The notes under the pieces were generated by a model, which saw only the letters and a list, made by a program, of their open reading frames with translations, made no database searches and was not told where the DNA came from. From Roseburia intestinalis L1-82 (GTDB taxonomy: Bacteria; Bacillota; Clostridia; Lachnospirales; Lachnospiraceae), in NCBI RefSeq assembly GCF_900537995.1, contig NZ_LR027880.1, forward strand, positions 515,001-579,000: a stretch of 64,000 nucleotides of DNA, given 5' to 3'. Position numbers and translations under genes: made by a program. Each line of letters opens with the position of its first letter. The stretch's first letter is position 1. Shown piece after piece: positions 1-64,000 of this stretch.

Positions 1-2
1 AG

Positions 3-212
3 AGTGCTGATTATTATGTTGAAGTGGATGAAGCGGTATTTTTGTTTGAATTAAAATCAGGATTACTTGGACTGGGAGCAAAACAGCAGGTGCCGGATGT
101 TGGGCAGATTGATATATTTTATAACAGGAACATAAAAGAGGCATATGAGCAGTTGAAGGCATCAGAGCAGGAATATAAAGGAGAGAAACCTGTAATAAAG
201 GTTTTTCTTTTG
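3..212 (+). CDS. 5' exon of an intron-split nuclease-like protein (partial)
   Basis: The open frame enters from outside the window and runs to the intron boundary. It contains a hydrophobic strand followed by FELKSG, then a Q-rich helix (VGQIDIFYNRNIKEAYEQ). An E-x-K after a beta strand, with a downstream helix, is the look of a PD-(D/E)XK nuclease fold, but this is a weak motif-level inference. The frame is cut by a group II intron after the codon ending at 212. Joining 212 to 2062 keeps the reading frame, so splicing should restore the protein. Without splicing, translation would run about ten codons into the intron and stop. The 3' exon ends 11 bases before the relaxase start, so the gene belongs to the mobile-element operon. 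The family is not recognised with certainty. Confidence 0.6.
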
Positions 213-2061
213 GTTTGCGCGCCATGGGCGCGCTCTAATGGGTGAAAGTCCCGAACACGCCTAGGCAACGAGGAAGTGTATAGCAGAACAGCAAGGGTGT
301 CCATCGTGAGGTGGAATCTGAAGGAAGCTGTAAGCAAACTCTTGGTCCGACGGACAGAAATCACATATAAGGCTCGGAAATACGGATAAGTCTGCCAAAA
401 GAGATGAAGTCCTAAAGTTGCTGGAAGTACGAGTAGATGTGGCGGATAGATGAGAGGAAAGAGCGTGCACCTTAAGCGTGGAGGTCTCACAGGGGTTTCA
501 TTAGCCTAGTAACAACGAACTGTGAGAAGTCAGCCGAGCCCATAGTAGTGAAGAAGTCTCTGTAATGGAGATAGAGCAAAGGGGCGAACAATCAATAAGT
601 TTGAGTATGTCTCGTATTGCAGAAGAGATAACATCTGCCGTAACCAATCGGGTAAAAGATGGTCAAATCAAGCGGGACGGAAAGGAAAGAACGCATGGAC
701 ACAAGTAGTCTAATGGAGCAGATACTATCTAACGATAATCTCAACAGAGCATATCTGCAAGTCGTACGAAACAAAGGTGCCGAGGGAGTAGACGGAATGA
801 AGTACACAGAACTCAAGGAATATCTTGCAAAGAACGGCGAAATTATCAAGGAACAGTTGAGGATAAGAAAATATAAACCTCAACCAGTACGAAGAGTGGA
901 GATACCAAAGCCTGATGGTGGTGTCAGAAACCTGGGAGTACCGACAGTAACAGACAGATTCATACAACAAGCTATTGCACAGGTTTTAACACCAATCTAT
1001 GAGGAACAATTCCATGACCATAGCTATGGATTCAGACCGAACAGATGTGCACAGCAAGCAATCCTTACAGCACTCGATATGATGAATGACGGAAATGATT
1101 GGATTGTAGACATTGACTTGGAAAAGTTCTTTGACACAGTAAATCATGACAAACTTATGACTATCATAGGTAGAACTATTAAAGATGGAGATGTTATCTC
1201 TATTGTCAGAAAATACCTAGTCAGTGGAATCATGATTGACGATGAGTATGAGGATTCTATCGTGGGAACACCTCAAGGTGGAAATCTCTCGCCATTATTG
1301 GCAAATATTATGCTGAACGAACTAGACAAGGAAATGGAAAAGAGAGGACTTAACTTTGTACGGTATGCGGATGACTGTATCATTATGGTCGGAAGTGAAA
1401 TGTCTGCGAATAGAGTTATGAGAAATATCTCACGATTCATTGAGGAAAAACTAGGACTTAAAGTCAATATGACGAAGAGCAAAGTAGATAGACCAAGAGG
1501 AATTAAATACCTTGGGTTTGGATTCTACTACGATACAAGTGCACAGCAATTCAAGGCGAAACCACATGCAAAATCAGTAATGAAGTATAAGAAGAGGATG
1601 AGGGAACTCACTTGTCGTAGCTGGGGCGTTAGCAACAGCTATAAAGTAGAGAGACTTAATCAGCTTATCAGAGGATGGATTAACTACTTTAAGATAGGTA
1701 GTATGAAAACTCTCTGTAGAGAACTTGATGGAAACATTAGATATAGAATACGCATGTGTATTTGGAAACATTGGAAAACACCACAAAACAAAGAGAAGAA
1801 TTTGGTTAAACTCGGCGTTCCAAGATGGGCGGCACATAAAGTGGCAAATACTGGCAATCGGTATGCACACATGTGTCACAATGGATGGATACAAAAGGCT
1901 ATAAGCACAAAGAGACTAACTTCATTTGGATTAGTCTCAATGTTAGATTACTACACCGAAAGGTGTGTTACTTGTTAAGTTGATTGAACCGCCGTGTACC
2001 GAACGGTACGCACGGTGGTGTGAGAGGTCGGGAAATCACTCAGATTTCCCTCCTACTCGAT
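213..2061 (+). mobile_element. Group II intron (IIC-like), copy 1
   Basis: About 1.85 kb, apparently identical to 48085-49933. The 5' end reads GTTTGCGCGCC, a variant of the usual GTGYG start. The 3' end carries a domain V-like hairpin (about 1987-2027, GAACCGCCGTG ... ACGGTGGTG) and a domain VI-like hairpin with a bulged A region ending in CTCGAT, which fits the AY 3' end of group II introns. It encodes its own maturase. It lies just after a small stem (GAGAAACC / GGTTTTTC, 181-208) followed by T-rich sequence, which fits the stem-loop-plus-T preference of IIC introns. The exact 5' edge could shift by a base or two, because both copies share TTTTG before it. Confidence 0.9.
695..1978 (+). 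CDS. ltrA: Group II intron reverse transcriptase/maturase (MarathonRT-like)
   Basis: The intron-encoded protein copies intron RNA into DNA at new sites and helps it splice. The start chosen is the ATG at 695 (MDTSSLMEQ), with GGAAAGGA upstream; an earlier in-frame start at 659 is less likely. RT fingers and palm motifs are clear: IPKPDGG, SYGFRPNR, DIDLEKFFD, GTPQGGNLSP and the catalytic YADD. A maturase X domain with RGWINYFKIG follows. There is no HNH endonuclease domain, as usual for IIC proteins. From memory the sequence is very close to the E. rectale maturase known as MarathonRT, with clustered differences at the C terminus. The protein appears identical in both copies, so the intron moved recently. 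Confidence 0.95.
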   Translation: MDTSSLMEQILSNDNLNRAYLQVVRNKGAEGVDGMKYTELKEYLAKNGEIIKEQLRIRKYKPQPVRRVEIPKPDGGVRNLGVPTVTDRFIQQAIAQVLTPIYEEQFHDHSYGFRPNRCAQQAILTALDMMNDGNDWIVDIDLEKFFDTVNHDKLMTIIGRTIKDGDVISIVRKYLVSGIMIDDEYEDSIVGTPQGGNLSPLLANIMLNELDKEMEKRGLNFVRYADDCIIMVGSEMSANRVMRNISRFIEEKLGLKVNMTKSKVDRPRGIKYLGFGFYYDTSAQQFKAKPHAKSVMKYKKRMRELTCRSWGVSNSYKVERLNQLIRGWINYFKIGSMKTLCRELDGNIRYRIRMCIWKHWKTPQNKEKNLVKLGVPRWAAHKVANTGNRYAHMCHNGWIQKAISTKRLTSFGLVSMLDYYTERCVTC

Positions 2062-2373
2062 TATGAGAGTATGACCAATACACAGATGATAGTCGGCTCA
2101 TTGCCGGAAATATTTGAGCAAGATCCAAGATGTTATATTATGACAATAGATGATCTGGAGATGCTTCTGGCAACCTATAAAAAGGATAAAAGCAGATTTG
2201 ATGATGTTGTGAAAGCACTTGTTGAAAACAAAAGAGGAGGCAACGACTATAAGAGTGTTCTGGAAATATTGAATATATATCAGGCAGTTGGCGATATGCA
2301 CTTTATTGGAGAAAGAGATTATTTCAATAAAATAGCAGAAAAGCTGAAAAAGGAATTAGGGACAGACCAATAA
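2062..2373 (+). CDS. 3' exon of the intron-split nuclease-like protein
   Basis: After splicing at 212/2062 the frame continues YESMTNTQMIVGSLPEIF and ends with a lysine-rich helix (FNKIAEKLKKELGTDQ). The segment is mostly predicted helix and beta strand, with no signal peptide or membrane segment. It shows no domain I can name. In unspliced RNA the ATG at 2071 could serve as an internal start, giving a fragment that lacks the E-x-K region. Only 10 bases separate the stop from the relaxase ATG, and AAGGAGG lies between them, so the two are very likely co-transcribed. Confidence 0.6.
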   Translation, partial: YESMTNTQMIVGSLPEIFEQDPRCYIMTIDDLEMLLATYKKDKSRFDDVVKALVENKRGGNDYKSVLEILNIYQAVGDMHFIGERDYFNKIAEKLKKELGTDQ

Positions 2374-2383
2374 GGAGGACACC

Positions 2384-5194
2384 ATGCCCAAACTTATCCT
2401 ACGCTGCAACTACCTCAAGAACTCCCCGCCCGCACACCTTGCTAATTACATCAATTACATCGGCACCCGTGAGGGCGTGGAGAAGGTAGGCAGCACGACA
2501 TCTTCACTGCCAGCCACCGACCGGCAGAAAAGTCTGATTGAAGATATTCTGGCAAAGATTCCCGATGCGAACCGGATGCATGAGTATCACGATTATATCC
2601 AAAGACCAACCAGAGAAAATGCATCGGAGTTTATTACGCAGGCGTTGGAAAATAACCTTGACATCATAGCGAAAAAGAAAAATTATATGGATTATCTGGC
2701 AAACAGACCGGGAGTAGAAATCATAGGTACTCACGGTCTGTTTTCAAATGAGGGAGAACCAGTGGTGCTGTCCCGTGTGGCAGAAGAGGTGGCAAATCAT
2801 CCCGGTGTGATCTGGACGAATGTCATCAGCCTGCGGAGGGAGGATGCCGAGCGGTTAGGCTATGACAGTGCCGCCCAGTGGCAGGCACTGTTGAGGAGCA
2901 GGGTGCAGTTGCTGTGTGAGAATTGTAAGATAGACAGCCGGAACCTGAAATGGTATGCGGCATTCCACAATGAATCCCATCATCCCCATGTGCATCTGGT
3001 GGTCTATTCTTCTGATCCGTCCGAGGGATACTTGACGGCAAAGGGAATTGATGCCATGCGTTCTGCATACGCACATGATATTTTCCGGCAGGAGTTTCTA
3101 AGCATCTATGAGAAGGCAACCGAACAGAGAAACCAGTTAAAAGAGCAGGCAGAAAAAAGTCTGCTTTTTTTGTTGCAGCAAATGCAGGAGGGAGTCTGTC
3201 ATAATCTCAAGATTGCAGAGCAGATGCAGCTTTTATCCAGACGGTTAAAAAATACCGGAGGGAAAAAGGTATATGGATACTTGAAAGCAGATGTGAAAGC
3301 CATCGTAAATGACATTGTAGATGAACTGGCAAAGGAAGAGCGTGTGGCAGAATGCTATCAGGCATGGCTAAAAAGCAGGGAGGAGATACAGCATTACTAT
3401 AAAGATTCGGAAATAGAGAGGATACCGCTGTCACAGCAGAAGGAGCTAAAGAGCATTAAAAACATGGTCATCCGTGAGGCAGTCCGTTTTGGAGAAGGGT
3501 ATCTGTATCTGGAAGAAGCGGAAACGGGAATGGAACGGCTGGAAGAGATATCCGAACAGCAGACAGAAAGCCTTGCCGCATTGCAGGGGGAGGACATGCC
3601 GGATATCATGCCTGGACAAACGGAGATGGAGGAGCAGGAACCAGACAGGCAGGAAGAAGAGCATGGGGAATCCGTTTCTTATTTTGCCAGATGGACGGAC
3701 CGGTATAAAGAAGCGAGGGAATATCTCTATGGCACGATGGAGGCAGAACCAGATGAGGAGGCAGCCCATGAGATCATGCTGGAAGAGGCAGAGCAGGGAA
3801 ATGCGTATGCCATGCACGACATGGGAAAGATTTATGCACAGGGCATTGGATGTGAAGCAGATAAAGAAATGGCAGATGTGTGGTACAAAAAAGCATTAGC
3901 GGCAATGCAGTATGTAGAGCAGAAGAAAAAGAATACCTATCTGGAATACCGCATCGGAAAAATGTATCAGTACGGACTTGGCACAGAAGAGAATCTGGAA
4001 CAGGCAGGGGAGTGGTTTTTCAAGGCGGCAGTAAAGGAACATAAGTATGCGCTCTATTCCCTTGGCATGCTTTATCTGCAGGGGAAAGGAGTAGAGCAGA
4101 ATGAGGAAACCGCATATAGTCTGCTGTTCCGGTCTTACAGCAAGGGAAATCCCTATGCGGCGTATGAACTTGGAAAACTTTATGAGACAGGATGCGGAAC
4201 AGAGAAAAATCAGGAAAAGTCGGAAAATTGTTATCGTGCTGCTTTTCTAGGTTTTCTGAATCTGGAGAAAAAATCAAAGGATGATACGCTCTGGTATCGT
4301 ATTGGCTGCATGTATCTGCATGGGATAGGGACAGAGGCAGACGAAACGAAAGCCGAACATTATCTGACAAAAGCATCTGATTATGGCAACACCCATGCCT
4401 CCTATCAGCTTGCCAGACTCTATATCAGACAGGAGAGCCAAAAGTTAAGCGGGGAGTCTGGGACAGCACCGGATTACGCAAAGATTGCAAAAGCGGTAAA
4501 GTGGCTGGAAGAATCAGCCGCACAGGAAAATCCGTTTGCGGATTATGCACTGGGACGCTTGTACAGGGAAGGCACACTGGTGGCGGCAGACATGGAAAAA
4601 GCAGTGTTCCACCTGAAACGTGCCGCAGATGCCGGAAACAGCTATGCACAGTATCAGCTTGGAAAAATATATCTGGAAGAGGACAACAAAAACATTCCAG
4701 CAGCCATACAGTATCTGACACTGGCTGCGAAACAGAAAAATGAATTTGCAGCATACAGGTTAGGGAAACTTTATCTTGCCGGAGAAGAACTGCCAAAGAA
4801 CACAGAGCTGGCACTGCATTATCTGAAGATGGCGGCAGACACCGGAAACCAGTATGCACAATATACCCTTGGTAAAGTGTATCTGATCGGAAAGGATGTC
4901 CAGCAGGACAAGGAACTGGCATACGACTATTTTTTAAAATCCGCAGAGCAGGGAAACATTTATGCAGCGTATTTTTTAGAACACTGGAATGACATGCCAC
5001 ACCCCGATCTGCTCTTAATGGCAACAAGGCTCATGCGGCATCTGGAACATATCATCGAAGAGAATGTGGCTGGAAGGAAGAGCGGAGGCCACAGGCAGGG
5101 GATTGACAGAAAACTGGCACGAAAAATCCGGCAGAAGAAGATTGCACAGGGACATGCCGTGGATGACCATGAGGACATGGTACAGACACAGTGA
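2384..5194 (+). CDS. MobL/MobP-type relaxase with C-terminal Sel1 repeats
   Basis: The relaxase nicks the element at its origin of transfer and leads the strand into the recipient. Residues 1-35 (LILRCNYLKN, YINYIGTREGVE) match the MobL family start. The metal-binding histidine cluster is HNESHHPHVHLVVY, residues 195-207. Residues 260-430 are a charged, helical linker. From about 450 to 880 there are about ten Sel1-like TPR repeats (A-x-Y-x-L-G-K-x-Y pattern), which form a protein-binding solenoid. The C terminus is very basic (KLARKIRQKK). At 936 residues it is long because of the repeat fusion. The start has a strong AAGGAGG. It is followed by toprim and VirD4 genes, the normal mobilization partners. 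Confidence 0.88.
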   Translation: MPKLILRCNYLKNSPPAHLANYINYIGTREGVEKVGSTTSSLPATDRQKSLIEDILAKIPDANRMHEYHDYIQRPTRENASEFITQALENNLDIIAKKKNYMDYLANRPGVEIIGTHGLFSNEGEPVVLSRVAEEVANHPGVIWTNVISLRREDAERLGYDSAAQWQALLRSRVQLLCENCKIDSRNLKWYAAFHNESHHPHVHLVVYSSDPSEGYLTAKGIDAMRSAYAHDIFRQEFLSIYEKATEQRNQLKEQAEKSLLFLLQQMQEGVCHNLKIAEQMQLLSRRLKNTGGKKVYGYLKADVKAIVNDIVDELAKEERVAECYQAWLKSREEIQHYYKDSEIERIPLSQQKELKSIKNMVIREAVRFGEGYLYLEEAETGMERLEEISEQQTESLAALQGEDMPDIMPGQTEMEEQEPDRQEEEHGESVSYFARWTDRYKEAREYLYGTMEAEPDEEAAHEIMLEEAEQGNAYAMHDMGKIYAQGIGCEADKEMADVWYKKALAAMQYVEQKKKNTYLEYRIGKMYQYGLGTEENLEQAGEWFFKAAVKEHKYALYSLGMLYLQGKGVEQNEETAYSLLFRSYSKGNPYAAYELGKLYETGCGTEKNQEKSENCYRAAFLGFLNLEKKSKDDTLWYRIGCMYLHGIGTEADETKAEHYLTKASDYGNTHASYQLARLYIRQESQKLSGESGTAPDYAKIAKAVKWLEESAAQENPFADYALGRLYREGTLVAADMEKAVFHLKRAADAGNSYAQYQLGKIYLEEDNKNIPAAIQYLTLAAKQKNEFAAYRLGKLYLAGEELPKNTELALHYLKMAADTGNQYAQYTLGKVYLIGKDVQQDKELAYDYFLKSAEQGNIYAAYFLEHWNDMPHPDLLLMATRLMRHLEHIIEENVAGRKSGGHRQGIDRKLARKIRQKKIAQGHAVDDHEDMVQTQ

Positions 5195-5233
5195 TCACAG
5201 GAGGAGAAGTAGAAATGATGAGAGGAGGTACGA

Positions 5234-6784
5234 TTGGGAGATTTTATTTACTTTACAGAGGAACAGAAGGAGCGAGCCAATGCGGTACATATTGCGGACA
5301 TCCTTCGCCGGGAGCATGAGGAAGTGGAGCGTTCCGGGAATGAATGGCGTTGGAAACGGCACAGGAGTGTGACTTTTCGGGGGAGCAGTTGGTACCGCCA
5401 CAGCAGACAGGTCGGAAGTCATGCCATTGATTTCATGCAGGAGTTCTTCGGGATGTCCTACCCGGAGGCGGTGAGCTATCTGCTGGACGGAGAACAGGGA
5501 CAGCTTATTGAACGGGGAAAAAGGCAGGAGACAAAAAGAAAACCGATAAAAGCCGGGAAGGGACGGCAGGCTGTAGAAAAAGAACAGACAGAGGAAAGAA
5601 AAGAACAGAAAGAGCCAAAGGAACTGAAACTGCCGGAGAAAAATCCGACCATGAAGAGAGTCTATGCATATCTTCTGCACAAACGTCATATTGACAGGGA
5701 AATCCTCTCGTACTTTGCAAAGGCAGGAACCATATATGAATCTGCGGAGCATCACAACATTGTGTTTGCCGGACTGGACAGCGAGGGGAAAATCCGGCAT
5801 ATCCATGTGAAGGGGAGCTGTTCTGACGGCAGGAGCTTCCGGCTGAATCAGGAAGGCTCGGAAGTTGCCTACGGATTTGGATACAGGGGAACCGGGAACA
5901 GACTGTATGTGTTTGAGGCACCCATTGACCTGTTATCATTTCTGTCCTTGTATCCAGAGAACTGGCAGGGGAACAGTTATATCACCTTAAACGGTGTGGC
6001 AGAGCATGCCATGCTGCAGGCATTGAAAGACAATCCCAGACTGGATACGGTTGTGCTGTGCCTTGACCATGATCCGGCAGGCATAGAGGCGTGCGGCAGA
6101 CTGGCAGAGATTCTGGTACGCAATGGATATGGTGCGGTAAAGAGGTTACAGTCAGCCTGCAAAGACTGGAATGAGGATTTAAAAGGCAGATATGGTGAGG
6201 AAACAATTCCGGCACAGGAGCATCCGAGAGTCATGGAATGCAGGGCATGGACAGAGGTGCTGAAAGAAGTGACGGAATCCATCAACATCAAGTATGCCAA
6301 CAGAAGTTATATCTGCCGTTATTATCAGGATATTTATAATGAACTGAAAAAGGGCAGGAGCAGGGAACAGCTTATGGATGCCTTTGACGGACCGGGGATG
6401 CTTTTGACCGGAGTGCTTGTGCGGTGCATGGAAAAAGAGGGAATCGCACTTGGCAGGGAAACTAGTGCAGACCAGATACTGGAAAATCTGTCAAAGCGTT
6501 ATCAGCCGCATAAAGACAAGGGAAACTTCAACACCCGCATCCGGCAGATGCAGGCAGCCTTTGAAGAAACACTGGAGGTGTTCGATACAAAAGACTTAGA
6601 ACAAAAAGAAGATCAGGAACTGCTTGCCAGAAAATGTATGAGCCTTGCGATGGAATGCATCCGGGCTCATATTTTTGTTGCCATCGACTGCGGGGAAGAG
6701 CAGATGAAGCCGGCAAAACAGACTGTGAAGGAACAGAAAATGGAACATCAGGAGGGAGGAATGATGCTATGCAGCCAGTCGTGA
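5234..6784 (+). CDS. DUF3991/Toprim-domain protein (primase-like)
   Basis: A cytosolic protein of mobile elements, probably acting in DNA strand processing or priming after transfer. The start is TTG at 5234, five bases after AGAGGAGGT. The N terminus (about 1-90) is a zinc-finger/CHC2-like or DUF3991 region with FRGSSWYRHSR and a DFMQEFFGMSYPEAVSYLL helix. Residues 105-140 are a charged linker. The Toprim core lies at about 230-310, with the acidic strand FEAPIDLL and the CLDHDPAG motif that supplies the metal-binding aspartates. The tail is helical. The gene overlaps the VirD4 start by 16 bases, so the two are translationally coupled. A role as true primase is inferred from family context. 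Confidence 0.8.
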   Translation: MGDFIYFTEEQKERANAVHIADILRREHEEVERSGNEWRWKRHRSVTFRGSSWYRHSRQVGSHAIDFMQEFFGMSYPEAVSYLLDGEQGQLIERGKRQETKRKPIKAGKGRQAVEKEQTEERKEQKEPKELKLPEKNPTMKRVYAYLLHKRHIDREILSYFAKAGTIYESAEHHNIVFAGLDSEGKIRHIHVKGSCSDGRSFRLNQEGSEVAYGFGYRGTGNRLYVFEAPIDLLSFLSLYPENWQGNSYITLNGVAEHAMLQALKDNPRLDTVVLCLDHDPAGIEACGRLAEILVRNGYGAVKRLQSACKDWNEDLKGRYGEETIPAQEHPRVMECRAWTEVLKEVTESINIKYANRSYICRYYQDIYNELKKGRSREQLMDAFDGPGMLLTGVLVRCMEKEGIALGRETSADQILENLSKRYQPHKDKGNFNTRIRQMQAAFEETLEVFDTKDLEQKEDQELLARKCMSLAMECIRAHIFVAIDCGEEQMKPAKQTVKEQKMEHQEGGMMLCSQS

Positions 6785-8559
6785 TGCTGGTGATCGCAGG
6801 GGTGGCAATGTTTTCCGTGATTGGAGGCGTGTCACTTCTGTCACACTATTATACATTAAACGGAATCAAGAGCAGGACTGTCGGGGACGGTCAGCATGGA
6901 ACGGCGAGATTTGCCACGAAAAAGGAAATCGCAGAAACCTATGTGCAGGTGCCCTATGAACCGGAGCTGTGGCGCAGGGGTGAGAACCTGCCGGCTGCAC
7001 AGGGACTGGTACTCGGCAGCATGGAGCGGGCAGGAAAACTATACGCACTGGTGGATACCGGGGATGTGCATTGCCTGATGATTGGCGCGGCAGGAGTCGG
7101 AAAGACCGCACATTTTCTGTATCCCAACATTGAATATGCCTGTGCCTGTGGAATGAGTTTCCTGACCACGGATACAAAGGGAGACTTATACCGCAACTAT
7201 GCAGGCATTGCAAAAAAATACTATGGCTACCATACGGCAGTCATCGATCTCCGTAATCCGACCAGAAGCGATGGTGACAATATGCTCCATCTGGTCAACA
7301 AATACATGGATGAGTATCTTGCAGACCATACGGACCTGAGTGCTAAGGCAAAAGCAGAAAAGTATGCAAAGATCACGGCAAAGACCATTATCTCCTCCGG
7401 TGGTACGGACAGTTCCAGCTATGGACAGAATGCATTTTTCTATGATGCGGCAGAAGGCGTGCTGACGGCTGCCATCCTGCTCATTGCGGAATTCTGCCCG
7501 GATGGAAAGAGGCATATCATCAGCGTGTTCAAACTGATACAGGATTTACTTGCACCATCCAAAGTGAAAGGGAAAAACCAGTTCCAGCTACTTCTGGCAA
7601 AACTCCCGGATACCCACAAGGCGAAATGGTTTGCAGGGGCAGCCTTAAATACGGCAGAGCAGTCCATGCAGTCGGTTCTCTCCACAGCGTTGTCCAGACT
7701 GAATGCTTTTCTGGATTCCGAGCTGGAGCAGATACTCTGTTTTGATACCGCCATCGATGCAGAGCTTTTCTGCAAAAAAAAGACGGCGGTGTTTCTGGTC
7801 ATGCCGGAGGAGGACAATACCAAGTATTTTATTATTTCTCTGATCTTACAGCAGCTCTACCGGGAAATCCTTGTGGTGGCAGACGAGAACGGAGGGAAAC
7901 TGGACAATCGTGTGGTTTTCTTCTGGGATGAGGTCGGAACGATTCCGAAGATTGAAAGTGCAGAGATGATGTTCTCAGCGTCCCGATCCAGAAGGGTGAG
8001 TATCGTACCCATGATCCAGTCCTTTGCCCAGCTTAATAAGAATTATGGGAAAGAGGGTGCAGAAATCATTATCGATAACTGTCAGGATACCATCTTCGGA
8101 GGGTTCGCTCCGAACTCGGAGTCAGCGGAAGTGCTGTCAAAGAGCCTGGGCAACAAAACCGTCATGTCCGGTTCCATCAGCCGGGGAAAGAATGATCCGA
8201 GCCAGTCCCTCCAGATGATCCAAAGACCGCTCATGACAGCGGATGAATTAAAGTCACTGCCAAAAGGAAACTTTATCGTATCAAAGACCGGGACTCACCC
8301 TATGCGGACAAAACTGAAACTGTTCTTAAAATGGGGCATCACATTTGAAGAACCCTATGAGATTGAAGAAAAATCTGCAAGAAAGGTAGCATACGCAGAC
8401 AAGCAGGAAATTGAAGAGGAGATCATACGGAGATATATGTGCTGTATGGAAGAACCGGAGGATACACCTGTGGAAATGGCAAGGACAGGAGGCATGCAGC
8501 AGACACCGCTGACGGACACCATGAAAAAGATGCGGCAGACCTTACGGACGGAAGATTAG
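6769..8559 (+). CDS. VirD4/TraG-type conjugative coupling ATPase
   Basis: The coupling protein links the relaxase-DNA complex to the secretion channel. The start chosen is the ATG at 6769 (MQPVVMLVIAG) with GGAGGGAGGA upstream; it overlaps the toprim gene. The N terminus has one clear membrane helix (about 3-25). Walker A is GAAGVGKT at 106-113, Walker B is VVFFWDEVGTIPKI, and the arginine-rich SASRSRRVSIVPMIQS segment is typical of TraG/VirD4 (VirD4_C, TraM recognition region). Length is 596 residues, normal for the family. No VirB4, VirB6 or lytic transglycosylase gene follows, so the channel is either left of the window or borrowed from another element. Confidence 0.92.
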   Translation: MQPVVMLVIAGVAMFSVIGGVSLLSHYYTLNGIKSRTVGDGQHGTARFATKKEIAETYVQVPYEPELWRRGENLPAAQGLVLGSMERAGKLYALVDTGDVHCLMIGAAGVGKTAHFLYPNIEYACACGMSFLTTDTKGDLYRNYAGIAKKYYGYHTAVIDLRNPTRSDGDNMLHLVNKYMDEYLADHTDLSAKAKAEKYAKITAKTIISSGGTDSSSYGQNAFFYDAAEGVLTAAILLIAEFCPDGKRHIISVFKLIQDLLAPSKVKGKNQFQLLLAKLPDTHKAKWFAGAALNTAEQSMQSVLSTALSRLNAFLDSELEQILCFDTAIDAELFCKKKTAVFLVMPEEDNTKYFIISLILQQLYREILVVADENGGKLDNRVVFFWDEVGTIPKIESAEMMFSASRSRRVSIVPMIQSFAQLNKNYGKEGAEIIIDNCQDTIFGGFAPNSESAEVLSKSLGNKTVMSGSISRGKNDPSQSLQMIQRPLMTADELKSLPKGNFIVSKTGTHPMRTKLKLFLKWGITFEEPYEIEEKSARKVAYADKQEIEEEIIRRYMCCMEEPEDTPVEMARTGGMQQTPLTDTMKKMRQTLRTED

Positions 8560-8567
8560 GAGGCAGG

Positions 8568-8822
8568 GTGACTAGGAAAGAAATCTATGAAACAGAGCTG
8601 CCACACAGGGCTGTGGCGGTCTATCTGTATCTGGAGACTCGTGCGGACAGGGAGAGGACATGCTATCCGGCAATCGGTACCATTGCCAGAGAGCTGCACC
8701 TGTCTGTAAGTACGGTCAAGCGTGCAATCCATGATTTGGAGTGTGCAGGATTTATACAAAAAAAGCAGAGATGGCGTGAGAACGGAGGAAAGAGCAGCCT
8801 GCTCTATGAAATCATAAAATAG
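8568..8822 (+). CDS. Small winged helix-turn-helix protein
   Basis: 84 residues, starting at GTG (8568) eight bases after the VirD4 stop, with AGGAGGCAG as ribosome site. The central part (YPAIGTIARELHLSVSTVKRAIHDLECAGFI) is a clear HTH of the HTH_36/DnaD-like winged type, and the end (SSLLYEIIK) is the wing strand. Such proteins often close mobilization operons and may repress them or act in replication. No membrane or catalytic features are seen. Its exact target cannot be read from sequence. Confidence 0.8.
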   Translation: MTRKEIYETELPHRAVAVYLYLETRADRERTCYPAIGTIARELHLSVSTVKRAIHDLECAGFIQKKQRWRENGGKSSLLYEIIK

Positions 8823-9047
8823 GCACAAAGGGATTACTGCGCCGGTCAGGTGGACTATGGTATGGTTCACCGTGGCCTGTGCAGGGAACTTTTCACTTTA
8901 AGGGGAAGAACAGAGAAAAGAAAATACAGTTGGCGATATGAAACATCAATATATTTTTTCGGAAAAAAACTAAGAATTGAAGTATTATCAGATGGATCAG
9001 ATGGATTATGTGGGGGATTCATAAAGTAGTGGTATCAACATGACGAT

Positions 9048-9112
9048 ATAGAAAATGCAGGGAAGCATTGTATTTCAAAGAGTTTGAGATACAGTGCTTC
9101 TGCGTTTCTATA
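9048..9112 (+). promoter_or_regulatory. Long imperfect inverted repeat (about 30-bp arms)
   Basis: The two arms, TATAGAAAATGCAGGGAAGC... and ...GCTTCTGCGTTTCTATA, pair over roughly 30 bases with a 3-base loop (GAG) and a few mismatches or bulges. It sits between the mobilization genes and the LytTR operon, immediately before the tandem regulator boxes. There is no T-run, so it is not an ordinary terminator. It may be an mRNA processing site, an attenuator or a remnant of a small inserted element. The rest of the 8823-9254 gap holds a short GGTGGAC/GTTCACC hairpin near 8850 and no gene that I can support. Confidence 0.6.
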
Positions 9113-9116
9113 GGAG

Positions 9117-9187
9117 ATAGTCGTTCTATGCGAAAAATAGTCATTTGATGCGGAGAATGATCGAGCGGAAGATTTGTTTGATATAAT
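9117..9187 (+). promoter_or_regulatory. Tandem LytTR-type boxes plus -10 element, regulator promoter
   Basis: Two direct repeats, ATAGTCGTTCTATGCG (9117-9132) and ATAGTCATTTGATGCG (9137-9152), start 20 bases apart, close to two helical turns, as for LytTR-family regulators. A perfect TATAAT lies at 9182-9187, and no good -35 is seen (GATCGA at 9159), which is typical of an activator-dependent promoter. A matching pair occurs at 11225-11260 ahead of the accessory operon. Confidence 0.65.
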
Positions 9188-9254
9188 AAAGAGTGCTAGG
9201 TGAGACTTGTATGGTTTACAGGCATGAGAGAAATCAAAGACAGGAATGAAAAAT

Positions 9255-9962
9255 ATGAACATTATTATTTGTGATGACAGGATAGATGACAGAAAAAATC
9301 TATCAGATTTGCTGTCAGACTATGGTGAAAAAAAGAATTATGAGTTTACTATTACAGAATATGAATCCGGAGAACAGTTATGCGAAGAACAATCGGCTTT
9401 GGAAGCGTGTCAGCTATTATTTCTGGACATCAATATGCAGGGGATGGATGGGCTGAAAACAGCTATGAGGATTAAAGAAAAATATCCAAAACTTCCAGTT
9501 GTGCTGGTGACGGCATACATGAATTACGCACTGGATGGATATAAGGTGAAAGCAAGCCGTTTTCTGCTGAAAGATAACCTTGCAGATACTATAGAAGAAT
9601 GTATGGATGATTTGATAGCAGAAATTAATAAAAACCGTAGGATTCTCGAATTTCGTTTTGTGGAAGGAACGATAAAACTTTATGCAGATGACATCATTTA
9701 TATAGAAACAGAGCTTCACAAAAATGTATTTTATACAGAAAAAGGGACATTTCAGATTTATAAAAAACTGGATGAACTGGAAAACGAATTAAAGAATATG
9801 GGATTTGTGCGGGCGCATTTAAGTTTTCTTGTAAATATGAAATACATTACCAAAATCAGCAGTTATGTGATGACACTTACGACAGGAAAAAAGATTCCGG
9901 TTCCCAAGGCACGATATGCACAGGTAAAGAGGGAATATATGCTGTATAAGGGAGAAGAATAA
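9255..9962 (+). CDS. LytTR response regulator (AgrA-like), system 1
   Basis: Cytosolic DNA-binding regulator paired with the kinase that follows. The N-terminal receiver domain has the acidic pocket (ICDDRIDD), the phospho-acceptor aspartate in LLFLDIN (about D58), the switch residue region VLVTAY, and a lysine in SRFLLKDN. The C-terminal LytTR domain begins near residue 135 and holds IIYIETELHKNVFYT and FVRAHLSFLVNMKYI, typical for this fold. The ATG at 9255 has AGGA nine bases upstream; the in-frame ATG at 9246 abuts that site and is less likely. It probably autoregulates through the tandem boxes at 9117-9152 and activates the operon at 11316. The kinase starts one base after the stop. Confidence 0.9.
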   Translation: MNIIICDDRIDDRKNLSDLLSDYGEKKNYEFTITEYESGEQLCEEQSALEACQLLFLDINMQGMDGLKTAMRIKEKYPKLPVVLVTAYMNYALDGYKVKASRFLLKDNLADTIEECMDDLIAEINKNRRILEFRFVEGTIKLYADDIIYIETELHKNVFYTEKGTFQIYKKLDELENELKNMGFVRAHLSFLVNMKYITKISSYVMTLTTGKKIPVPKARYAQVKREYMLYKGEE

Positions 9963-9963
9963 C

Positions 9964-11220
9964 ATGACATTCTGGGTATTGGTATTTATTGCGGAAATGC
10001 TGGAAGTAAAAGGAACGCTATACTTTTTTGATACTTTTATGGAAAAAAGAGATGGCGGATATAGGAACAGATACAGATTTTTTGTTTATTGCGGAGTGCT
10101 TTATCTGGCAGCAGTCACAGGGGTATGGATCGGAATGTTAAAATGTATCCTGATTATACTGGTTATGTCTTTCCTAAATCTGGCTTATTATGAGGTCTCC
10201 TTCCGGCAGAGTTTTTTATTTTCAATCATCAACTATACAATGCTTGTATTGATTGATTATGTGACTGTTTTGCTGGGAGGAGGAGGTTCAATCCAAGAAA
10301 AATGGTTTTTACAGGCACTGATATCAAAGACTGCTTTTATCATTCTGATGTTGTTTATCAGAAGATTTAGCAAGACAAGAAAAAGCTACGGTCTGATTAC
10401 AGGAAAAGAGTGGTTTCAGTTTTTCTGTGTTCCTGTATTTACGGTGGTCGGTTTCATTCTTATGTTTTATTCAGAAAACGATGATATGCAGAATGTATTT
10501 TTATTTCTTTCGGTGGGACTGGTTGCGATTAACCTTATCCTTATGGAGTTCATGCAGAATACCATTGAAAAAGAAGAGAGAATAAAAATTGCGGTACTTA
10601 CGGAACAAAATCAGAAAAATCGTATTGCAGATTATCAGGACCGGGAAGAAATCTATGAGCGTCAGCGAAGAAAAATGCACGATTATAAAAATCAGCTTTC
10701 CACGATCCAGACATTGATAAAGAATGGACACACAGATGAGGCACTTTCCTTTACTCAGAAACTGACAGAGAGCATAGCTGTCGAGATGTCGGCAATCAAC
10801 ACAAATCATCCGGTGGTCAATGCTGTTTTAAATCAGAAGTACCGCAGCATGCAGGAGAAACACATAGCGGTTATCCTAAAAGTAGGGGACTTGCAGGAAA
10901 TATGTCTGGAAGAGGAAGAAATCGTGATACTGCTCTCAAATTTACTGGATAATGCAATCCGGGAGAGTGAAAAGGTACTGAAAAATACTGGAAAAGCGGT
11001 CATTCATCTGAAATTAGAGTGCGAAGATCATAAACTGATATTTGCGGTAAGAAATCCGGTAACAGAAAAAGTAGAAATTCAAAACGACGCGATAAAAAGC
11101 AAAAGAGGGGAACATCACGGCATTGGGCTGTTAAATGTAAAAGCAGTTGTGGATAAATATGGCGGTGATATGGTGCTTTCCTGCGATGAAAATGAATTTA
11201 AGGCAGTGGTCATCTTGTAA
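9964..11220 (+). CDS. GHKL sensor histidine kinase (AgrC-like), system 1
   Basis: Membrane sensor for an unknown, probably peptide, signal. Six or seven hydrophobic segments fill residues 1-200. A coiled linker leads to the H box (RRKMHDYKNQL, histidine 239) and then the HATPase_c_5-type domain with the N box LLSNLLDNAIRES and G boxes (GIGLLNVKAVVDKYGG). All catalytic elements look intact, unlike the second kinase at 23498. No AgrB or AgrD gene lies beside it, so the ligand is unknown; a peptide made elsewhere in the element is possible. It is the partner of the regulator just upstream. Confidence 0.9.
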   Translation: MTFWVLVFIAEMLEVKGTLYFFDTFMEKRDGGYRNRYRFFVYCGVLYLAAVTGVWIGMLKCILIILVMSFLNLAYYEVSFRQSFLFSIINYTMLVLIDYVTVLLGGGGSIQEKWFLQALISKTAFIILMLFIRRFSKTRKSYGLITGKEWFQFFCVPVFTVVGFILMFYSENDDMQNVFLFLSVGLVAINLILMEFMQNTIEKEERIKIAVLTEQNQKNRIADYQDREEIYERQRRKMHDYKNQLSTIQTLIKNGHTDEALSFTQKLTESIAVEMSAINTNHPVVNAVLNQKYRSMQEKHIAVILKVGDLQEICLEEEEIVILLSNLLDNAIRESEKVLKNTGKAVIHLKLECEDHKLIFAVRNPVTEKVEIQNDAIKSKRGEHHGIGLLNVKAVVDKYGGDMVLSCDENEFKAVVIL

Positions 11221-11224
11221 AGAG

Positions 11225-11260
11225 ATGGTCTTTGTATGCGTAATATGGTCGTTTGATGAT
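11225..11260 (+). promoter_or_regulatory. Tandem LytTR-type boxes ahead of the accessory operon
   Basis: ATGGTCTTTGTATGCG (11225-11240) and ATGGTCGTTTGATGAT (11245-11260) are spaced 20 bases start to start, the same spacing and nearly the same sequence as the pair at 9117-9152. Candidate -10 elements are TATTTT (11281) or GATAAA (11291), both weak. This is probably the activated promoter for the genes from 11316 on. Confidence 0.6.
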
Positions 11261-11315
11261 ATGGGACTAGGAGAACAGGTTATTTTATCCGATAAAGAAA
11301 GCAAAGGAGGTTACT

Positions 11316-12089
11316 ATGAGTAATACAATTAATGTGAACTATATGACACGGGCTTACAATCAGTACCAACAGAAAAATGCGGCTAAAGATCAGGAGAAGG
11401 AAGATACAAGGTTTGCGGATAGTGTAAGAGAAAAGAGCGAAGCTAGTGGAAGTATAGTGGGCAATTCAAAAATAGGTTCTGTGTCTGCTAAAGATATGAC
11501 GATGGTGGAATACAAGCAGTACATTTACAATAAAATATCTCAAATTCCAATGCACCCCACAAGAGCAGGCGAGTCAATATCTGTTACAATTTCAGAGGCG
11601 GGTTTTGAAGCAATGAAGAATGATCCAGAGTATGAAGCATGGGTATTAAATGATTTGCAAGTGGGTTGGTCACAACCAGATAAATGGTCCGGTATATGCG
11701 GAGGAGCGTTTTCTACAATATATTATGGAGCATCAAAAGAAGAATGTCATGCTGAGATGTGGAGTGCTGGTTATAACAATGGGAATGGTGGGAAGATTTT
11801 TAATGATAAGTCAAAAAATAGTTTTTGGGAGCGCAGAATAGAAAATAAAAAGAGAATAGAAAATCAGGTAAAGAAACAACAGGAAAAAAAGCGGATTCAG
11901 AAAAAACAAGCGGAAAGAACAGCTTATGAAGAATATGCGCAAAATAAAAGGTTATCCGCTCAGGATGCCAGAACTCGATTGGTGGCTGAGAGTAGTTCGT
12001 CTGCCAAGACTGTCACAATAAGTCAGGCAGTAGCTTCTTATGAGACAAATTTTACAATGGCAGTAAGCGTATCGAACAAAACCCAATAG
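11316..12089 (+). CDS. Accessory operon protein 1 (DUF6033-like, function unknown)
   Basis: 257 residues, with AAAGGAGG before the ATG. There is no signal peptide or membrane segment. The N-terminal 75 residues are polar and probably disordered. A central folded part (SISVTISEAGFEAMKNDPEYEAWVLNDL, then a W/G-rich stretch WSGICGGAFSTIYYG) is followed by a strongly charged coiled coil (about 175-215, KKRIENQVKKQQEKKRIQKK). The wording of the central region reminds me of proteins annotated DUF6033 in Lachnospiraceae elements, but I cannot confirm this. It is the first gene after the tandem LytTR boxes, so it is likely switched on by system 1. Confidence 0.7.
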   Translation: MSNTINVNYMTRAYNQYQQKNAAKDQEKEDTRFADSVREKSEASGSIVGNSKIGSVSAKDMTMVEYKQYIYNKISQIPMHPTRAGESISVTISEAGFEAMKNDPEYEAWVLNDLQVGWSQPDKWSGICGGAFSTIYYGASKEECHAEMWSAGYNNGNGGKIFNDKSKNSFWERRIENKKRIENQVKKQQEKKRIQKKQAERTAYEEYAQNKRLSAQDARTRLVAESSSSAKTVTISQAVASYETNFTMAVSVSNKTQ

Positions 12090-12134
12090 CCTGCAAATAA
12101 AAAATCAAGGCTAAATAGAAAGGAGAGATGCAGT

Positions 12135-12683
12135 ATGGGAATTAATGGAGTATCATCGTATGCCAATACATACACATACGGAAATGTAAAAAATGAAAAT
12201 GTAAAGCCATCAAAGAATAGTGAAAAGAATTATTATGCAGGATACACTATGAATTCAGCCAATAAGTTTAAAAATGTATCAGACTATTCAAAGTATTTGA
12301 CTAACAAGTATAAATGTTTGACTCCATGCAAAAATGCTTCTGTATTGATTGACAGAAGTGTAATGCAAAAGGCATGTGGAGATGAAAAAACTGCGAAATG
12401 GCTTGAGGAAAATTTAGCAATTATGCCAGATGTTATACGAAATGCACAGAAGGCGGCAATAAGTCATGGTAGTAAACTGATATCAGTGGAGTTTAAGTTT
12501 ACGAATAATGGAACCGAAATGACAACCTGTGGCATTTTTGGAGAGACTGGTACGGATTCAGAAATTGACAAATGGCTGGAGAGAATGAAAGAGGATAAAG
12601 AAAAAGAAGATAAAAAAACAGAAAATATGATTGCTATAGAAGCGACAACTAAAAATAAGGTAGGTTTTGATACATATGCATAG
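12135..12683 (+). CDS. Accessory operon protein 2 (function unknown)
   Basis: 182 residues, with AAAGGAGAG ahead of the ATG, 45 bases after the previous gene. The N terminus (MGINGVSSYANTYTYGN) is the short polar S/Y/N-rich start shared in style by several members of this operon. The middle (AKWLEENLAIMPDVIRNAQ, then SVEFKFTNNGTEMTTCGIFG) looks like an alpha/beta fold similar in plan to protein 1. The tail is a lysine/glutamate helix. No export signal or known motif is seen. Confidence 0.68.
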   Translation: MGINGVSSYANTYTYGNVKNENVKPSKNSEKNYYAGYTMNSANKFKNVSDYSKYLTNKYKCLTPCKNASVLIDRSVMQKACGDEKTAKWLEENLAIMPDVIRNAQKAAISHGSKLISVEFKFTNNGTEMTTCGIFGETGTDSEIDKWLERMKEDKEKEDKKTENMIAIEATTKNKVGFDTYA

Positions 12684-12946
12684 TATCAATTTCTATAATT
12701 TTGAAGAAAGAAAAGATTACAAACAAGGTATTGAAGGTAGTGGAGAGAATTGCCCAGAATGAAGTGGAAAAACAGTTCTTGGCAGGACGGCAGAGTATTC
12801 AGCAATTTATCACCAGCCGAAAGGACCGAAGAAAAGGGAAAACTAGGTCAGAATAATGAAATATTTTGTGGAGTGTTGTGGTTGTGATTATCGTAATGGC
12901 AAAACAAAAGGAGTTAATATGGGATTAGGCGTTGAAAATTCAGTTA

Positions 12947-13090
12947 AATCCGGGCGGGAATCTGACCTATCAGGATTACGCAAGTGATATCCGGAAAATT
13001 TTAGCATATAACCGGACACAGCACAAAGATATTATGTCTGAGTTGAATGTACAGTTTGTTATAGCAGACGGTACAATTCAGATAAACTGA
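12947..13090 (+). pseudogene. C-terminal fragment of the operon's PPC-like gene
   Basis: 48 codons ending in TGA encode a near-copy of the last residues of the protein at 17076-18476 (LTYQDYASDIR, LAYNRTQHKDIMSEL, FVIADGT). The DNA identity with 18333-18475 is obvious by eye. No matching N-terminal part precedes it; instead a ribosome site and ATG (12919) of something else run into it out of frame. A second short remnant (about 12740-12856, ending KDRRKGKTRSE) lies just before. The 12684-13106 gap is therefore gene debris left by recombination between operon paralogs. Confidence 0.75.
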
Positions 13091-13106
13091 TTGGAGGAAT
13101 AGAAGT

Positions 13107-13934
13107 ATGCACATTGGTTTTGGTCAGAATACCGTATCTTCATTGTACGGTCATCAAAAAGGCGATCATATGAAAACTATAGAGCTTTCTCATAAAAAGC
13201 ATAAGGCAAATGAATCGCAAGAAAAAATGACCGTAACATCCAGCAAGGACGTATGCCGGAGGATAGGGCATTCAGATGAAGCCGATGGGGAAAATCAGGA
13301 AAACGCATATATACATGATAGGTTTGCCTTAGACGCTGGTTACGTAAATTATATTAGAGAAACAGTGCCTAAAACTACTTGGTCAAAGGATTATCTTCAA
13401 GAATTATGGGATGAAGAGACTAAATATTTAAAGAGTATCCGTGAAAGTAAAAATGGATATGGTTTCGATGATATTGGAATGGGAGCTGCATATGCCTATT
13501 CTACTATGTATCAAAAAATTGTAGAAGGATATAGGAATGGAACAAGAGAAGTGTATGTATGCGATAATCCAGAGAGTGGAAAAAGACGTCTGTTGTCAAT
13601 GGATGAAGAATTGGAAAAGCTAAATAAAGGTTTTGAGGAACTGATAAAATGGGACAAAATGGTTGCCAAAAGTCAAAAGCAAAATGCAGAAAATAAGCAG
13701 AAATTTCAGAATACAAAATTGGATGAATCGTTTGATGCCTTTGATATAAATCAGGCATGTGACTATATTCAAGATTCTTATTTAGAGTTCCGTTCACTTT
13801 ATCTGGAGCAATATGAAAGAACGGGAGGAAATATAGATATAAAGTCTTTGTTTTCTTATGTTTTAAGAAGCGGAAATCAGGATATGCATAAATATTGTGA
13901 ATTTCTGTTTGAAAAAATTGGTTTTATTGTTTAA
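13107..13934 (+). CDS. Accessory operon protein 3 (function unknown)
   Basis: 275 residues, with TTGGAGGAA before the ATG. There is no signal peptide or membrane segment. It is charged and helical: residues 1-70 are polar; 75-130 contain YVNYIRETVPKTTWSKDYLQELW; the tail ends YCEFLFEKIGFIV. No catalytic motif is recognised. It overlaps the next open frame by one base (TAATG). It is likely co-transcribed with the rest of the LytTR-linked operon. Confidence 0.65.
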   Translation: MHIGFGQNTVSSLYGHQKGDHMKTIELSHKKHKANESQEKMTVTSSKDVCRRIGHSDEADGENQENAYIHDRFALDAGYVNYIRETVPKTTWSKDYLQELWDEETKYLKSIRESKNGYGFDDIGMGAAYAYSTMYQKIVEGYRNGTREVYVCDNPESGKRRLLSMDEELEKLNKGFEELIKWDKMVAKSQKQNAENKQKFQNTKLDESFDAFDINQACDYIQDSYLEFRSLYLEQYERTGGNIDIKSLFSYVLRSGNQDMHKYCEFLFEKIGFIV

Positions 13935-14308
13935 TGCGGGCATTAAAATGTTTGAGAAATATTGAAATAATAAGGAAAAAGCATGAGATGGCGGTTGCAA
14001 AGCAACAGAGTGAAGCGTGGAGAAAAGCGTTAGATGGAGTGCCGGATAGTTTAAGAATGTTGTTGGAAATAAATAATACTGAAAATGTGCCGGAATATTC
14101 AGAAAAACAAAAAAAGCAATATAACGATGCAATCAAGGCTTATGATCATACCGGTAACGGTGTAAGCTGGTCGCAGTTTGAATGGAAAACTTACGATACA
14201 CAGATGACAGTCACATTTGAGGATTCGGTGAAAGTTGAAAGCATTTCAAAAAATGGAAAGTTTAAGTGTATTATGGAGCCATATCCGGGTAATGAATTAG
14301 ATTTTTAA
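13934..14308 (+). CDS. Accessory operon protein 4, possibly a truncated paralog
   Basis: 124 residues. The ATG overlaps the stop of the previous gene and has no clear ribosome site, so it depends on coupling or is a 3' remnant of a longer gene. It contains VPDSLRMLLEI and VSWSQFEWKTYDTQMTVTFEDS, a helix-strand pattern like the middle of the other operon proteins. The C terminus CIMEPYPGNELDF looks complete. Function unknown. Confidence 0.5.
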   Translation: MRALKCLRNIEIIRKKHEMAVAKQQSEAWRKALDGVPDSLRMLLEINNTENVPEYSEKQKKQYNDAIKAYDHTGNGVSWSQFEWKTYDTQMTVTFEDSVKVESISKNGKFKCIMEPYPGNELDF

Positions 14309-14321
14309 AAAGTATTTCATG

Positions 14322-14350
14322 TAGGAGTCAGAGCATATTACTGACTCCTA
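14322..14350 (+). promoter_or_regulatory. Perfect 9-bp intergenic hairpin
   Basis: TAGGAGTCA (14322-14330) pairs with TGACTCCTA (14342-14350) around an 11-base loop. No T-run follows; the ribosome site of the next gene comes right after. It is probably an mRNA stability or processing element or a leaky attenuator inside the operon. Confidence 0.55.
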
Positions 14351-14371
14351 TGCAGAAAGGAGAACAATTTT

Positions 14372-15205
14372 ATGAGTATAACGAAAGTTGGAAGTTCCTA
14401 TAATTTCATTTATAACACAAAGACAGGTAAATTATCTACAAAAGATGGCAGCAAAAATGAATTTGTTGATTTTTGCAATGGAGATGTAAAGGGAGAAGAT
14501 ACAGAGACACTGAATCATTTTGATGAGCATACAAGATATCAGTTTACAAGAATGCTGTTTGCATATGGAACCGGAATGACCGGACAGAATCCTTTTGCCA
14601 ATGATGAGAAAGTCGAGATTACAGCGGATATAGACAGTGCAACCCATACTTCCTTTTATGTGAATGGGCAGAAAGCGTTTACGGCAATTACGGGTATGTC
14701 ATATCTCCCATCCGAGATTCAAACCTTTGGAACCGTACAGCAGCCATTTAAAACCAGAGGGTACAAACCATATGATCCCAGTACAAACAGTATCACGATT
14801 GGGGTTGGAAGCAGATTTAATCTTGGAAATGGATACAGCATGACGGTACAGGAAGATTTTGTCTGGGGCGAGGGCTATGGAAACGGAAGCAAGGCAGATG
14901 ATGAAAGATGCAATATGATGATAGGTGGTCTGAGCTCCCTGATACATTTTGCGGATCAGCAGTATTTTTCAAGTATGACAGATACATACACCGATTATAT
15001 TTTAGATTTTCTTGCGTCACAGGGAGTGGATACAAGCAGAGAATTTGTGATAAACGGGACACATTGCGAACTGGTAAATGGGAAAATACGTGAAGTTGGT
15101 AACGATTATGTGGTGCCTAGTTCCATTCAGCAGAAAGCAGTGAAAAGATATGAAGAAAGTATGTCACAGCTTTTGAATAGCGGAACTTGGTATAGATGGT
15201 CATAA
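14372..15205 (+). CDS. Accessory operon protein 5 (function unknown)
   Basis: 277 residues, starting after GAAAGGAG. It looks soluble and rich in beta strand: VEITADIDSATHTSFYVNGQKAF and NSITIGVGSRFNLGNGYSMTVQEDFVWGEG read as a sandwich or barrel-like fold. A helical C terminus follows, with a conserved-looking FVINGTHCELVNGKI segment. There is no signal peptide and no known catalytic motif. It sits just upstream of the cysteine-rich peptide gene. Confidence 0.65.
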   Translation: MSITKVGSSYNFIYNTKTGKLSTKDGSKNEFVDFCNGDVKGEDTETLNHFDEHTRYQFTRMLFAYGTGMTGQNPFANDEKVEITADIDSATHTSFYVNGQKAFTAITGMSYLPSEIQTFGTVQQPFKTRGYKPYDPSTNSITIGVGSRFNLGNGYSMTVQEDFVWGEGYGNGSKADDERCNMMIGGLSSLIHFADQQYFSSMTDTYTDYILDFLASQGVDTSREFVINGTHCELVNGKIREVGNDYVVPSSIQQKAVKRYEESMSQLLNSGTWYRWS

Positions 15206-15375
15206 AAGTAATAGATCACTTGGACCGTTATGGAGAGTGAATAGATTCCGAATGACAGAGGAAAGGACAGCATATCTGCAACAGGAAAAAGAATTTTATA
15301 CAGTGTTGGCATCCAAAATAGGAGAATAATTTTATGCATGATGCAAAAATGATATTGAGATAGGAGGAGTTCCAT

Positions 15376-15501
15376 ATGAAATTAGGGAAGAAAACAAAGA
15401 CTGAAAAAGGAACATTTATGGCATATGCTTCTTGTTCATGTACTTGCTTCTGCGTATGTAAGTGCCAGAACTGTAATAGATCATTGGGGAGAAGAAAATA
15501 G
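15376..15501 (+). CDS. Cysteine-rich RiPP-like precursor peptide (41 aa)
   Basis: A short gene with a strong ribosome site (AGGAGGAG six bases before the ATG). The product begins MKLGKKTKTEKGTFMAYAS and continues with an alternating cysteine core, CSCTCFCVCKCQNC (seven cysteines), then a basic tail NRSLGRRK. A basic leader, an EAYA/MAYA-like hinge and a Cys-x-Cys ladder are the look of Clostridia cysteine-rich bacteriocin/RiPP precursors (CLI_3235-type, from memory). No radical SAM or other modifying enzyme is visible in the window, so modification is unproven. The stop is two bases before the next start, so it is translated with the PPC-like gene downstream. A segment coding NRSLG also occurs at about 15211, suggesting a decayed second peptide copy. 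Confidence 0.7.
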   Translation: MKLGKKTKTEKGTFMAYASCSCTCFCVCKCQNCNRSLGRRK

Positions 15502-15503
15502 AA

Positions 15504-17039
15504 ATGGAAATAAACAATACTGGTTCTACATATGGGGCAGCATTTCGTCAAAAACCGATTTTTTTCATGTCTGGAAAGGAAACAGTGGCATTTTTTGAAG
15601 GAAAACTGAAGAAAAATATGACACTTCAGGAAGATTCCTGTACACTTGGCAGCAATGACACTTATCGCAGACAGCATACCACTTATGAGGTTTCGGACAA
15701 GAAGAAGGGAAGTACGTTTCTGGATCTGGATTTTCTGATTAAGGACGAAACCAGCAGTCTGAAAGGAAATCTCAGTGATAAAAAGGATGTGGATTTCTAC
15801 AACTTTTCCATTCCATTTAATCGAACCATACAGAATTATTTTGGGGTTCAAATATACATGGACATGCCGGAAGGCTGTGATTATGACCTCACCTTATATG
15901 ATGAATATGGCAATCAGGTCGGAAAGGCAGAATGGGACGGAGAAGGACGTAAAACACTGACCATCCCGAACTGGGATACAAATACCAATAAATATTGTAT
16001 CAAAATAGAAAACAAAAATGGGGAAGAAGTTTCTCCGCATGATTATTATAAAATCAGTTTCAAGGTTACGGAAAATAAAGAACAGGAAAAGACCGATGCC
16101 ATAAGGGAGGCATTCGGGAACCTTCACGGTGCATACAGCCGGAAAGATGAAAATTGGAGGGAATACCTCGACAAATATAATGAAGTCCTGATGGATACAG
16201 AGAAAAATTATACAAAAGAAATGGAGAAACTCCACCAGAAGCAGTTTGAAAGTCTGCCGGAAGAAAAACAATACAAAGGCGGGCGCACAGTGGATGAATT
16301 GTTGCAGGACATGGCAGAAGGAAAGACACTGGATGATGCGGAAACGGAGTATGTGAAGATTTTTGCAAACCTGAAAGATTTTGAGAAAGCACAGCAGAAG
16401 GCGGAACTGAAAAATGATTTTTCCGAGGATTTTGTAAAGGATCTGGAAAGCAAAGGTATCTCCCGTGATGAGCTGGAGGGAATGCAGATAAAGATTGAAA
16501 GCAATGGGAATGTAACAGTGAGCGGTATCGAAGATAAGGAAGTCCGGGAACAGGTTCAGAAACTGGTAGAGGAAAAGTACAGTGACCGGATGTATCAGTA
16601 TTACACAGGAATTGCTGACAGTGTGGGAAATCTGTCGTCCAATACCTACCAGTATGCCACGGATGTGCAGGAAGTCAGGCGTTACTTAAAAGGGGTTACG
16701 GGAGAAGATATTTCTCTGGAGAACCTTTACCTGACACCAGACGGAAAGATTGGCGGGCTGCCGGGAAAAGCTGCTGATCTGATCAACAAAACAAAGGACA
16801 ACGCCAAGATAGAGCGGATAAAGGATGCATTGATAAATATCATAGGACATAACCGGATAAGTGGTGATCTGGGGATTCCTGATTTTACTTCGGAGTTTCA
16901 ATTCAGCAATGGAGCGTTCTCTGTGGCAGACAGTGGTTTTACGGTGGATATGGCGGCATTGGATAGAAGGCTGACGCCCCAACCGCATGATAACATGTAT
17001 TCGGATATGTATGAGTACAGTTTCAGAAAAGTATTATGA
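15504..17039 (+). CDS. Accessory operon protein 6, PPC-like domain, large
   Basis: 511 residues. Residues 70-200 form a beta-sandwich like the bacterial pre-peptidase C-terminal (PPC) domain: SLKGNLSDKKDVDFYNFSI, then MPEGCDYDLTLYDEYGNQVG and a closing strand. Residues 200-300 are coiled coil with KLHQKQFESLPEE. A C-terminal region (DVQEVRRYLKGVTGEDISLENL) is shared with the next gene, its clear paralog. PPC domains are usually extracellular, but no signal peptide is present here, which is odd. It is translationally linked to the cysteine-rich peptide. Function unknown. Confidence 0.7.
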   Translation: MEINNTGSTYGAAFRQKPIFFMSGKETVAFFEGKLKKNMTLQEDSCTLGSNDTYRRQHTTYEVSDKKKGSTFLDLDFLIKDETSSLKGNLSDKKDVDFYNFSIPFNRTIQNYFGVQIYMDMPEGCDYDLTLYDEYGNQVGKAEWDGEGRKTLTIPNWDTNTNKYCIKIENKNGEEVSPHDYYKISFKVTENKEQEKTDAIREAFGNLHGAYSRKDENWREYLDKYNEVLMDTEKNYTKEMEKLHQKQFESLPEEKQYKGGRTVDELLQDMAEGKTLDDAETEYVKIFANLKDFEKAQQKAELKNDFSEDFVKDLESKGISRDELEGMQIKIESNGNVTVSGIEDKEVREQVQKLVEEKYSDRMYQYYTGIADSVGNLSSNTYQYATDVQEVRRYLKGVTGEDISLENLYLTPDGKIGGLPGKAADLINKTKDNAKIERIKDALINIIGHNRISGDLGIPDFTSEFQFSNGAFSVADSGFTVDMAALDRRLTPQPHDNMYSDMYEYSFRKVL

Positions 17040-17075
17040 TTATGAAAAGTAATTATACACAAGGAGAATGAACAG

Positions 17076-18476
17076 ATGGTAATAACCCGCACAGTAGAGA
17101 TGCATGCGCAGCTTGTGGGATATGATTTTAAGAAAAAAGGTTTACCCACTGATAAAAATATTGCAGTAGAAAATAGTAAAGTTTCCAATGATTATTTCTG
17201 GAAAACAAATAAATATACGGATCAGGATGTGTTTGGAAGAACACTGGATCTGACGGCACTTATCAATAAGCCGGACGGATATTTAAAGGGAAGTTTATCG
17301 GATACGGAGGATGTGGACTATTACGAATTCAATATTACAGAGTACCGGGCATTAAGTTTTGTGAAGGATACCTATAATAGGGATATTACTATCACTTTAG
17401 ATCATATACCGGAAGGCTATGATTATGAGATGGTTTTGTATGATGAGGAAGGCAATCAGGTCGGCATTGGGAAAGAGAATGGAAATGGCGGTCTTAGTAT
17501 TACCATACCGAACTGGAATTCGGACAACACGGGTTATACCGTAAAGGTACAGGCAAAGAATGGTTCGACGGTAAACCCGGATGCCGAATATCATCTTTCT
17601 TTCCAGACAACGCAGGCGGATAAAAGCCATGGAGCTTATCAGGAAATGGCAGAGGTTCAGAAATATGCAGGGACAGTCCGGAAGCAGATGCAGGAAGGCT
17701 TAATCGATACGGAGGAGATGCGTGCAATTAAGGAAATCCGGCAGAAGTACAAAACTTATTATACAGAGCAGATGGAGAAACTGCATCAGGAACAGGCAGA
17801 AGCTGTCATGCAGGGTGGGGCAGTGCCGGATGATGAGCAGATTCACAATTTACTGGAAAAGAAGGCGGCAGGCAAAGAACTGACGGAGCAGGAAAATGCC
17901 CTTTTAAATATCTTTTGTACCGCAACAGAGCTGGATAGTGCGAATGCAAGTGCAAAAATGAATACCACAGTAAAAGACAGGATATCTGTTGATTTGCAAG
18001 AAGCGGGAATGGATATTTCAGATTCCACGTTTTCCATAAAAATTGGGGCGGATGGTCAGGTAAGTGTCGATGGCATTAATGATAATGCAATGAAACAGAA
18101 GATAGAGGATGTTTTGTCAAAGTATTCGGATGATCTGATGGATATTTATTTTTCTATGGATTCGGAAATACAGGCATTGTCCGATAAAGAAAAGTATCTG
18201 TTACAAGCTGCGGTGGATGTGGAAAAATTTTTATATAAGGCAACTGGCGGCAGTGTATCGCTTGGAGACCTTTCCGTGGAAAATACAGCGATACATGGTC
18301 TGCCGAAAACACTGGATGACCTGTTAAATAATCCGGGCGATAACCTGACCTATCAGGATTATGCAAGCGATATCCGGGAAATTTTAGCATATAACCGGAC
18401 ACAGCACAAAGATATTATGTCTGAGTTAAATGTACAGTTTGTTATAGCAGACGGTACATTTCAGATAAAAGATTAA
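17076..18476 (+). CDS. Accessory operon protein 7, PPC-like paralog
   Basis: 466 residues, paralogous end to end with the gene before it: LKGSLSDTEDVDYYEFNI, IPEGYDYEMVLYDEEGNQVG, a long coiled coil (LHQEQAEAVM) and a DVEKFLYKATGGSVSLGDL C-terminal module. No signal peptide, membrane helix or protease motif is seen. Its last 48 codons are copied as debris at 12947-13090, so the gene family has been recombining in place. The start has AAGGAGAATG upstream. The twin arrangement suggests the two act as a pair or complex. Confidence 0.7.
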   Translation: MVITRTVEMHAQLVGYDFKKKGLPTDKNIAVENSKVSNDYFWKTNKYTDQDVFGRTLDLTALINKPDGYLKGSLSDTEDVDYYEFNITEYRALSFVKDTYNRDITITLDHIPEGYDYEMVLYDEEGNQVGIGKENGNGGLSITIPNWNSDNTGYTVKVQAKNGSTVNPDAEYHLSFQTTQADKSHGAYQEMAEVQKYAGTVRKQMQEGLIDTEEMRAIKEIRQKYKTYYTEQMEKLHQEQAEAVMQGGAVPDDEQIHNLLEKKAAGKELTEQENALLNIFCTATELDSANASAKMNTTVKDRISVDLQEAGMDISDSTFSIKIGADGQVSVDGINDNAMKQKIEDVLSKYSDDLMDIYFSMDSEIQALSDKEKYLLQAAVDVEKFLYKATGGSVSLGDLSVENTAIHGLPKTLDDLLNNPGDNLTYQDYASDIREILAYNRTQHKDIMSELNVQFVIADGTFQIKD

Positions 18477-18526
18477 AGTTTATAATGGAGTATTCAATAA
18501 AACCCAAGTGATTGGGAGGGAGAATC

Positions 18527-19492
18527 ATGAGAATAGAGAATGGTTACTTACAACAAAGTATGTTATGCAGTAAAAATAATAGAAATGCAGTAGGAAATTT
18601 TTCTGATACAATGAATAAAGCCCAAGAGTGTATAAGTAATAAGATTAGCACAAGGGATTCCTATGTAAACAGTACAGATTATAGTAACTTTGGAATTTAT
18701 ACACAAAATAGTATCTCTCAAGATATTGAATTACCAATAGAGACAGAAAGATATAAAATTGAAGATGCTACATATGTGAATGGAGTAGCAGCATATGAGA
18801 TTGTAGATAAGCAGACAGGAAAAGATTTTTATATAAGAGAAGATCAATTAGCAATTCAAAGAGATGAGAAAACAGGAATGGAGTTCCTGATTAATATGGA
18901 TCAGCCATTTTCGTATAATGTAACCATGACAAGTGAACTGAAAAATCTTTTGAATGATTTGTCTGACAAAAGAAATATTGATATAAAGGAGATACCGCTA
19001 CAGGGGGGATTGGTAGTAAAACGTGATCCAAAGACAGGGTTAAATTATTTGTCGATAAAGGGAAATGAGGCACAAGGAGTTTCGGTAATCATAACATCCG
19101 ATAAAGATATAGAGACGCTGAATAAATTAGCTGATGAATTTCAAAAATATCCGGTAAGTTCACAGCGGTCTACGGCAGGATTATATGCTTTACTTGAGAT
19201 ATCAGGAAATCTGAAACGCGAAAAAGATGGTTTTACATTTTTGACTCCTAATGGAGTTACATATATTCCGTATGATGGTGATTCCAGCAAAGCATGGGAA
19301 ATTGATATGCCGGGTTCCTGTTATGCTACTGCCAGAAAATGTTTGGCGGCAGAAAATGATTGTGCAGACATAAGTGCATGGACAAAAAATTTGAAAGGAA
19401 TAAAGATATATTATGGTGATAATTATGGCACCACTCAGACAAATAATGTATATAAAGTTGATGATTTAGGCAGATATTATATGTTTGCATAA
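18527..19492 (+). CDS. Accessory operon protein 8 (function unknown)
   Basis: 321 residues, starting at the ATG at 18527, six bases after GGGAGGGAG. The first 70 residues are polar. The middle has two similar strand-turn units (EVV/EIV-type: AAYEIVDKQTGKDFYIREDQLAIQ and GLVVKRDPKTGLNYLSIKG). The end holds ADISAWTKNLKGIKIYYGDNYG. There is no export signal. A 125-base AT-rich gap follows, so the next gene may have its own promoter. Confidence 0.65.
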   Translation: MRIENGYLQQSMLCSKNNRNAVGNFSDTMNKAQECISNKISTRDSYVNSTDYSNFGIYTQNSISQDIELPIETERYKIEDATYVNGVAAYEIVDKQTGKDFYIREDQLAIQRDEKTGMEFLINMDQPFSYNVTMTSELKNLLNDLSDKRNIDIKEIPLQGGLVVKRDPKTGLNYLSIKGNEAQGVSVIITSDKDIETLNKLADEFQKYPVSSQRSTAGLYALLEISGNLKREKDGFTFLTPNGVTYIPYDGDSSKAWEIDMPGSCYATARKCLAAENDCADISAWTKNLKGIKIYYGDNYGTTQTNNVYKVDDLGRYYMFA

Positions 19493-19618
19493 GATATATA
19501 TACAAGTATGAAACTATAAAAATATAGTATGTTTTATGTGGTAAAAATATTGTATTTATGAGACTTTTGGTATTTCACAAATACCTAAGAAAAAATAAAG
19601 TAGAGGAGAGTGTATATT

Positions 19619-20683
19619 ATGAATATTGATTACAGTCAGTTTTACAGAGGAACAACGAATATTCCCTCATATGGGAATGGTATATATAAGAAAGACACCC
19701 TTGTAAAGTATGAATTTAACACTACAGATGAACATGGCAATAAGATTATGGACAAGATGTCAAGGGAAGAAACCCTGCAGGCGATGAAGGACATCGGTTC
19801 GCAGTATGGAGATGCGGTTATTGTTGAATTTTCGGGAGATGGAATGGCTGCACTTGTGGAAAACAAGAAAGGTATAGTGGATGCCAATGTAACACAGGAG
19901 CAGCGGGAATCAATGGAGGCGAGAAATGCAGCGTTCCAAAAAGAAATTACGCAGGTTGATAACTCACTAGAACTTCCGGCATATTCCGGAATGTATGGTG
20001 CAGACAAGGCGGTTGCATCTGCGGTGGAGAACTGCAGCAAAGAGGAACAGGGATTTGTGTATGATATCATCCGTCAGAATTTCCTTGTTGGAAATACTGG
20101 CTCTATGACAGAGGAAGAACGGCAGGCAAATATTTCACTTGGTATGAAAAAAGCGGAATATGCGGCAGAGAATTTTATCCCGGAAGATAGCAGAAAACCA
20201 TTTTTGGAAGCAATGGAGTCTATCGCAAAGCTTGCGAGCGCAGGAAAAGCTGACAATAACGGAAATATGGACTATGGAGTAGGGAAAGGTACATATCTTG
20301 GACATGGTAGCAATCTTGTAAAGACTACAAATGCGCTTGATATGATGAGGACGATGGACGGCAGTGCATACACGGAATATCAGAAGATTAGTAAAGAAAG
20401 CAGCAATGAGGACAGACAGCTTAATGCATTAAAATACCTTACAAATTGGTATGAAGGGGCAGTGAAAAAGAATCCTTCGATGGTTGATAATTACGAAAAG
20501 CAGTCGGAGGAATATGTGGAGAAAAATGTAAAAGATCAGAAGCTGGATGCAACTTTTTCAGATATAAAGACAGAGAATAAAGCGGCTTTTTTTGAAAGTC
20601 TGAAAGTGTTCCAGAATAATAATCCTAATTTTCTCTCATCTATCATAAATCGGGAGCTGGCATCTAAATTTTGGAGCATTTGA
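19619..20683 (+). CDS. Accessory operon protein 9 (conserved, function unknown)
   Basis: 354 residues; the ATG at 19619 follows AGAGGAGAG. Features are DKMSREETLQAMKDIGSQYGDAVIVEFSGDGM, LPAYSGMYGADKAVASAVENC, VYDIIRQNFLVGN and an alpha-helical C terminus. I recall the LPAYSGMY/ENC/DIIRQNFL pattern from other hypothetical proteins of Lachnospiraceae elements, but no function is attached to it. No signal peptide. It is the last member of the LytTR-linked run; the following region starts a new regulatory module. Confidence 0.68.
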   Translation: MNIDYSQFYRGTTNIPSYGNGIYKKDTLVKYEFNTTDEHGNKIMDKMSREETLQAMKDIGSQYGDAVIVEFSGDGMAALVENKKGIVDANVTQEQRESMEARNAAFQKEITQVDNSLELPAYSGMYGADKAVASAVENCSKEEQGFVYDIIRQNFLVGNTGSMTEEERQANISLGMKKAEYAAENFIPEDSRKPFLEAMESIAKLASAGKADNNGNMDYGVGKGTYLGHGSNLVKTTNALDMMRTMDGSAYTEYQKISKESSNEDRQLNALKYLTNWYEGAVKKNPSMVDNYEKQSEEYVEKNVKDQKLDATFSDIKTENKAAFFESLKVFQNNNPNFLSSIINRELASKFWSI

Positions 20684-20768
20684 TAAACGTAGATTGGAAA
20701 AGTTATAATTGCTCGGAAAATGGAAGATAACAACAATAAAGTGTAGAGTGTGCCTTTCACATAGGGAC

Positions 20769-20799
20769 ACTTGTTACAAGCAATATTGTAAATGATACA
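20769..20799 (+). promoter_or_regulatory. Possible third agr-type tandem box
   Basis: ACTTGTTACA (20769-20778) is an exact copy of the box used at the agr promoters. A weaker copy, AAATGATACA (20790-20799, 7 of 10 matches to ACTTGTTACA), lies exactly 21 bases on, the same spacing. No good -35/-10 follows at the expected distance, so it may be a non-activating or decayed site. Confidence 0.4.
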
Positions 20800-20820
20800 A
20801 GTGGAGATTAAGGCACAAAT

Positions 20821-21249
20821 ATGATAAAAACAAAAAATATTTCAGAAATGTTGACTTCTTTAATTGAGGAGTATCGTTTTAATAAAAATACTCTTTCAAA
20901 ATATTTAGAAATAACTGAAGAAACAGTAGATTGAGTAGTAATGGGCAATGTGGAATGTTTGCCAGATGATCCTGCATTGCGTCTTAAAATACTTAGTAAA
21001 GTAGGATTTCTGTATTTTGGAGCGATTGAAGATAAGGATAGGCAATTAAGCGGTTTTTTGGAAGTGCTTGTTTCCTATCATGGCATATCCAAGCTAACGA
21101 TAGCAAAAATGGCTGGTGTTGAGGAAAATGATATTGACAGGCTTTTAGCCAATCCACCAGAAAAAGATGAAATCGAAGTAAAATATAAAATTGCTGTGAC
21201 TGTTATGGAATTGCGATTTTGGCTAAAAGATTGTGAATCACCGATATAA
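20821..21249 (+). pseudogene. HTH-like regulator broken by an in-frame stop
   Basis: One reading frame of 142 codons from the ATG at 20821 encodes MIKTKNISEMLTSLIEEY, LSKYLEITEETVD, then a TGA (20932-20934), then continues without a break VVMGNVECLPDDPALRLKI and SYHGISKLTIAKMAGVEENDIDRLL to the TAA at 21249. Both halves contain HTH-like helices, so it was probably one protein with two HTH segments. A single CGA-to-TGA change would explain the stop. An internal start at 20941 could still make a 102-residue second half. Confidence 0.65.
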
Positions 21250-21275
21250 TCGGGATTTGTGAGTAGAGGGCACTT

Positions 21276-21926
21276 ATGAAAAATAAAAGTATCAATCAAG
21301 TTTCCATAATAAATGGTGAAGATGGTCCCACAAGTGTTTTTATATTTGGAGAAGCTCAAAAGCAATCTCTAAAGATTAGAATCCGAAATGCTATCTATCA
21401 ATCCAGACGAAAAAGGATAGAAAAGAGAATAGCGGTCAACCCGCATACCCTTGCGGAAGTGGTGCAATACGCAAAGGATCATTATGATTTAGTGGAAATC
21501 AATCCTGCCGCAACAAATTGGATAGAACGACAGAAAAATCTAAAAGCTAGTTTGATTATGCAGCATAAACCAGAACTTTTGGGCCAAAGGAAGGATATTC
21601 CAAAACCAGATTTTCATAATGAAGAATCTGTTAAAAATTTTTTGAATGAAATGGAAATTAGAAATAAATTGATTGACCAAATGCCTGATAATGTAATTCC
21701 CATGGATTTTCATTTATATGAAATAAAAATTGGTGAGGATTTAATGGAAATAGAGGTAGATTATACCTGGAATATATTTGGAATATCTTACTCTGGAAAT
21801 AAGTCGGTCATAAAAAGGTTTAAGAAAATAGCCAGAGATTTATATTGTTATTATGGTGTCAGTGAGGAGGATATAAAGAACCGGACAAAAAGATATTCTT
21901 CACTGGTAACGGAATTGAGTTCATAA
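21276..21926 (+). CDS. Hypothetical protein with N-terminal IINGEDGPTS motif
   Basis: 216 residues. Residues 8-23 (VSIINGEDGPTSVFIF) resemble the G-A-D-G-P-T-S signature of sodium-translocating decarboxylase beta subunits, a motif also found at the start of assorted short Lachnospiraceae proteins. The rest is soluble, basic at about 30-50 (RIRNAIYQSRRKRIEKRIA), with a strand-rich C-terminal part (IKIGEDLMEIEVDYTWNIFG). There are no membrane helices, so it is not a decarboxylase. It lies between two copies of the HTH gene segment. The ribosome site is weak (GTAGAGGGC). Function unknown. Confidence 0.65.
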   Translation: MKNKSINQVSIINGEDGPTSVFIFGEAQKQSLKIRIRNAIYQSRRKRIEKRIAVNPHTLAEVVQYAKDHYDLVEINPAATNWIERQKNLKASLIMQHKPELLGQRKDIPKPDFHNEESVKNFLNEMEIRNKLIDQMPDNVIPMDFHLYEIKIGEDLMEIEVDYTWNIFGISYSGNKSVIKRFKKIARDLYCYYGVSEEDIKNRTKRYSSLVTELSS

Positions 21927-21944
21927 TTCAGAATTTTAAATAGA

Positions 21945-22196
21945 AGTAGGATTTCTGTATTTTGGAGCGATTGAAGATAAGGATAAGCAATTAAGCGGTT
22001 TTTTGGAAGTGCTTGTTTCCTATCATGGCATATCCAAGCTAACGATAGCAAAAATGGCTGATGTTGAGGAACAGGATATTGACAGGCTTTTAGCCAATCC
22101 GCCAGAAAAAGTTGAAATCGAAGTAAAATATAAAATTGCTGTGACTGTTATGGAACTGCGATTTTGGCTAAAGGATTGTGAGTTACCAATATAATC
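21945..22196 (+). pseudogene. 5'-truncated second copy of the HTH gene
   Basis: A direct repeat of 21000-21251 at a fixed 945-base offset, with only scattered differences. It encodes the same C-terminal half (SYHGISKLTIAKMADVEEQDIDRLL ... FWLKDCELPI) but has no start region. It shows that a block holding the HTH gene and its neighbour was duplicated and then eroded. Confidence 0.7.
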
Positions 22197-22311
22197 ATGT
22201 GGTGCTTGGGAAACTGGTGGAATAACAGGAAATGTAATTAGAATAAAGAAAGATAGAAGGCGAGTAGCGGATTGGTGTCTGCTGCTCACTTTTCGTTTAT
22301 GGGGATATGTC

Positions 22312-22340
22312 GCAATACGACTTTTGAAGTGTTGTATTGC
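22312..22340 (+). promoter_or_regulatory. Inverted repeat upstream of the XRE gene
   Basis: GCAATAC (22312-22318) and GTATTGC (22334-22340) form a spaced palindrome about 60 bases before the XRE start. This is a plausible operator for autoregulation; no strong promoter motif could be fixed beside it. Confidence 0.4.
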
Positions 22341-22397
22341 AATCTGTTTTCGGGTATTTCTCGTTGGTATCATTACCATAAAAGCGAGGTGAATTCC

Positions 22398-22733
22398 ATG
22401 AAAGCAGAGAAGAAGGAAATCAATATACAGATCGGAAAAAGGTTGCAAACCGCCAGAGAAAACAGTGGATATACGCAGGAAGTTTTTGCAGAGACGCTGG
22501 ATGTAGGGGTAGAGCATTATCGAAAAATCGAAAGCGGTGTCTATGGCTTACAGCCGGAGAAAATGCTGATCTTGTATGAGAAGTACAGGATCGAGCCGAC
22601 TTATCTGGTTACGGGGGATACAAATCATAAGGTTGATATTGAACTGTTCCTTGCAAACTGCAGCAGGGAGGAACGGGATGCATTTATAGACCGCATGCTT
22701 GCGTATATGAGAAAGCTGATGACAGGCCGTTAA
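22398..22733 (+). CDS. XRE-family HTH transcriptional regulator
   Basis: 111 residues from the ATG at 22398 (GCGAGGTG upstream). An HTH_3 domain fills residues 8-66: IGKRLQTARENSGYTQEVFAETL, then YRKIESGVYGLQPEKMLILYEKY. A short C-terminal helix (EERDAFIDRMLAYMRKL) could dimerise. Small repressors of this type often hold mobile-element genes off. It stands directly before the agr-like module. Confidence 0.88.
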   Translation: MKAEKKEINIQIGKRLQTARENSGYTQEVFAETLDVGVEHYRKIESGVYGLQPEKMLILYEKYRIEPTYLVTGDTNHKVDIELFLANCSREERDAFIDRMLAYMRKLMTGR

Positions 22734-22791
22734 AGCAGCACAGTCTCCGGGATGTATATTTGATCAATATATTTTGAGAAGGAGACGATGT

Positions 22792-23496
22792 ATGAGGGTA
22801 GCAATCTGCGATGATAATCAGCAGGACATTGAAAGGATTAGACGCTATACATTGCGTATGATCGATTATGCGGTGGAGTATGTGTTTTATACCAGACCGG
22901 AAGAATTATTGAGGGAATGTGCAGATGCGGAGCAAAAGCCGGATATGTACATTCTTGATATTGAGATGCCTGGAATGGACGGACTTGCGGTGGCAAAACA
23001 GATCCGTGAGACAGATTCCAAAGCATTGCTGGTGTTTCTTACCAGCTATACCAAATACATGCCAAGTGTATTTGAAGTTGTCACATTTGATTTTATTCCA
23101 AAACCAATCTCAGAAGAAAGGCTCCGTGTGCTGTTTGAGAAGGCAGGAACCTATCTGAATCTGACCAATCAGAGTTTTTCATTTAGTTACCGCAGGGTGC
23201 GGTACAGTCTGAAGTTTGACGAAATCCTGTATCTGGAAAAGCGGGGGCGTCAGGCGATTATCCACACAAAGAAAATGAAATATCAGTCCAACATGAATTT
23301 GAATGAAATATGGGGGAAACTGGATGAGCGCATGTTTGCCGCCGTTCATGGCTCTTTTATCGTTAATTTGAAACATGTTCATTCCGTATCCAGCGGCATG
23401 GTCATGCTTACAGACGGCACAGAGCTGGGAGTGACAAGAGGGTACCGGAAGGAGCTGACGAAAAAGCACATAGCGTTTGTGCAGGGAGGAATGTGA
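22792..23496 (+). CDS. LytTR response regulator (AgrA-like), agr module
   Basis: 234 residues; the ATG at 22792 follows AAGGAGACG. The receiver domain has AICDDNQQD, the phosphorylated aspartate in MYILDIEMPGMDG (D56), FLTSYTKY and the lysine in FDFIPKPI. The LytTR domain (about 130-230) has ILYLEKRGRQAIIHT and FAAVHGSFIVNLKHV. It is expected to bind the tandem ACTTRTTACA boxes at 24699-24729 and 25611-25641. Its stop is one base before the kinase start. Confidence 0.92.
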   Translation: MRVAICDDNQQDIERIRRYTLRMIDYAVEYVFYTRPEELLRECADAEQKPDMYILDIEMPGMDGLAVAKQIRETDSKALLVFLTSYTKYMPSVFEVVTFDFIPKPISEERLRVLFEKAGTYLNLTNQSFSFSYRRVRYSLKFDEILYLEKRGRQAIIHTKKMKYQSNMNLNEIWGKLDERMFAAVHGSFIVNLKHVHSVSSGMVMLTDGTELGVTRGYRKELTKKHIAFVQGGM

Positions 23497-23497
23497 C

Positions 23498-24691
23498 ATG
23501 GCATTATATGGGGTGAGGCTTGTCATAAATCTTTTTGACCTCTGCATTTACCGCAGGTATTTAGAGGAGTTCATTGGAAACAGAAAAACTTCCATGGAGT
23601 TTTCTGTTCTTCTGCTGATAGTGTGCGAGCTGATTGGAAGTGCGGTGAACCAGATGGGGATAAGCTGGCTGAATTTTGTGACGATGGTTGCGATTCTCTG
23701 TGTATATGTCTGCCAGTATGAGGCAGGGATTGTAAGCAGGCTGATTGCGGTTTTGCTGTATATGGGGATTATGGGAGTTGCAGAACCGTTAGGATATTTG
23801 TTTAATAAGGCATTCATGGAAAAGGTGTTGGACGATACCACGGTTTCATATTATTTTATCGTGTTTTTTATGGCACTTTTGAAAGCAACAATTGTGGAGG
23901 TGTTTTGCAGACTGAAATCTGGAAAAAGCATTCGACTATCAGCAATGCCAAAAGAAACGCAATATATGTTGACAATGATACCTTTATGCAGCCTGATCAG
24001 TTGCTTTTTACTGATAGAGGTTGCAAAAGAATTAATCTCGGCACAGATGGTCGTGCTGTGCATGTGCATCATCTTTGTCATTATCATCACTAATTATGTA
24101 ATTTTTCTGATGATTGAAAAGTATACGACAGTGGAAGAAAAACAGCACGAAGAGGAAATGATCCAGAGGGAAATCTTATACCGGAACGAATACTATCAGG
24201 ACATGGAACGGTATCAGGAACAGATACAGGACATCCGGCTGGCAGAAGAGATCATTTATTCCGCAAATCCTGTGGTGAATGCCATATTAAAAGTAAAAAG
24301 CGTAAAGGCAAAAGAGAAAGAGATACCGATGCAGGTTACAACGCTGCTCCCCCAGAGAGTATCCGTGGATATCGGGGACATGGGTGTTCTGTATGGGAAT
24401 CTTCTGGATAATGCGATAGAGGCAGCAATGGCAGTGGAACAGGAAAAACGGTATGTTCATGTAGAATCAAAGTTTCAAGAGGGCAGACTGCTTTTATCCA
24501 TTAAGAACAGCAAGCCATCCGGGACAAGTTCCTATCGACAGACAAGCAAAAAAGATAAAATAAAACACGGCAGGGGAATCCGTTCAGTGCGGAAAGTGGC
24601 AGAAAAATATGGCGGGGAGCTTCTGTTAAAGGATCAGGGGGAACATTTTGAGGCAGCCCTTCTGCTCAATGGAATCACAAAACTGGAGTGA
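23498..24691 (+). CDS. AgrC-like sensor kinase lacking the H box
   Basis: 397 residues; the ATG at 23498 directly follows the regulator stop. Residues 5-205 hold about six membrane helices for peptide sensing, followed by a glutamate-rich coiled linker (EEKQHEEEMIQREILYRNEYY). In this family the linker runs into R-H-D-x-x-N (phospho-acceptor histidine) and a two-helix dimer region of about 40-50 residues before ANPVVNAIL. Here QEQIQDIR (245-247) runs straight into LAEEIIYSANPVVNAIL, so the histidine segment is missing. The ATPase domain is intact (YGNLLDNAIEAA, HGRGIRSVRKVAEKYGG). The protein should not autophosphorylate. In-frame deletion between repeated codons is the likely cause. Confidence 0.85.
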   Translation: MALYGVRLVINLFDLCIYRRYLEEFIGNRKTSMEFSVLLLIVCELIGSAVNQMGISWLNFVTMVAILCVYVCQYEAGIVSRLIAVLLYMGIMGVAEPLGYLFNKAFMEKVLDDTTVSYYFIVFFMALLKATIVEVFCRLKSGKSIRLSAMPKETQYMLTMIPLCSLISCFLLIEVAKELISAQMVVLCMCIIFVIIITNYVIFLMIEKYTTVEEKQHEEEMIQREILYRNEYYQDMERYQEQIQDIRLAEEIIYSANPVVNAILKVKSVKAKEKEIPMQVTTLLPQRVSVDIGDMGVLYGNLLDNAIEAAMAVEQEKRYVHVESKFQEGRLLLSIKNSKPSGTSSYRQTSKKDKIKHGRGIRSVRKVAEKYGGELLLKDQGEHFEAALLLNGITKLE

Positions 24692-24698
24692 ACTTGCA

Positions 24699-24763
24699 AC
24701 TTATTACAGCAAACCTGCAACTTGTTACAGATAGATTGATTTTTATATGGAAACTGTTAGAGT
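24699..24763 (+). promoter_or_regulatory. agr P2-like promoter with tandem LytTR boxes
   Basis: ACTTATTACA (24699-24708) and ACTTGTTACA (24720-24729) lie 21 bases apart, start to start, within longer repeats TGCAACTTRTTACAG. Six bases after the second box is TTGATT (24736-24741), then a 16-base spacer and TAGAGT (24758-24763). It reads into the pre-peptide gene and agrB. The geometry matches the promoter at 25611. Confidence 0.75.
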
Positions 24764-24796
24764 GAAAATATCAAAAAAAGGAGGGTTTTACTAAAA

Positions 24797-24958
24797 ATGA
24801 AGAAAAGAAACTGGATGTACCGACTGAGCAGCAAATCCATGAGCGTGATGGCAGCACTGGCACTTATGGTGACAACCATGGCAACGAACCGTTCCTGCAT
24901 GTGGTATCTGGGACAGGACAAGATGCCAGAAGATTCCAAAAAACTCAGAAGGTTTTAA
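24797..24958 (+). CDS. agrD: AgrD-like cyclic autoinducer pre-peptide
   Basis: 53 residues, with GGAGGG before the ATG. The plan is classical: a basic, amphipathic N-terminal leader (MKKRNWMYRLSSKSMS), a hydrophobic stretch (VMAALALMVTTMAT), a core NRSCMWYL, and an acidic/proline C-terminal recognition tail (GQDKMPEDSKKLRRF). Cysteine 34 followed by four residues predicts a five-membered thiolactone ring C-M-W-Y-L after AgrB cleavage at Leu-Gly. agrB begins three bases after the stop. It is too short for routine gene callers. Confidence 0.88.
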   Translation: MKKRNWMYRLSSKSMSVMAALALMVTTMATNRSCMWYLGQDKMPEDSKKLRRF

Positions 24959-24961
24959 GCT

Positions 24962-25543
24962 ATGACGAGATGGCTCAGCCATCGTATGGTTGAGCGGGGA
25001 ATCATAAAAGAGGAGGAGCAGGAATTATACCAGTTTGGAATACGCAATGGTATGATCCTGCTTCTAAACGTTGTGACGGCACTGGTCATCGGGCTGCTCA
25101 CAGAGCAACTGGCGGTTGTGGCAGTGTTTACCCTGTCTTTTATGGTTCTTCGCAGCTATACTGGTGGATATCACTCAGACAGCAGGATTTTCTGCTATCT
25201 TGGTTCCAATCTGGTGCTGCTGGTTCCGGTTTATACACAGGCTGTGTTTTACAAGACATCGTTGGCATGGCTGCTGGCAGTATTGCTGGTGTCCGCAGGG
25301 ATTATTTTTTTACTCAGTCCCATGCACAGCAAGAACCGAAAACTGGATAAAGAGGAACAAAAGCATTTTGGCAGAAAAGCAAGGCTGATTGCAGCGTTGG
25401 AACTGGCTGTGCTTGGCATTTTGTGGCATGCAGGCCAGGTACTGTATGCTTACGCTGTTTATACAGGAATCTGCATCACGGCACTGTTTATGCTTATAGG
25501 AAAAGCACAGCTATGGATACAGTCACATACCGAAAATAGATAG
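24962..25543 (+). CDS. agrB: AgrB-like peptide-processing membrane protease
   Basis: 193 residues with about five membrane helices. It cleaves the AgrD pre-peptide and helps form the thiolactone ring. The catalytic pair is visible in RSYTGGYHSDSRIFC: H71 and C78, spaced as in AgrB. Basic loops KNRKLDKEEQKHFGRK match the family's inner loop. It follows the pre-peptide gene closely and is followed by a strong terminator. Confidence 0.93.
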   Translation: MTRWLSHRMVERGIIKEEEQELYQFGIRNGMILLLNVVTALVIGLLTEQLAVVAVFTLSFMVLRSYTGGYHSDSRIFCYLGSNLVLLVPVYTQAVFYKTSLAWLLAVLLVSAGIIFLLSPMHSKNRKLDKEEQKHFGRKARLIAALELAVLGILWHAGQVLYAYAVYTGICITALFMLIGKAQLWIQSHTENR

Positions 25544-25575
25544 TCCTTTCCGAACAAACGGAAGGGACTTTTTTT
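25542..25575 (+). terminator. Rho-independent terminator after agrB
   Basis: AGTCCTTTCC (25542-25551) pairs with GGAAGGGACT (25560-25569, one G-U), loop of eight, then seven Ts. It overlaps the agrB stop codon and separates the agrDB transcript from the next promoter. Confidence 0.85.
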
Positions 25576-25610
25576 CTGGAAAACAGGAAGGATGACAATC
25601 CAAGACGGTA

Positions 25611-25676
25611 ACTTATTACAGGTACCGTAAGACTTATTACACTTATATTGAAACGCACTTTCTTTCCAAGTATAGT
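25611..25676 (+). promoter_or_regulatory. agr P3-like promoter with tandem LytTR boxes
   Basis: ACTTATTACA (25611-25620) and ACTTATTACA (25632-25641) are 21 bases apart. Six bases later comes TTGAAA (25648-25653), a 17-base spacer and TATAGT (25671-25676). This is the same layout as the promoter at 24699 and a better core promoter. It reads into a leader RNA and the sigma factor gene. Confidence 0.78.
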
Positions 25677-25682
25677 ACCGCA

Positions 25683-25833
25683 AAAAGGCTTAGGAGAAGA
25701 AAGGCGTGGCATGTTTTGGGGAATTCATGCCGCACCGGATTGCAGGGGGCGGCAGAAAGGGAAAAGTTCATAAGGATAACATCCGGGTGCAGTTTTGCAT
25801 GCTTTATTTTGCATGGGAACAGCACCTTTTTTT
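25683..25833 (+). ncRNA. Predicted agr-driven leader/small RNA with terminator
   Basis: Transcription from TATAGT would start near 25683. A terminator-like fold follows: GGTGC (25786-25790) with GCACC (25822-25826), an inner ATGC/GCAT pairing, then TTTTTTT (25827-25833). This would release an RNA of about 150 nt, in the position RNAIII holds in staphylococcal agr. It could equally be an attenuator ahead of the sigma gene. Confidence 0.55.
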
Positions 25834-25945
25834 ATTGTCTTTTTCCAGTGAAGTAAAACCCAGAGGCCCTCCAGATGTCCTTCATTTCAAAAAAATTACG
25901 AAATGGAGGACATTTGAATGTCAGAATGGATCAGGATCAGAGTAA
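25706..25945 (+). CDS. Possible leader ORF across the attenuator
   Basis: 79 codons from GTG at 25706, with AGGAG nine bases upstream (25692-25696). The frame crosses the terminator at 25786-25833 and the hairpin that hides the sigma factor ribosome site, and ends 28 bases inside the sigma gene. The product (MACFGEFMPHRIAGGG ...) resembles nothing I know, so the act of translation may matter more than the peptide. It may be non-coding. Confidence 0.3.
   Translation: MACFGEFMPHRIAGGGRKGKVHKDNIRVQFCMLYFAWEQHLFLLSFSSEVKPRGPPDVLHFKKITKWRTFECQNGSGSE
25873..25915 (+). promoter_or_regulatory. Hairpin sequestering the sigma factor ribosome site
   Basis: AGATGTCCTTCATTTC (25873-25888) pairs over 16 bases, with two G-U pairs, with GAAATGGAGGACATTT (25900-25915); the loop is 11 bases. 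The Shine-Dalgarno GGAGGA (25905-25910) is fully inside the 3' arm, and the sigma ATG is at 25918. Translation should be off unless the hairpin is opened. Confidence 0.8.
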
Positions 25946-26343
25946 AGGATTTTTATAAAGATGCAGTTGGTGAGCTGGAATACACCTATGTGACCAGAGA
26001 AGTCTACGAGGCACTTGTCGATACGTTCCGCAAAGAAGCCCACGCACAGGAAATGCGGGATATCAGACATACGACCAAGGACGGATATACAGAGGGAGAA
26101 ACGGAAGATCTGGTGGAGCTGACCGGGGAATCGGTAGAGGATACGGTCATCCGGCAGATGGAAATAGAAACCCTGCAGAAAGCAATGCAGTCACTCACCC
26201 CAGTGCAGAGAGAGCGGCTGCATTTTTATTTTTTTGAGGGCATGACATACCGGCAGATTGCAGCGAAAGAAGGGGTCGGAGAGAAGAACATCCGGGAGAG
26301 CATAAACGGTGCGGTAAAGAAAATAAAAAAATATTTTGATTAA
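25918..26343 (+). CDS. Sigma-70-like factor, region 4 only
   Basis: 141 residues. The N-terminal 80 residues are charged and have no region 2. Residues 85-138 are a sigma region 4 / sigma-70-type HTH: EIETLQKAMQSLTPVQRERLHFYFFEGMTYRQIAAKEGVGEKNIRESINGAV. Proteins of this shape occur in conjugative elements (compare Tn916 orf7) and act as activators or alternative sigma factors. It lies behind an agr-controlled promoter, a terminator and a ribosome-site hairpin, so it is tightly regulated at several levels. The recombinase genes downstream are plausible targets. Confidence 0.88.
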   Translation: MSEWIRIRVKDFYKDAVGELEYTYVTREVYEALVDTFRKEAHAQEMRDIRHTTKDGYTEGETEDLVELTGESVEDTVIRQMEIETLQKAMQSLTPVQRERLHFYFFEGMTYRQIAAKEGVGEKNIRESINGAVKKIKKYFD

Positions 26344-26378
26344 TACCCCCTCAAAACGTGTTTTTCTGTGAGTACCTT

Positions 26379-26858
26379 ATGAGAGGAACTTTTTCTGGAC
26401 AGATGGTCTCTTCCGGGAATCCTCTCATGTCTCGTGTGTGGATACGACACAGGCAGACAAAACGCACATTGAAAAATGCCGGAGAGGAATGCAGGGCTCC
26501 GAGCGCAGGATGGAATCACGCCATATCCTGCCAGCCATATCCAGCAGTTCAGATACGTTAGCCGTTTCATGAGCCGTAACCGGGGCGCAGTGACACTCCT
26601 GCAGCAATCGGGCAGATGTTCTTTCTGCCAGCCATGCTGTGAAAAAGATCGCATCTAAGGAGCCGAGCGGGAAAGCCGGGGTACAGCCTGTCTGTGGTGG
26701 ACAGGCGCGAAGAGGGGAATGGCCTATAATGATACACCTTGAGATTAGCCAGCACGCAGTGGTGGAGGTGAGCTACCTGTGATGTCTGCCTGTCCGAGTG
26801 GCAGGGACCAAAGACAGTCTGGACTGACTGCCCATGAAATGCCGGCTTTGGGATTTTT
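26379..26858 (+). ncRNA. Candidate large structured RNA downstream of the sigma gene
   Basis: The stretch after 26343 has no credible gene but many perfect pairings: ATGAGAGGA/TCCTCTCAT (26379-26387/26420-26428), TGTCT/AGACA near 26430-26460, GCAGGAT/ATCCTGC (26504/26524), GCCTGTC/GACAGGC (26686-26692/26700-26706) and CTGCC/GGCAG near 26790. A long-range AAAGCCGG/CCGGCTTT (26672-26679/26842-26849) encloses a multi-branched domain and is followed by TTTTTT (26853-26858). This is denser structure than ordinary intergenic DNA. I cannot assign it to a known RNA family. Whether it starts at its own promoter or reads through from the sigma gene is unclear. Confidence 0.5.
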
Positions 26859-26941
26859 TCTTCTCTGTTTTGGCGGCGTTTTGGTTCCGGGGAGTAGTGA
26901 CGAATAGGGACAGACACTTTTTATTTATGAAGTGAAGGATT

Positions 26942-27052
26942 ATGGCAGTAAGACTTAATTACAGAAACCATGCGGCGGAGGGGAACTTCCGCCGTATTCT
27001 TGTGGAGTTAAGAAAAGCTGAAAAATGGGGAATGGAGGAAAACAGGAGATGA
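26942..27052 (+). CDS. Small basic protein, 36 aa
   Basis: The product begins MAVRLNYRNHAAEGNFRRIL and ends KWGMEENRR. GAAGGA stands before the ATG, and the stop overlaps the next start as ATGA, a strong sign of translational coupling. It is basic and soluble, with no known family. It begins the small-gene run leading to the recombinases. Confidence 0.55.
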   Translation: MAVRLNYRNHAAEGNFRRILVELRKAEKWGMEENRR

Positions 27053-27444
27053 AGAAAGAAGATACCGAAATGATGTTAAGGATTTTTGAAACGGAGAGGG
27101 CAGGATATGCCTATCTTTATCCGAGTGATGGAGGGGAGCGGAAAGAGGACTATATCTCGACTACGGCAGAAAATATCGCAAATTATATCGGCAGCCACAT
27201 GTTTGAGGCTGAAAAGATCGTCATCACAGATATGTGTGACAGGCTGATATTAGATACCTGCGGCTATTTTATCAATAGCTGTCCGAATCAGGAATTCTGC
27301 AAGGAAATCAATCCGTTCTTAATCCCAATCCAGATGGGAGAAAAGGACGCAGGAGAGGTGCTTTCAGTCAGCAGGGATGTATCGGAACAGTATTTCCGGG
27401 AAGAAGATGAGGCTGCAACCATGGCTGAAATCGGGATGATGTAA
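27049..27444 (+). CDS. Hypothetical mobile-element protein, 131 aa
   Basis: The ATG at 27049 is coupled to the previous gene and has a nearby ACAGGAG; an earlier in-frame ATG at 27025 is less likely. It is an acidic, soluble protein with helical N terminus (EMMLRIFETERAGYAYLYP) and a middle segment with three cysteines (MCDRLILDTCGYFINSCPNQEFC) that could bind a metal. No recognised domain. It lies in the run before the serine recombinases. Confidence 0.68.
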   Translation: MKKEDTEMMLRIFETERAGYAYLYPSDGGERKEDYISTTAENIANYIGSHMFEAEKIVITDMCDRLILDTCGYFINSCPNQEFCKEINPFLIPIQMGEKDAGEVLSVSRDVSEQYFREEDEAATMAEIGMM

Positions 27445-27525
27445 AGGTGTTTCTTCTGGGCAAAAGTGTTTGGCTTGGGAGAATGAATTTAACGTTCTTA
27501 AATTGCGGGAGGAAAAAGGGAAAAG

Positions 27526-27684
27526 ATGATGGAAGGCGGAGCGAATGAGGTGCGGTATAAGATTGCCGAATTTCTCTTAAAAAGGATGCATGAAGATAAG
27601 CTGTTAACCGAGGAAGAATGGGAAAAAATCCGGGTTTTGAATGTCAAGACTTTCTCCCCGGAATTAGCAAAAGTATATCTGTAA
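27526..27684 (+). CDS. Small SHOCT-like protein, 52 aa
   Basis: Starts MMEGGANEVRYKIAEFLL after GGGAGGAAAAAGGG. The C-terminal KLLTEEEWEKIRVLNVKTFSP resembles the short SHOCT oligomerisation motif (leader helix, E-E-E/F, leucine turn). Proteins of this kind are commonly found just upstream of large serine recombinases in Clostridia elements and may modulate them. Ninety bases separate it from the recombinase. Confidence 0.65.
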   Translation: MMEGGANEVRYKIAEFLLKRMHEDKLLTEEEWEKIRVLNVKTFSPELAKVYL

Positions 27685-27774
27685 TAACACTGGATATATA
27701 AAGGACTATGTGGTAGTGTATGTTGCTGACAGGGAGTGCAAACCCTTGAAAATACTGGGAAAGGAGAAAAAAGC

Positions 27775-29391
27775 ATGGCAAAAAAAGTGACTGTCATAAA
27801 GGCAGCAAAAGCGCAGAAACATACACAGGAAGAACGCAGGCTGAAAGTGTGCGGATATGCCAGAGTCAGTACCGGCAGTCAGGCACAGGCAACTTCCTAT
27901 ACTGCACAGGTCGAGTACTATACGGAAAAAATCGAGAGCAACCCCCTGTGGGAGTTTGCAGGGGTGTATGCGGATGAAGGAATCAGCGGAACAAACGTAA
28001 AGCACAGGGATGAGTTCCAGATGATGATTTCAGACTGTGAGGATGGGAACATCGACCTGATCCTTACGAAATCCATCACAAGATTTGCAAGAAATACGGT
28101 GGAATGCATCCAGACCATCCGAAAGCTGAAGGAGATCGGCGTTGGAATCTACTTTGAAAAAGAGAATATCAACACGCTGTCAGAAAAAAGCGAGCTGTTC
28201 ATTACCATCCTGGCATCGGTGGCGCAGGGGGAATCAGAAAACATCTCAAGCAACAACCGCTGGGCGATACAGAAACGCTTTCAGGATGGAACCTATATCA
28301 TATCCACGCCAGCGTATGGCTATGGAAAAGACGAGGATGGAAATTTAGTCATCATAGAATCCGAGGCAGAAACCGTAAGGTGGATTTATGAGTCTTACTT
28401 AAACGGCATGGGAGTGTATGTGATAGCAAAGGCACTGAACCAGAAAGGCATTCCAACAATCCGGGGTGCAGAAAAGTGGCAGGACGGGGTGATACAGGAC
28501 ATTCTGAAAAATCCCATTTATGAGGGAGATATGCTTCAGCAGAGGACATATACAGAAACAAGGTTCCCATTTGTCCGCAGGGTAAACAACGGACAGAGAA
28601 ACCAGTATCTCATCAAAGACAGCCATCCGCCAATCGTCACACATGAGGAGGCAGAAGCGGTACGCAACCTGATGGCATACCGGGTGGATGTACTGCACAT
28701 GAACAAGAGTGACTACACCAAAAGATACCTGTTTTCCGGCAGAATCATCTGCGGAGAGTGCGGAAGAACCTTCCGGCGGCAGAAAATCTACATCGGGAAA
28801 CCATATGAAAAAATCATCTGGACGTGCAGCGGACATGTGGAGGATAAAGAGCGCTGCTGCCTGAAAGCCATCCGGGAGGATGTGCTGCACCGGGCTTTTA
28901 CAGACATGTGGAACAAGCTGTACACCAATCAGGGAACGATATTAGAGCCGCTGTTAAAAGAGCTGACAGAACTTGTGGCAGCAAGGCAGGACAGTGAGGA
29001 AATCAGACAACTGGATAAGGAAATCAAAGATATAAGCGGGCAGAGCCAAATCCTAAACCAAGTCATGAGGAAAGGATATATGGACTCTGCTCTTTTTATG
29101 GAGAGCAGTAGCAAGCTTGGCTGGCAACTGACGGAATGCAGGAGAAAAAAGACACTTTTGACCAGAAAGCTGAGAAGGACAAAAGAAATCGTGCGGACCG
29201 AACAGCTTATCCAACTGATCGCAGAACAGGACGGATTAATGGAGGAGTTTGACGAGCAACTGTTTAAAATGACAGCGGAGAAGATCGTGGTCTCCAAAGA
29301 ACACGACATCACCTTCTGCCTGTACAACGGACTGAAACTGACGGAGAGGGGAGGTGGACAGGATGCAGTGGCACATGCCAATCGGCTATAA
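27775..29391 (+). CDS. Large serine recombinase 1
   Basis: 538 residues from the ATG at 27775 (AAAGGAG upstream). The N-terminal resolvase domain has CGYARVSTGSQ with the catalytic serine, the YADEGISGT strand, and LTKSITRFARNT with catalytic arginines. A Recombinase domain follows (AYGYGKDEDGNLV ... KNPIYEGDM). A zinc ribbon (CGECGRTF ... CSGHVEDKERCC) and a coiled coil at about 395-500 come next. It cuts and rejoins att sites to integrate or excise the element. It overlaps the next recombinase gene, and the three are one operon. Confidence 0.93.
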   Translation: MAKKVTVIKAAKAQKHTQEERRLKVCGYARVSTGSQAQATSYTAQVEYYTEKIESNPLWEFAGVYADEGISGTNVKHRDEFQMMISDCEDGNIDLILTKSITRFARNTVECIQTIRKLKEIGVGIYFEKENINTLSEKSELFITILASVAQGESENISSNNRWAIQKRFQDGTYIISTPAYGYGKDEDGNLVIIESEAETVRWIYESYLNGMGVYVIAKALNQKGIPTIRGAEKWQDGVIQDILKNPIYEGDMLQQRTYTETRFPFVRRVNNGQRNQYLIKDSHPPIVTHEEAEAVRNLMAYRVDVLHMNKSDYTKRYLFSGRIICGECGRTFRRQKIYIGKPYEKIIWTCSGHVEDKERCCLKAIREDVLHRAFTDMWNKLYTNQGTILEPLLKELTELVAARQDSEEIRQLDKEIKDISGQSQILNQVMRKGYMDSALFMESSSKLGWQLTECRRKKTLLTRKLRRTKEIVRTEQLIQLIAEQDGLMEEFDEQLFKMTAEKIVVSKEHDITFCLYNGLKLTERGGGQDAVAHANRL

Positions 29392-30262
29392 AGTTGTGGA
29401 TGGAAAAATCACCATCTGCGAAGAGCAGAGAAAGATTGTGGAACAGATATTTACAGACTATGACAGCGGAGTGGCGGCAGGCAGGATCGCCCAGAACCTG
29501 AAAGGGAGAAAAATATGCAATGCAAAAGGGAAAGTGTCCTGGACCCATGCATTCATTGGCAGGATACTGGAAAACCCAAGCTACCTTGGCACAGAATACT
29601 ATCCGCAGCTCATAGGAGAGGAACTGTTTGAGAGAGTCCAGCGCAGACGGGAAAAGGTGAGGGCAGAGCTTGGAAGGGCAGACCACCGGTCCGGCAGGGA
29701 TGAGAGAATCCTCTTCGGAGGTGTCATCTGGTGTGCAGAATGCGGGGCAGTATGCAGCCATATCCAGCCGAGCCACAAAAAAGAGCGTGGCGGCACTGCC
29801 AAGTGGAAGTGCAAGAGTTATGTGATTGGCAGAGCAAAAAACTGCAGGAACAGTTTTATTACAGACGGGCAGGCAAAGCAGGTGTGTGTGGAAGCCATCA
29901 ATGCAGTGATACGAAACAAAGGCCTGCTCCGGGTACAAAGGCAGGAGGAAAAGGTCAGCCCTCAGTACCGGGTTCTGGAGCGGAACCTGCAGCGGATGAA
30001 AGAAGAACAGGAACGCACAGAAACAGACCTGATGAAATTGCTCTATGAAAGGGCAGAGGAACGCTACCGGACACTGGAGGTCAGGGATGGGGAGTTCCGG
30101 ACAGAGGAGGTCAAAAACATCCTTGCAGGGAAAAAGGAACTGGAAACATTTGATGAAAATTTATATAGAAAAATAATCGCACGCATCTGGGTGCATGGCG
30201 GAAACATGGCAGAAGTGGAGCTTATCAATGGGAGCCGTGTCACAGCCGGGTACAAGGATTAG
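29363..30262 (+). CDS. Recombinase-like protein lacking the catalytic domain
   Basis: 299 residues; the ATG at 29363 overlaps the end of recombinase 1, with GGGGAGG upstream. It begins directly in the Recombinase (DNA-binding) domain: MPIGYKVVDGKITICEEQ, ILENPSYLGTEYY. A zinc ribbon follows (CAECGAVC ... CKSYVIGRAKNC) and then a long coiled coil and strand end. No resolvase domain or catalytic serine exists, and the open frame does not extend upstream, so it is a natural short form, not a fragment. It probably acts as a directionality factor or heteromeric subunit of its neighbours. Confidence 0.88.
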   Translation: MQWHMPIGYKVVDGKITICEEQRKIVEQIFTDYDSGVAAGRIAQNLKGRKICNAKGKVSWTHAFIGRILENPSYLGTEYYPQLIGEELFERVQRRREKVRAELGRADHRSGRDERILFGGVIWCAECGAVCSHIQPSHKKERGGTAKWKCKSYVIGRAKNCRNSFITDGQAKQVCVEAINAVIRNKGLLRVQRQEEKVSPQYRVLERNLQRMKEEQERTETDLMKLLYERAEERYRTLEVRDGEFRTEEVKNILAGKKELETFDENLYRKIIARIWVHGGNMAEVELINGSRVTAGYKD

Positions 30263-30274
30263 GAGGGAGAGCAG

Positions 30275-31909
30275 ATGGCAGAAACAGCAAAAAAGATCAG
30301 CATGATACCTGCCAAGGTGCAGTATGACCGGAATGTGAAACTGTCAGAGAAGAAAATGAAGGTCGCTGCCTACTGCCGTGTCAGTACGGAACTGGAAGAG
30401 CAGGACAGCAGCTATGAGGCACAGGTGGAGTATTATACCAGCAAGATATCTGAAAACGAAAACTGGAAAAATGCCGGCATCTATGCAGATGACGGAAAGA
30501 GTGGAACAAACACCAAAAAGAGGGCAGACTTTAATGCCATGATACAGGATGCCCTTGCCGGAAAAATCGACATGATCCTTACAAAGTCGGTCAGCAGGTT
30601 TGCGAGGAACACGGTAGACTCGCTGGTGACCATCCGAAAACTGAAGGAAAAGAATGTGGCGGTGGTGTTCGAGAAAGAGGGGATCAATACACTGGAGGGA
30701 ACCGGCGAAATCCTTATCACCATCTTAAGCAGCCTGGCACAGGAGGAGAGCCGCAACATCAGTGAGAACATCCGCTGGGGAGTCGTGAGGAAATTTGAAA
30801 AAGGCAAGGTCATCGTAAACTGCACAAAGTTCATGGGATACACCAAAAACGAGGATGGTGACCTGGTCATCGTACCCGAAGAGGCAGAGATCGTAAAGCT
30901 GATCTTCCGCCTTTATCTGGAAGGCTACAGTACCGGGAAGATCGCAAAGCATCTGGAAGAGCAGGGAATCAAGACCGCCACAGGGCAGGACAAATGGCAT
31001 TCCACGGTAATAGACAAAATGCTCCGCAATGAAAAATACATGGGAGATGCATTACTGCAGAAAACCTATACGGTGGATTTCATGACAAAAAAGAAAGTCA
31101 AGAACACTGGAATCGTACCGCAGTATTATGTGGAAGATGACCATGAGGCAATCATTCCGAAAGAGCTGTTCTACAGGGTACAGGAAGAGATGATGCGGAG
31201 GGCATCCTTATGCAAGGCGGCTGTCACCCGGAAGAAGAACCAGAAAAGCAGGTATTCCTCCACCTATGCACTGACCGGCATGCTGATCTGCGGAAAATGC
31301 GGACAGGAGTACAGGAGAGTCACCTGGGCGAGAAACGGGAAAAAGAAAGTGGTCTGGAGATGCAGCAATCGGCTGACCAACGGAGTGAAGAAATGCGGGG
31401 AATCCGAGACACTCGAAGAGAACGCATTAAACAGGGCGGTGATGGAAGCCATCCACAGGATCACAAGTGATGATATGGAATTTATGGAAAACTTCCGGCA
31501 GAACATCATCCATGTCATCGGGAACTACAGCACCGCAAAAGAGTCTGAGGAATACGAAGAAAAGATAAAAGAAAAGCAGGAAGAGATGGTGGCACTGATC
31601 GCGGAGAATGCAAAGACCGGCTCCTACACACCGGAGTTTGATGAACGCTATCGCACCATAGCAGAGGAAATCAATGCCTTAAAAGAGGCACAGAAAACAG
31701 CCAGAAACGAGAAATGGATGGCTGACAGCTATGAACAGAGAATCCAAGATATCGACCATTACTTAAGCACAAGCACCTGCCAGATACCGGAGTTCGACAA
31801 TGACCTTGTCAGACGGCTGATCTCCACCATCAAAGTGGAATCCAGCGAGAAGCTGCTGATACAGTTCCAGTCAGGCATTGTCATGGAACAGGAGATTCGA
31901 TATGAGTAA
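30275..31909 (+). CDS. Large serine recombinase 2
   Basis: 544 residues with AGGAGGGAG upstream, 12 bases after the middle gene. The catalytic serine is in AAYCRVSTELEEQDSS; then YADDGKSGT, LTKSVSRFARNT, Recombinase domain (MGYTKNEDGDLVIVPEEAE ... RNEKYMGDALL), zinc ribbon (CGKCGQEY ... CGESET) and coiled coil (about 415-500). It resembles recombinase 1 in plan but is clearly diverged. Two active recombinases plus a catalytic-less one form a trio seen in several Clostridia integrative elements; the end of the element should be near. Confidence 0.93.
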   Translation: MAETAKKISMIPAKVQYDRNVKLSEKKMKVAAYCRVSTELEEQDSSYEAQVEYYTSKISENENWKNAGIYADDGKSGTNTKKRADFNAMIQDALAGKIDMILTKSVSRFARNTVDSLVTIRKLKEKNVAVVFEKEGINTLEGTGEILITILSSLAQEESRNISENIRWGVVRKFEKGKVIVNCTKFMGYTKNEDGDLVIVPEEAEIVKLIFRLYLEGYSTGKIAKHLEEQGIKTATGQDKWHSTVIDKMLRNEKYMGDALLQKTYTVDFMTKKKVKNTGIVPQYYVEDDHEAIIPKELFYRVQEEMMRRASLCKAAVTRKKNQKSRYSSTYALTGMLICGKCGQEYRRVTWARNGKKKVVWRCSNRLTNGVKKCGESETLEENALNRAVMEAIHRITSDDMEFMENFRQNIIHVIGNYSTAKESEEYEEKIKEKQEEMVALIAENAKTGSYTPEFDERYRTIAEEINALKEAQKTARNEKWMADSYEQRIQDIDHYLSTSTCQIPEFDNDLVRRLISTIKVESSEKLLIQFQSGIVMEQEIRYE

Positions 31910-31978
31910 GGCTGCGGCAGGAATGGCAGCAAGTAAATAGGAAACGTTGTTCCTGCCAGTTTATGGTAAGAATAAAAT

Positions 31979-31999
31979 GCCCGATGATCCGGGCGTTTT
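31979..31999 (+). terminator. Terminator after the recombinase operon
   Basis: GCCCG (31979-31983) and CGGGC (31990-31994) with a six-base loop, then GTTTTATTG. A short but GC-rich stem 70 bases after the recombinase stop. Confidence 0.65.
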
Positions 32000-32114
32000 A
32001 TTGTTGGCATAAAATAGGAAAGGACAGCAGAAAGCATATAACGGAAAATGAGTAAAAGAAAGTGGATATAAAAAAAGCACATGAAGTAAGTGTGCGACAG
32101 GAGGAGAAAAGCGT

Positions 32115-32696
32115 ATGAATTATGAGCAACTGATAGAAGAACTGAGGGAGGAAATGTTACAGCTTGTAAACACGAAATGTGATGCACTGCTCCAGATGTA
32201 CCGAAGTGGAGAAATGAGGACAGACATGAAAGATACAATCCGGGAAAGCAGTCTTATTACAGTGTCCCCGGCAGAACTGAAAGGGAAAAGACCGCTGGCA
32301 GTCCAGTTCGCGCCGGGAGAATGGATAGAGACACCTACATGGAGAAAGGTGGCACAAAGAATTTTGCAGACCTATAATGAACAGCCGGATATCCATGAGC
32401 GTTTTATGGAAATGTGTGGAAAAGTAGCCGGACGCTGGAGGACGATCCTTGGCAGTTCACCGGAAGAAATGGATGTACCGCTAAAGGTGGATGAGGAACT
32501 TTATTTTGAGGGAAAATTTGACACCGAAGCGATGTTAAACATGTTAGAGAAAAAAGTGCTGGAACCGGCAGGAGTTGATTACAGCAGCATTAAAATCCGG
32601 TATATGGGAAAAGGGCAGGAAGTAGCAAAAAGTTTAGAGCAGGATGTTTTGGAGCAGGAGGGGCAGGAACAGCATGCACCGGTGCAGACAATGTAA
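32115..32696 (+). CDS. Hypothetical protein, 193 aa
   Basis: Strong AGGAGG upstream of the ATG. The N-terminal helix (MNYEQLIEELREEMLQLVN) is followed by VSPAELKGKRPLAVQFAPGEWIETPTWRKVAQRIL, a segment that reads like a DNA- or protein-binding helical domain. The C terminus is acidic and glutamine-rich. No membrane helix or known motif is recognised. Its last 45 bases, its terminator and the promoter of the Rpn-like gene are duplicated by the IS insertion just downstream, so the gene itself is intact. Confidence 0.68.
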   Translation: MNYEQLIEELREEMLQLVNTKCDALLQMYRSGEMRTDMKDTIRESSLITVSPAELKGKRPLAVQFAPGEWIETPTWRKVAQRILQTYNEQPDIHERFMEMCGKVAGRWRTILGSSPEEMDVPLKVDEELYFEGKFDTEAMLNMLEKKVLEPAGVDYSSIKIRYMGKGQEVAKSLEQDVLEQEGQEQHAPVQTM

Positions 32697-32805
32697 AAAA
32701 TGGACGGAATCAAGACTCCAAGTCTATGACAGGTTTGGAGTTTTTCTTATGTTCCTTTTCCAAATGTAAAAATTGATTGTATAAAAGAAATGGGTAAGTT
32801 ATAAT
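32652..32805 (+). repeat. 154-bp direct repeat, left copy (IS target duplication)
   Basis: Identical base for base, by eye, to 36338-36491 (offset 3686). It starts GAGCAGGAGGGGCAGG and ends AAGTTATAAT. It flanks the IS1634-family element exactly, so it is best read as a very long target-site duplication. It contains the 3' end of the 32115 gene, its terminator and a promoter. Confidence 0.88.
32715..32745 (+). terminator. Terminator of the 32115 gene
   Basis: ACTCCAA (32715-32721) pairs with TTGGAGT (32735-32741), then TTTTTC. It recurs at 36401-36431 inside the duplicated segment, and a related one is at 38608. Confidence 0.75.
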
Positions 32806-32903
32806 CTCATCTTTGACAGTTGATTAGTTAAAAAAGTGCCACAATCCCTGTAAATACAAGGGGCGTGGCACTTTTATCTGCATACACGAAATATAGTAAT
32901 GTT

Positions 32904-33541
32904 TTATCTCCGCTTACTTTTTTTCTGAATTCCTTTCATTTTCCGTTTTGTTATGAATTGATAGTCCGTTCTGAATCCGCAGGTTTCATGGAGATCATCA
33001 GTGATTTCCTGACGTTCATATACCGGCATGAAGCCCTGTTCTTCTATATCCGTAAATTTTATGTCTTTTAAAGTGTGAAGTAATTGTTCTGTGGTATAAG
33101 TCCCTTTCAAGGAGCGGTTTAATAACCGGAAATGTAACAGAGCAAGAAAGCAGGTGAGGAAATGAGCTTTAATCCGATCTTCACGGTTTAAGTAAACGGG
33201 TCTGGCTTCAAAGTCTGTTTTCATAGTTCTGAAACAGTCTTCAATCTGCCATCTTCCTTCACTGACTTTTAAGATATCTGCAACGTCATCATCAAGCAGG
33301 TCTGTACATACCGCATAAAGTCCGTCATACATTTCTTCTTCAGCAATCTTATCCGTATCGAGATAATAGTGGATCTTAGCTTTTTCTCCTTCGTTGGTTA
33401 CAGCTACCTTATTTACAAATCTTGCAGGATCATTTGGATTTTTACGCTGTTTTTTTAGAGAGCCATTTGCAACCATTTTTTCTGCCCGACAGATCTGCTC
33501 CGCACGGATGGCTTTCTGATAAGCGGCATATTTAGGGGAGA
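32904..33541 (-). pseudogene. IS1634 transposase, C-terminal part
   Basis: The reading frame from SPKYAAYQKAIRAEQICRAEK onward, with YYLDTDKIAEEEMYDGLYAV and VSEGRWQIEDCFRTMKTDFEARPVYL, is the second half of an IS4-superfamily transposase; the E in GRWQIED is the third catalytic acid. It joins in frame to the part ending at 35113 (KLIITY + SPKYAAYQ) once the IS110 element is removed. Confidence 0.85.
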
Positions 33542-33671
33542 CCAGCTATGAAAAGTCAACCATAAATTAGCAAAAAATTTCTTTTTCATATCGGTGGTAA
33601 AAAAGGGTAACTTTAATAGAGCTCCCTTAGGGTGCTTTTTCAAAATCTATCGATATTGGTATACAGACCTC

Positions 33672-34841
33672 TTATTCGAGGTTGAATTCTACTTCGCCAG
33701 TGAGCATCTTCCAGATGACTCTGACAAGCTTGCCGGCACAGTGCCCAAGTGCATTGTAGTGAGACCGGCCTTCAGCCCTCTTGGCATCATAATAAGCCTT
33801 GAAGGTTGCGTTGTTTCTGACAACGTTCCAAGCTGCATTTACAAGGGCATATCGTAAAACACGAGAGCCACGTTTGGACATCCTTGTTGTCTTAGCCTGA
33901 AAGTTACCAGACTGATAAACAGAAGGATCCAAACCGGCAAAAGCAAGCAGCTTGTTAGGATTGGAGAAACGGTGAATATCACCTATTTCACCAAGAATCA
34001 TTCCACCATTGATATAACCGATACCAGGAATGGTCATGATGACAGAATCGTTGAATTTCATGATATCCGTCATCTCAGCTTCAATCTTTTCTAATTGGCT
34101 ATCCAGTAACTCGATTTGTTGAATGGTTTGAGTTATCTGAATAGATATAGCGCTGTCGTTAGCACCGACAGACTTCTGTGCGAGAACTCTTAATTCTTTG
34201 GCCTGTTCTTTGGTAAAGTGTCCGTGTGAGTTCACTTTGAGCAGATTTGCCAGATGAGTCATATGCATGGAAGCAATCTCTTTTGGAGAAGGTGTTTCTT
34301 TTAATAAAGCATAGACAGCGTGTTGATGCAGACCGGATTTGAAAAAGTATTGAATCTCCGGAAAGACCTGATCAACATAGGTTGTCAGTTGAATTTTCAA
34401 TCGGGTACGTTGCTTTATGGTTTTCTGACGGAAACGTCCCAATGCCTTAAGATCCATCATATCGAGATCGAAGAAGCTGACGAATCTGAGGTTGTCCTGC
34501 ATCATAAGAGTTTTAGCAATCACGTAAGTGTCGACCTTATCTGTCTTAGTTTTGCGAACGTTATTTTTTCGCATTTGACAGGTTTTGATGGGGTTCAACA
34601 CACACACTTGGTAAAGCTCAGTAACAAGGTATCGAACAAGGTTGTCACCGTAGTGTGCCGTTGACTCAAGACCGATGATGAGGCTGTTCTTATCGAATGA
34701 TTCGAGTTTAGAGACCAGCAGTTGGAAGCCATCAGCGTCATTTGTGAATTTGAACGGCTCAATGATTATTTCACCGTCGGAAGAAATCGCAGCGGCGAAA
34801 TGATTAAGTTTGGCAATATCAATGCCTACGTAAATTTTCAT
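33672..34841 (-). CDS. IS110-family DEDD transposase
   Basis: 389 residues from the ATG at 34841 with GGGAGGT upstream. The RuvC-like DEDD domain has [22 protein letters not shown] and [11 protein letters not shown]. The C-terminal Tnp_20 domain has [34 protein letters not shown] and the serine motif [13 protein letters not shown]. It is full length and looks active. The transposase works with a bridge RNA made from the element's non-coding end. Confidence 0.95.
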
Positions 34842-35112
34842 GAGGTTGTACCTCCCTTTCCTAAAGTCTGATACCATGATGTCCACCAACGATTATCATC
34901 GTAGACTTGATAGAAATAAGTACTCTGAGTGAAAAACACTCCGGCAACATCCAGCTAATAAACAATTCAGATAAATGTAGTGGCAATACACTCCAGTTGA
35001 GTAGTCAAGCTACAGAAAACAAATCAAAAGTCCATAGTATCTGAATTGTATTGAACCACGATATTAAAAGAAAGGAAATATGTGATAATTAACTTCCTAA
35101 TTATCATACAAG
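34842..35112 (-). ncRNA. Candidate IS110 bridge RNA region
   Basis: About 270 non-coding bases lie upstream of the transposase start. In IS110-group elements this end encodes the bridge RNA, whose loops pair with donor and target DNA. The region is AT-rich and has several small pairings, but I did not resolve the guide loops. The call rests on position and length only. Confidence 0.4.
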
Positions 35113-36203
35113 TAGGTTATGATTAATTTTTGATCCAGTTTTTTTGTTGTCAATGGTTCGTCTTTATAATAAAGCTGGTTCTTGTCATCATCTGTCAGTT
35201 TTGTGAGATCAACAGGTTTATCATCTGAGAGACGTTTGAAGCCAGTTTTCTTTAAAGCCCATGCCCGATCTTCAGCAGGCAGCTTTTTGATGGACTGAGT
35301 GACAATAAATGCCCTCTGTCCCATGTGATTAAGAACACGGTTATCCTCAGAAGCAAGTCCGGCGTCACTACAATAGATAAACTTATCACAGCCGAATTGT
35401 TGGAGAATCTTTGTTTCTAAAGGTTTTAAGGATTTCTGCTCATTTTGGTTTCCAGGAAAGAGTGAGAAAGCCAAAGGTATTCCGTCACCATCTGTAAAGA
35501 GTCCCATTTGAATAATGGGATTCGGACGGTGCTCTTTGCTTTTTCCGTATTTTTTATCTCCATCTTCCTGTTCGATTTCAAAGTAGTAGTTTGTGCAATC
35601 ATAATAAAGGATCCGATCCATTCTGTCACCAAGAAAAAAGCTGTTTTTATAAACTTCTGATTGAATAAAATCCATTTCAGAAGCAAGAACAGAAAGAGCT
35701 CGGTAAACATCATGAAGTTCATAAGTTGGAGGCTCAAGGAACTGTTTTGCTGCTCGAAAGGAAGAACTTTTGCTGGAAGGTTCCAGAACCCTTGTATAAA
35801 TTAAATCAGATAAAATAGCATTAAGATCATACTCGAATTTATGTCGGCTTTTGATTTTTCGGCAGACAGAATCGAGCTTAAGTCCATAGTAAATAGACTG
35901 AAGAAAAAGATATCCGCCAGAAAAAAGTTTCTGCTTATTATAGTCCATGAGTCTGTTGGAATGAAATGGAATCATGACAGTAGCATCCTCTTTTTCACTT
36001 TTATATTTCAGTGTTTCAAGACGAGCCTGTTCATTTGCCCATTCAACAACTCCGTCACGATCCGTGTGGAGCTGCGCCGATAATTCAGCTAACGTACCTA
36101 ATTTTCGGATGGTTTTGGAAGTACTTTTCCCATTGGCATTTGTATAGGACTGAGTGATGTAAAAGGACTCAGAATTTTTTGATTTTGATGTTGTTATACG
36201 CAC
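35113..36203 (-). pseudogene. IS1634 transposase, N-terminal part
   Basis: From GTG at 36203 (GAGGTG upstream): VRITTSKSKNSESFYITQSY, DRILYYDCTNYYFEIEQ (first catalytic D), FIYCSDAGLASEDNRVLN (second catalytic D) to KLDQKLIITY, where IS110 sequence begins and adds a few codons to a stop at 35097. N-terminal domain and DDE motifs match IS1634/IS1549 transposases. The protein is interrupted and should be inactive. Confidence 0.88.
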
Positions 36204-36337
36204 AATAATCACCTCTGTCACTATTATACCACATATCACCAAATATTACTATATAATAAAAATAAAAATTTGACAAAAAAATAAGCCTATTTCAAGGCTT
36301 TGTGGTACTTTTTTGGATTTCAATGTGTCAAACTCCC

Positions 36338-36491
36338 GAGCAGGAGGGGCAGGAACAGCATGCACCGGTGCAGACAATGTAAAAAATGGACGGAATCAAG
36401 ACTCCAAGTCTATGACAGGTTTGGAGTTTTTCTTATGTTCCTTTTCCAAATGTAAAAATTGATTGTATAAAAGAAATGGGTAAGTTATAAT
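36338..36491 (+). repeat. 154-bp direct repeat, right copy (IS target duplication)
   Basis: Matches 32652-32805. It carries the terminator (36401-36431) and a complete promoter for the next gene: TTGTAT (36463-36468), a 17-base spacer and TATAAT (36486-36491). Because both control elements were duplicated, the insertion disrupted neither neighbour. Confidence 0.88.
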
Positions 36492-36553
36492 ATAGGTGTG
36501 GTCAGATGCCTTTTTGGGGATGACTATATCTGTTACAAAAAGGAGGAAGGCCA

Positions 36554-37510
36554 GTGAATACAGAATTGAAAAATGCAGTGAAAGCAACAGACTCAAAAGC
36601 ACAGTATGATACGAGTGCAAAGCGTCTGTTAGGACAGAAGAGCATACTGGCACATATACTGGTAAAAACAGTTGATGAGTTTAAGGGCATGAATCCCAAG
36701 GATGTGGTCGACTGCATCGAGGGAACACCACATATCAGTACGGTACCGGTAGAGCCTGGACTTACAAATGCAGCCAGCAAAAAAAATGGTGAAAGACTGG
36801 TCGGTTTCAACACAGAAAATGAAGAAATCAATGAAGGTCTGGTAAGATTTGATATCGTTTTTTATGTGCGCATGAAAGATGGATTGTCACAGATTATCAT
36901 CAATGTAGAAGCACAGAAAGACGAGCCGACGGGATATGAAATCTTAAACCGGGCAATCTTTTATGTGAGCAGACTGATCTCATCACAAAAAGAACGTGAT
37001 TTTGAGAATTCTAGCTACGATGACATTAAGCGTGTATATTCAATCTGGGTATGTATGAACATGGAAGAGAGCAGCATGAGCCATGTGCATCTCACAAAAG
37101 AAGATTTGATCGGTTCCTATGAATGGAAGGGAAATCTTGACCTGTTGAATATCATCATGCTTGGACTGGCAAAGAATCTGCCGGAACATGATGAGACATA
37201 TGAACTGCACCGTCTGTTATGTGCGCTGCTGTCACAGGAACTTACAATAGATGAAAAACTAAACATAATTGGAAATGAATACGATATTCCTATTGAGGAG
37301 AACTTCAGGAAGGATGTGAGCGTTATGTGTAACTTGAGTCAGGGAATTGAAGAAAAGGGTATTGCGATTGGAGAAGCAAGAAAAGAAGAAAAAATTATTC
37401 TTAATATGCATAACAATGGTTTTACTGTAGAGCAGATTGCTATGGCTACAGATAAAAACGTAGAAGAAGTGAAAGCGATTATTGCAGGGAAAGAACCTGC
37501 ACTTGCATAA
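36554..37510 (+). CDS. Rpn-family PD-(D/E)XK nuclease / putative transposase
   Basis: 318 residues from GTG (36554) after AGGAGGAAGG. The nuclease core is visible: FDIVFYVRMKDG supplies the aspartate and IIINVEAQKDEPTG the E-x-Q pair of the Rpn subtype. The C-terminal part (EKGIAIGEARKEEKIILNMHNNGFTVEQIAMATDKNVEEVKAII) is the usual Rpn tail with an HTH-like repeat. Rpn proteins are DNA endonucleases that stimulate recombination and are common in Lachnospiraceae. A degenerate piece of another copy follows at 37663. The promoter is given under the 36338 repeat. Confidence 0.85.
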   Translation: MNTELKNAVKATDSKAQYDTSAKRLLGQKSILAHILVKTVDEFKGMNPKDVVDCIEGTPHISTVPVEPGLTNAASKKNGERLVGFNTENEEINEGLVRFDIVFYVRMKDGLSQIIINVEAQKDEPTGYEILNRAIFYVSRLISSQKERDFENSSYDDIKRVYSIWVCMNMEESSMSHVHLTKEDLIGSYEWKGNLDLLNIIMLGLAKNLPEHDETYELHRLLCALLSQELTIDEKLNIIGNEYDIPIEENFRKDVSVMCNLSQGIEEKGIAIGEARKEEKIILNMHNNGFTVEQIAMATDKNVEEVKAIIAGKEPALA

Positions 37511-37662
37511 AGTTATGTAAGAAAAAGAGAGCCTTTGAGTTTAAATAACTTGGAGGCTCCTATTATATGAAGATTTGGGAAATAATGGATATTGTTGAAT
37601 TATCTGATGATAAAATGGGTATAAGGAAATGTAGATCGAGAGAAAAATCTTTTTGATGGTGT

Positions 37663-37712
37663 GTGCCACATGCATTTCCAAAAGAAGATATGATTGGTTC
37701 CTATAAATGGAT
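37663..37712 (+). pseudogene. Fragment of a second Rpn-like gene
   Basis: The sequence coding H-M-H-F then KEDMIGSYKW aligns with H-V-H-L-T-KEDLIGSYEW of the intact gene (DNA at 37085-37126), with one base missing inside. It is a short leftover of a decayed paralog, now used as the upstream region of the next gene. Confidence 0.65.
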
Positions 37713-37730
37713 ACATGGAGGAATTGTAAA

Positions 37731-38558
37731 GTGAGAAATATTGATGAAACATATAAAACAGAATTGAATTTTGTTGATGAATTTAATCTTTCTCGTAATG
37801 GAATGATAAAAGAAATTGAGCAAGAATTTAATATTATAAGGTTATGTTTATTTGAGTCGCAGGAGTTGGATGAGCAATATCAGTCTGTGCTGGATAGAAT
37901 AATTGTAATGCCGTTAAGAAAGTTATTATGTGAGAAAGCATCTGTACTTCTGAATGTATGCCCTACATTCAAAATGCCACTATTAGATGGAATTGAAGTT
38001 AGATATGATGATGGACAACATATAGTGCATACGCCATTGCGGATAGGGAGTATACAGACATGGATTCCTGTAGAAGAATGGCTTAAACAGAATGTATCTT
38101 GGTTTGACAGAGATGTTAAATCAATTGCACAAATGCTTCCAAAATATTCATATGAGTATATATTGAATAAGTTAACAGGTAAACTTAAAGAGTTAAAATC
38201 AGAATTTATAAGTTTATATGCCTGTGAACAAGTAGAATATAAAGGAGAAGTAATGGATGTTTATTGTAAGAGGTATCCAGAGGATGAAATTAAAAATCAA
38301 CGGATATATGATATACTTGAACAAATTGGTTACAATAAGCTTTCAATATATGATTATTTAAAACATATATCAGATAAAAGAGGAGCGCATATTGATGTAG
38401 GGCATTCTCTTGTGGTTGAACTTGTGAATTATGCAGATAATGATAAAATGACACTTATTTATTACATGGGCATTCAGATGATATATGCAGCAAAAAAGCA
38501 AATACCAGAGTTAGAAGATTATTGGAAAGAAATGCCTTGTTTGGAAAGTGAAATGTAA
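37731..38558 (+). CDS. Hypothetical protein, 275 aa
   Basis: GTG start at 37731 with GGAGGA eight bases upstream; an earlier ATG at 37707 lies in the Rpn fragment and is less likely. It is soluble and mostly helical: YKTELNFVDEFNLSRNGMIK, a central PLRIGSIQTWIPVEEWLKQNVSW, and a late segment YDYLKHISDKRGAHIDVGHS followed by VELVNYAD. The arginine/histidine cluster in the last segment is the most conserved-looking part and could be catalytic or ligand-binding, but I know no family. Lower GC than the neighbours suggests transfer. Confidence 0.65.
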   Translation: MRNIDETYKTELNFVDEFNLSRNGMIKEIEQEFNIIRLCLFESQELDEQYQSVLDRIIVMPLRKLLCEKASVLLNVCPTFKMPLLDGIEVRYDDGQHIVHTPLRIGSIQTWIPVEEWLKQNVSWFDRDVKSIAQMLPKYSYEYILNKLTGKLKELKSEFISLYACEQVEYKGEVMDVYCKRYPEDEIKNQRIYDILEQIGYNKLSIYDYLKHISDKRGAHIDVGHSLVVELVNYADNDKMTLIYYMGIQMIYAAKKQIPELEDYWKEMPCLESEM

Positions 38559-38607
38559 AAAGCGAGAAATTAAGTTTTAGAAAAATGTAAAATGGTTGGA
38601 ATCAAGT

Positions 38608-38637
38608 CTCCAAGTCCCTAGAAGATTTGGAGGTTTT
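38608..38637 (+). terminator. Terminator after the 37731 gene
   Basis: CTCCAA (38608-38613) pairs with TTGGAG (38627-38632), then GTTTTC. The surrounding sequence resembles the terminator/promoter block of the 154-bp repeat, so it is a diverged copy of the same intergenic unit. Confidence 0.6.
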
Positions 38638-38894
38638 CTTCTGCCCATTTGAGAGGAAAGTGATTTCCAAAACAAAATGATCTGTGATACAATATATGAA
38701 AGAAATTTTGGAAGTATTGGATCATAGAGAAAGAGCAGAGTCAATCGTAAGCTAATCTGGCTTACATCTAAAATACAATGCAATCTTTTTCTATGTGGGG
38801 GCAGGAGAGAGTGCATCATGTCAATTTTTTGCAGCCTCATCAGAGAGGAGTGCAACACTTTTCACTCCCAGAGTACAGTGAAAACTCTGGAAAG

Positions 38895-39163
38895 TGCATC
38901 TCAATTACCCTATCGACACATGTTGAGACAGTTGTCTTGCTTTCCAAGTGAATGGTCGATACAAGAAAAGTGAAGGTGGACTTCTCCCTGGAGGATATGG
39001 ATTTATCTGAATTTAAGGGGCGCTAAAGGTCCGGGGGACCTTTGTCTGGCACGGATCGAAGCGGAGACAAGCAGCTTATGAGCAGATAAAGGCATATGTA
39101 CTGCAACAGACAGGACTTAAGGTTTCGTCATTGTATATAGCACAGGAGAGGAAAACAGGGTAG
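38895..39163 (+). pseudogene. rlmD-like 23S rRNA methyltransferase, C-terminal remnant
   Basis: Broken frames read CISITLSTHVETVVLLSK, stop, MVDTRKVKVDFSLEDMDLSEFKG, stop, and after a shift AYEQIKAYVLQQTGLKVSSLY. The S-T/S-H-V-E-T-V-V-L-L-S-K phrase is typical of the end of RumA/RlmD-type uracil methyltransferases, and the rest matches the C-terminal extension seen in Lachnospiraceae copies, from memory. No catalytic part remains. The stretch 38638-38894 before it holds nothing I can name. Confidence 0.6.
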
Positions 39164-39239
39164 CTGATGTGGAACATATTCCGTGGGTGGAGCGGGAGCT
39201 GATGGTTATGAGAGAAGTGAGGGAGCTGCAGTAATAAAG

Positions 39240-39864
39240 ATGATTTATATAATTTTAACTTTAGTTTCAGGAATTTTGCTGTCAGGAGTATGGTTTGGGC
39301 TTAATTTTCTGATACAGATATGTGTGGAAAAGTCAAAAGTAAAATTTTTGGAACGCTATAGTGTAATAGCTGCATCTGTGATACCATTAGTTTTCATCTT
39401 AGAATACAACAGACTGGAATTATCATAGTATTGCTGATTGGAAAAACTGGATGATTCTGGCTGTTACAGTATTATTGTCAGCCATTGTCATTTCCATAAA
39501 TCAGGTTGCGGAAATCCCACGCGGAAAAGAATTATTGCTTTATGCGTTAGATGGTGTCTGTATGGAAATCCCGCAGCGTATGATGATGCAGACATTTAGC
39601 GGTGTTCTTTTCATGCACTGGGGATTAGATTTGTATTTGTCCATACCGGTTACAGCGTTTGCCTGGTGTATCAGCATCTGTATACAATGTCTGATCTGCA
39701 AATTAAAATTTGACCGGAAAATAGCAATAGAGATAGCGGCATCCTTTCTGTTTTCTATGGGAGCCGGATTACTATTATTAAAAAGCGGATTTATTGGACT
39801 ACCTATGGCAGGACATTTTTTAGAACGTATTTTGAGTACAATTATCCGTAAAATCCGAAGATAA
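39240..39864 (+). pseudogene. CPBP-like intramembrane protease, probably frameshifted
   Basis: A 62-residue open frame with two membrane helices (IIYIILTLVSGILLSGVWFGL ...) stops at 39428. A second frame, one base off, continues from about 39403 (DWNYHSIADWKNWMILAVT) to 39864 with four membrane helices. The second part has MEIPQRMMMQ and MAGHFLERI, in the places where CPBP/Abi proteases carry E-x-x-x-R and the histidine motif. The two pieces probably were one gene of about 205 codons. They could instead be two small membrane proteins. Confidence 0.5.
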
Positions 39865-39882
39865 AAGAAAGGAAGAAAGTCC

Positions 39883-40218
39883 ATGACAACCAGACAGGAA
39901 GCATTATCTTTTGGCATGACATTTAAAGATGTCTATCAGGACACACCGTTCCATGATCCAAACTGGATTCTGGTGCGGTATAAAAAGAACAAAAAGGCAT
40001 TTCTCTGGACTTATGAGTACGAAGGACAGATGCGCATAAATATAAAAGTTGATCCGCAGTGGCGCGATTTCTGGCGGGAGGCATATGCAGCGGTGATTCC
40101 GGGATATCATCAGAACAAGGAACACTGGAATACTGTTATTCTGGATGGAAGCATACCGGATGAGGAAATCAGACGGATGATCGCAGAGAGTTATGATCTG
40201 ATCTGCGGAAAAAAATAA
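39883..40218 (+). CDS. MmcQ/YjbR family protein
   Basis: 111 residues, starting after AAGGAAG. It carries the family pattern: PNWILVRYKKNKKAFLWTYEYEGQMRINIKVDPQ, then HQNKEHWNTVILDGSIPDEEIRRMIAESYDL. The fold resembles a double-wing DNA-binding domain; the cellular role is unknown. It lies upstream of the MATE genes. Confidence 0.88.
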   Translation: MTTRQEALSFGMTFKDVYQDTPFHDPNWILVRYKKNKKAFLWTYEYEGQMRINIKVDPQWRDFWREAYAAVIPGYHQNKEHWNTVILDGSIPDEEIRRMIAESYDLICGKK

Positions 40219-40286
40219 ATTCATTTGTAAAGAACAATCAAGAAGTGAGGCAATAGTGTGAAAAATAAGATTTTTCACACGCAAGA

Positions 40287-40329
40287 TTTGTGCTTGCGCA
40301 CAAACTTGAGATGCGCAGAAAGCTGCGCA
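40287..40329 (+). promoter_or_regulatory. Two leader hairpins before the MATE gene
   Basis: TTTGTGC/GCACAAA (40287-40293/40298-40304) and TGCGCA-GAAAGC-TGCGCA (40312-40329) precede the start by 15 bases. The second also appears as TGCGCA-AAGAAC-TGCGCA before thioredoxin (44387-44404), and in part as GCGCA ... TGCGCAGAAA before the amylase gene (58249-58270). It is a recurring leader element of unknown effect. Confidence 0.5.
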
Positions 40330-40344
40330 AGAATGGAGATTTTT

Positions 40345-41715
40345 ATGTCAGCAAAAGATACAATGGAAAATAAAATCACAGAGGGAGTCATCTGGAAACA
40401 GCTTTTATTATTCTTTTTCCCGATACTGGTGGGAACATTTTTCCAGCAGCTTTACAATACGGTGGACGCGGTGATCGTCGGGCGGTTTGTCGGAAAAGAG
40501 GCACTATCCTGCGTCAGCGGTTCGTCCGGTCAGATCATCAATCTGGTGGTCGGATTTTTTACCGGATTATCTGCCGGCGCAACAGTTATGATCTCCCAGC
40601 ATTTTGGGGCAAAAAATGAGGAACAGCTGCATAAGGCACTGCACACGGCATATGCATTTGCAATCACAGGCGGTATCATTGCCGGAGTGATCGGTGTTGT
40701 TATGACACGTATGGTTTTAAAATGGATGAATACGCCGGAAAATCTGCTGCCTGACTCGACACTTTATGTGCGGATTTATTTTGCGGGACTCTTATTTATT
40801 TTTGTTTACAATATGGGAGCGGCAATCTTACGGGCAATCGGCGATTCGAAACGTCCGCTTTATTTTCTGATCGTCTGCTGCATCGTCAATATTATTCTGG
40901 ATCTGGTGCTGGTGCTTGGATTTAAAATGGGAGTCCTTGGCGTGGCAGTGGCAACACTGATCGCGCAGGGGATCAGCGCTGTGCTCGTCAGTGTGGCATT
41001 AATGTATCATACTGCCGGCTTAAAGTTAATTCCACGCGAAATCAGGATCCATAAAAGTGTGCTGAAAAATATGCTCGCCATCGGACTGCCGACCGGTATC
41101 GAGTCGAGCATGTACAGTATTTCAAACGTGATCGTGCAGGCTGCGTTAAACGGATTTGGCGTTGACACAATGGCGGCATGGGCTGCATTTGGCAAAATAG
41201 ACAGCCTTTTCTGGATGATCAACAGTGCGTTTGGAATCGCTGCGACCACGTTCGTTGGTCAGAATTTTGGTGCCGGAAAAATGGACCGCGTCCGCAAAGG
41301 AACAAGGGAATGTCTTGGCATGGCACTTGTAACTGCGATTCTTCTGAGTGTGATCTTAATGTCGGCGGGAAGATTTTTATTTGGCATATTTACCACAGAT
41401 GCGAATGTAGTGGAAATTGGTCTTAGCATGATGCAGATCATATCGCCGACCTATTTTCTGTTTGTGTTTATCGAAGTATATTCCGGCGCACTGCGCGCGC
41501 AGGGGCATGTGATCGTGACGACGGCAATGACGATGATCGGTATCTGTGTGCTGCGTGTCGTATGGGTCACCTGGATCGTACCGGATGGCACACTCTCACA
41601 GATCGTGGCATGTTACCCAATTACATGGCTGGTCAGCGCGGTGGGGATGATCATTTATTATCATTATAAGCAGAAAAAGATTCTGGAAAAATTTGCTGCA
41701 ACACATGATTTATAA
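40345..41715 (+). CDS. MATE family multidrug/metabolite exporter 1
   Basis: 456 residues from the ATG at 40345 (TGGAG six bases upstream); an earlier frame start at 40258 reads through leader hairpins and is unlikely. Twelve membrane helices are visible in two repeats. MATE signatures are FQQLYNTVDAVIVGRFVGKEALSCVS near residue 32-57 and AAWAAFGKIDSLFWMINSAFGIAATTFVGQNFGA in the second half. Substrate unknown; Na+- or H+-driven export is expected. It is followed at 68 bases by a second MATE gene. Confidence 0.92.
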   Translation: MSAKDTMENKITEGVIWKQLLLFFFPILVGTFFQQLYNTVDAVIVGRFVGKEALSCVSGSSGQIINLVVGFFTGLSAGATVMISQHFGAKNEEQLHKALHTAYAFAITGGIIAGVIGVVMTRMVLKWMNTPENLLPDSTLYVRIYFAGLLFIFVYNMGAAILRAIGDSKRPLYFLIVCCIVNIILDLVLVLGFKMGVLGVAVATLIAQGISAVLVSVALMYHTAGLKLIPREIRIHKSVLKNMLAIGLPTGIESSMYSISNVIVQAALNGFGVDTMAAWAAFGKIDSLFWMINSAFGIAATTFVGQNFGAGKMDRVRKGTRECLGMALVTAILLSVILMSAGRFLFGIFTTDANVVEIGLSMMQIISPTYFLFVFIEVYSGALRAQGHVIVTTAMTMIGICVLRVVWVTWIVPDGTLSQIVACYPITWLVSAVGMIIYYHYKQKKILEKFAATHDL

Positions 41716-41783
41716 ACAGAGAAACTGGAAGCAGTTTTTTATAGCTACATGGTTAAAAATAAGTTCAGGAAAAGAGGATATAA

Positions 41784-43154
41784 ATGAAACAGTCAAAAAA
41801 TGAAATTAATCTCGGCGAGGGAAGCGTCGGCAGACTTTTGCTGACCTTGGCGGTACCATCTGTGATCGCACAGCTCGTCAATCTTCTTTACAATCTGGTG
41901 GATCGTATTTATATCGGTCATATCCCGGAAAACGGGGGCGTGGCACTGACCGGTCTTGGACTCTGCTTCCCGATTCTGATGATTGTCACGGCATTTTCCG
42001 GTCTGATCGGGTATGGCGGGGCGCCGCGTGTTGCTATTTTCATGGGAAAAGGCAAAAATGATGAGGCGGAGGAGATACTCGGCAACTGTACCATGGCATT
42101 GATCGTGATCGCATTGATTTTAGTTGTGGTACTGCAGTTTGCAGCGGAGCCGCTTCTGATGCTGTTTGGTGCAAGTGACAATACGCTGCCGTATGCACTT
42201 TCTTATCTGAACATTTACGGAAAAGGGACTTTGTTTGTCATGCTTACGATGGGATTAAATTCCTTTATCAATACACAGGGATTTTCCAAAGTCGGTATGA
42301 AAACGGTTCTGATCGGGGCAGTCTGCAATATCATTTTAGATCCGGTCTTTATTTTCGTATTTGGCATGGGTGTGCAGGGAGCCGCGCTTGCAACGGTGAT
42401 CTCACAGGCAATTTCAGCGGTATGGGTCATCCTTTTTCTGACGGGAAAACAGACAAAGCTGAAAATAAAGACAAAGTATTTTAAGCCGAAAGCCTCCGTA
42501 CTTTTGCCGGTATGTGCACTTGGTGTATCGCCTTTTATCATGAATGCGACGGAGAGCGCAATCAATATTGCATTTAACGCATCTTTATCACGCTACGGCG
42601 GTGATGTGGCGGTCGGAGCCATGACGATCTTAAGCAGTATTATGCAGCTTCAGTTTATGCCGGTGCAGGGAATTGCACAGGGAGCGCAGCCGATCATGAG
42701 TTTTAATTATGGAGCAAAAAAGATGGATCGTGTGAAAAAGGCATATCGTCTGCTTATGATCTGCAGTTTTACATACACGATGATCTTCTGTCTGGCGGTG
42801 GAAATCGCACCTGGATTTTTTGTGCATCTGTTCAACAGCAGTTCACAGGAATTATTTGAAATGACAAAATGGGCACTGCGCATCTATATGGCAGCGACCG
42901 GAGTATTCGGGATCCAGCTTGCGGTGCAGCAGGTATTCATGGCACTCGGACAGGCAAAAATCTCATTGTTTATTGCGTGTCTGCGAAAGATTATCCTGCT
43001 GATCCCGCTGATTTATATCCTGCCGCATTTCTTTGTAGATAAAGTATTTGCCGTTTTTTTAGCAGAGCCGGTTTCGGATTTTATTTCGGTGACAGTTGCA
43101 GCGACATTATTTTTCCTCAACATTAAAAAGATATTGAAAGAGGGAGAAGTGTGA
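41784..43154 (+). CDS. MATE family exporter 2
   Basis: 456 residues, with AAGAGGAT before the ATG. The N-terminal repeat shows LTLAVPSVIAQLVNLLYNLVDRIYIGHIPENGGVALTGLGLCFP, and the second repeat QFMPVQGIAQGAQPIMSFNYGAKK, both MATE motifs. Twelve helices. It belongs to a different MATE branch (MepA-like) from its neighbour, so the two are not a recent duplication. Together they may form a heteromeric or parallel export pair. A strong terminator follows at 43298. Confidence 0.92.
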   Translation: MKQSKNEINLGEGSVGRLLLTLAVPSVIAQLVNLLYNLVDRIYIGHIPENGGVALTGLGLCFPILMIVTAFSGLIGYGGAPRVAIFMGKGKNDEAEEILGNCTMALIVIALILVVVLQFAAEPLLMLFGASDNTLPYALSYLNIYGKGTLFVMLTMGLNSFINTQGFSKVGMKTVLIGAVCNIILDPVFIFVFGMGVQGAALATVISQAISAVWVILFLTGKQTKLKIKTKYFKPKASVLLPVCALGVSPFIMNATESAINIAFNASLSRYGGDVAVGAMTILSSIMQLQFMPVQGIAQGAQPIMSFNYGAKKMDRVKKAYRLLMICSFTYTMIFCLAVEIAPGFFVHLFNSSSQELFEMTKWALRIYMAATGVFGIQLAVQQVFMALGQAKISLFIACLRKIILLIPLIYILPHFFVDKVFAVFLAEPVSDFISVTVAATLFFLNIKKILKEGEV

Positions 43155-43297
43155 GCGTATAAAAAAATCTGAAACTGAAAAAAGGCTCCAAATACTGTCT
43201 GATGGATTCGAAATATTATCCGACGGAGCGTGATACATGGGTAACAAGGTCGAAAGTATACAAGTTTACAGCAAAATAAAATAACGTATAGGAAAAG

Positions 43298-43332
43298 AGA
43301 ACTGTGAGAAAATAATCTCACGGTTCTTTTTT
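43298..43332 (+). terminator. Terminator after the MATE pair
   Basis: AGAACTGTGAGA (43298-43309) pairs with TCTCACGGTTCT (43316-43327) around AAATAA, followed by TTTTTT. The stem is 12 bp with one G-U. Confidence 0.9.
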
Positions 43333-43425
43333 ACTTGACAAGTGATGGTATCTTCCTGTATGATAAAAAGCGTAAAGATTGCACACAATTAAATTTAAAA
43401 CAATGATTTTGAGATGGAGAGAAAA

Positions 43426-44301
43426 ATGGAGAGAGCAGACATAGCGATTATCGGAACCGGACCTGGCGGCGTTTCTGCTGCATTGACGGCAAAGGTAAGA
43501 AATAAAAATATTTTGCTGATCGGGAAAAAGCAGATGAGCGACAAGGTCAGCAAGGCGCATCAGATCATGAACTATCCGGGACTCCCGGCGGTGACCGGAG
43601 CGGATATGGCGAAGGCGTTTGAAAAGCAGCTTGCCATGATGGAGATCAATATTACGGACAGCCGGATCGGCACAGTCTATGCGATGGGCGACTATTTTGC
43701 AATCCAGGCAGGCGGGGAAGTGCTTGAGGCAAAGAGTGTGATCTTAGCGTGCGGCGTTGTCTCCGGCAAGACACTTCCGGGCGAGGAAGAGATGTTAGGA
43801 CGGGGTGTCAGCTACTGTGCGACCTGTGATGCATGCTTTTATAAAGGAAAGAAAGTTGCCGTCATCGGTTACGGAAAAGATGCGGAACACGAAGCCGATT
43901 TTCTTGCGGAAGTGGCAGCAGAGATACTTTATTTTCCAATGTATCAGGATGTACCTGGCGTATCAGAGCAGGTAACGGTGATCAAAGAACGTCCGAAGGA
44001 GATCTTTGGTGAAAAGAAAGCCGGGGGACTTCGCACAGAGCAGGGGGAGTACCTTGTGGATGGCATTTTTGTACTGCGGGATGCCGTATCCCCGAAACAG
44101 CTTGTGCCGGGTCTGGAATTAGACGGAAATCATGTAAAGGTCAATCTGTCGATGGAGACAAATATTCCGGGACTTTTCGCCTGTGGAGATATTACGGGAA
44201 CACCGTATCAGTATATCAAAGCAGCCGGACAGGGCAATGTTGCGGCATTATCCGCAGTGGCTTATCTGGATGCGAAAAAACGCGAAGCCGGGAAGCAGTA
44301 A
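43426..44301 (+). CDS. Thioredoxin reductase-like FAD oxidoreductase
   Basis: 291 residues. The start is placed at the ATG at 43426, four bases after GGAGAG; the ATG at 43414 is possible. The FAD-binding motif IIGTGPGGVSAAL is at 6-18. The redox-active pair is SYCATCDACF (C-A-T-C), and the second nucleotide motif is VAVIGYGKDAEHEAD. The end has IPGLFACGDITGTPYQYIKAAGQG. The second dinucleotide site departs from the GxGxxA of NADPH-type enzymes (GYGKDA), so the electron donor could be ferredoxin or NADH. It is paired with thioredoxin 120 bases downstream. Confidence 0.88.
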   Translation: MERADIAIIGTGPGGVSAALTAKVRNKNILLIGKKQMSDKVSKAHQIMNYPGLPAVTGADMAKAFEKQLAMMEINITDSRIGTVYAMGDYFAIQAGGEVLEAKSVILACGVVSGKTLPGEEEMLGRGVSYCATCDACFYKGKKVAVIGYGKDAEHEADFLAEVAAEILYFPMYQDVPGVSEQVTVIKERPKEIFGEKKAGGLRTEQGEYLVDGIFVLRDAVSPKQLVPGLELDGNHVKVNLSMETNIPGLFACGDITGTPYQYIKAAGQGNVAALSAVAYLDAKKREAGKQ

Positions 44302-44386
44302 AGAGGCAGCCCGCATGAACAGAAATGTGTGGGACTAAAACCGGAACGTATTTTACAACAAATATATCACAAAAAACAGTGTGTCA

Positions 44387-44404
44387 TGCGCAAAGAACTG
44401 CGCA
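44387..44404 (+). promoter_or_regulatory. TGCGCA inverted element before thioredoxin
   Basis: TGCGCA-AAGAAC-TGCGCA lies 15 bases before the ATG, with GGAAAGGAAA between them. It is the same layout as before MATE 1 (40312-40329). Confidence 0.5.
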
Positions 44405-44419
44405 GGAAAGGAAAATATT

Positions 44420-44731
44420 ATGGTAAAGAAAATTACAAATAACGATTTAAATGAAGCAAAAAAAGGTGCAGCAGTTGTTGATTTTTCCGCAGTATGGTGC
44501 GGACCGTGCCAGATGTTAGCACCGGTGATGGAAGAATTATCCGAGGAACTCTCCGGCAAGGCAGAGTTTTACAACGCAGATTCCGATGAAAACATGGGAC
44601 TTGCACAGGAGTACCGCATTGTCAGCATTCCGGCAGTCATCGTGTTAAAAGATGGCGTGGAAGTGGCAAGAACGGTTGGATTCCAGCCGAAAGACGCAAT
44701 GCGCAGCTTTATCGAGGAACATCTGAATTAG
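44420..44731 (+). CDS. trxA: Thioredoxin
   Basis: 103 residues from the ATG at 44420 (GGAAAGGAA upstream). It has the thioredoxin fold with VVDFSAVWCGPCQMLAPV (active site W-C-G-P-C) and the cis-proline loop IVSIPAVIV. It is a cytosolic disulfide reductant, presumably reduced by the oxidoreductase upstream. An OhrR-like regulator follows, so the trio reads as an oxidative-stress set. Confidence 0.95.
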   Translation: MVKKITNNDLNEAKKGAAVVDFSAVWCGPCQMLAPVMEELSEELSGKAEFYNADSDENMGLAQEYRIVSIPAVIVLKDGVEVARTVGFQPKDAMRSFIEEHLN

Positions 44732-44812
44732 AAAGAGCTGACTGTGAACTGGCACATCGTCTGGGAACAACCTGGATTGCAGAATGGTGTGCCGGTAGAA
44801 ATGAGGATTATC

Positions 44813-45253
44813 ATGCCAGATAAATATGATGCATTAAAACTGGAAAACCAGTTGTGTTTTCCACTTTACGCCTGTTCCAAAGAGATCGTGCGCAAGTACA
44901 AGCCTTTTTTAGATGAGCTTGACCTGACATACACGCAGTATATCGCGATGATGGTGCTCTGGGAACACAGACAGATCAGCGTGAAAGATATGGGAGCACT
45001 TTTATATCTGGATTCTGGCACACTCACGCCTGTCCTGAAAAAGCTTGAGCAGAAAGGCTATCTTGTACGCGCAAGGGACAGTGAGGATGAGCGTGTGTTA
45101 AATGTGACGATCACAGAACTCGGCGAAAAGCTGAAAGAGGATGCCGTTCTGGTGCCAAAAAAAATGGGCTGCTGCGTGTGTCTGGAGAAAGAAGATGCTG
45201 ATGAGTTGTACCGGCTGCTGCACAAAGTGCTGGGAGTGCTTGGAAAAGAATGA
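44813..45253 (+). CDS. MarR/OhrR-type redox-responsive regulator
   Basis: 146 residues from the ATG at 44813 (TGAGGATT upstream); a start at 44744 would add an untypical tail. ENQLCFPLYACSKEIVRKYKPFLDELDLTYTQYIAM carries the N-terminal cysteine (C16) and the downstream tyrosine used by OhrR to sense organic peroxides. The winged HTH is VKDMGALLYLDSGTLTPVLKKLEQKGYLVR with the wing RARDSEDERVLNVTIT. Extra cysteines (MGCCVC) occur near the C terminus, which is unusual. It probably controls the thioredoxin pair or a peroxidase. Confidence 0.88.
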   Translation: MPDKYDALKLENQLCFPLYACSKEIVRKYKPFLDELDLTYTQYIAMMVLWEHRQISVKDMGALLYLDSGTLTPVLKKLEQKGYLVRARDSEDERVLNVTITELGEKLKEDAVLVPKKMGCCVCLEKEDADELYRLLHKVLGVLGKE

Positions 45254-45427
45254 AAATAAATCATATTTCAAACATTTGACAAGTGTATCTGCAACAGAAA
45301 GTTAAAGTGATTTCTCCCCCTAATCCAGTTGCACCCCACCAAACCCCTATGGTAAAATTATCCTTATAAGATTGCCGGAAAACAGGCAGTCATTTATGAA
45401 GAGTAGAAACCACTGGGGGTTTTTGTT

Positions 45428-46693
45428 ATGGAACAGACAATGTTGATCGCAGTACTGATCGCGGCACTTGTGGGATTGTTTTTGTTTGACACGGTGCGTC
45501 TGCGGCGCATGCAGGTGCAGAGGGATGCAGCGAAAGAGGAAGTTGCAGAAGTAAAAACAGAGTTTTTGTCGCGCATCAGTCACGAGATCAAGACACCGAT
45601 GAACGTGATCGTGGGGGCAACGGCGTTAGGACTTGAAGAGACGGAACATCCGGAGCGGATGGAAGAGTGTTTAAACCGGATACGCGGCGCGAGTGAATTT
45701 CTGATGGGACTTTTGAATGATCTGGTGGATATGTCTAAGATCGAAAACGGAAAGTTCCATCTTCATCCCAAGCCGTATTCGTTTACGGAATTTTTAAATG
45801 AAGTGGAAAATATGATGGAGCCGATGTGTGAGCGCAAATGGATCCGATTTCATATGCCGCATGAGGAGATCAACATTAATATGATGGTTGATCCGGTGCG
45901 GTTTTTCCAGATATTTTTTAATCTGCTCTCCAACGCGGTGAAGTTTACACCGGAGGGCGGGGAGGTCACATTCCGCATCTGTAATTATGCCACGCACAAC
46001 AATCAATTTTGTGCCGACTATGTGGTGTCCGACAACGGAATGGGAATGAGCGAAGAGTTTCAGCAGATTCTCTTCCAGCCATTTACGCAGGAGAGCGTGA
46101 ATCAGGGTGAACCGGGAAACGGAGCGGGACTCGGACTTGCGATCGTGAGAAGCATCGTTGATCTGATGGGCGGAACGATCACGGTAAAAAGCGAGCCGCA
46201 GAAAGGTACGGAGATAAAAGTCCATCTTGAGATTGAGATTGCGGAGATACAGCCGGAGATCGAAGTGGCACACCGTTCCGCGGAGGAGATACAGAACATC
46301 CTGCGGGGAAAGAGGGTTCTGCTTGTGGAGGATCATCCACTTGATGTTGAGATCAGCAGGCGTATCTTAGAGCATGTGGCGGTAAATGTGATCAGTGCGC
46401 AGGATGGAAAAGCGGCATTAGAGCAGTTTAAAGCGGAAGAACCCTATCATTTTGATGCGATACTGATGGATATCCAGATGCCAAACATGAACGGTTTTGT
46501 TGCGGCGAGAGCGATAAGGAAGGTTGCAAAGCCGGATGCGCAGATCATTCCGATCATAGCATTGAGTGCAGACGATACGCTGGAAGATGTGAGAAAATGC
46601 AAGGAAGCGGGCATGAATGCACATATTGCAAAACCGGTTGAACCGCAAAAATTATATCAGATTTTGTGTGAGTACCTGCTTGCGCCGATTTAA
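45428..46693 (+). CDS. Hybrid histidine kinase with receiver domain
   Basis: 421 residues. One N-terminal membrane helix (about 5-23) is followed by a short coil, the HisKA domain (FLSRISHEIKTPMNVI, phospho-histidine), HATPase_c (FFNLLSNAVKFTPEGG, DNGMGMS, GAGLGLAIVRSIVDLMGG) and a C-terminal receiver (VLLVEDHPLDVE, DAILMDIQMPNM, ALSAD, KPV). There is no periplasmic sensor domain, so the signal must come from the membrane or a partner. No separate response regulator is next to it. It has its own 174-base upstream region with no clear promoter motif. Confidence 0.9.
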   Translation: MEQTMLIAVLIAALVGLFLFDTVRLRRMQVQRDAAKEEVAEVKTEFLSRISHEIKTPMNVIVGATALGLEETEHPERMEECLNRIRGASEFLMGLLNDLVDMSKIENGKFHLHPKPYSFTEFLNEVENMMEPMCERKWIRFHMPHEEININMMVDPVRFFQIFFNLLSNAVKFTPEGGEVTFRICNYATHNNQFCADYVVSDNGMGMSEEFQQILFQPFTQESVNQGEPGNGAGLGLAIVRSIVDLMGGTITVKSEPQKGTEIKVHLEIEIAEIQPEIEVAHRSAEEIQNILRGKRVLLVEDHPLDVEISRRILEHVAVNVISAQDGKAALEQFKAEEPYHFDAILMDIQMPNMNGFVAARAIRKVAKPDAQIIPIIALSADDTLEDVRKCKEAGMNAHIAKPVEPQKLYQILCEYLLAPI

Positions 46694-46776
46694 GAGGCAA
46701 TTTTATAACAGAAAAATCCAATGGGCTTTATAAAGACGATAGATAGTTCACAGAGACAAAAATTTGGAAAATAAGC

Positions 46777-48072
46777 ATGAATAGAAAAGAAAAAAATCCG
46801 GCAGGGATGATTTTGCGCGCGGAGCGGATCAGACAGGGAAAGGGGCAGAAAGAAGTCTGCTATGGCATCTGTGTGGTTTCGTATTTAAGTAAAATCGAGC
46901 GTGGATCGGCGGAGCCGGATATGGCAATTTTAAAGCAGCTTTTTGCAAGACTTGGAATCAATTATGAGACAGATTCTGCGTTTCTTACTGAGAGCAGGAA
47001 ACAGATAGATGAATTTTTTTACAATCTGCAATATGGGCTGGAAAATGAAACGGTATGGAAAAAACTTGCCGGAAAATGGGACAGGCTTTTGATGTCACCG
47101 CTTACAATCGATATCAGACTGGTGTCCGCAATTTATTACAGTGAGAGCACATGGAAAGAAGTAGATGAGAGCTTTATCGAAAGTTTGATGAAAAAAGAAG
47201 CGGATGGAAATGACATACAAAATTTTTTGAATGAGAATGTCAGCACTTTAGCGCAGTTAGAAGACTGCATGGATGAAAAACAGTATGCCTATTACAGTCT
47301 GGTCTGTTCAAGACTCACAAAAGATCCGGCAGAGAAAATGGAATGGTATCAGAAAGTACAACACGGACTGCAGAACACGCTTGGCATGAGCTGTCTGATT
47401 TCCGGTTATTATGAACAGGCAGAATACGACGCGATTCACCGGATGGAGAACCGTTTTGTGACGGCGGCATTAGAAGAGGGAAATGTATATGCACTGGCGG
47501 ATTATTATTTTATGAATGGAAGCGCATATGCATGTGTCGATATGGATGAGATGATGACCGTCTATTATGAGCGCACCAGAAGACTATTACAGAATACCGG
47601 ATGGTGGAAAGAATACGAGCAGGGATTATATTATAATATGGGGGCGACCTATCTTGCAGTTGGAAGATATGAGGAAGCACTCGACTGTTTAAACCGTGTC
47701 CGGTCAGAAGATTTCCTGCTCTGTCATAAAAAGGCATGGTTACATCTTCTCCTTGGAAATACCAGGGAGGCGGATCATTATCTTGCAATAATGAAACAGT
47801 TACTTTCCCGGAAAGATATGAAGGGTAAGATGGCAGAGCGTCTGATGTATGAGGAACTTTGCATGGAACAAAAGCAAGACTTTACGGCGGATCCGGCATA
47901 TTTAGATCTGATCGAACGACTGATCAGGGCACTCATAAAAGAAAAGTCGTTTGGTTTCCTCTATCAGTATAAAAATGTGATTTTAGAAGCCTATACGAGG
48001 CAGCGAAAATATAAAAAGGCACTGGAGTTTAGTGAACAAATTTCCGCAAAGACCAGAAAAAGTACGTTTTAG
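46777..48072 (+). CDS. XRE HTH regulator with TPR-like C-terminal domain
   Basis: 431 residues. The HTH at 10-65 (GMILRAERIRQGKGQKEVCYGICVVSYLSKIERGSAEPDMAILKQLFARL) is XRE-type. The rest is a helical array of TPR-like repeats (YYNMGATYLAVGRYEEALDCLNRV; QRKYKKALEFSEQI), the plan of Rgg/PlcR-like peptide-sensing regulators. A peptide ligand is therefore possible. The stop is part of the terminator-like stem used by the intron. The ribosome site before the ATG is poor. Confidence 0.82.
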   Translation: MNRKEKNPAGMILRAERIRQGKGQKEVCYGICVVSYLSKIERGSAEPDMAILKQLFARLGINYETDSAFLTESRKQIDEFFYNLQYGLENETVWKKLAGKWDRLLMSPLTIDIRLVSAIYYSESTWKEVDESFIESLMKKEADGNDIQNFLNENVSTLAQLEDCMDEKQYAYYSLVCSRLTKDPAEKMEWYQKVQHGLQNTLGMSCLISGYYEQAEYDAIHRMENRFVTAALEEGNVYALADYYFMNGSAYACVDMDEMMTVYYERTRRLLQNTGWWKEYEQGLYYNMGATYLAVGRYEEALDCLNRVRSEDFLLCHKKAWLHLLLGNTREADHYLAIMKQLLSRKDMKGKMAERLMYEELCMEQKQDFTADPAYLDLIERLIRALIKEKSFGFLYQYKNVILEAYTRQRKYKKALEFSEQISAKTRKSTF

Positions 48073-48083
48073 CGTGCTTTTTT
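48057..48083 (+). terminator. Terminator stem used as intron target
   Basis: AAAAAGTACG (48057-48066) pairs with CGTGCTTTTT (48073-48082), loop TTTTAG, T-run to 48083. The intron starts two bases later, as expected for class C introns that insert after terminator stems. Confidence 0.7.
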
Positions 48084-48084
48084 G

Positions 48085-49933
48085 GTTTGCGCGCCATGGG
48101 CGCGCTCTAATGGGTGAAAGTCCCGAACACGCCTAGGCAACGAGGAAGTGTATAGCAGAACAGCAAGGGTGTCCATCGTGAGGTGGAATCTGAAGGAAGC
48201 TGTAAGCAAACTCTTGGTCCGACGGACAGAAATCACATATAAGGCTCGGAAATACGGATAAGTCTGCCAAAAGAGATGAAGTCCTAAAGTTGCTGGAAGT
48301 ACGAGTAGATGTGGCGGATAGATGAGAGGAAAGAGCGTGCACCTTAAGCGTGGAGGTCTCACAGGGGTTTCATTAGCCTAGTAACAACGAACTGTGAGAA
48401 GTCAGCCGAGCCCATAGTAGTGAAGAAGTCTCTGTAATGGAGATAGAGCAAAGGGGCGAACAATCAATAAGTTTGAGTATGTCTCGTATTGCAGAAGAGA
48501 TAACATCTGCCGTAACCAATCGGGTAAAAGATGGTCAAATCAAGCGGGACGGAAAGGAAAGAACGCATGGACACAAGTAGTCTAATGGAGCAGATACTAT
48601 CTAACGATAATCTCAACAGAGCATATCTGCAAGTCGTACGAAACAAAGGTGCCGAGGGAGTAGACGGAATGAAGTACACAGAACTCAAGGAATATCTTGC
48701 AAAGAACGGCGAAATTATCAAGGAACAGTTGAGGATAAGAAAATATAAACCTCAACCAGTACGAAGAGTGGAGATACCAAAGCCTGATGGTGGTGTCAGA
48801 AACCTGGGAGTACCGACAGTAACAGACAGATTCATACAACAAGCTATTGCACAGGTTTTAACACCAATCTATGAGGAACAATTCCATGACCATAGCTATG
48901 GATTCAGACCGAACAGATGTGCACAGCAAGCAATCCTTACAGCACTCGATATGATGAATGACGGAAATGATTGGATTGTAGACATTGACTTGGAAAAGTT
49001 CTTTGACACAGTAAATCATGACAAACTTATGACTATCATAGGTAGAACTATTAAAGATGGAGATGTTATCTCTATTGTCAGAAAATACCTAGTCAGTGGA
49101 ATCATGATTGACGATGAGTATGAGGATTCTATCGTGGGAACACCTCAAGGTGGAAATCTCTCGCCATTATTGGCAAATATTATGCTGAACGAACTAGACA
49201 AGGAAATGGAAAAGAGAGGACTTAACTTTGTACGGTATGCGGATGACTGTATCATTATGGTCGGAAGTGAAATGTCTGCGAATAGAGTTATGAGAAATAT
49301 CTCACGATTCATTGAGGAAAAACTAGGACTTAAAGTCAATATGACGAAGAGCAAAGTAGATAGACCAAGAGGAATTAAATACCTTGGGTTTGGATTCTAC
49401 TACGATACAAGTGCACAGCAATTCAAGGCGAAACCACATGCAAAATCAGTAATGAAGTATAAGAAGAGGATGAGGGAACTCACTTGTCGTAGCTGGGGCG
49501 TTAGCAACAGCTATAAAGTAGAGAGACTTAATCAGCTTATCAGAGGATGGATTAACTACTTTAAGATAGGTAGTATGAAAACTCTCTGTAGAGAACTTGA
49601 TGGAAACATTAGATATAGAATACGCATGTGTATTTGGAAACATTGGAAAACACCACAAAACAAAGAGAAGAATTTGGTTAAACTCGGCGTTCCAAGATGG
49701 GCGGCACATAAAGTGGCAAATACTGGCAATCGGTATGCACACATGTGTCACAATGGATGGATACAAAAGGCTATAAGCACAAAGAGACTAACTTCATTTG
49801 GATTAGTCTCAATGTTAGATTACTACACCGAAAGGTGTGTTACTTGTTAAGTTGATTGAACCGCCGTGTACCGAACGGTACGCACGGTGGTGTGAGAGGT
49901 CGGGAAATCACTCAGATTTCCCTCCTACTCGAT
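48085..49933 (+). mobile_element. Group II intron (IIC-like), copy 2
   Basis: It corresponds base for base, as far as I compared, to 213-2061 at an offset of 47872, including the domain V/VI hairpins at the 3' end. It lies in the same orientation, directly after a terminator-like stem and between genes, the typical IIC landing site, unlike copy 1 which splits a gene. Confidence 0.93.
48567..49850 (+). CDS. ltrA: Group II intron reverse transcriptase/maturase, copy 2
   Basis: The translated product is identical to that of copy 1 at 695-1978: RT motifs DIDLEKFFD, GTPQGG and YADD, then the maturase domain. The same start logic applies (ATG at 48567). Identity of both protein and silent positions points to recent retrohoming. 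Either copy could supply maturase for splicing the other. Confidence 0.95.
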   Translation: MDTSSLMEQILSNDNLNRAYLQVVRNKGAEGVDGMKYTELKEYLAKNGEIIKEQLRIRKYKPQPVRRVEIPKPDGGVRNLGVPTVTDRFIQQAIAQVLTPIYEEQFHDHSYGFRPNRCAQQAILTALDMMNDGNDWIVDIDLEKFFDTVNHDKLMTIIGRTIKDGDVISIVRKYLVSGIMIDDEYEDSIVGTPQGGNLSPLLANIMLNELDKEMEKRGLNFVRYADDCIIMVGSEMSANRVMRNISRFIEEKLGLKVNMTKSKVDRPRGIKYLGFGFYYDTSAQQFKAKPHAKSVMKYKKRMRELTCRSWGVSNSYKVERLNQLIRGWINYFKIGSMKTLCRELDGNIRYRIRMCIWKHWKTPQNKEKNLVKLGVPRWAAHKVANTGNRYAHMCHNGWIQKAISTKRLTSFGLVSMLDYYTERCVTC

Positions 49934-50005
49934 TGCCGATTTTCCCAAATCAATTCGCTTTATCTAGTTTAAAGTGGAATATATAATAACTGTAGCAATC
50001 GATAT

Positions 50006-50042
50006 ATGATGTCTGGAATCCACTATTTGCTCCGGACATCAT
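50006..50042 (+). promoter_or_regulatory. Inverted repeat upstream of the MFS gene
   Basis: ATGATGTCTGGA (50006-50017) pairs with TCCGGACATCAT (50031-50042), 12 bp with one G-U and a 13-base loop. It lies 42 bases before the MFS ATG. There is no T-run, so it may be an operator or a leader hairpin. Confidence 0.5.
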
Positions 50043-50084
50043 AAACATTACGTTATACTACAAAACATGAAATGAGGGAAAAAC

Positions 50085-51323
50085 ATGTCACACCAGCAAA
50101 AAACACTCTGGACAAAAGATTTCACCAGTATCGCCATAGCAACCATTTTAACAGCCGTAGGTGGCGAAGCCATGAACCTGCCGATCAGCCTTTTGGTATT
50201 TGATGAGACCGGATCTACATTTTTATCAGCATTGGTACTGATCTGTGGCGTTTTGCCGGACATTGTCCTTTCTGTTTTAGTTGCTCCATTAATTGATAAA
50301 GGCGGAAAGAAAAAATGGATCGTCGGACTGGATATTGTAACGGCGGTATTGTATGCGGTAATGGGACTCTATATCAGTGGTCATGCATTCAATTACCTGT
50401 TGTATCTGATATTTGTCCTTGCAGTGGGAACAATCTCAGTGTTTTACCGTCTTGCATATGATGCATGGTATCCAAATCTGATACCGAATGGGATGGAGCA
50501 GAAGGGTTATGCGGTCAGCAATACGATCTATCCGCTTGTCATTATTGCAATGTCCCCGGCGGCAACCTTTTTGTATGAAAAAATATCCATGGCACACATT
50601 TTTTATCTGGTTGCCGGTATCACGATGGTATCTGTCATCGTGGAGAGCCGGATTCATGAGGAAAAGGAAGAAGCACAGGACGATTATACCTGGAAGCAGT
50701 ATTGTCAGGATATCAGGGAAGGATTTCATTATCTGAAAAAAGAAAAGGGCATTCGTAACATCTATACTTATATGAGTATCACAAGCGGTGTGTCAGATGG
50801 AAATACCGTACTGATACAGGCGTTTTACCAGACAGTGCCGTGGCTTACGGTTACGATGCTTGGATTTTTAAAAAGTGCGGAAATGATCGGGCGGGGACTT
50901 GGCGGCATTTTTCAGTATAAAAAAGAAATACCGGTAAAAAAACGTTATGCGTTTACCAAATTTGTCTATACGGTCTATGGACTGATGGATATTTTACTTT
51001 TATATCTGCCATATCCGCTGATGCTGTGTAACCGTTTCCTTTGTGGGGCACTTGGCATCTCAAGTGCGACTATCCGTGAGACAGCAGTGCAGAGCTATCT
51101 GCCCGAAAATATGCGGGCGCGTATCAACGCATTTTTTAATATGGTATTTGCGATCGGAAGTGTGGCATTCCAGATGGCAGCGGGAGCACTGGGACAGATC
51201 ATGTCTTACCGGTTTGCAATTCTGCTGCTCGCGACGATAGAACTTACCGCCATGTTTCTGCTGATCTGCCTTCCGGCAAAAGAAAACCGCCCCGTATACG
51301 AGGCGGTCCGAAACGCAGAGTAG
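50085..51323 (+). CDS. MFS transporter
   Basis: 412 residues with about 12 membrane helices. N-terminal TAVGGEAMNLPISLLVFDETGSTF and the loop DKGGKKKWIVGLDI fit the MFS loop 2-3 motif (D-x-x-x-x-[RK]). The second half has ETAVQSYLPENMRARINAFFNMV, a typical segment of drug/metabolite MFS permeases (MFS_3/Enterobactin-exporter-like). Substrate unknown. GAGGGAAAA precedes the ATG. Convergent with the LacI gene. Confidence 0.85.
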   Translation: MSHQQKTLWTKDFTSIAIATILTAVGGEAMNLPISLLVFDETGSTFLSALVLICGVLPDIVLSVLVAPLIDKGGKKKWIVGLDIVTAVLYAVMGLYISGHAFNYLLYLIFVLAVGTISVFYRLAYDAWYPNLIPNGMEQKGYAVSNTIYPLVIIAMSPAATFLYEKISMAHIFYLVAGITMVSVIVESRIHEEKEEAQDDYTWKQYCQDIREGFHYLKKEKGIRNIYTYMSITSGVSDGNTVLIQAFYQTVPWLTVTMLGFLKSAEMIGRGLGGIFQYKKEIPVKKRYAFTKFVYTVYGLMDILLLYLPYPLMLCNRFLCGALGISSATIRETAVQSYLPENMRARINAFFNMVFAIGSVAFQMAAGALGQIMSYRFAILLLATIELTAMFLLICLPAKENRPVYEAVRNAE

Positions 51324-51346
51324 TGTTGATAAATCTGTTGGCAGTT

Positions 51347-52366
51347 TTAAGCCAGCGGTTTAATCTCCGGCACCGCCGGACAGCGTGCCGTCGACTCTCT
51401 CTCGATGAGTCTGGCGCGGATCTGCGTCCGGCAGAACGGGATGTGGTGCACCAGAGAATTTAAAACGACGTAAGCGCATTTTCCAAGCTCATTGCGCTCC
51501 TGACGAACCGTGGTAAGCGGCGGCTCTAAGGAGGCAGAGAGCGGCAGGTCATCAAAACCGACAACGCTGATATCCTCCGGAACACGGAAACCGCGCAGCT
51601 TACACTCAGCGATCACACCGGAAGCAATCAGATCGTTGCCGCAGATGATCGCAGTCGCACCTGCGCCGAGAAACGTCGGGACGTGATACTTTGCGCTGTC
51701 TGCCACATAATAGCCGTAGGCGGTCAGCTTCTCATCAACAGTCAGTCCGTGAGCTTTCATGCTGTTATAAAATGCTTCCTGGCGCTGCTCGGATACCATG
51801 GAGTGCAGGGAACCGTTTAAGAAAGCAATTTTTTTGTGACCGAGCGTATAAAGATGATCTACGGCTGCGTCGATGCCCTCATAGTTATCGGTGCCGACGT
51901 AGCAGACGTTCGGATTTTTTTCGATATAGTTATCAAAGAGAACAGTCGGCATTGTGGTGTGGGAAAGCTGTTGCATCCATTCGTCATGCAGGGCGAATCC
52001 GACTAAAAAGGCACCGCAGAAACCGTTCTTTAACATGTATGTATCATATTTTTCTGTAAGCTGAAAAGCAGGTGTGACCGGAATAACGGTGACATCCCAA
52101 TTATGGCGGAAAGCATTCTGTTTGAAACCGAGTACGATATCGTAGCCAAACTGATCTTCCGTTTCATATTCCATATTTTCGATAAAAACCGCCAGTTTGC
52201 GGTTTTCTTTTTTCTTTGATTTTTTTGTTGCGTATCCCATTTCAACTGCAGTGTCAAGCACCATCTGACGTAATTCTTCGCTGATGTCACTCGCGCCATT
52301 TAAACCTTTTGATACGGTACTGACGGAAACACCGAGTCTTGTTGCAATATCTTTGATTGTTGCCAT
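51347..52366 (-). CDS. LacI-family regulator of the maltodextrin operon
   Basis: 339 residues from the ATG at 52366 with AAGGAGAGG upstream; a longer frame to 52558 crosses its own promoter and is rejected. The HTH is ATIKDIATRLGVSVSTVSKGLNGASDIS, and the hinge region and a PBP1-like sugar-binding domain follow (SVVGFDDLPLSASLEPPLTTVRQ). It is divergent from malQ and the sugar ABC genes, so it most likely represses them until maltose or a related sugar binds. Its own promoter is given below. Confidence 0.92.
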   Translation of the reverse strand: MATIKDIATRLGVSVSTVSKGLNGASDISEELRQMVLDTAVEMGYATKKSKKKENRKLAVFIENMEYETEDQFGYDIVLGFKQNAFRHNWDVTVIPVTPAFQLTEKYDTYMLKNGFCGAFLVGFALHDEWMQQLSHTTMPTVLFDNYIEKNPNVCYVGTDNYEGIDAAVDHLYTLGHKKIAFLNGSLHSMVSEQRQEAFYNSMKAHGLTVDEKLTAYGYYVADSAKYHVPTFLGAGATAIICGNDLIASGVIAECKLRGFRVPEDISVVGFDDLPLSASLEPPLTTVRQERNELGKCAYVVLNSLVHHIPFCRTQIRARLIERESTARCPAVPEIKPLA

Positions 52367-52408
52367 GGGTAAGATCCTCTCCTTAGTAAAAACAGTTGAT
52401 TTTTTTAT

Positions 52409-52437
52409 ATTATATAAAGAAAACAAAAAGTTGACAA
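52409..52437 (-). promoter_or_regulatory. Promoter of the LacI gene
   Basis: On the minus strand: TTGTCA (52437-52432), a 17-base spacer, TATAAT (52414-52409). It is located 43 bases before the ATG. Confidence 0.75.
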
Positions 52438-52462
52438 GCAGACATACTAAAATTTTCGAAAC

Positions 52463-52580
52463 TTTTGAGCGCTTTCGTTGTAAAAATAAACAAAAACGAT
52501 ATAGCAAAAACGGCAAATATGGCAAAAACGCTGTTAAAAGTTGCAAATTCGTTGACAAAAAACGTTTCCAGTAATAAAAT
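52463..52580 (+). promoter_or_regulatory. malQ operon promoter and LacI operators
   Basis: TTGACA (52552-52557), a 17-base spacer and TAAAAT (52575-52580) form a strong promoter. The spacer contains AAAACGTTTCC (52558-52568), a LacI-type palindrome around ACGT, placed to block RNA polymerase. A second possible operator is GAGCGCTTTCG near 52467-52477, between the two divergent promoters. Confidence 0.7.
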
Positions 52581-52634
52581 TATCACAGATACGAAAAAAA
52601 GCGAAAAAATGAGAGGAAGGACCGGGGAAGATCA

Positions 52635-54131
52635 TTGGATGCAAAAAGAATGGCAAGGGGAGCAGGAATCCTCTTAGCGATCACAAGTTTACCATCTTCA
52701 TACGGAATTGGTACATTAGGAGATGCGGCATTCCAGTTTATAGATCTGCTGGTGGATTTAAAACAGCGTTACTGGCAGGTGCTGCCGATCGGTCCAACCA
52801 GTTTTGGAGACAGTCCATATCAGTCATATTCCGCATTTGCCGGGAATCCATATCTGATCGATCTGGATGATCTTGTGCAGGAGAAGCTGCTTAGTGTGGA
52901 AGAGATCCGAAGTTTCCATTGGGGAAATGATGAAGCGGATATTGATTATGCGATGATTTATGAGAACCGCTTTAAAGTTTTGAAAATGGCGTTCGCACGA
53001 TTCGATATCGAAAATGAAGCTTTTGTAAGGTTCTGTGAAGAAAATGCCGGATGGCTTTCTGATTATGCACTTTATACTGCATTAAAGAAACATTTTGGTG
53101 ATGAGGAATGGCAGAAGTGGGACGAACCGCTTCGAAGCCGGGATCCTGAGGCATTAAAAGAGTATGAAACAACGTTACATGCAGACATATTGTTCTATGA
53201 ATTCTGCCAGTTTGAATTTTTTAAACAATGGAAAAAATTAAAAGAATATGCAAATAACAGAGGTATCCAGCTGATTGGTGATCTTCCGTTTTATGTGGCA
53301 TTAGACAGTGTGGATGTATGGGCAAACCGGGAACTTTTCTTATTGGAAGAGGATGGGACGCCAAAAGGAGTTGCAGGTTCTCCGCCGGATGCATTTTCAG
53401 AGAATGGACAAAAGTGGGGAAGTCCAGTATACAACTGGAGCCGGATGGAAGAAGATGGATTTGCCTGGTGGCAGGCGCGTATGTTAGAACATGCAAAGCT
53501 GTTTGATGTAATACGGCTTGATCATTTTGCAGCGATCGTAAAGTATTATGTCGTACCGAACAAGGCAGAAGATGGAAGAAGTGGAAAGTGGAGTAGGGGA
53601 CCTGGAAAGAAACTTACGGATGCAATCGAAAAAGTGATCGGAGATACACACATCATCGTTGAGGATATCGCAGGAAAGAGTCCGATACCGGGTGTGAAGA
53701 AGCTGATGGCAAGAACCGGATGGCCGGGCATCAAGATTTTGATGTTCGCATTTGGGGATGATACGGCAAACGAACATCTTCCACATAATTACACCGACTG
53801 CAATCTTGTCGTTTATGCGGGAACGCATGACAATGAAACAATTGTTGGTTACTTCAGGGATAAAACAGATTATGAACTTGCGTATCTGTACGAGTATCTG
53901 AATATCAAATATAAAGAAGAAATACCGGATGCGCTGATCCGGGCTGCCTATGCAAGCATTGCAGATGTGGTGATCATACAGATGCAGGATCTGATGAAGC
54001 TTGGAAATGAAGCGCGGATGAATGCACCATCCACCGTCGGGAGAAACTGGAGATGGAGGATTGGAACCGATGAACTGAGTGAGGAGCGGAGGGCATGGAT
54101 CCGGACGCTTGCGTCGGTTTATCACAGATAA
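52635..54131 (+). CDS. malQ: 4-alpha-glucanotransferase (amylomaltase)
   Basis: Transfers glucan chains between maltodextrins, freeing glucose in the cytosol. GH77 motifs are SPYQSYSAFAGNPYLIDLD, IGDLPFYVALDSVDVWANRELF, DVIRLDHFAA (nucleophile aspartate), IIVEDIAG (acid/base glutamate) and AGTHDNET (third acid). 498 residues, full length. The start is TTG at 52635, after GGGGAAG; an ATG at 52650 is possible but has a poor ribosome site. First gene of the maltodextrin operon. Confidence 0.95.
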   Translation: MDAKRMARGAGILLAITSLPSSYGIGTLGDAAFQFIDLLVDLKQRYWQVLPIGPTSFGDSPYQSYSAFAGNPYLIDLDDLVQEKLLSVEEIRSFHWGNDEADIDYAMIYENRFKVLKMAFARFDIENEAFVRFCEENAGWLSDYALYTALKKHFGDEEWQKWDEPLRSRDPEALKEYETTLHADILFYEFCQFEFFKQWKKLKEYANNRGIQLIGDLPFYVALDSVDVWANRELFLLEEDGTPKGVAGSPPDAFSENGQKWGSPVYNWSRMEEDGFAWWQARMLEHAKLFDVIRLDHFAAIVKYYVVPNKAEDGRSGKWSRGPGKKLTDAIEKVIGDTHIIVEDIAGKSPIPGVKKLMARTGWPGIKILMFAFGDDTANEHLPHNYTDCNLVVYAGTHDNETIVGYFRDKTDYELAYLYEYLNIKYKEEIPDALIRAAYASIADVVIIQMQDLMKLGNEARMNAPSTVGRNWRWRIGTDELSEERRAWIRTLASVYHR

Positions 54132-54215
54132 TTATGTTATAAAGTGCAGATTGCATTTTATATAAAAACAAAGTTCATGAAAACTTTTTGGGAAAAAGAA
54201 AAGGAGAGGAAAAAA

Positions 54216-55553
54216 ATGAAAAAGAAAGCAGTGTCATTATTAATGGTAGCAGCTATGATGACAACCATGGCAGCAGGATGCGGAAACAAAGCCGCAAACA
54301 ATGCTGGAAGCGATGCAGCAGCAGACAACAGCACAACAAGTGATGCAGCAGCAGACAACAGCACAACAAGTGATGCAGCAGCAGAGGAGACAGCAGGTAC
54401 TGAGGCAGCAGCCGCAGATTCTGAAGATGAGCCATGGTCCGGTACAATTACAGTATGGAGTCCACAGGAAGATCAGGACACAGGCTGGCTTGCAAAAGAG
54501 TGTGATGCATTTAATGCAGCTCATCCAAACTGGGATATCACTTTCAATTATGGTGTATGTGCAGAGGGTGATGCAAAAGCAACGGTTACACAGGATGTTG
54601 AAAACTCCGCAGATGTATATATGTTAGCAAACGATAACATCCCGGATCTGGTATCTGCAAATGCATTAGCAGAGCTTGGAGGAAGCTATCTTGACTATGT
54701 AACTACAACAAACTCTGATTCTATTACAGCATCTGTTACTTACAATGATGCAGTAGTGGCATTCCCGTTTACATCAAATACATGGTTCATGTACTATGAT
54801 AAGAGTGTATTTTCAGATGATGATATTAAGAGCTTTGATACCATGTTAGAAAAAGGAAAAGTTTCTTTCCCATTATCTAACTCCTGGTATATTCAGGCTT
54901 TCTATGTAGCAAACGGATGTACATTATTTGGTGATGGTACTGATGCAGCAGCAGGTGTCGATTTTAGTGGTGACAAGGCAGCAGCAGTTACTGAGTATCT
55001 TGTAGACCTTTGCAAGAATCCAAACTTCATTAATGATGCAGACGGAGCAGGTATTGCCGGTTTACGTGATGGCAGCGTTAATGCCATTTTCTCAGGTACA
55101 TGGGATGCAGAATCTGTAAAAGAAGCTCTTGGCGATAACATGGGTGTTGCAGCTCTTCCTACTGTAAATATCGGAGGAACAGAGGGTCAGATGAAATCTT
55201 TCATAGGATCTAAAGCAATCGGCGTTAATCCAAATACAGAGAATATGCAGGTTTCCATGGCTTTAGCGGCTTACCTTGCAGGTGAAGATGCCCAGAAAGA
55301 TCATTATGATATGAGAAATATCCTTCCTACAAATACAAACATTGCAATCTCAGATGATGAAATTGCTACGGCAGTTACAAAAGTTATGACAGATACATCT
55401 ATCATGCAGCCATTAGTAAGCGAAATGAGCAACTACTGGTCACCGGCTGAGAACATGGGTAAAGCACTGGTCGCTGGTGAGATCACAGCTGATAACGCAG
55501 CAGAGAAAACAGAAGATATGAATACAACAATGAACACAGACATTGCACAGTAA
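54216..55553 (+). CDS. malE: Maltodextrin ABC transporter solute-binding lipoprotein
   Basis: 445 residues from the ATG at 54216 (GGAGAGG upstream). The signal peptide MKKKAVSLLMVAAMMTTMAAG ends before a lipobox cysteine (A-A-G-C, C22). A low-complexity linker (SDAAADNSTT repeats) precedes the family-1 binding domain (GTITVWSPQEDQDTGWLAKE ... ALAAYLAGEDAQKDHYDMRNILPTN). It captures maltodextrins outside the membrane and delivers them to the MalFG permease encoded downstream. Confidence 0.93.
   Translation: MKKKAVSLLMVAAMMTTMAAGCGNKAANNAGSDAAADNSTTSDAAADNSTTSDAAAEETAGTEAAAADSEDEPWSGTITVWSPQEDQDTGWLAKECDAFNAAHPNWDITFNYGVCAEGDAKATVTQDVENSADVYMLANDNIPDLVSANALAELGGSYLDYVTTTNSDSITASVTYNDAVVAFPFTSNTWFMYYDKSVFSDDDIKSFDTMLEKGKVSFPLSNSWYIQAFYVANGCTLFGDGTDAAAGVDFSGDKAAAVTEYLVDLCKNPNFINDADGAGIAGLRDGSVNAIFSGTWDAESVKEALGDNMGVAALPTVNIGGTEGQMKSFIGSKAIGVNPNTENMQVSMALAAYLAGEDAQKDHYDMRNILPTNTNIAISDDEIATAVTKVMTDTSIMQPLVSEMSNYWSPAENMGKALVAGEITADNAAEKTEDMNTTMNTDIAQ
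54312..54384 (+). repeat. 30-bp tandem repeat in the lipoprotein linker
   Basis: Two exact 30-base units (54312-54341, 54342-54371) plus a 13-base partial unit encode S-D-A-A-A-D-N-S-T-T. Copy number can change by slippage, altering only the spacer between lipid anchor and binding domain. Confidence 0.85.
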
Positions 55554-55576
55554 AAAGATTTCTTCTGATAGAAATC

Positions 55577-55602
55577 CCAGGGTGCCCGGACGGGCATCCT
55601 GG
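55577..55602 (+). promoter_or_regulatory. Hairpin between binding-protein and permease genes
   Basis: CCAGGGTGCCC (55577-55587) pairs with GGGCATCCTGG (55592-55602), 11 bp, loop GGAC, with a weak T-rich tail. Such hairpins protect the 3' end of the binding-protein message and limit permease expression. Confidence 0.75.
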
Positions 55603-55638
55603 ATGTTTCTACATTGAGATTTAAAGGAGGCCCATAAC

Positions 55639-57021
55639 GTGAAAAAGGCTGGAATGAAAAAAGGAAAAAATAAAGAATTTTCAACACCGTACACGGTTAC
55701 AAATGCGGTGGCAAAAGGAAATATAATCACAAAACTTTCCCTGTTAATTATGGGCTTAGGAAATATTGCACATAAACAAATTGGAAAGGGAATCATGTTT
55801 CTTGCAGTAGAAGCTGCATATATCTGGTACATGATTCAGTCAGGAATTTATAATTTATCTATGCTGCCATCTCTTGGATGGAGAGAGCAGGAAAAAGTAT
55901 GGAACGAAAAAAAGAGTATTTATGAATATACAGCAGGTGACCAGTCAGCACTGATTCTGTTGTATGGAGTGGCAACAGTTTATATTACAGCAATGTTTAT
56001 CATTGTCTGGAGAGAGTCCGTAAAGAGCTCTTATAAATCGGAAGTGCTGGCAAAATCAGGAAAGCACTTAAACAACTTTAAAGAAGACTGCAAGAGTTTG
56101 TTAGATCAAAATTTATATAAATTACTGTTGGCAGCGCCGGTTATGGGAATTTTAATTTTTACGATCTTACCACTGATCTATAACATTACCATGGCGTTCA
56201 CGAACTACAGTAAGGTCAACGATCATCTGGTATTATTTGACTGGGTGGGACTGGCAAATTTCAAGAAGATTTTAAACTTCGGTGACAGCATCGGCAAGCA
56301 GTTCTATTCCGTATTAGGATGGACACTGATCTGGGCCATTGTAGCAACCGCATTAAACTATATCCTCGGTATGATCTTAGCAATTATCATCAACCGTAAG
56401 GAGACAAAAGGAAAGGCATTTTGGAGATTCTGTTTTGTACTTTCCATCGCAGTACCGCAGTTCGTATCACTGCTGATCATGCGTACCATGTTACAACCGA
56501 CCGGTATCGTCAATACGCTGTTATTAAAATATGGTCTGATCGATACCGCATTACCGTTCTTTTCAAATGCAACATGGGCAAGAGTAACGGTTATTGTTAT
56601 TAACCTCTGGGTAGGTATTCCGTATACGTTACTTCAGGTAACTGGTATTTTACAGAATATTCCGGGTGAACTTTATGAGGCAGCAAAGATCGACGGAGCG
56701 AATGCTGTACAGACTTTCTTTAAGATCACATTGCCTTACATGTTATTCGTTATGACGCCGTACCTGATCACACAGTTTACGGGAAATATCAATAACTTCA
56801 ATGTCATCTTCCTTCTGTCAGGTGGAAATCCTACTCCGGTGGATGCCACGGCAGGAAAGACAGACCTTCTTGTTACCTGGCTGTATAAGCTGACGGTTGA
56901 TAAGAACTATTATAACTTAGGTGCTGTTATTGGTATTATGACATTTATTGTACTTGCGATCGTAGCATTGGTAACATATCGCAATACCGCATCCTATAAA
57001 GATGAGGAGGGATTCATGTAA
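55639..57021 (+). CDS. malF: Maltodextrin ABC permease MalF
   Basis: 460 residues from GTG at 55639 (AAAGGAGG upstream). Long N-terminal part with two extra membrane helices, then the permease core. The ATPase-contact loop is GELYEAAKIDGANAVQTFFKITLP (EAA motif). VIFLLSGGNPTPVDATAGKTDLLVTWLYKL is typical of MalF. It forms the channel with MalG. The stop overlaps the MalG start (ATGTAATG). Confidence 0.93.
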   Translation: MKKAGMKKGKNKEFSTPYTVTNAVAKGNIITKLSLLIMGLGNIAHKQIGKGIMFLAVEAAYIWYMIQSGIYNLSMLPSLGWREQEKVWNEKKSIYEYTAGDQSALILLYGVATVYITAMFIIVWRESVKSSYKSEVLAKSGKHLNNFKEDCKSLLDQNLYKLLLAAPVMGILIFTILPLIYNITMAFTNYSKVNDHLVLFDWVGLANFKKILNFGDSIGKQFYSVLGWTLIWAIVATALNYILGMILAIIINRKETKGKAFWRFCFVLSIAVPQFVSLLIMRTMLQPTGIVNTLLLKYGLIDTALPFFSNATWARVTVIVINLWVGIPYTLLQVTGILQNIPGELYEAAKIDGANAVQTFFKITLPYMLFVMTPYLITQFTGNINNFNVIFLLSGGNPTPVDATAGKTDLLVTWLYKLTVDKNYYNLGAVIGIMTFIVLAIVALVTYRNTASYKDEEGFM

Positions 57022-57932
57022 TGAACTGGACACATACGAGTACAGCAGCAGTGGCTGCGAAAAAAAGTGGTGCACCCAATACGGCAAAAATCCGTAAAAC
57101 AGTGATAAATGTGATTGTTCACATTTTCCTGGCAATACTGGCATTTATCTGGGTTCTCCCGATTTTCTGGGTAATCCTTACAAGTTTCCGTGGAGAGAAA
57201 GGTTCTTATGTAAGTACATTTTTCCCGAAAACCTATACATTTAATAATTACATCAAATTATTTACAGACACCAGTATTTTAAACTTTCCGAAGATGTTTA
57301 TGAATACCTTTGTGATCGCAATTTTTACCTGCATCATTTCTACCATCTTTGTACTTTCAGTGGCATACAGTATGTCAAGAATGCGATTTAAGATGAGAAA
57401 ACCGTTTATGAATATTGCGATGATCATTGGTCTGTTTCCATCTTTCATGTCCATGATCGCTGTGTACTATATTTTAAGAGCACTTAATTTAGCAGATGGT
57501 GCAATGATCCGTGTAGCACTTATCATCGTGTTCTCCGCCGGTTCCGGTGCAGGATTTTATGTTGCGAAGGGATTTTTTGATACAATCTCAAAATCGCTGG
57601 ATGAGGCAGCGATTATCGATGGAGCGACAAGATGGAATGTATTTACAAAGATTACTGTACCGCTCAGTAAGCCGATCATCGTATATACGATTTTAACATC
57701 CTTTATGGGACCATGGGTTGACTTTATTTTTGGTAAAGTTATCTGCCGTGCAGATGCACAGTATTATACGGTGTCTATTGGTCTTTGGAAGATGCTTGAG
57801 AAAGAGTATATCGACAGCTGGTATACCTGTTTCGCTGCAGGTGCAGTTGTGGTATCAATTCCGATTGCAATTCTGTTCTTAATGACACAGAAGTTCTATG
57901 TGGAAGGTATGACCGGAGCTGTCAAGGGCTGA
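57021..57932 (+). CDS. malG: Maltodextrin ABC permease MalG
   Basis: 303 residues, six membrane helices. EAA loop SKSLDEAAIIDGATRWNVFTKITVPLSKP; C terminus FLMTQKFYVEGMTGAVKG matches MalG. Translation is coupled to malF by overlap. No ATPase (MsmK/MalK) gene lies in this operon, so a shared ATPase encoded elsewhere must power it, as is common in Firmicutes. Confidence 0.93.
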   Translation: MNWTHTSTAAVAAKKSGAPNTAKIRKTVINVIVHIFLAILAFIWVLPIFWVILTSFRGEKGSYVSTFFPKTYTFNNYIKLFTDTSILNFPKMFMNTFVIAIFTCIISTIFVLSVAYSMSRMRFKMRKPFMNIAMIIGLFPSFMSMIAVYYILRALNLADGAMIRVALIIVFSAGSGAGFYVAKGFFDTISKSLDEAAIIDGATRWNVFTKITVPLSKPIIVYTILTSFMGPWVDFIFGKVICRADAQYYTVSIGLWKMLEKEYIDSWYTCFAAGAVVVSIPIAILFLMTQKFYVEGMTGAVKG

Positions 57933-58001
57933 TCCACAGGATACAAATGGAATATGAAGGCACATTCTGGTGTGTCATTGGGCAGATGGGAAGTCTGCCG
58001 G

Positions 58002-58035
58002 GAGAGCAGGGACGGTTTGTTTCTGCTCTCTTTTT
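58002..58035 (+). terminator. Terminator after malG
   Basis: GAGAGCAG (58002-58009) pairs with CTGCTCTC (58023-58030), then TTTTT. It ends the malQEFG transcript. Confidence 0.88.
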
Positions 58036-58225
58036 AAATTCATAGGAAATTGCGTCCTATGAATTTAAAAGCCCTCCGGGCAGGATGCGCATCTTGCGGA
58101 GCAGAAGTTAGCTGTAAACAGCACCGCTCGAGCGCGAAAGAGTCGCAAGCGACTCTTTATTCTAATAGAGTAGTTGAAGGATGCTGAGGTCAAATAGTGC
58201 AATCAGGAAGCTTGGGTGCACTATT
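58032..58225 (+). repeat. Cluster of perfect hairpins between malG and amylase
   Basis: TTTTAAATTCATAGGA (58032-58047) is perfectly complementary to 58055-58070 (16 bp, 7-base loop). AAAGAGTCGC/GCGACTCTTT (58137-58146/58149-58158) and AATAGTGCA/TGCACTATT (58193-58201/58217-58225) follow. No gene is seen in 57933-58282. The block looks like a repeated intergenic element plus a leader or operator for the amylase gene. Confidence 0.6.
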
Positions 58226-58282
58226 GTGACTTTAACATAATTGAAAAAGCGCAGGCATATATGCGCAGAAATGAGGACTGAG

Positions 58283-60046
58283 ATGAAAAAGAGAATCATT
58301 GCGGCTGTTTTAGCCGGTATGTTGATAGTTTCCGCAGGGGGATGTGGAAATGGGACAGCTTCATCAGGGAATGCTGTGGATAATTCGAATGGAATGGCGA
58401 CGGAAAGTTCTGCGGATCAAGCCATAGCTTCTGCCGGGCAGGATGAAAATGCAGATGCTGACACGAAGGAGGGGGGAGTGACCGCCCTTTCTCTGATGCA
58501 GGAAGTCAATACCGGGGATGAACAGATCATTGATGATAATTACCGTACATGGTATGAGGTGTTTGTGTACAGCTTTTTTGACAGCGACGGGGACGGCATC
58601 GGGGATCTGAATGGTCTGACAGAAAAGTTAGATTATATCAATGACGGTGATCCGGCGACAGATACGGATCTTGGATGTAACGGAATCTGGCTGATGCCGG
58701 TCATGCCATCGACAACCTACCATAAATATGATGTGACGGATTACTGTGATATTGACCCGGAATACGGTACGATGGACGATTTTAAAAATCTGATCGCGGC
58801 ATGCCATGAGAGGGGAATCAATGTCATTATCGATCTTGTCATGAACCATACTTCCTCCCAGCATGAATGGTTTAAAACGGCAGCAGATTACCTGAAAAAC
58901 CTGCCGGAGGGAGCAGAGCCGGATGCGTCGGAGTGTCCTTATGTGGATTACTATAATTTTTCTAAGGAAATGCAGGGCGGTTACAGTAAGCTCGATGGTA
59001 CAGACTGGTATTATGAGGCGCAGTTCTGGAGCGAGATGCCGGATTTAAACCTTGGCAGTCAGGCAGTCCGTGATGAATTTGACAAGATCGTAGACTTCTG
59101 GCTTGATCTGGGGGTGGACGGATTCCGCCTGGATGCGGCAAAAGAGTATTACAGCGGAAGTGTGGATAAAAATGTGGAAGTGTTGTCATGGTTTCATTCC
59201 ATGGTAAAAGAGAAAAAAGAGGATGCCTATATCGTGGCGGAGGTCTGGACGGATCAGAATACCTACGCAAAATACTATGAGAGTGGTATTGACAGCTGTT
59301 TTGATTTTTCTTTTGCGGACAGCACCGGAACGATCACTTCCGTGCTTAAAAATGGTTCGGCATCTTCCTATGGAAAGGCGTTGGTAAATCTACAGGATAA
59401 TCTTTCCCAGTACAGTGACAGCTATATCGATGCACCATTTTACACAAATCATGATATGGCACGAGGCGCAGGTTATTATTCTGGGGATGACAGTGAAAAA
59501 CAGACAAAGATCGCGCAGGCAATGAATCTGTTGATGTCTGGAAGTGCTTTTCTGTATTATGGAGAGGAACTGGGCATGAAGGGTTCCGGTAAGGATGAAA
59601 ATAAGCGTGCACCGATGTATTGGAGCGAAGATAGCGCAGTCGATGGAATGTGCAAGGGACCTGCTGATATGGATGCCATAAAAATGAAATACGGTGCGCT
59701 CGAAACACAGGAGAAAGATGGAAACTCTATTTACCAGTTTGTAAAACAGACGATAAAACTCCGCAATGAGTACCCGGAAATAGCCCGTGGAACAGTAAAG
59801 TTTGAGGAGAATATTTCAGATGACAAGGTATGTGTCATAAAGAAAACATATGGTGATTCAGAAATACTTCTGGTTTACAATTTTGCTCCGGAGAGTGCGG
59901 ATGTAGATTTATCCGGAGTTACAGTTGGAGAAAAGAGCGGAGGTGATCTTGCAGTTGGCGGTGTACTGCTGACGGGCACAGAAGAGGCAGTGCTCCAGGA
60001 TGGAACACTGACAATGCCGGGATATTCGGTGGTGATAGTGAAATAA
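58283..60046 (+). CDS. GH13 alpha-amylase-type lipoprotein
   Basis: 587 residues from the ATG at 58283 (TGAGGA upstream). Signal peptide MKKRIIAAVLAGMLIVSAG with lipobox cysteine (G-G-C), then a linker of about 60 residues, so it is anchored outside the cell. GH13 motifs: NVIIDLVMNH, DGFRLDAAKE (nucleophile D), AYIVAEVWTD (acid E), FYTNHDMARG (third D). SFFDSDGDGIGDLNGL is a calcium-loop-type start typical of oligo-1,6-glucosidase/neopullulanase-like subfamilies. It trims malto-oligosaccharides at the surface for the transporter upstream. Confidence 0.93.
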   Translation: MKKRIIAAVLAGMLIVSAGGCGNGTASSGNAVDNSNGMATESSADQAIASAGQDENADADTKEGGVTALSLMQEVNTGDEQIIDDNYRTWYEVFVYSFFDSDGDGIGDLNGLTEKLDYINDGDPATDTDLGCNGIWLMPVMPSTTYHKYDVTDYCDIDPEYGTMDDFKNLIAACHERGINVIIDLVMNHTSSQHEWFKTAADYLKNLPEGAEPDASECPYVDYYNFSKEMQGGYSKLDGTDWYYEAQFWSEMPDLNLGSQAVRDEFDKIVDFWLDLGVDGFRLDAAKEYYSGSVDKNVEVLSWFHSMVKEKKEDAYIVAEVWTDQNTYAKYYESGIDSCFDFSFADSTGTITSVLKNGSASSYGKALVNLQDNLSQYSDSYIDAPFYTNHDMARGAGYYSGDDSEKQTKIAQAMNLLMSGSAFLYYGEELGMKGSGKDENKRAPMYWSEDSAVDGMCKGPADMDAIKMKYGALETQEKDGNSIYQFVKQTIKLRNEYPEIARGTVKFEENISDDKVCVIKKTYGDSEILLVYNFAPESADVDLSGVTVGEKSGGDLAVGGVLLTGTEEAVLQDGTLTMPGYSVVIVK

Positions 60047-60117
60047 TATGTCAGGCTGTGCCGGGCAGATTTAAGAGATTATGGACAGAGCAGGCAGTAA
60101 TGTGCCTGCCAATCCAA

Positions 60118-60762
60118 TTAGTAGTTCAGCAGGAAATCCGCAAATTTCGTATAGTAATCTTTCTGCTCGGAGCGGCTGAAAACACCAAAGTAGCAGCTGT
60201 CATAAATGCCATATTTCTGGATCCACTGATTATCGGTCAGTTCGATCGCACATGGATAGGACTCTGACTCGCCATCATCGGTGGAGTAGATCAGATGATC
60301 TTTATATTTTTCTAACACATCATCCGAAACATAGGTGCGCAGATCCATCAGCGCACCTTCTTCGGCATAATCGGTGTAAACACTTCCTGTACCGAAAAAC
60401 AGATCCTCGCCGCCGGCACCGATCATCGTGGAAAGTACCATGTAGTCGTTGTAGTCCGTTGTTGCATTTGGATCATCGGAAAACTGCAGATTTGCAGAAA
60501 CGTCGATTGGCTGCTGTTTTTTATCATAACCGGCAGCATCAGAAAATTCGTCAAACGCAGCCTCGGCATTTTCACTGGTTGTCTGGACATTGATCATGAT
60601 GACGCTGAGTACCGGCTTGCGGTAAGTGATAAAATGATATCCCAGACCAATCACGATCGCAGCAATGACACCTCCAAATAAAATATGCAGTTTGTAATAG
60701 TCCCAGATATACTGAACTTTTGCCTTGTTCGAAAGTGCTTTAAAATCTGTCTTTTTTTCCAT
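60118..60762 (-). CDS. Conserved single-pass membrane protein, unknown function
   Basis: 214 residues. A short cytosolic N terminus (KVQYIWDYYKLHI) is followed by one membrane helix (FGGVIAAIVIGLGYHFI, about 29-45) and an extracellular domain with DPNATTDYNDYMVLSTMIGAGGEDLFFGTG and DSCYFGVFSRSEQ. The YIWDYYKLHI phrase is common in Lachnospiraceae membrane proteins of unknown role. Convergent with the amylase gene; a GCAGGCA/TGCCTGC hairpin (60090-60109) lies between them. Confidence 0.8.
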   Translation of the reverse strand: MEKKTDFKALSNKAKVQYIWDYYKLHILFGGVIAAIVIGLGYHFITYRKPVLSVIMINVQTTSENAEAAFDEFSDAAGYDKKQQPIDVSANLQFSDDPNATTDYNDYMVLSTMIGAGGEDLFFGTGSVYTDYAEEGALMDLRTYVSDDVLEKYKDHLIYSTDDGESESYPCAIELTDNQWIQKYGIYDSCYFGVFSRSEQKDYYTKFADFLLNY

Positions 60763-60892
60763 GGTATTTCTCCAATTCTAAATATTTGTCATATTTCCAC
60801 TAGCATAACATATATAAAAAAATGAAAAAAGTGCCAATTTGTGAAGTTTTTCTAAAAAATGTTACTGTTTACACTATATGCGGGAGCAGTAA

Positions 60893-61492
60893 CTAAAAAT
60901 TTTCTGTACTCTGGTCCGTCAGTGTTTCTAAACAGGTCAGCACTTTTGACATATTTTCCATGATCGTATCGGTATTAAATAATTGCGGTTGCAAGACGGA
61001 GTTACGGATCGTGGAAAAAATGCCGCCGGAAAGAAATGAGGCGAGAAGTTCCGGGGATACGGAAAAGGTGCAGCCGCGTTGTTGGTGTTCTTTCAGATTA
61101 CTTAAGATGTTAGAGTGTATTTCTTCATTAAAAATATCAAGCGGTGAGGCGGACATGTCGCTTTTTAAAATATTCTGGATCAGTGATTCGTGCTCCTTAA
61201 AATAGAGTATGGACCTTTGGGTAAGGTAGAGCGTGTAAGCATAAATTCCGTTGGGGGGAGTTTCCTCTTTTGCCTGTGAGATGAACTGATCCTGCTTTTG
61301 GCGGATAAAAAAAGAAAAGAAATCATACTTGTCTGCAAAATGTTTATAGAACGTGGCGCACCGGATCGTTGCCTCATCACAAAGCTCATTCACAGTCAGA
61401 TCGTCAAATCTTTTTTTCTCCAAAATAGTTACAAAGGCATCACACAGTGCCTTGTAAGTTTTTCGGATTCTTAAATCTGTTTTTTCTTCCAT
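60893..61492 (-). CDS. TetR/AcrR-family regulator
   Basis: 199 residues from the ATG at 61492 (a longer frame to 61525 is less likely). N-terminal HTH: IRKTYKALCDAFVTILEKKRFDDLTVNELCDEATIRCATFYKHFADKYDFFSFFI, the TetR pattern. The C-terminal ligand domain is helical (TetR_C_7-like). It is divergent from the MMPL remnant at 61745 and probably once repressed it. Confidence 0.9.
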   Translation of the reverse strand: MEEKTDLRIRKTYKALCDAFVTILEKKRFDDLTVNELCDEATIRCATFYKHFADKYDFFSFFIRQKQDQFISQAKEETPPNGIYAYTLYLTQRSILYFKEHESLIQNILKSDMSASPLDIFNEEIHSNILSNLKEHQQRGCTFSVSPELLASFLSGGIFSTIRNSVLQPQLFNTDTIMENMSKVLTCLETLTDQSTENF

Positions 61493-61520
61493 AATTATTC
61501 CGTCCTTTCGAAAAATAAAA

Positions 61521-61619
61521 GACAATTATTCTGTTTTTGTCAAATAACTATCATATACATTGCAATTGTACGTTGAAAAAAACGATTTGTTATTATGATA
61601 CAGAAAACGAATAGTTGTC
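61521..61619 (+). promoter_or_regulatory. Inverted operator-like pair between tetR and the MMPL remnant
   Basis: GACAATTATTCTGTTTTTG (61521-61539) and CAGAAAACGAATAGTTGTC (61601-61619) are near-complements placed on either side of the divergent promoter region, a plausible pair of TetR sites. Confidence 0.5.
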
Positions 61620-61744
61620 AATTATAAAACAACCGTCAGAAATAAAACAAATGAAAATCTACTGAAAAAGCAGGGATCAGAAAAAAGGATACAGGGAGAG
61701 CAGTAGAAAACGTTTGAAAGGTTTTTTGAAAAAGGAGAAAGCAT

Positions 61745-62622
61745 GTGGAAAAGTTTTATGAATTGGTGATCCGTCATCGTAAAATCATTTTTGCAGTATT
61801 CATTGGAATAGCAGTCATTTGTGCGATGGCGCAGAAGTTCGTATCAGTCAACTATGATATGAACTCTTATCTGCCGGAGGCGCTTTCCTATAAGGAAAAG
61901 TTAGGAGAAATCGACGGTGTGACAGATGTGACCTGGTTAGATGATGCGGTAACGGCAAAGATTGGTGAACTTGCGGCAAACGGCGATCAGGAAGCCACCG
62001 CACTGTATCAGTGTGCAGCGACCGAAAATACCGGAATCAATGATTACACAAGTGCTGTAAATAAAATCACAACCGGTTATGCAAGCATCACAGGCGGCGC
62101 AAAAGATCTTGCAGACGGAACAGCCACATTGTATCAGGGAACACAGGAACTGGTAAAAGGAACACAGAGTTTAAAAGATGGCGCAGGAACACTTTCTGCG
62201 GGAACAGAGAGTCTTTTAAACGGAGCACTTTCATTGCAGAGCGGAGCCGGACAGCTTGCAGACAACACGCTTACATTGCAAAACGGCAGCAAATCATTAG
62301 CAGAGGGAGCGGCAGCATTAAAGGACGGAACAAAAGAAATGAAGGATGGCACAAAAGAGCTGAGTGACGGCACCGATGAATTCCAGTCGGAGACAGCGGA
62401 TCTTGATACAAAGATCTCAGATAAGATTTCGGATACGATTGATGATATGACAGGAAAAGATGTGGAGACAGTATCCTTCGTATCAGAAAAAATACAAACA
62501 TTGAATCAGTGCTGTTTGTCATTAAGACACCGGCAATCCAGAAAGAGGAAGTAAAGGAAGAGACTGTCACGGAAGAGAAAAAAGAAACGTTTTGGGAGAA
62601 ACTGGTTGGGCTGTTCAAGTAA
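61745..62622 (+). pseudogene. MMPL/RND-type exporter, internally deleted and frameshifted
   Basis: GTG start after AAAAAGGAG. The N-terminal helix and VSVNYDMNSYLPE of an MMPL exporter run directly into EALSYKEKLGEIDGVTDVTWLDDAV and then into a repeat-rich region (LADGTATLYQGTQELVKGTQ, heptad-like D-G-x-x-x-L repeats). Full-length relatives have many membrane helices and over 600 residues; nearly all of these are missing here. Near 62485 a run of six As appears one short: the other frame continues NTNIESVLFVIKTP ... FWEKLVGLFK to the TAA at 62622. Two deletions and a frameshift make it non-functional. Confidence 0.75.
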
Positions 62623-62647
62623 AAACGGAAAAGCAGGTGCAAATATT

Positions 62648-62674
62648 AAAAAAAACGAGCTCCATTAGGAACTC
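62648..62674 (-). terminator. Terminator of the tRNA transcript
   Basis: On the minus strand GAGTTCC/GGAGCTC (62674-62668/62663-62657, one G-U) is followed by eight Ts. It follows tRNA-Gly. Confidence 0.75.
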
Positions 62675-62696
62675 AGTTTTAATACCTGTAACAGAG

Positions 62697-62767
62697 AGCG
62701 GGTGATGGGAATCGAACCCACGTATCCAGCTTGGAAGGCTGGTGTTCTACCATTGAACTACACCCGC
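62697..62767 (-). tRNA. tRNA-Gly (TCC)
   Basis: 71 bases. Acceptor GCGGGTG/CACCCGC, D-arm GTTCAATGGTAGAAC, anticodon stem CCAGC/GCTGG with loop CTTCCAA (anticodon TCC), T-arm GGGTTCGATTCCC. CCA is not encoded. It lies 54 bases after tRNA-Phe on the same strand; a perfect hairpin GAGCAGAAAC/GTTTCTGCTC (62795-62818) stands between them. Confidence 0.97.
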
Positions 62768-62821
62768 ATAAGATGTATGAAATTGAATACTGCCGAGCAG
62801 AAACTGTTGTTTCTGCTCTAA

Positions 62822-62894
<73 letters not shown>

Positions 62895-63280
62895 GTCTCA
62901 CAACAAAACTTATTTTAAAGGAAAATGGCTTTGCTGTCAAGCAGAAAATGCAAATTTTTTTAATAATATGAATTTTCGCAATAATTAGGAAAACATAGAC
63001 GGGTCATTTTAGAGCAAGCATATGCCACATTGCCAGCGCAGCGCACAAAAATAAAAGTAACGTAAACCCAATTCGTTTAGTTTGAAACAGAATGGGCGAA
63101 AACTGCACATTACAAAGGGATTTCGTCCGGTTTTTACGGGAATATACTTCAATATGGGGTAGAATGGGTGAAATAGAGGTGAAATCAATCAGAATAACCC
63201 ACAGAATCGGAAAAACCAGGGCGAAATGAGTAGAAAAAGGAAGATTTCGCCAAAAATCAATAGAAAGTCATTAAATAGTT
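62895..63280. other. Intergenic region without genes
   Basis: About 390 bases. The only pattern seen is the short phrase TGGGYGAAA or its parts repeated at about 63092, 63163, 63213 and 63288, and inverted as TTTCGCC and TTTCACCCA. No promoter, RNA or gene could be supported. The tRNA-Phe promoter must lie at the left edge, reading leftward. Confidence 0.5.
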
Positions 63281-63327
63281 AGAAAAAATGGGTGAAACCA
63301 GATTTAAACACCGAGGTTTCACCCATT
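63281..63327 (-). terminator. Terminator of the debranching-enzyme gene
   Basis: AATGGGTGAAACC (63287-63299) is perfectly complementary to GGTTTCACCCATT (63315-63327). On the minus strand TTTTTTCT follows the stem. Confidence 0.88.
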
Positions 63328-63451
63328 GTGTGCATCAGTTAAATTGTAAAGTAATATGTTTTTTGACCTTGCTGTCGAGAGATTATATTATACGGTAACG
63401 CATGTCAATACATTTGTATATCATGCGTATAGCAGGATAGCAGGACGGAAG

Positions 63452-64000
63452 TTACATATACGGCAGCACATCCTGCATATAAGCACGCAGTGTCTCGCCG
63501 ACGCTCCATGCCTGCGCATAGCAGCCTCTTGGATTGTGAGGTGCATCCCCGTCGAAAATTTCGGAGATCGAGCCGATACAGCCATTGTCGGTCAGATGAT
63601 GACGCACCGGTCCGAGCAGGGAAAGCAGCTCTTTGGTACATTCCAGCGAATGGTCGTGGACTTTTGCGTAAGCGGACAGAAAACCGCCGAGCAGAAATCC
63701 CCATGCCGTACCCTGGTGGTAAGCTGCATCACGTTTTGGCAGGGAACCACAGTAAATGCCGTGATAGTCCGCATGGTCACTGGTGAGAGAGCGAAGTCCG
63801 CAGCCTATATAAAGATTTTTTTTGACAAATGCGACGATTTTTGCTTCCTGCTCCTTCGATAACATGGTAAAAGGCAGTGACACCGCATAGATCTGATTTG
63901 AGCGAAGGTGGTCATCCGGCTCATCTCCGTCTACGACATCGTAAAGACAGCCTTTTTCCTCCCACCAGAACTTCTGGCAGAAAGATGCTTTCACAAGTTC
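63452..64000 (-). CDS. Glycogen debranching-type amylo-alpha-1,6-glucosidase, C-terminal part
   Basis: The frame enters from beyond 64000 and ends at 63452, so only about 180 C-terminal residues are seen. GDE_C / (alpha/alpha)6-barrel phrases are clear: DHLRSNQIYAVSLPFTMLS, KRDAAYHQGTAWGFLLGGFL and ISEIFDGDAPHNPRGCYAQAWSVGE, the last two carrying the usual catalytic-pocket acids. It removes alpha-1,6 branch glucose from glycogen or limit dextrin in the cytosol and so fits with MalQ and the maltodextrin uptake system. Confidence 0.9.
   Translation of the reverse strand, partial: ELVKASFCQKFWWEEKGCLYDVVDGDEPDDHLRSNQIYAVSLPFTMLSKEQEAKIVAFVKKNLYIGCGLRSLTSDHADYHGIYCGSLPKRDAAYHQGTAWGFLLGGFLSAYAKVHDHSLECTKELLSLLGPVRHHLTDNGCIGSISEIFDGDAPHNPRGCYAQAWSVGETLRAYMQDVLPYM

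Follow-up and report, generated by a model that had tools for sequence, protein, structure and literature searches.

An agr-like locus with paired-box promoters on a conjugative element of Roseburia intestinalis L1-82, and a related site before its transfer operon

INTRODUCTION

The agr system of Staphylococcus aureus has two promoters, P2 for the agr genes, which serves the sensor genes too, and another for a regulatory RNA (RNAIII, 514 nt).

Related arrangements have been described in other Gram-positive bacteria and their mobile elements. In Clostridioides difficile, the RgaS-RgaR system acts on a few targets through VirR-like direct repeats, including agrB1D1 and the small RNA SrsR, according to the part of the report considered here (PMC10327067). 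The phage phiCDHM1 carries agrD, agrB and agrC (PMC3901668). Element-made peptides that control the transfer of their own element are exemplified by RapI-PhrI of ICEBs1 and Rap-Phr of pLS20 (PMC6540685). In the portions of two reviews considered here (PMC6540685, PMC4010749), peptide control of Gram-positive conjugation consists of Rap-Phr and pheromone systems, with imported peptides and repressors or Rap-type receptors, and no agr case appears there; the word "two-component" is absent from PMC6540685. By title and the start of the abstract, the open-access literature (subscription papers and outside preprints excepted) gave no report of agr on conjugative elements.

The locus described here was found in a window of 64,000 nucleotides (the whole stretch of DNA that was analysed) and resembles S. 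aureus agr in its AgrB, AgrD, AgrC and AgrA parts, in two LytTR-type paired direct repeats, in a hypervariable sensor half and in separate promoters for the agr genes and a regulatory RNA. It differs in its conjugative-element carrier, in the sequence of the boxes, in a third promoter on a type IV secretion system (T4SS) operon, in a P2 that by gene order and terminator would serve agrDB alone, in a predicted terminated RNA of about 150 nt where S. aureus has the 514-nt RNAIII and, in this copy, in an AgrC without H-box. With RgaS-RgaR it shares a few-target regulator, direct repeats, and agrBD and a small RNA as targets; however, that system controls sporulation, and in the part of the report at hand its kinase and regulator are not reported to answer the agr peptide, nor is a conjugation operon among the targets described (PMC10327067). 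phiCDHM1 likewise has agrD, agrB and agrC on a mobile element, but it is a phage, and the corresponding part of its description names three agr homologs, with no response regulator gene and no operators (PMC3901668). ICEBs1 and pLS20 rely on an imported peptide and a Rap-type receptor, and their transfer is lowered at high donor density, as far as the section of the review considered goes (PMC6540685), whereas here a membrane sensor and a two-component system would activate transfer directly.

We rate the locus as agr by most of its parts, the new features being the carrier, the operator at the transfer operon and the H-box-less sensor. The explanation that we favor, and consider probable from the sequence, is an element-borne agr system in which three paired-box operators let AgrA switch on agrDB, the synthesis of a short RNA and the genes for conjugation.

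RESULTS AND DISCUSSION

The conjugative element around agr

The following genes of the window define the surroundings of the agr locus.

2384..5194, + strand: MobL relaxase (PF18555, 6.2e-32)
6634..8559, + strand: type IV coupling protein, TraG/VirD4 type (PF02534, 1.8e-40)
27736..29391, + strand: large serine recombinase 1 (PF00239, PF07508, PF13408)
29354..30262, + strand: recombinase 2 (PF07508, 46.2 bits; PF13408 at the cut-off, 25.3; no PF00239)
30275..31909, + strand: large serine recombinase 3 (PF00239, PF07508, PF13408)

The relaxase and the coupling protein, together with a Toprim protein, are encoded downstream of a transfer operon with TrbL and a VirB4-like ATPase (see below), and we take the region to be a conjugative element because of this combination. 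Relaxase, coupling protein, T4SS ATPase and recombinase are all found in one region, the gene content by which an integrative and conjugative element is recognized. The initial annotation had placed the P3-like unit inside a mobile element next to three recombinases. The conjugative genes bear out the former, while recombinases 1 and 3 could be upheld but the middle one gave no match to the Pfam resolvase catalytic domain. The element encodes a second LytTR regulator/kinase pair at 9246-11220, formed by a receiver plus LytTR protein (9246-9962) and a kinase (9964-11220) in which a MHDYKN motif can be seen by eye. When compared to a plasmid collection, the DNA from 22700 to 27500 had no matches, and the sigma-like protein encoded there had two weak matches only.

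The agr genes and two promoters of identical geometry

22398..22733, + strand: HTH (xre-like) regulator gene, upstream of agrA (PF12844, 6.8e-10)
22792..23496, + strand: agrA-like response regulator with LytTR domain, the proposed reader of the boxes (PF00072 and PF04397)
23498..24691, + strand: agrC-like sensor, 397 aa, GHKL ATPase present, H-box absent (PF14501)
24699..24729, + strand: P2-like operator, ACTTATTACA-N11-ACTTGTTACA (0 mismatches in L011 and L080)
24736..24763, + strand: P2-like core promoter, TTGATT-16-TAGAGT (6 nt past box 2; weak consensus match)
24797..24958, + strand: agrD peptide precursor (TIGR04223, 39.8 bits, cut-off 19)
24962..25543, + strand: agrB processing protease (PF04647, 2.4e-34, score 118.8 versus a cut-off of 23)
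25542..25575, + strand: intrinsic terminator at the boundary between agrDB and the P3-like unit (stem 25542-25569, then T6)
25611..25641, + strand: P3-like operator, ACTTATTACA-N11-ACTTATTACA (0 mismatches in L010, L015 and L080; 1 in L011)
25648..25676, + strand: P3-like core promoter, TTGAAA-17-TATAGT (same hexamers in L010, L011 and L027)

An AgrB, an AgrD with a Cys core, a LytTR regulator and a paired-repeat promoter (by sequence and geometry) were all found, but not a kinase with an H-box. The 22792 regulator is of the LytTR kind and is not an equivalog of NF046049, the NCBIfam AgrA model, against which it scored 48 bits, far under the cut-off of 400. The predicted ring of AgrD is C-M-W-Y-L in the window, C-M-W-Y-F in L080 and C-M-W-F-L in L011.

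The P2-like operator combines ACTTATTACA at 24699-24708 with ACTTGTTACA at 24720-24729, and the P3-like operator has ACTTATTACA at both 25611-25620 and 25632-25641, with a start-to-start distance of 21 bp in each pair. Six nucleotides separate box 2 from the -35 in both cases, followed at the P2-like site by TTGATT (24736-24741), a 16-nt spacer and TAGAGT (24758-24763), and at the P3-like site by TTGAAA (25648-25653), a 17-nt spacer and TATAGT (25671-25676). The initial annotation had been made from the letters of the window, and several of its claims proved exact to the base: the ACTTRTTACA pairs with a 21-bp period at 24699/24720 and 25611/25632, the 6-nt gap and both sets of hexamers. The terminator that it placed after agrB, splitting two transcripts, was located as the stem and T6 listed above, the agr locus with a P2-like promoter for agrDB was supported by the AgrB, AgrD and LytTR regulator profiles and by gene order, and the identical geometry of the two promoters was seen to recur in related elements. 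The core promoters alone are unremarkable, as a consensus scan of 22-28 kb gave 7 promoter-like sites versus 10.8 in shuffles. In that scan the P3-like core was one of two sites with 10/12 consensus matches, and the P2-like core, with 8/12 by hand count, fell below the threshold.

Of the 397 family genomes, one has a close AgrB (E ≤ 1e-50) and three have a relative of the sigma-like protein (E ≤ 1e-15); the boxes were not found at the other two sigma relatives, L030 (54%) and L031 (34%). The arrangement recurs in L011, a metagenome-assembled Lachnospiraceae contig (AgrB 57%, AgrA 67%, sigma 67% identical), in the same order as in the window, HTH-AgrA-AgrC-P2-AgrD-AgrB-P3-sigma-like-pemK RNA-three recombinases. 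Its HTH protein at the same place is 75% identical, both agr operators are present (0 and 1 mismatch) and its P2-like core promoter reads TTGATT-16-TAAAGT. L010 (AgrB 66-69%) has a P3-like operator at 0 mismatches with TTGAAA...TATAGT, its P2 being out of view because the contig begins within agrB, and L015 also has a P3-like operator at 0 mismatches. L027 shows the TTGAAA-17-TATAGT core promoter, with the boxes out of view because the sequence starts within the promoter. Closest to the window is L080 (MT836496.1), of human fecal origin and filed as a phage, where both box pairs have 0 mismatches; it matches 22064-24239 at 95.0% and 24230-32014 at 98.0%, and its AgrA is 100% identical. The -35 of the P3-like promoter is TTGAAG in L015 and L080. 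A search of related elements for paired boxes between agrB and the sigma gene, which had been proposed as a check, was positive in L010, L011 and L080. Throughout the L010 and L011 metagenome-assembled genomes (MAGs), the pair plus TTGA at up to 3 mismatches was found nowhere but at these agr loci.

A sensor without H-box

24230..24238, + strand: junction where agrC has lost 102 bp in frame (in L080, each edge carries a short and imperfect direct repeat)

Alignment with L011, P0001 and L080 showed that 34 residues, including the H-box, are missing from the AgrC of the window. The H-box is kept in L011 (KHDMKN) and in L080 (RHDMKN), whose AgrC has 431 aa. We compared the best 120 of 502 and the best 120 of 540 AgrC matches, which make 233 distinct proteins, ranked by likeness and not to be read as frequencies. 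Among these matches listed, 193 of 233 have the same junction and 36 of 233 keep the histidine by a simple motif (33 HDMKN, 1 variant and 2 HDMKS), with 4 otherwise. Those listed with 397 or 431 aa number 206. In this set, 189 are H-box-less, 118 with a window-like and 71 with an L080-like sensor, and the H-box-positive proteins divide into 1 window-like, 9 L080-like and 7 of another kind.

The divergence between the window and L080 is concentrated in the sensor: AgrC residues 81-160 show 16 synonymous and 68 nonsynonymous changes, versus 13 and 6 at residues 247-397 and 3 and 0 in AgrA. The strongly nonsynonymous change at AgrC 81-160, its absence from AgrA and the peptide cores CMWYL and CMWYF together make this look like pherotype divergence of the kind known from staphylococcal agr. 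In the matches listed, the C-terminal consensus is identical over 151 residues in both H-box-less sensor groups. The best fit to the AgrC groups is one loss of the H-box followed by exchange of the sensor half, and the presence of two sensor groups with one C-terminal consensus suggests that the H-box-less type persisted and recombined.

Since the AgrC of this strain lacks the region with the phospho-accepting histidine, the classical signal path may fail here, and signal input in this copy has probably been lost or comes via another kinase. The simplest form of this idea, that the copy is a decayed remnant whose promoters are relics in a quorum-deaf element, is a possible but somewhat unlikely explanation. 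The in-frame loss of 34 aa that takes the histidine would agree with it, as would the junction common to 193 of the 233 listed proteins. However, agrA, agrD, agrB and the boxes are intact, and over 421 bp the P3 region shares 98.6% identity with L080. In addition, of the 189 H-box-less proteins listed, 187 retain the N box of the kinase and all 189 its G box, and the apparent persistence and recombination of this type across two sensor groups speaks against simple decay. Decay of this copy would be compatible with the AgrA-driven system that we favor being at work in H-box-positive copies.

More speculatively, and we hold this to be doubtful, the H-box-less AgrC might be a second, selected state. 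The element would then exist as two or more pherotypes, and each of these would come with either a 431-aa sensor that responds or a 397-aa sensor uncoupled from the response. If so, some copies of the element would emit signal without obeying it; alternatively, another kinase would hold the transfer, RNA and signal genes at a constant level. The loss of the H-box in many of the relatives listed could offer a naturally occurring example of elements that possibly send the signal and do not answer it.

The predicted P3-like transcript and the sigma-like gene

25683..25833, + strand: predicted short RNA of about 150 nt (start placed from the -10)
25872..25916, + strand: inverted repeat/hairpin pairing the Shine-Dalgarno sequence (GGAGG, 25905-25909) of the sigma-like gene
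25918..26343, + strand: sigma-like factor, 141 aa (PF04545/PF08281; TIGR02937 50.1 bits, cut-off 42.9)
26726..26782, + strand: pemK RNA motif (RF02913), also 3' of the sigma-like gene in 4/4 relatives searched

The predicted short RNA ends in a terminator with a stem at 25786-25826 and T7 at 25827-25833. The window type (T7) and L027 (T6) have terminator stems with energies between -18 and -23 kcal/mol, and L010 has a similar long stem there with TATTTTT; no leader terminator was recognized in L011. For 25683-25935, the predicted fold is more stable than those of shuffled sequences (z -4.1). The Shine-Dalgarno hairpin has 17 bp and -23.8 kcal/mol, and within the whole leader the unpaired probability of GGAGG is at most 0.002. 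It is present in L010, L011 and L027 and is nearly invariant in four lineages, with a single compensatory pair as covariation and the innermost pair broken in L027. Of the 397 family genomes, one contains the exact hairpin pattern. We call the product of the next gene sigma-like because Pfam recognizes region 4 only and not the regions 2 and 4 of an ECF-like factor.

The initial annotation had described the P3-like promoter as leading to a leader RNA and a sigma factor. A predicted leader RNA and the gene order agree with this, but a terminator (25786-25833) and the Shine-Dalgarno hairpin stand between promoter and gene. As a strong terminator and a hairpin precede the sigma-like gene, P3 appears to be chiefly a promoter of the short RNA, its likelier main product, while expression of the sigma-like factor would be secondary and gated. 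The opposite weighting, in which P3 chiefly expresses the sigma-like factor and transcription mostly passes the leader terminator, then an attenuator, seems unlikely to us. It would be natural in that the 25918 gene comes next, with no other promoter-like site listed in between, and in that the L011 leader has no recognized terminator. It is opposed by the stems of the window type, L027 and L010, by the almost fully paired Shine-Dalgarno sequence and by the predicted pairing between the RNA and the 5' region of the sigma-like gene, the one target considered, which at -26.8 is less stable than shuffled RNAs give on average (-34.0). For this last reason, we do not claim that the short RNA opens the hairpin of the sigma-like gene by pairing, a candidate that we rejected. 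Chief expression of the sigma-like factor would be compatible with control by AgrA.

A leader peptide in the P3 RNA was also considered and discarded, as open frames exist but their start and sequence differ among relatives. By eye, the differences between the leader frames of the window and L015 are mostly nonsynonymous.

A third site before the transfer operon

A third site, at position 497803 of the contig (G000:C1:497803), precedes the window by 17.2 kb and P2 by 41.9 kb. It reads AACATGTTACA-N11-ACTTATTACA, followed after 6 bases by TAGACT-17-TAGCGT, and sits in the gap preceding a DUF6550 gene, the head of an operon that also includes TrbL, a TraG/VirB4-like P-loop ATPase and an NlpC/P60 protein. 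The best score of this ATPase against the NCBIfam VirB4 models was 294 bits, under the cut-off of 590 for that model. The initial annotation had suggested that quorum sensing controls the behavior of the element. A site before the T4SS operon makes a more direct argument for such control, but the AgrC without H-box counts against it in this copy.

The second gene of the operon (613 aa) has a homolog in 18 of 397 genomes (E ≤ 1e-40) and in the L011 MAG; the 18 genomes account for 26 matches, with some genes matched in several pieces. The scan took in every operon locus, 27 in number (L053-L079), of which 23 were looked at, leaving out L070, L074, L075 and L078. Boxes were scored at a fixed distance from the -35 in 11 loci, comprising three that have boxes, five that have the core promoter but lack boxes, L060 and L072, which had no -35 match, and L058, the match of which was not promoter-like (-10 TGACCG). 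The box positions matched 19/20 here, 16/20 in the L011 MAG and 15/20 in G349, compared with 5, 5, 5, 8 and 8 of 20 in L056, L057, L071, L055 and L059, five operons of four genomes whose core promoter is of the same type, T[AG]GACT-17-TANNNT. At least 15/20 was reached at a rate of 4.2e-5 per position in a 119-kb region, real sites counted in. Since the box scores differ while the core promoter stays the same, the transfer promoter seems to be conserved apart from its boxes, which were either gained or lost. Most of the remaining homologous operons looked at showed no recognizable form of this core promoter.

Two of the three genomes with boxes at the transfer promoter are agr positive. In the L011 MAG, the boxes at the transfer promoter fall clearly short of those at agr and were missed at up to 3 mismatches; its operon and agr locus are on separate contigs, so that they might belong to different elements. 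AgrB was not found in G349, searched to an E of 0.001 on a contig that ends about 3 kb past the operon gene, so another LytTR regulator could read the boxes. This gives some ground for a further explanation, which we find improbable, namely that the boxes serve the second LytTR regulator of the element (9246-9962, with the kinase at 9964-11220) or a regulator of the host, and that agr merely shares the site. The element does have another receiver plus LytTR protein and a kinase in which, by eye, MHDYKN is present, and its AgrC lacks the H-box. However, boxes with 0-1 mismatches are found at the agr promoters of agr-positive relatives, and the five homologous operons from genomes without a close AgrB (E ≤ 1e-50) have no boxes. 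In addition, the best match to the second regulator in the L011 MAG stretches compared is 27% identical, against 67% for AgrA.

In the AgrA-driven circuit that we prefer, AgrB would mature AgrD into a small cyclic peptide, which AgrC would sense, and AgrA, through its LytTR domain, would bind the ACTTRTTACA pairs, two helical turns apart, and activate the promoter that begins 6 nt beyond the boxes. By driving agrDB, P2 would give a positive feedback, and this would raise agrDB only, because agrA and agrC lie upstream of P2. From P3, the terminated RNA of about 150 nt would be made, with some read-through into the hairpin-held sigma-like gene, and the third promoter would switch on the DUF6550-TrbL-VirB4-like conjugation operon, possibly affecting transfer. 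With the density of carriers, signal, small RNA and transfer genes would rise together, and in copies with an intact AgrC transfer would be coupled to the density of carriers of the same pherotype. In the copy described here, AgrA may work without phosphorylation, depend on another kinase or have no activity.

If true, a two-component cyclic-peptide system with one operator on signal genes, small RNA and transfer operon would be a different wiring, and gene transfer among gut Firmicutes would be density dependent and pherotype specific. The specificity of the three sites makes this regulon listable from sequence and testable in a few experiments.

Rarity and specificity of the paired site

Single boxes are not rare, with 10 in the window at up to 1 mismatch versus 7.9 expected. 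The lone ACTTGTTACA at 20769 was considered as an operator and, as no correctly spaced partner box could be seen by eye, taken as chance. The paired pattern (22 specified bases, up to 3 mismatches allowed) had 3 forward matches in the 4.49-Mb genome, all of them within 43 kb of one element, and 0 in a reversed-pattern control; at the same stringency, no comparable site was found near the five other AgrB homologs of this genome. Extending the search to 397 family genomes, with TTGA required at a fixed distance from the pair and up to 3 mismatches allowed, gave 16 matches in 12 genomes, 3 in the genome itself (0, 0 and 2 mismatches) and 13 elsewhere, each at 3 mismatches, with 8 control matches; besides its own three, there were zero sites within 2 mismatches. 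Chance likeness among AT-rich promoters, to which single boxes and promoter-like hexamers occurring about as often as expected would point, can be practically dismissed given these paired-pattern statistics and the recurrence in relatives.

Among viral contigs, the exact pair was found in nine stretches, with promoter context only in the fragment IMGVR_UViG_2840393279; the other eight showed by eye no comparable -35/-10, L021 having a correctly spaced TTGCTT without a -10. A matrix scan of 119 kb scored the three sites at 52-60 bits and the next best at 17.9, the informative part being the gap in score alone, as the matrix was built including the three sites. The spacer ends in CGTAAG ahead of box 2 at P3, at both L011 sites and at all three transfer sites, and this ending is absent at P2 and at the L010 site.

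The third box pair and the conjugation operon

A third pair of boxes, in the window's own genome, shows the same promoter geometry as the two agr promoters and is followed downstream by a DUF6550-TrbL-VirB4-like conjugation operon. By eye, judged by their motifs, the genes immediately 5' of this operon resemble a Tad/Cpa pilus-assembly set; DUF4320 was the sole match in a Pfam search of three of them.

G000:C1:497803-497871 (= L012:2803-2871; L012 and L013 are stretches of this contig upstream of the window), third box pair, outside the window
G000:C1:491908-497802 (L013/L012), Tad/Cpa-like gene set, immediately 5' of the conjugation operon

The pemK RNA motif and the middle recombinase

In the window, as in all four relatives searched, the sigma-like gene is followed by a pemK RNA motif (RF02913). 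A Pfam search of the gene next after it (27025-27444) gave no match.

26726-26782, pemK RNA motif RF02913, 3' of the sigma-like gene
L010:7804, L011:6110, L027:1018 and L080:7592, the same motif in the relatives

The middle recombinase (29354-30262) had no match to the resolvase catalytic domain, and a homolog of equal extent is present in L011 (a metagenome-assembled Lachnospiraceae contig) and L080 (MT836496.1). The latter and IMGVR_UViG_2840393279 (L015) are filed in the databases as viral; judged by DNA or protein identity, both look like fragments of the window's conjugative element.

Sensor proteins

The AgrC form lacking the H-box is found with two sensor groups, and its junction is common to 193 of the 233 relatives listed, while AgrC of L080 and L011 keeps the H-box. 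A second pair in the element, in which a MHDYKN motif was read by eye, is a possible alternative input.

24230-24238, agrC H-box loss junction, 34 amino acids missing, in frame
9246-11220, second regulator/kinase pair (response regulator of LytTR type, kinase of GHKL type)

Other features of the window

Both group II intron copies obtained identical Rfam scores and, by eye, encode the same 439-amino-acid protein. Within a run of long open frames, 15504-17039 and 17076-18476 appear paralogous by eye.

300-1978 and 48172-49850, the two copies of the group II intron
11316-20683, run of long open frames
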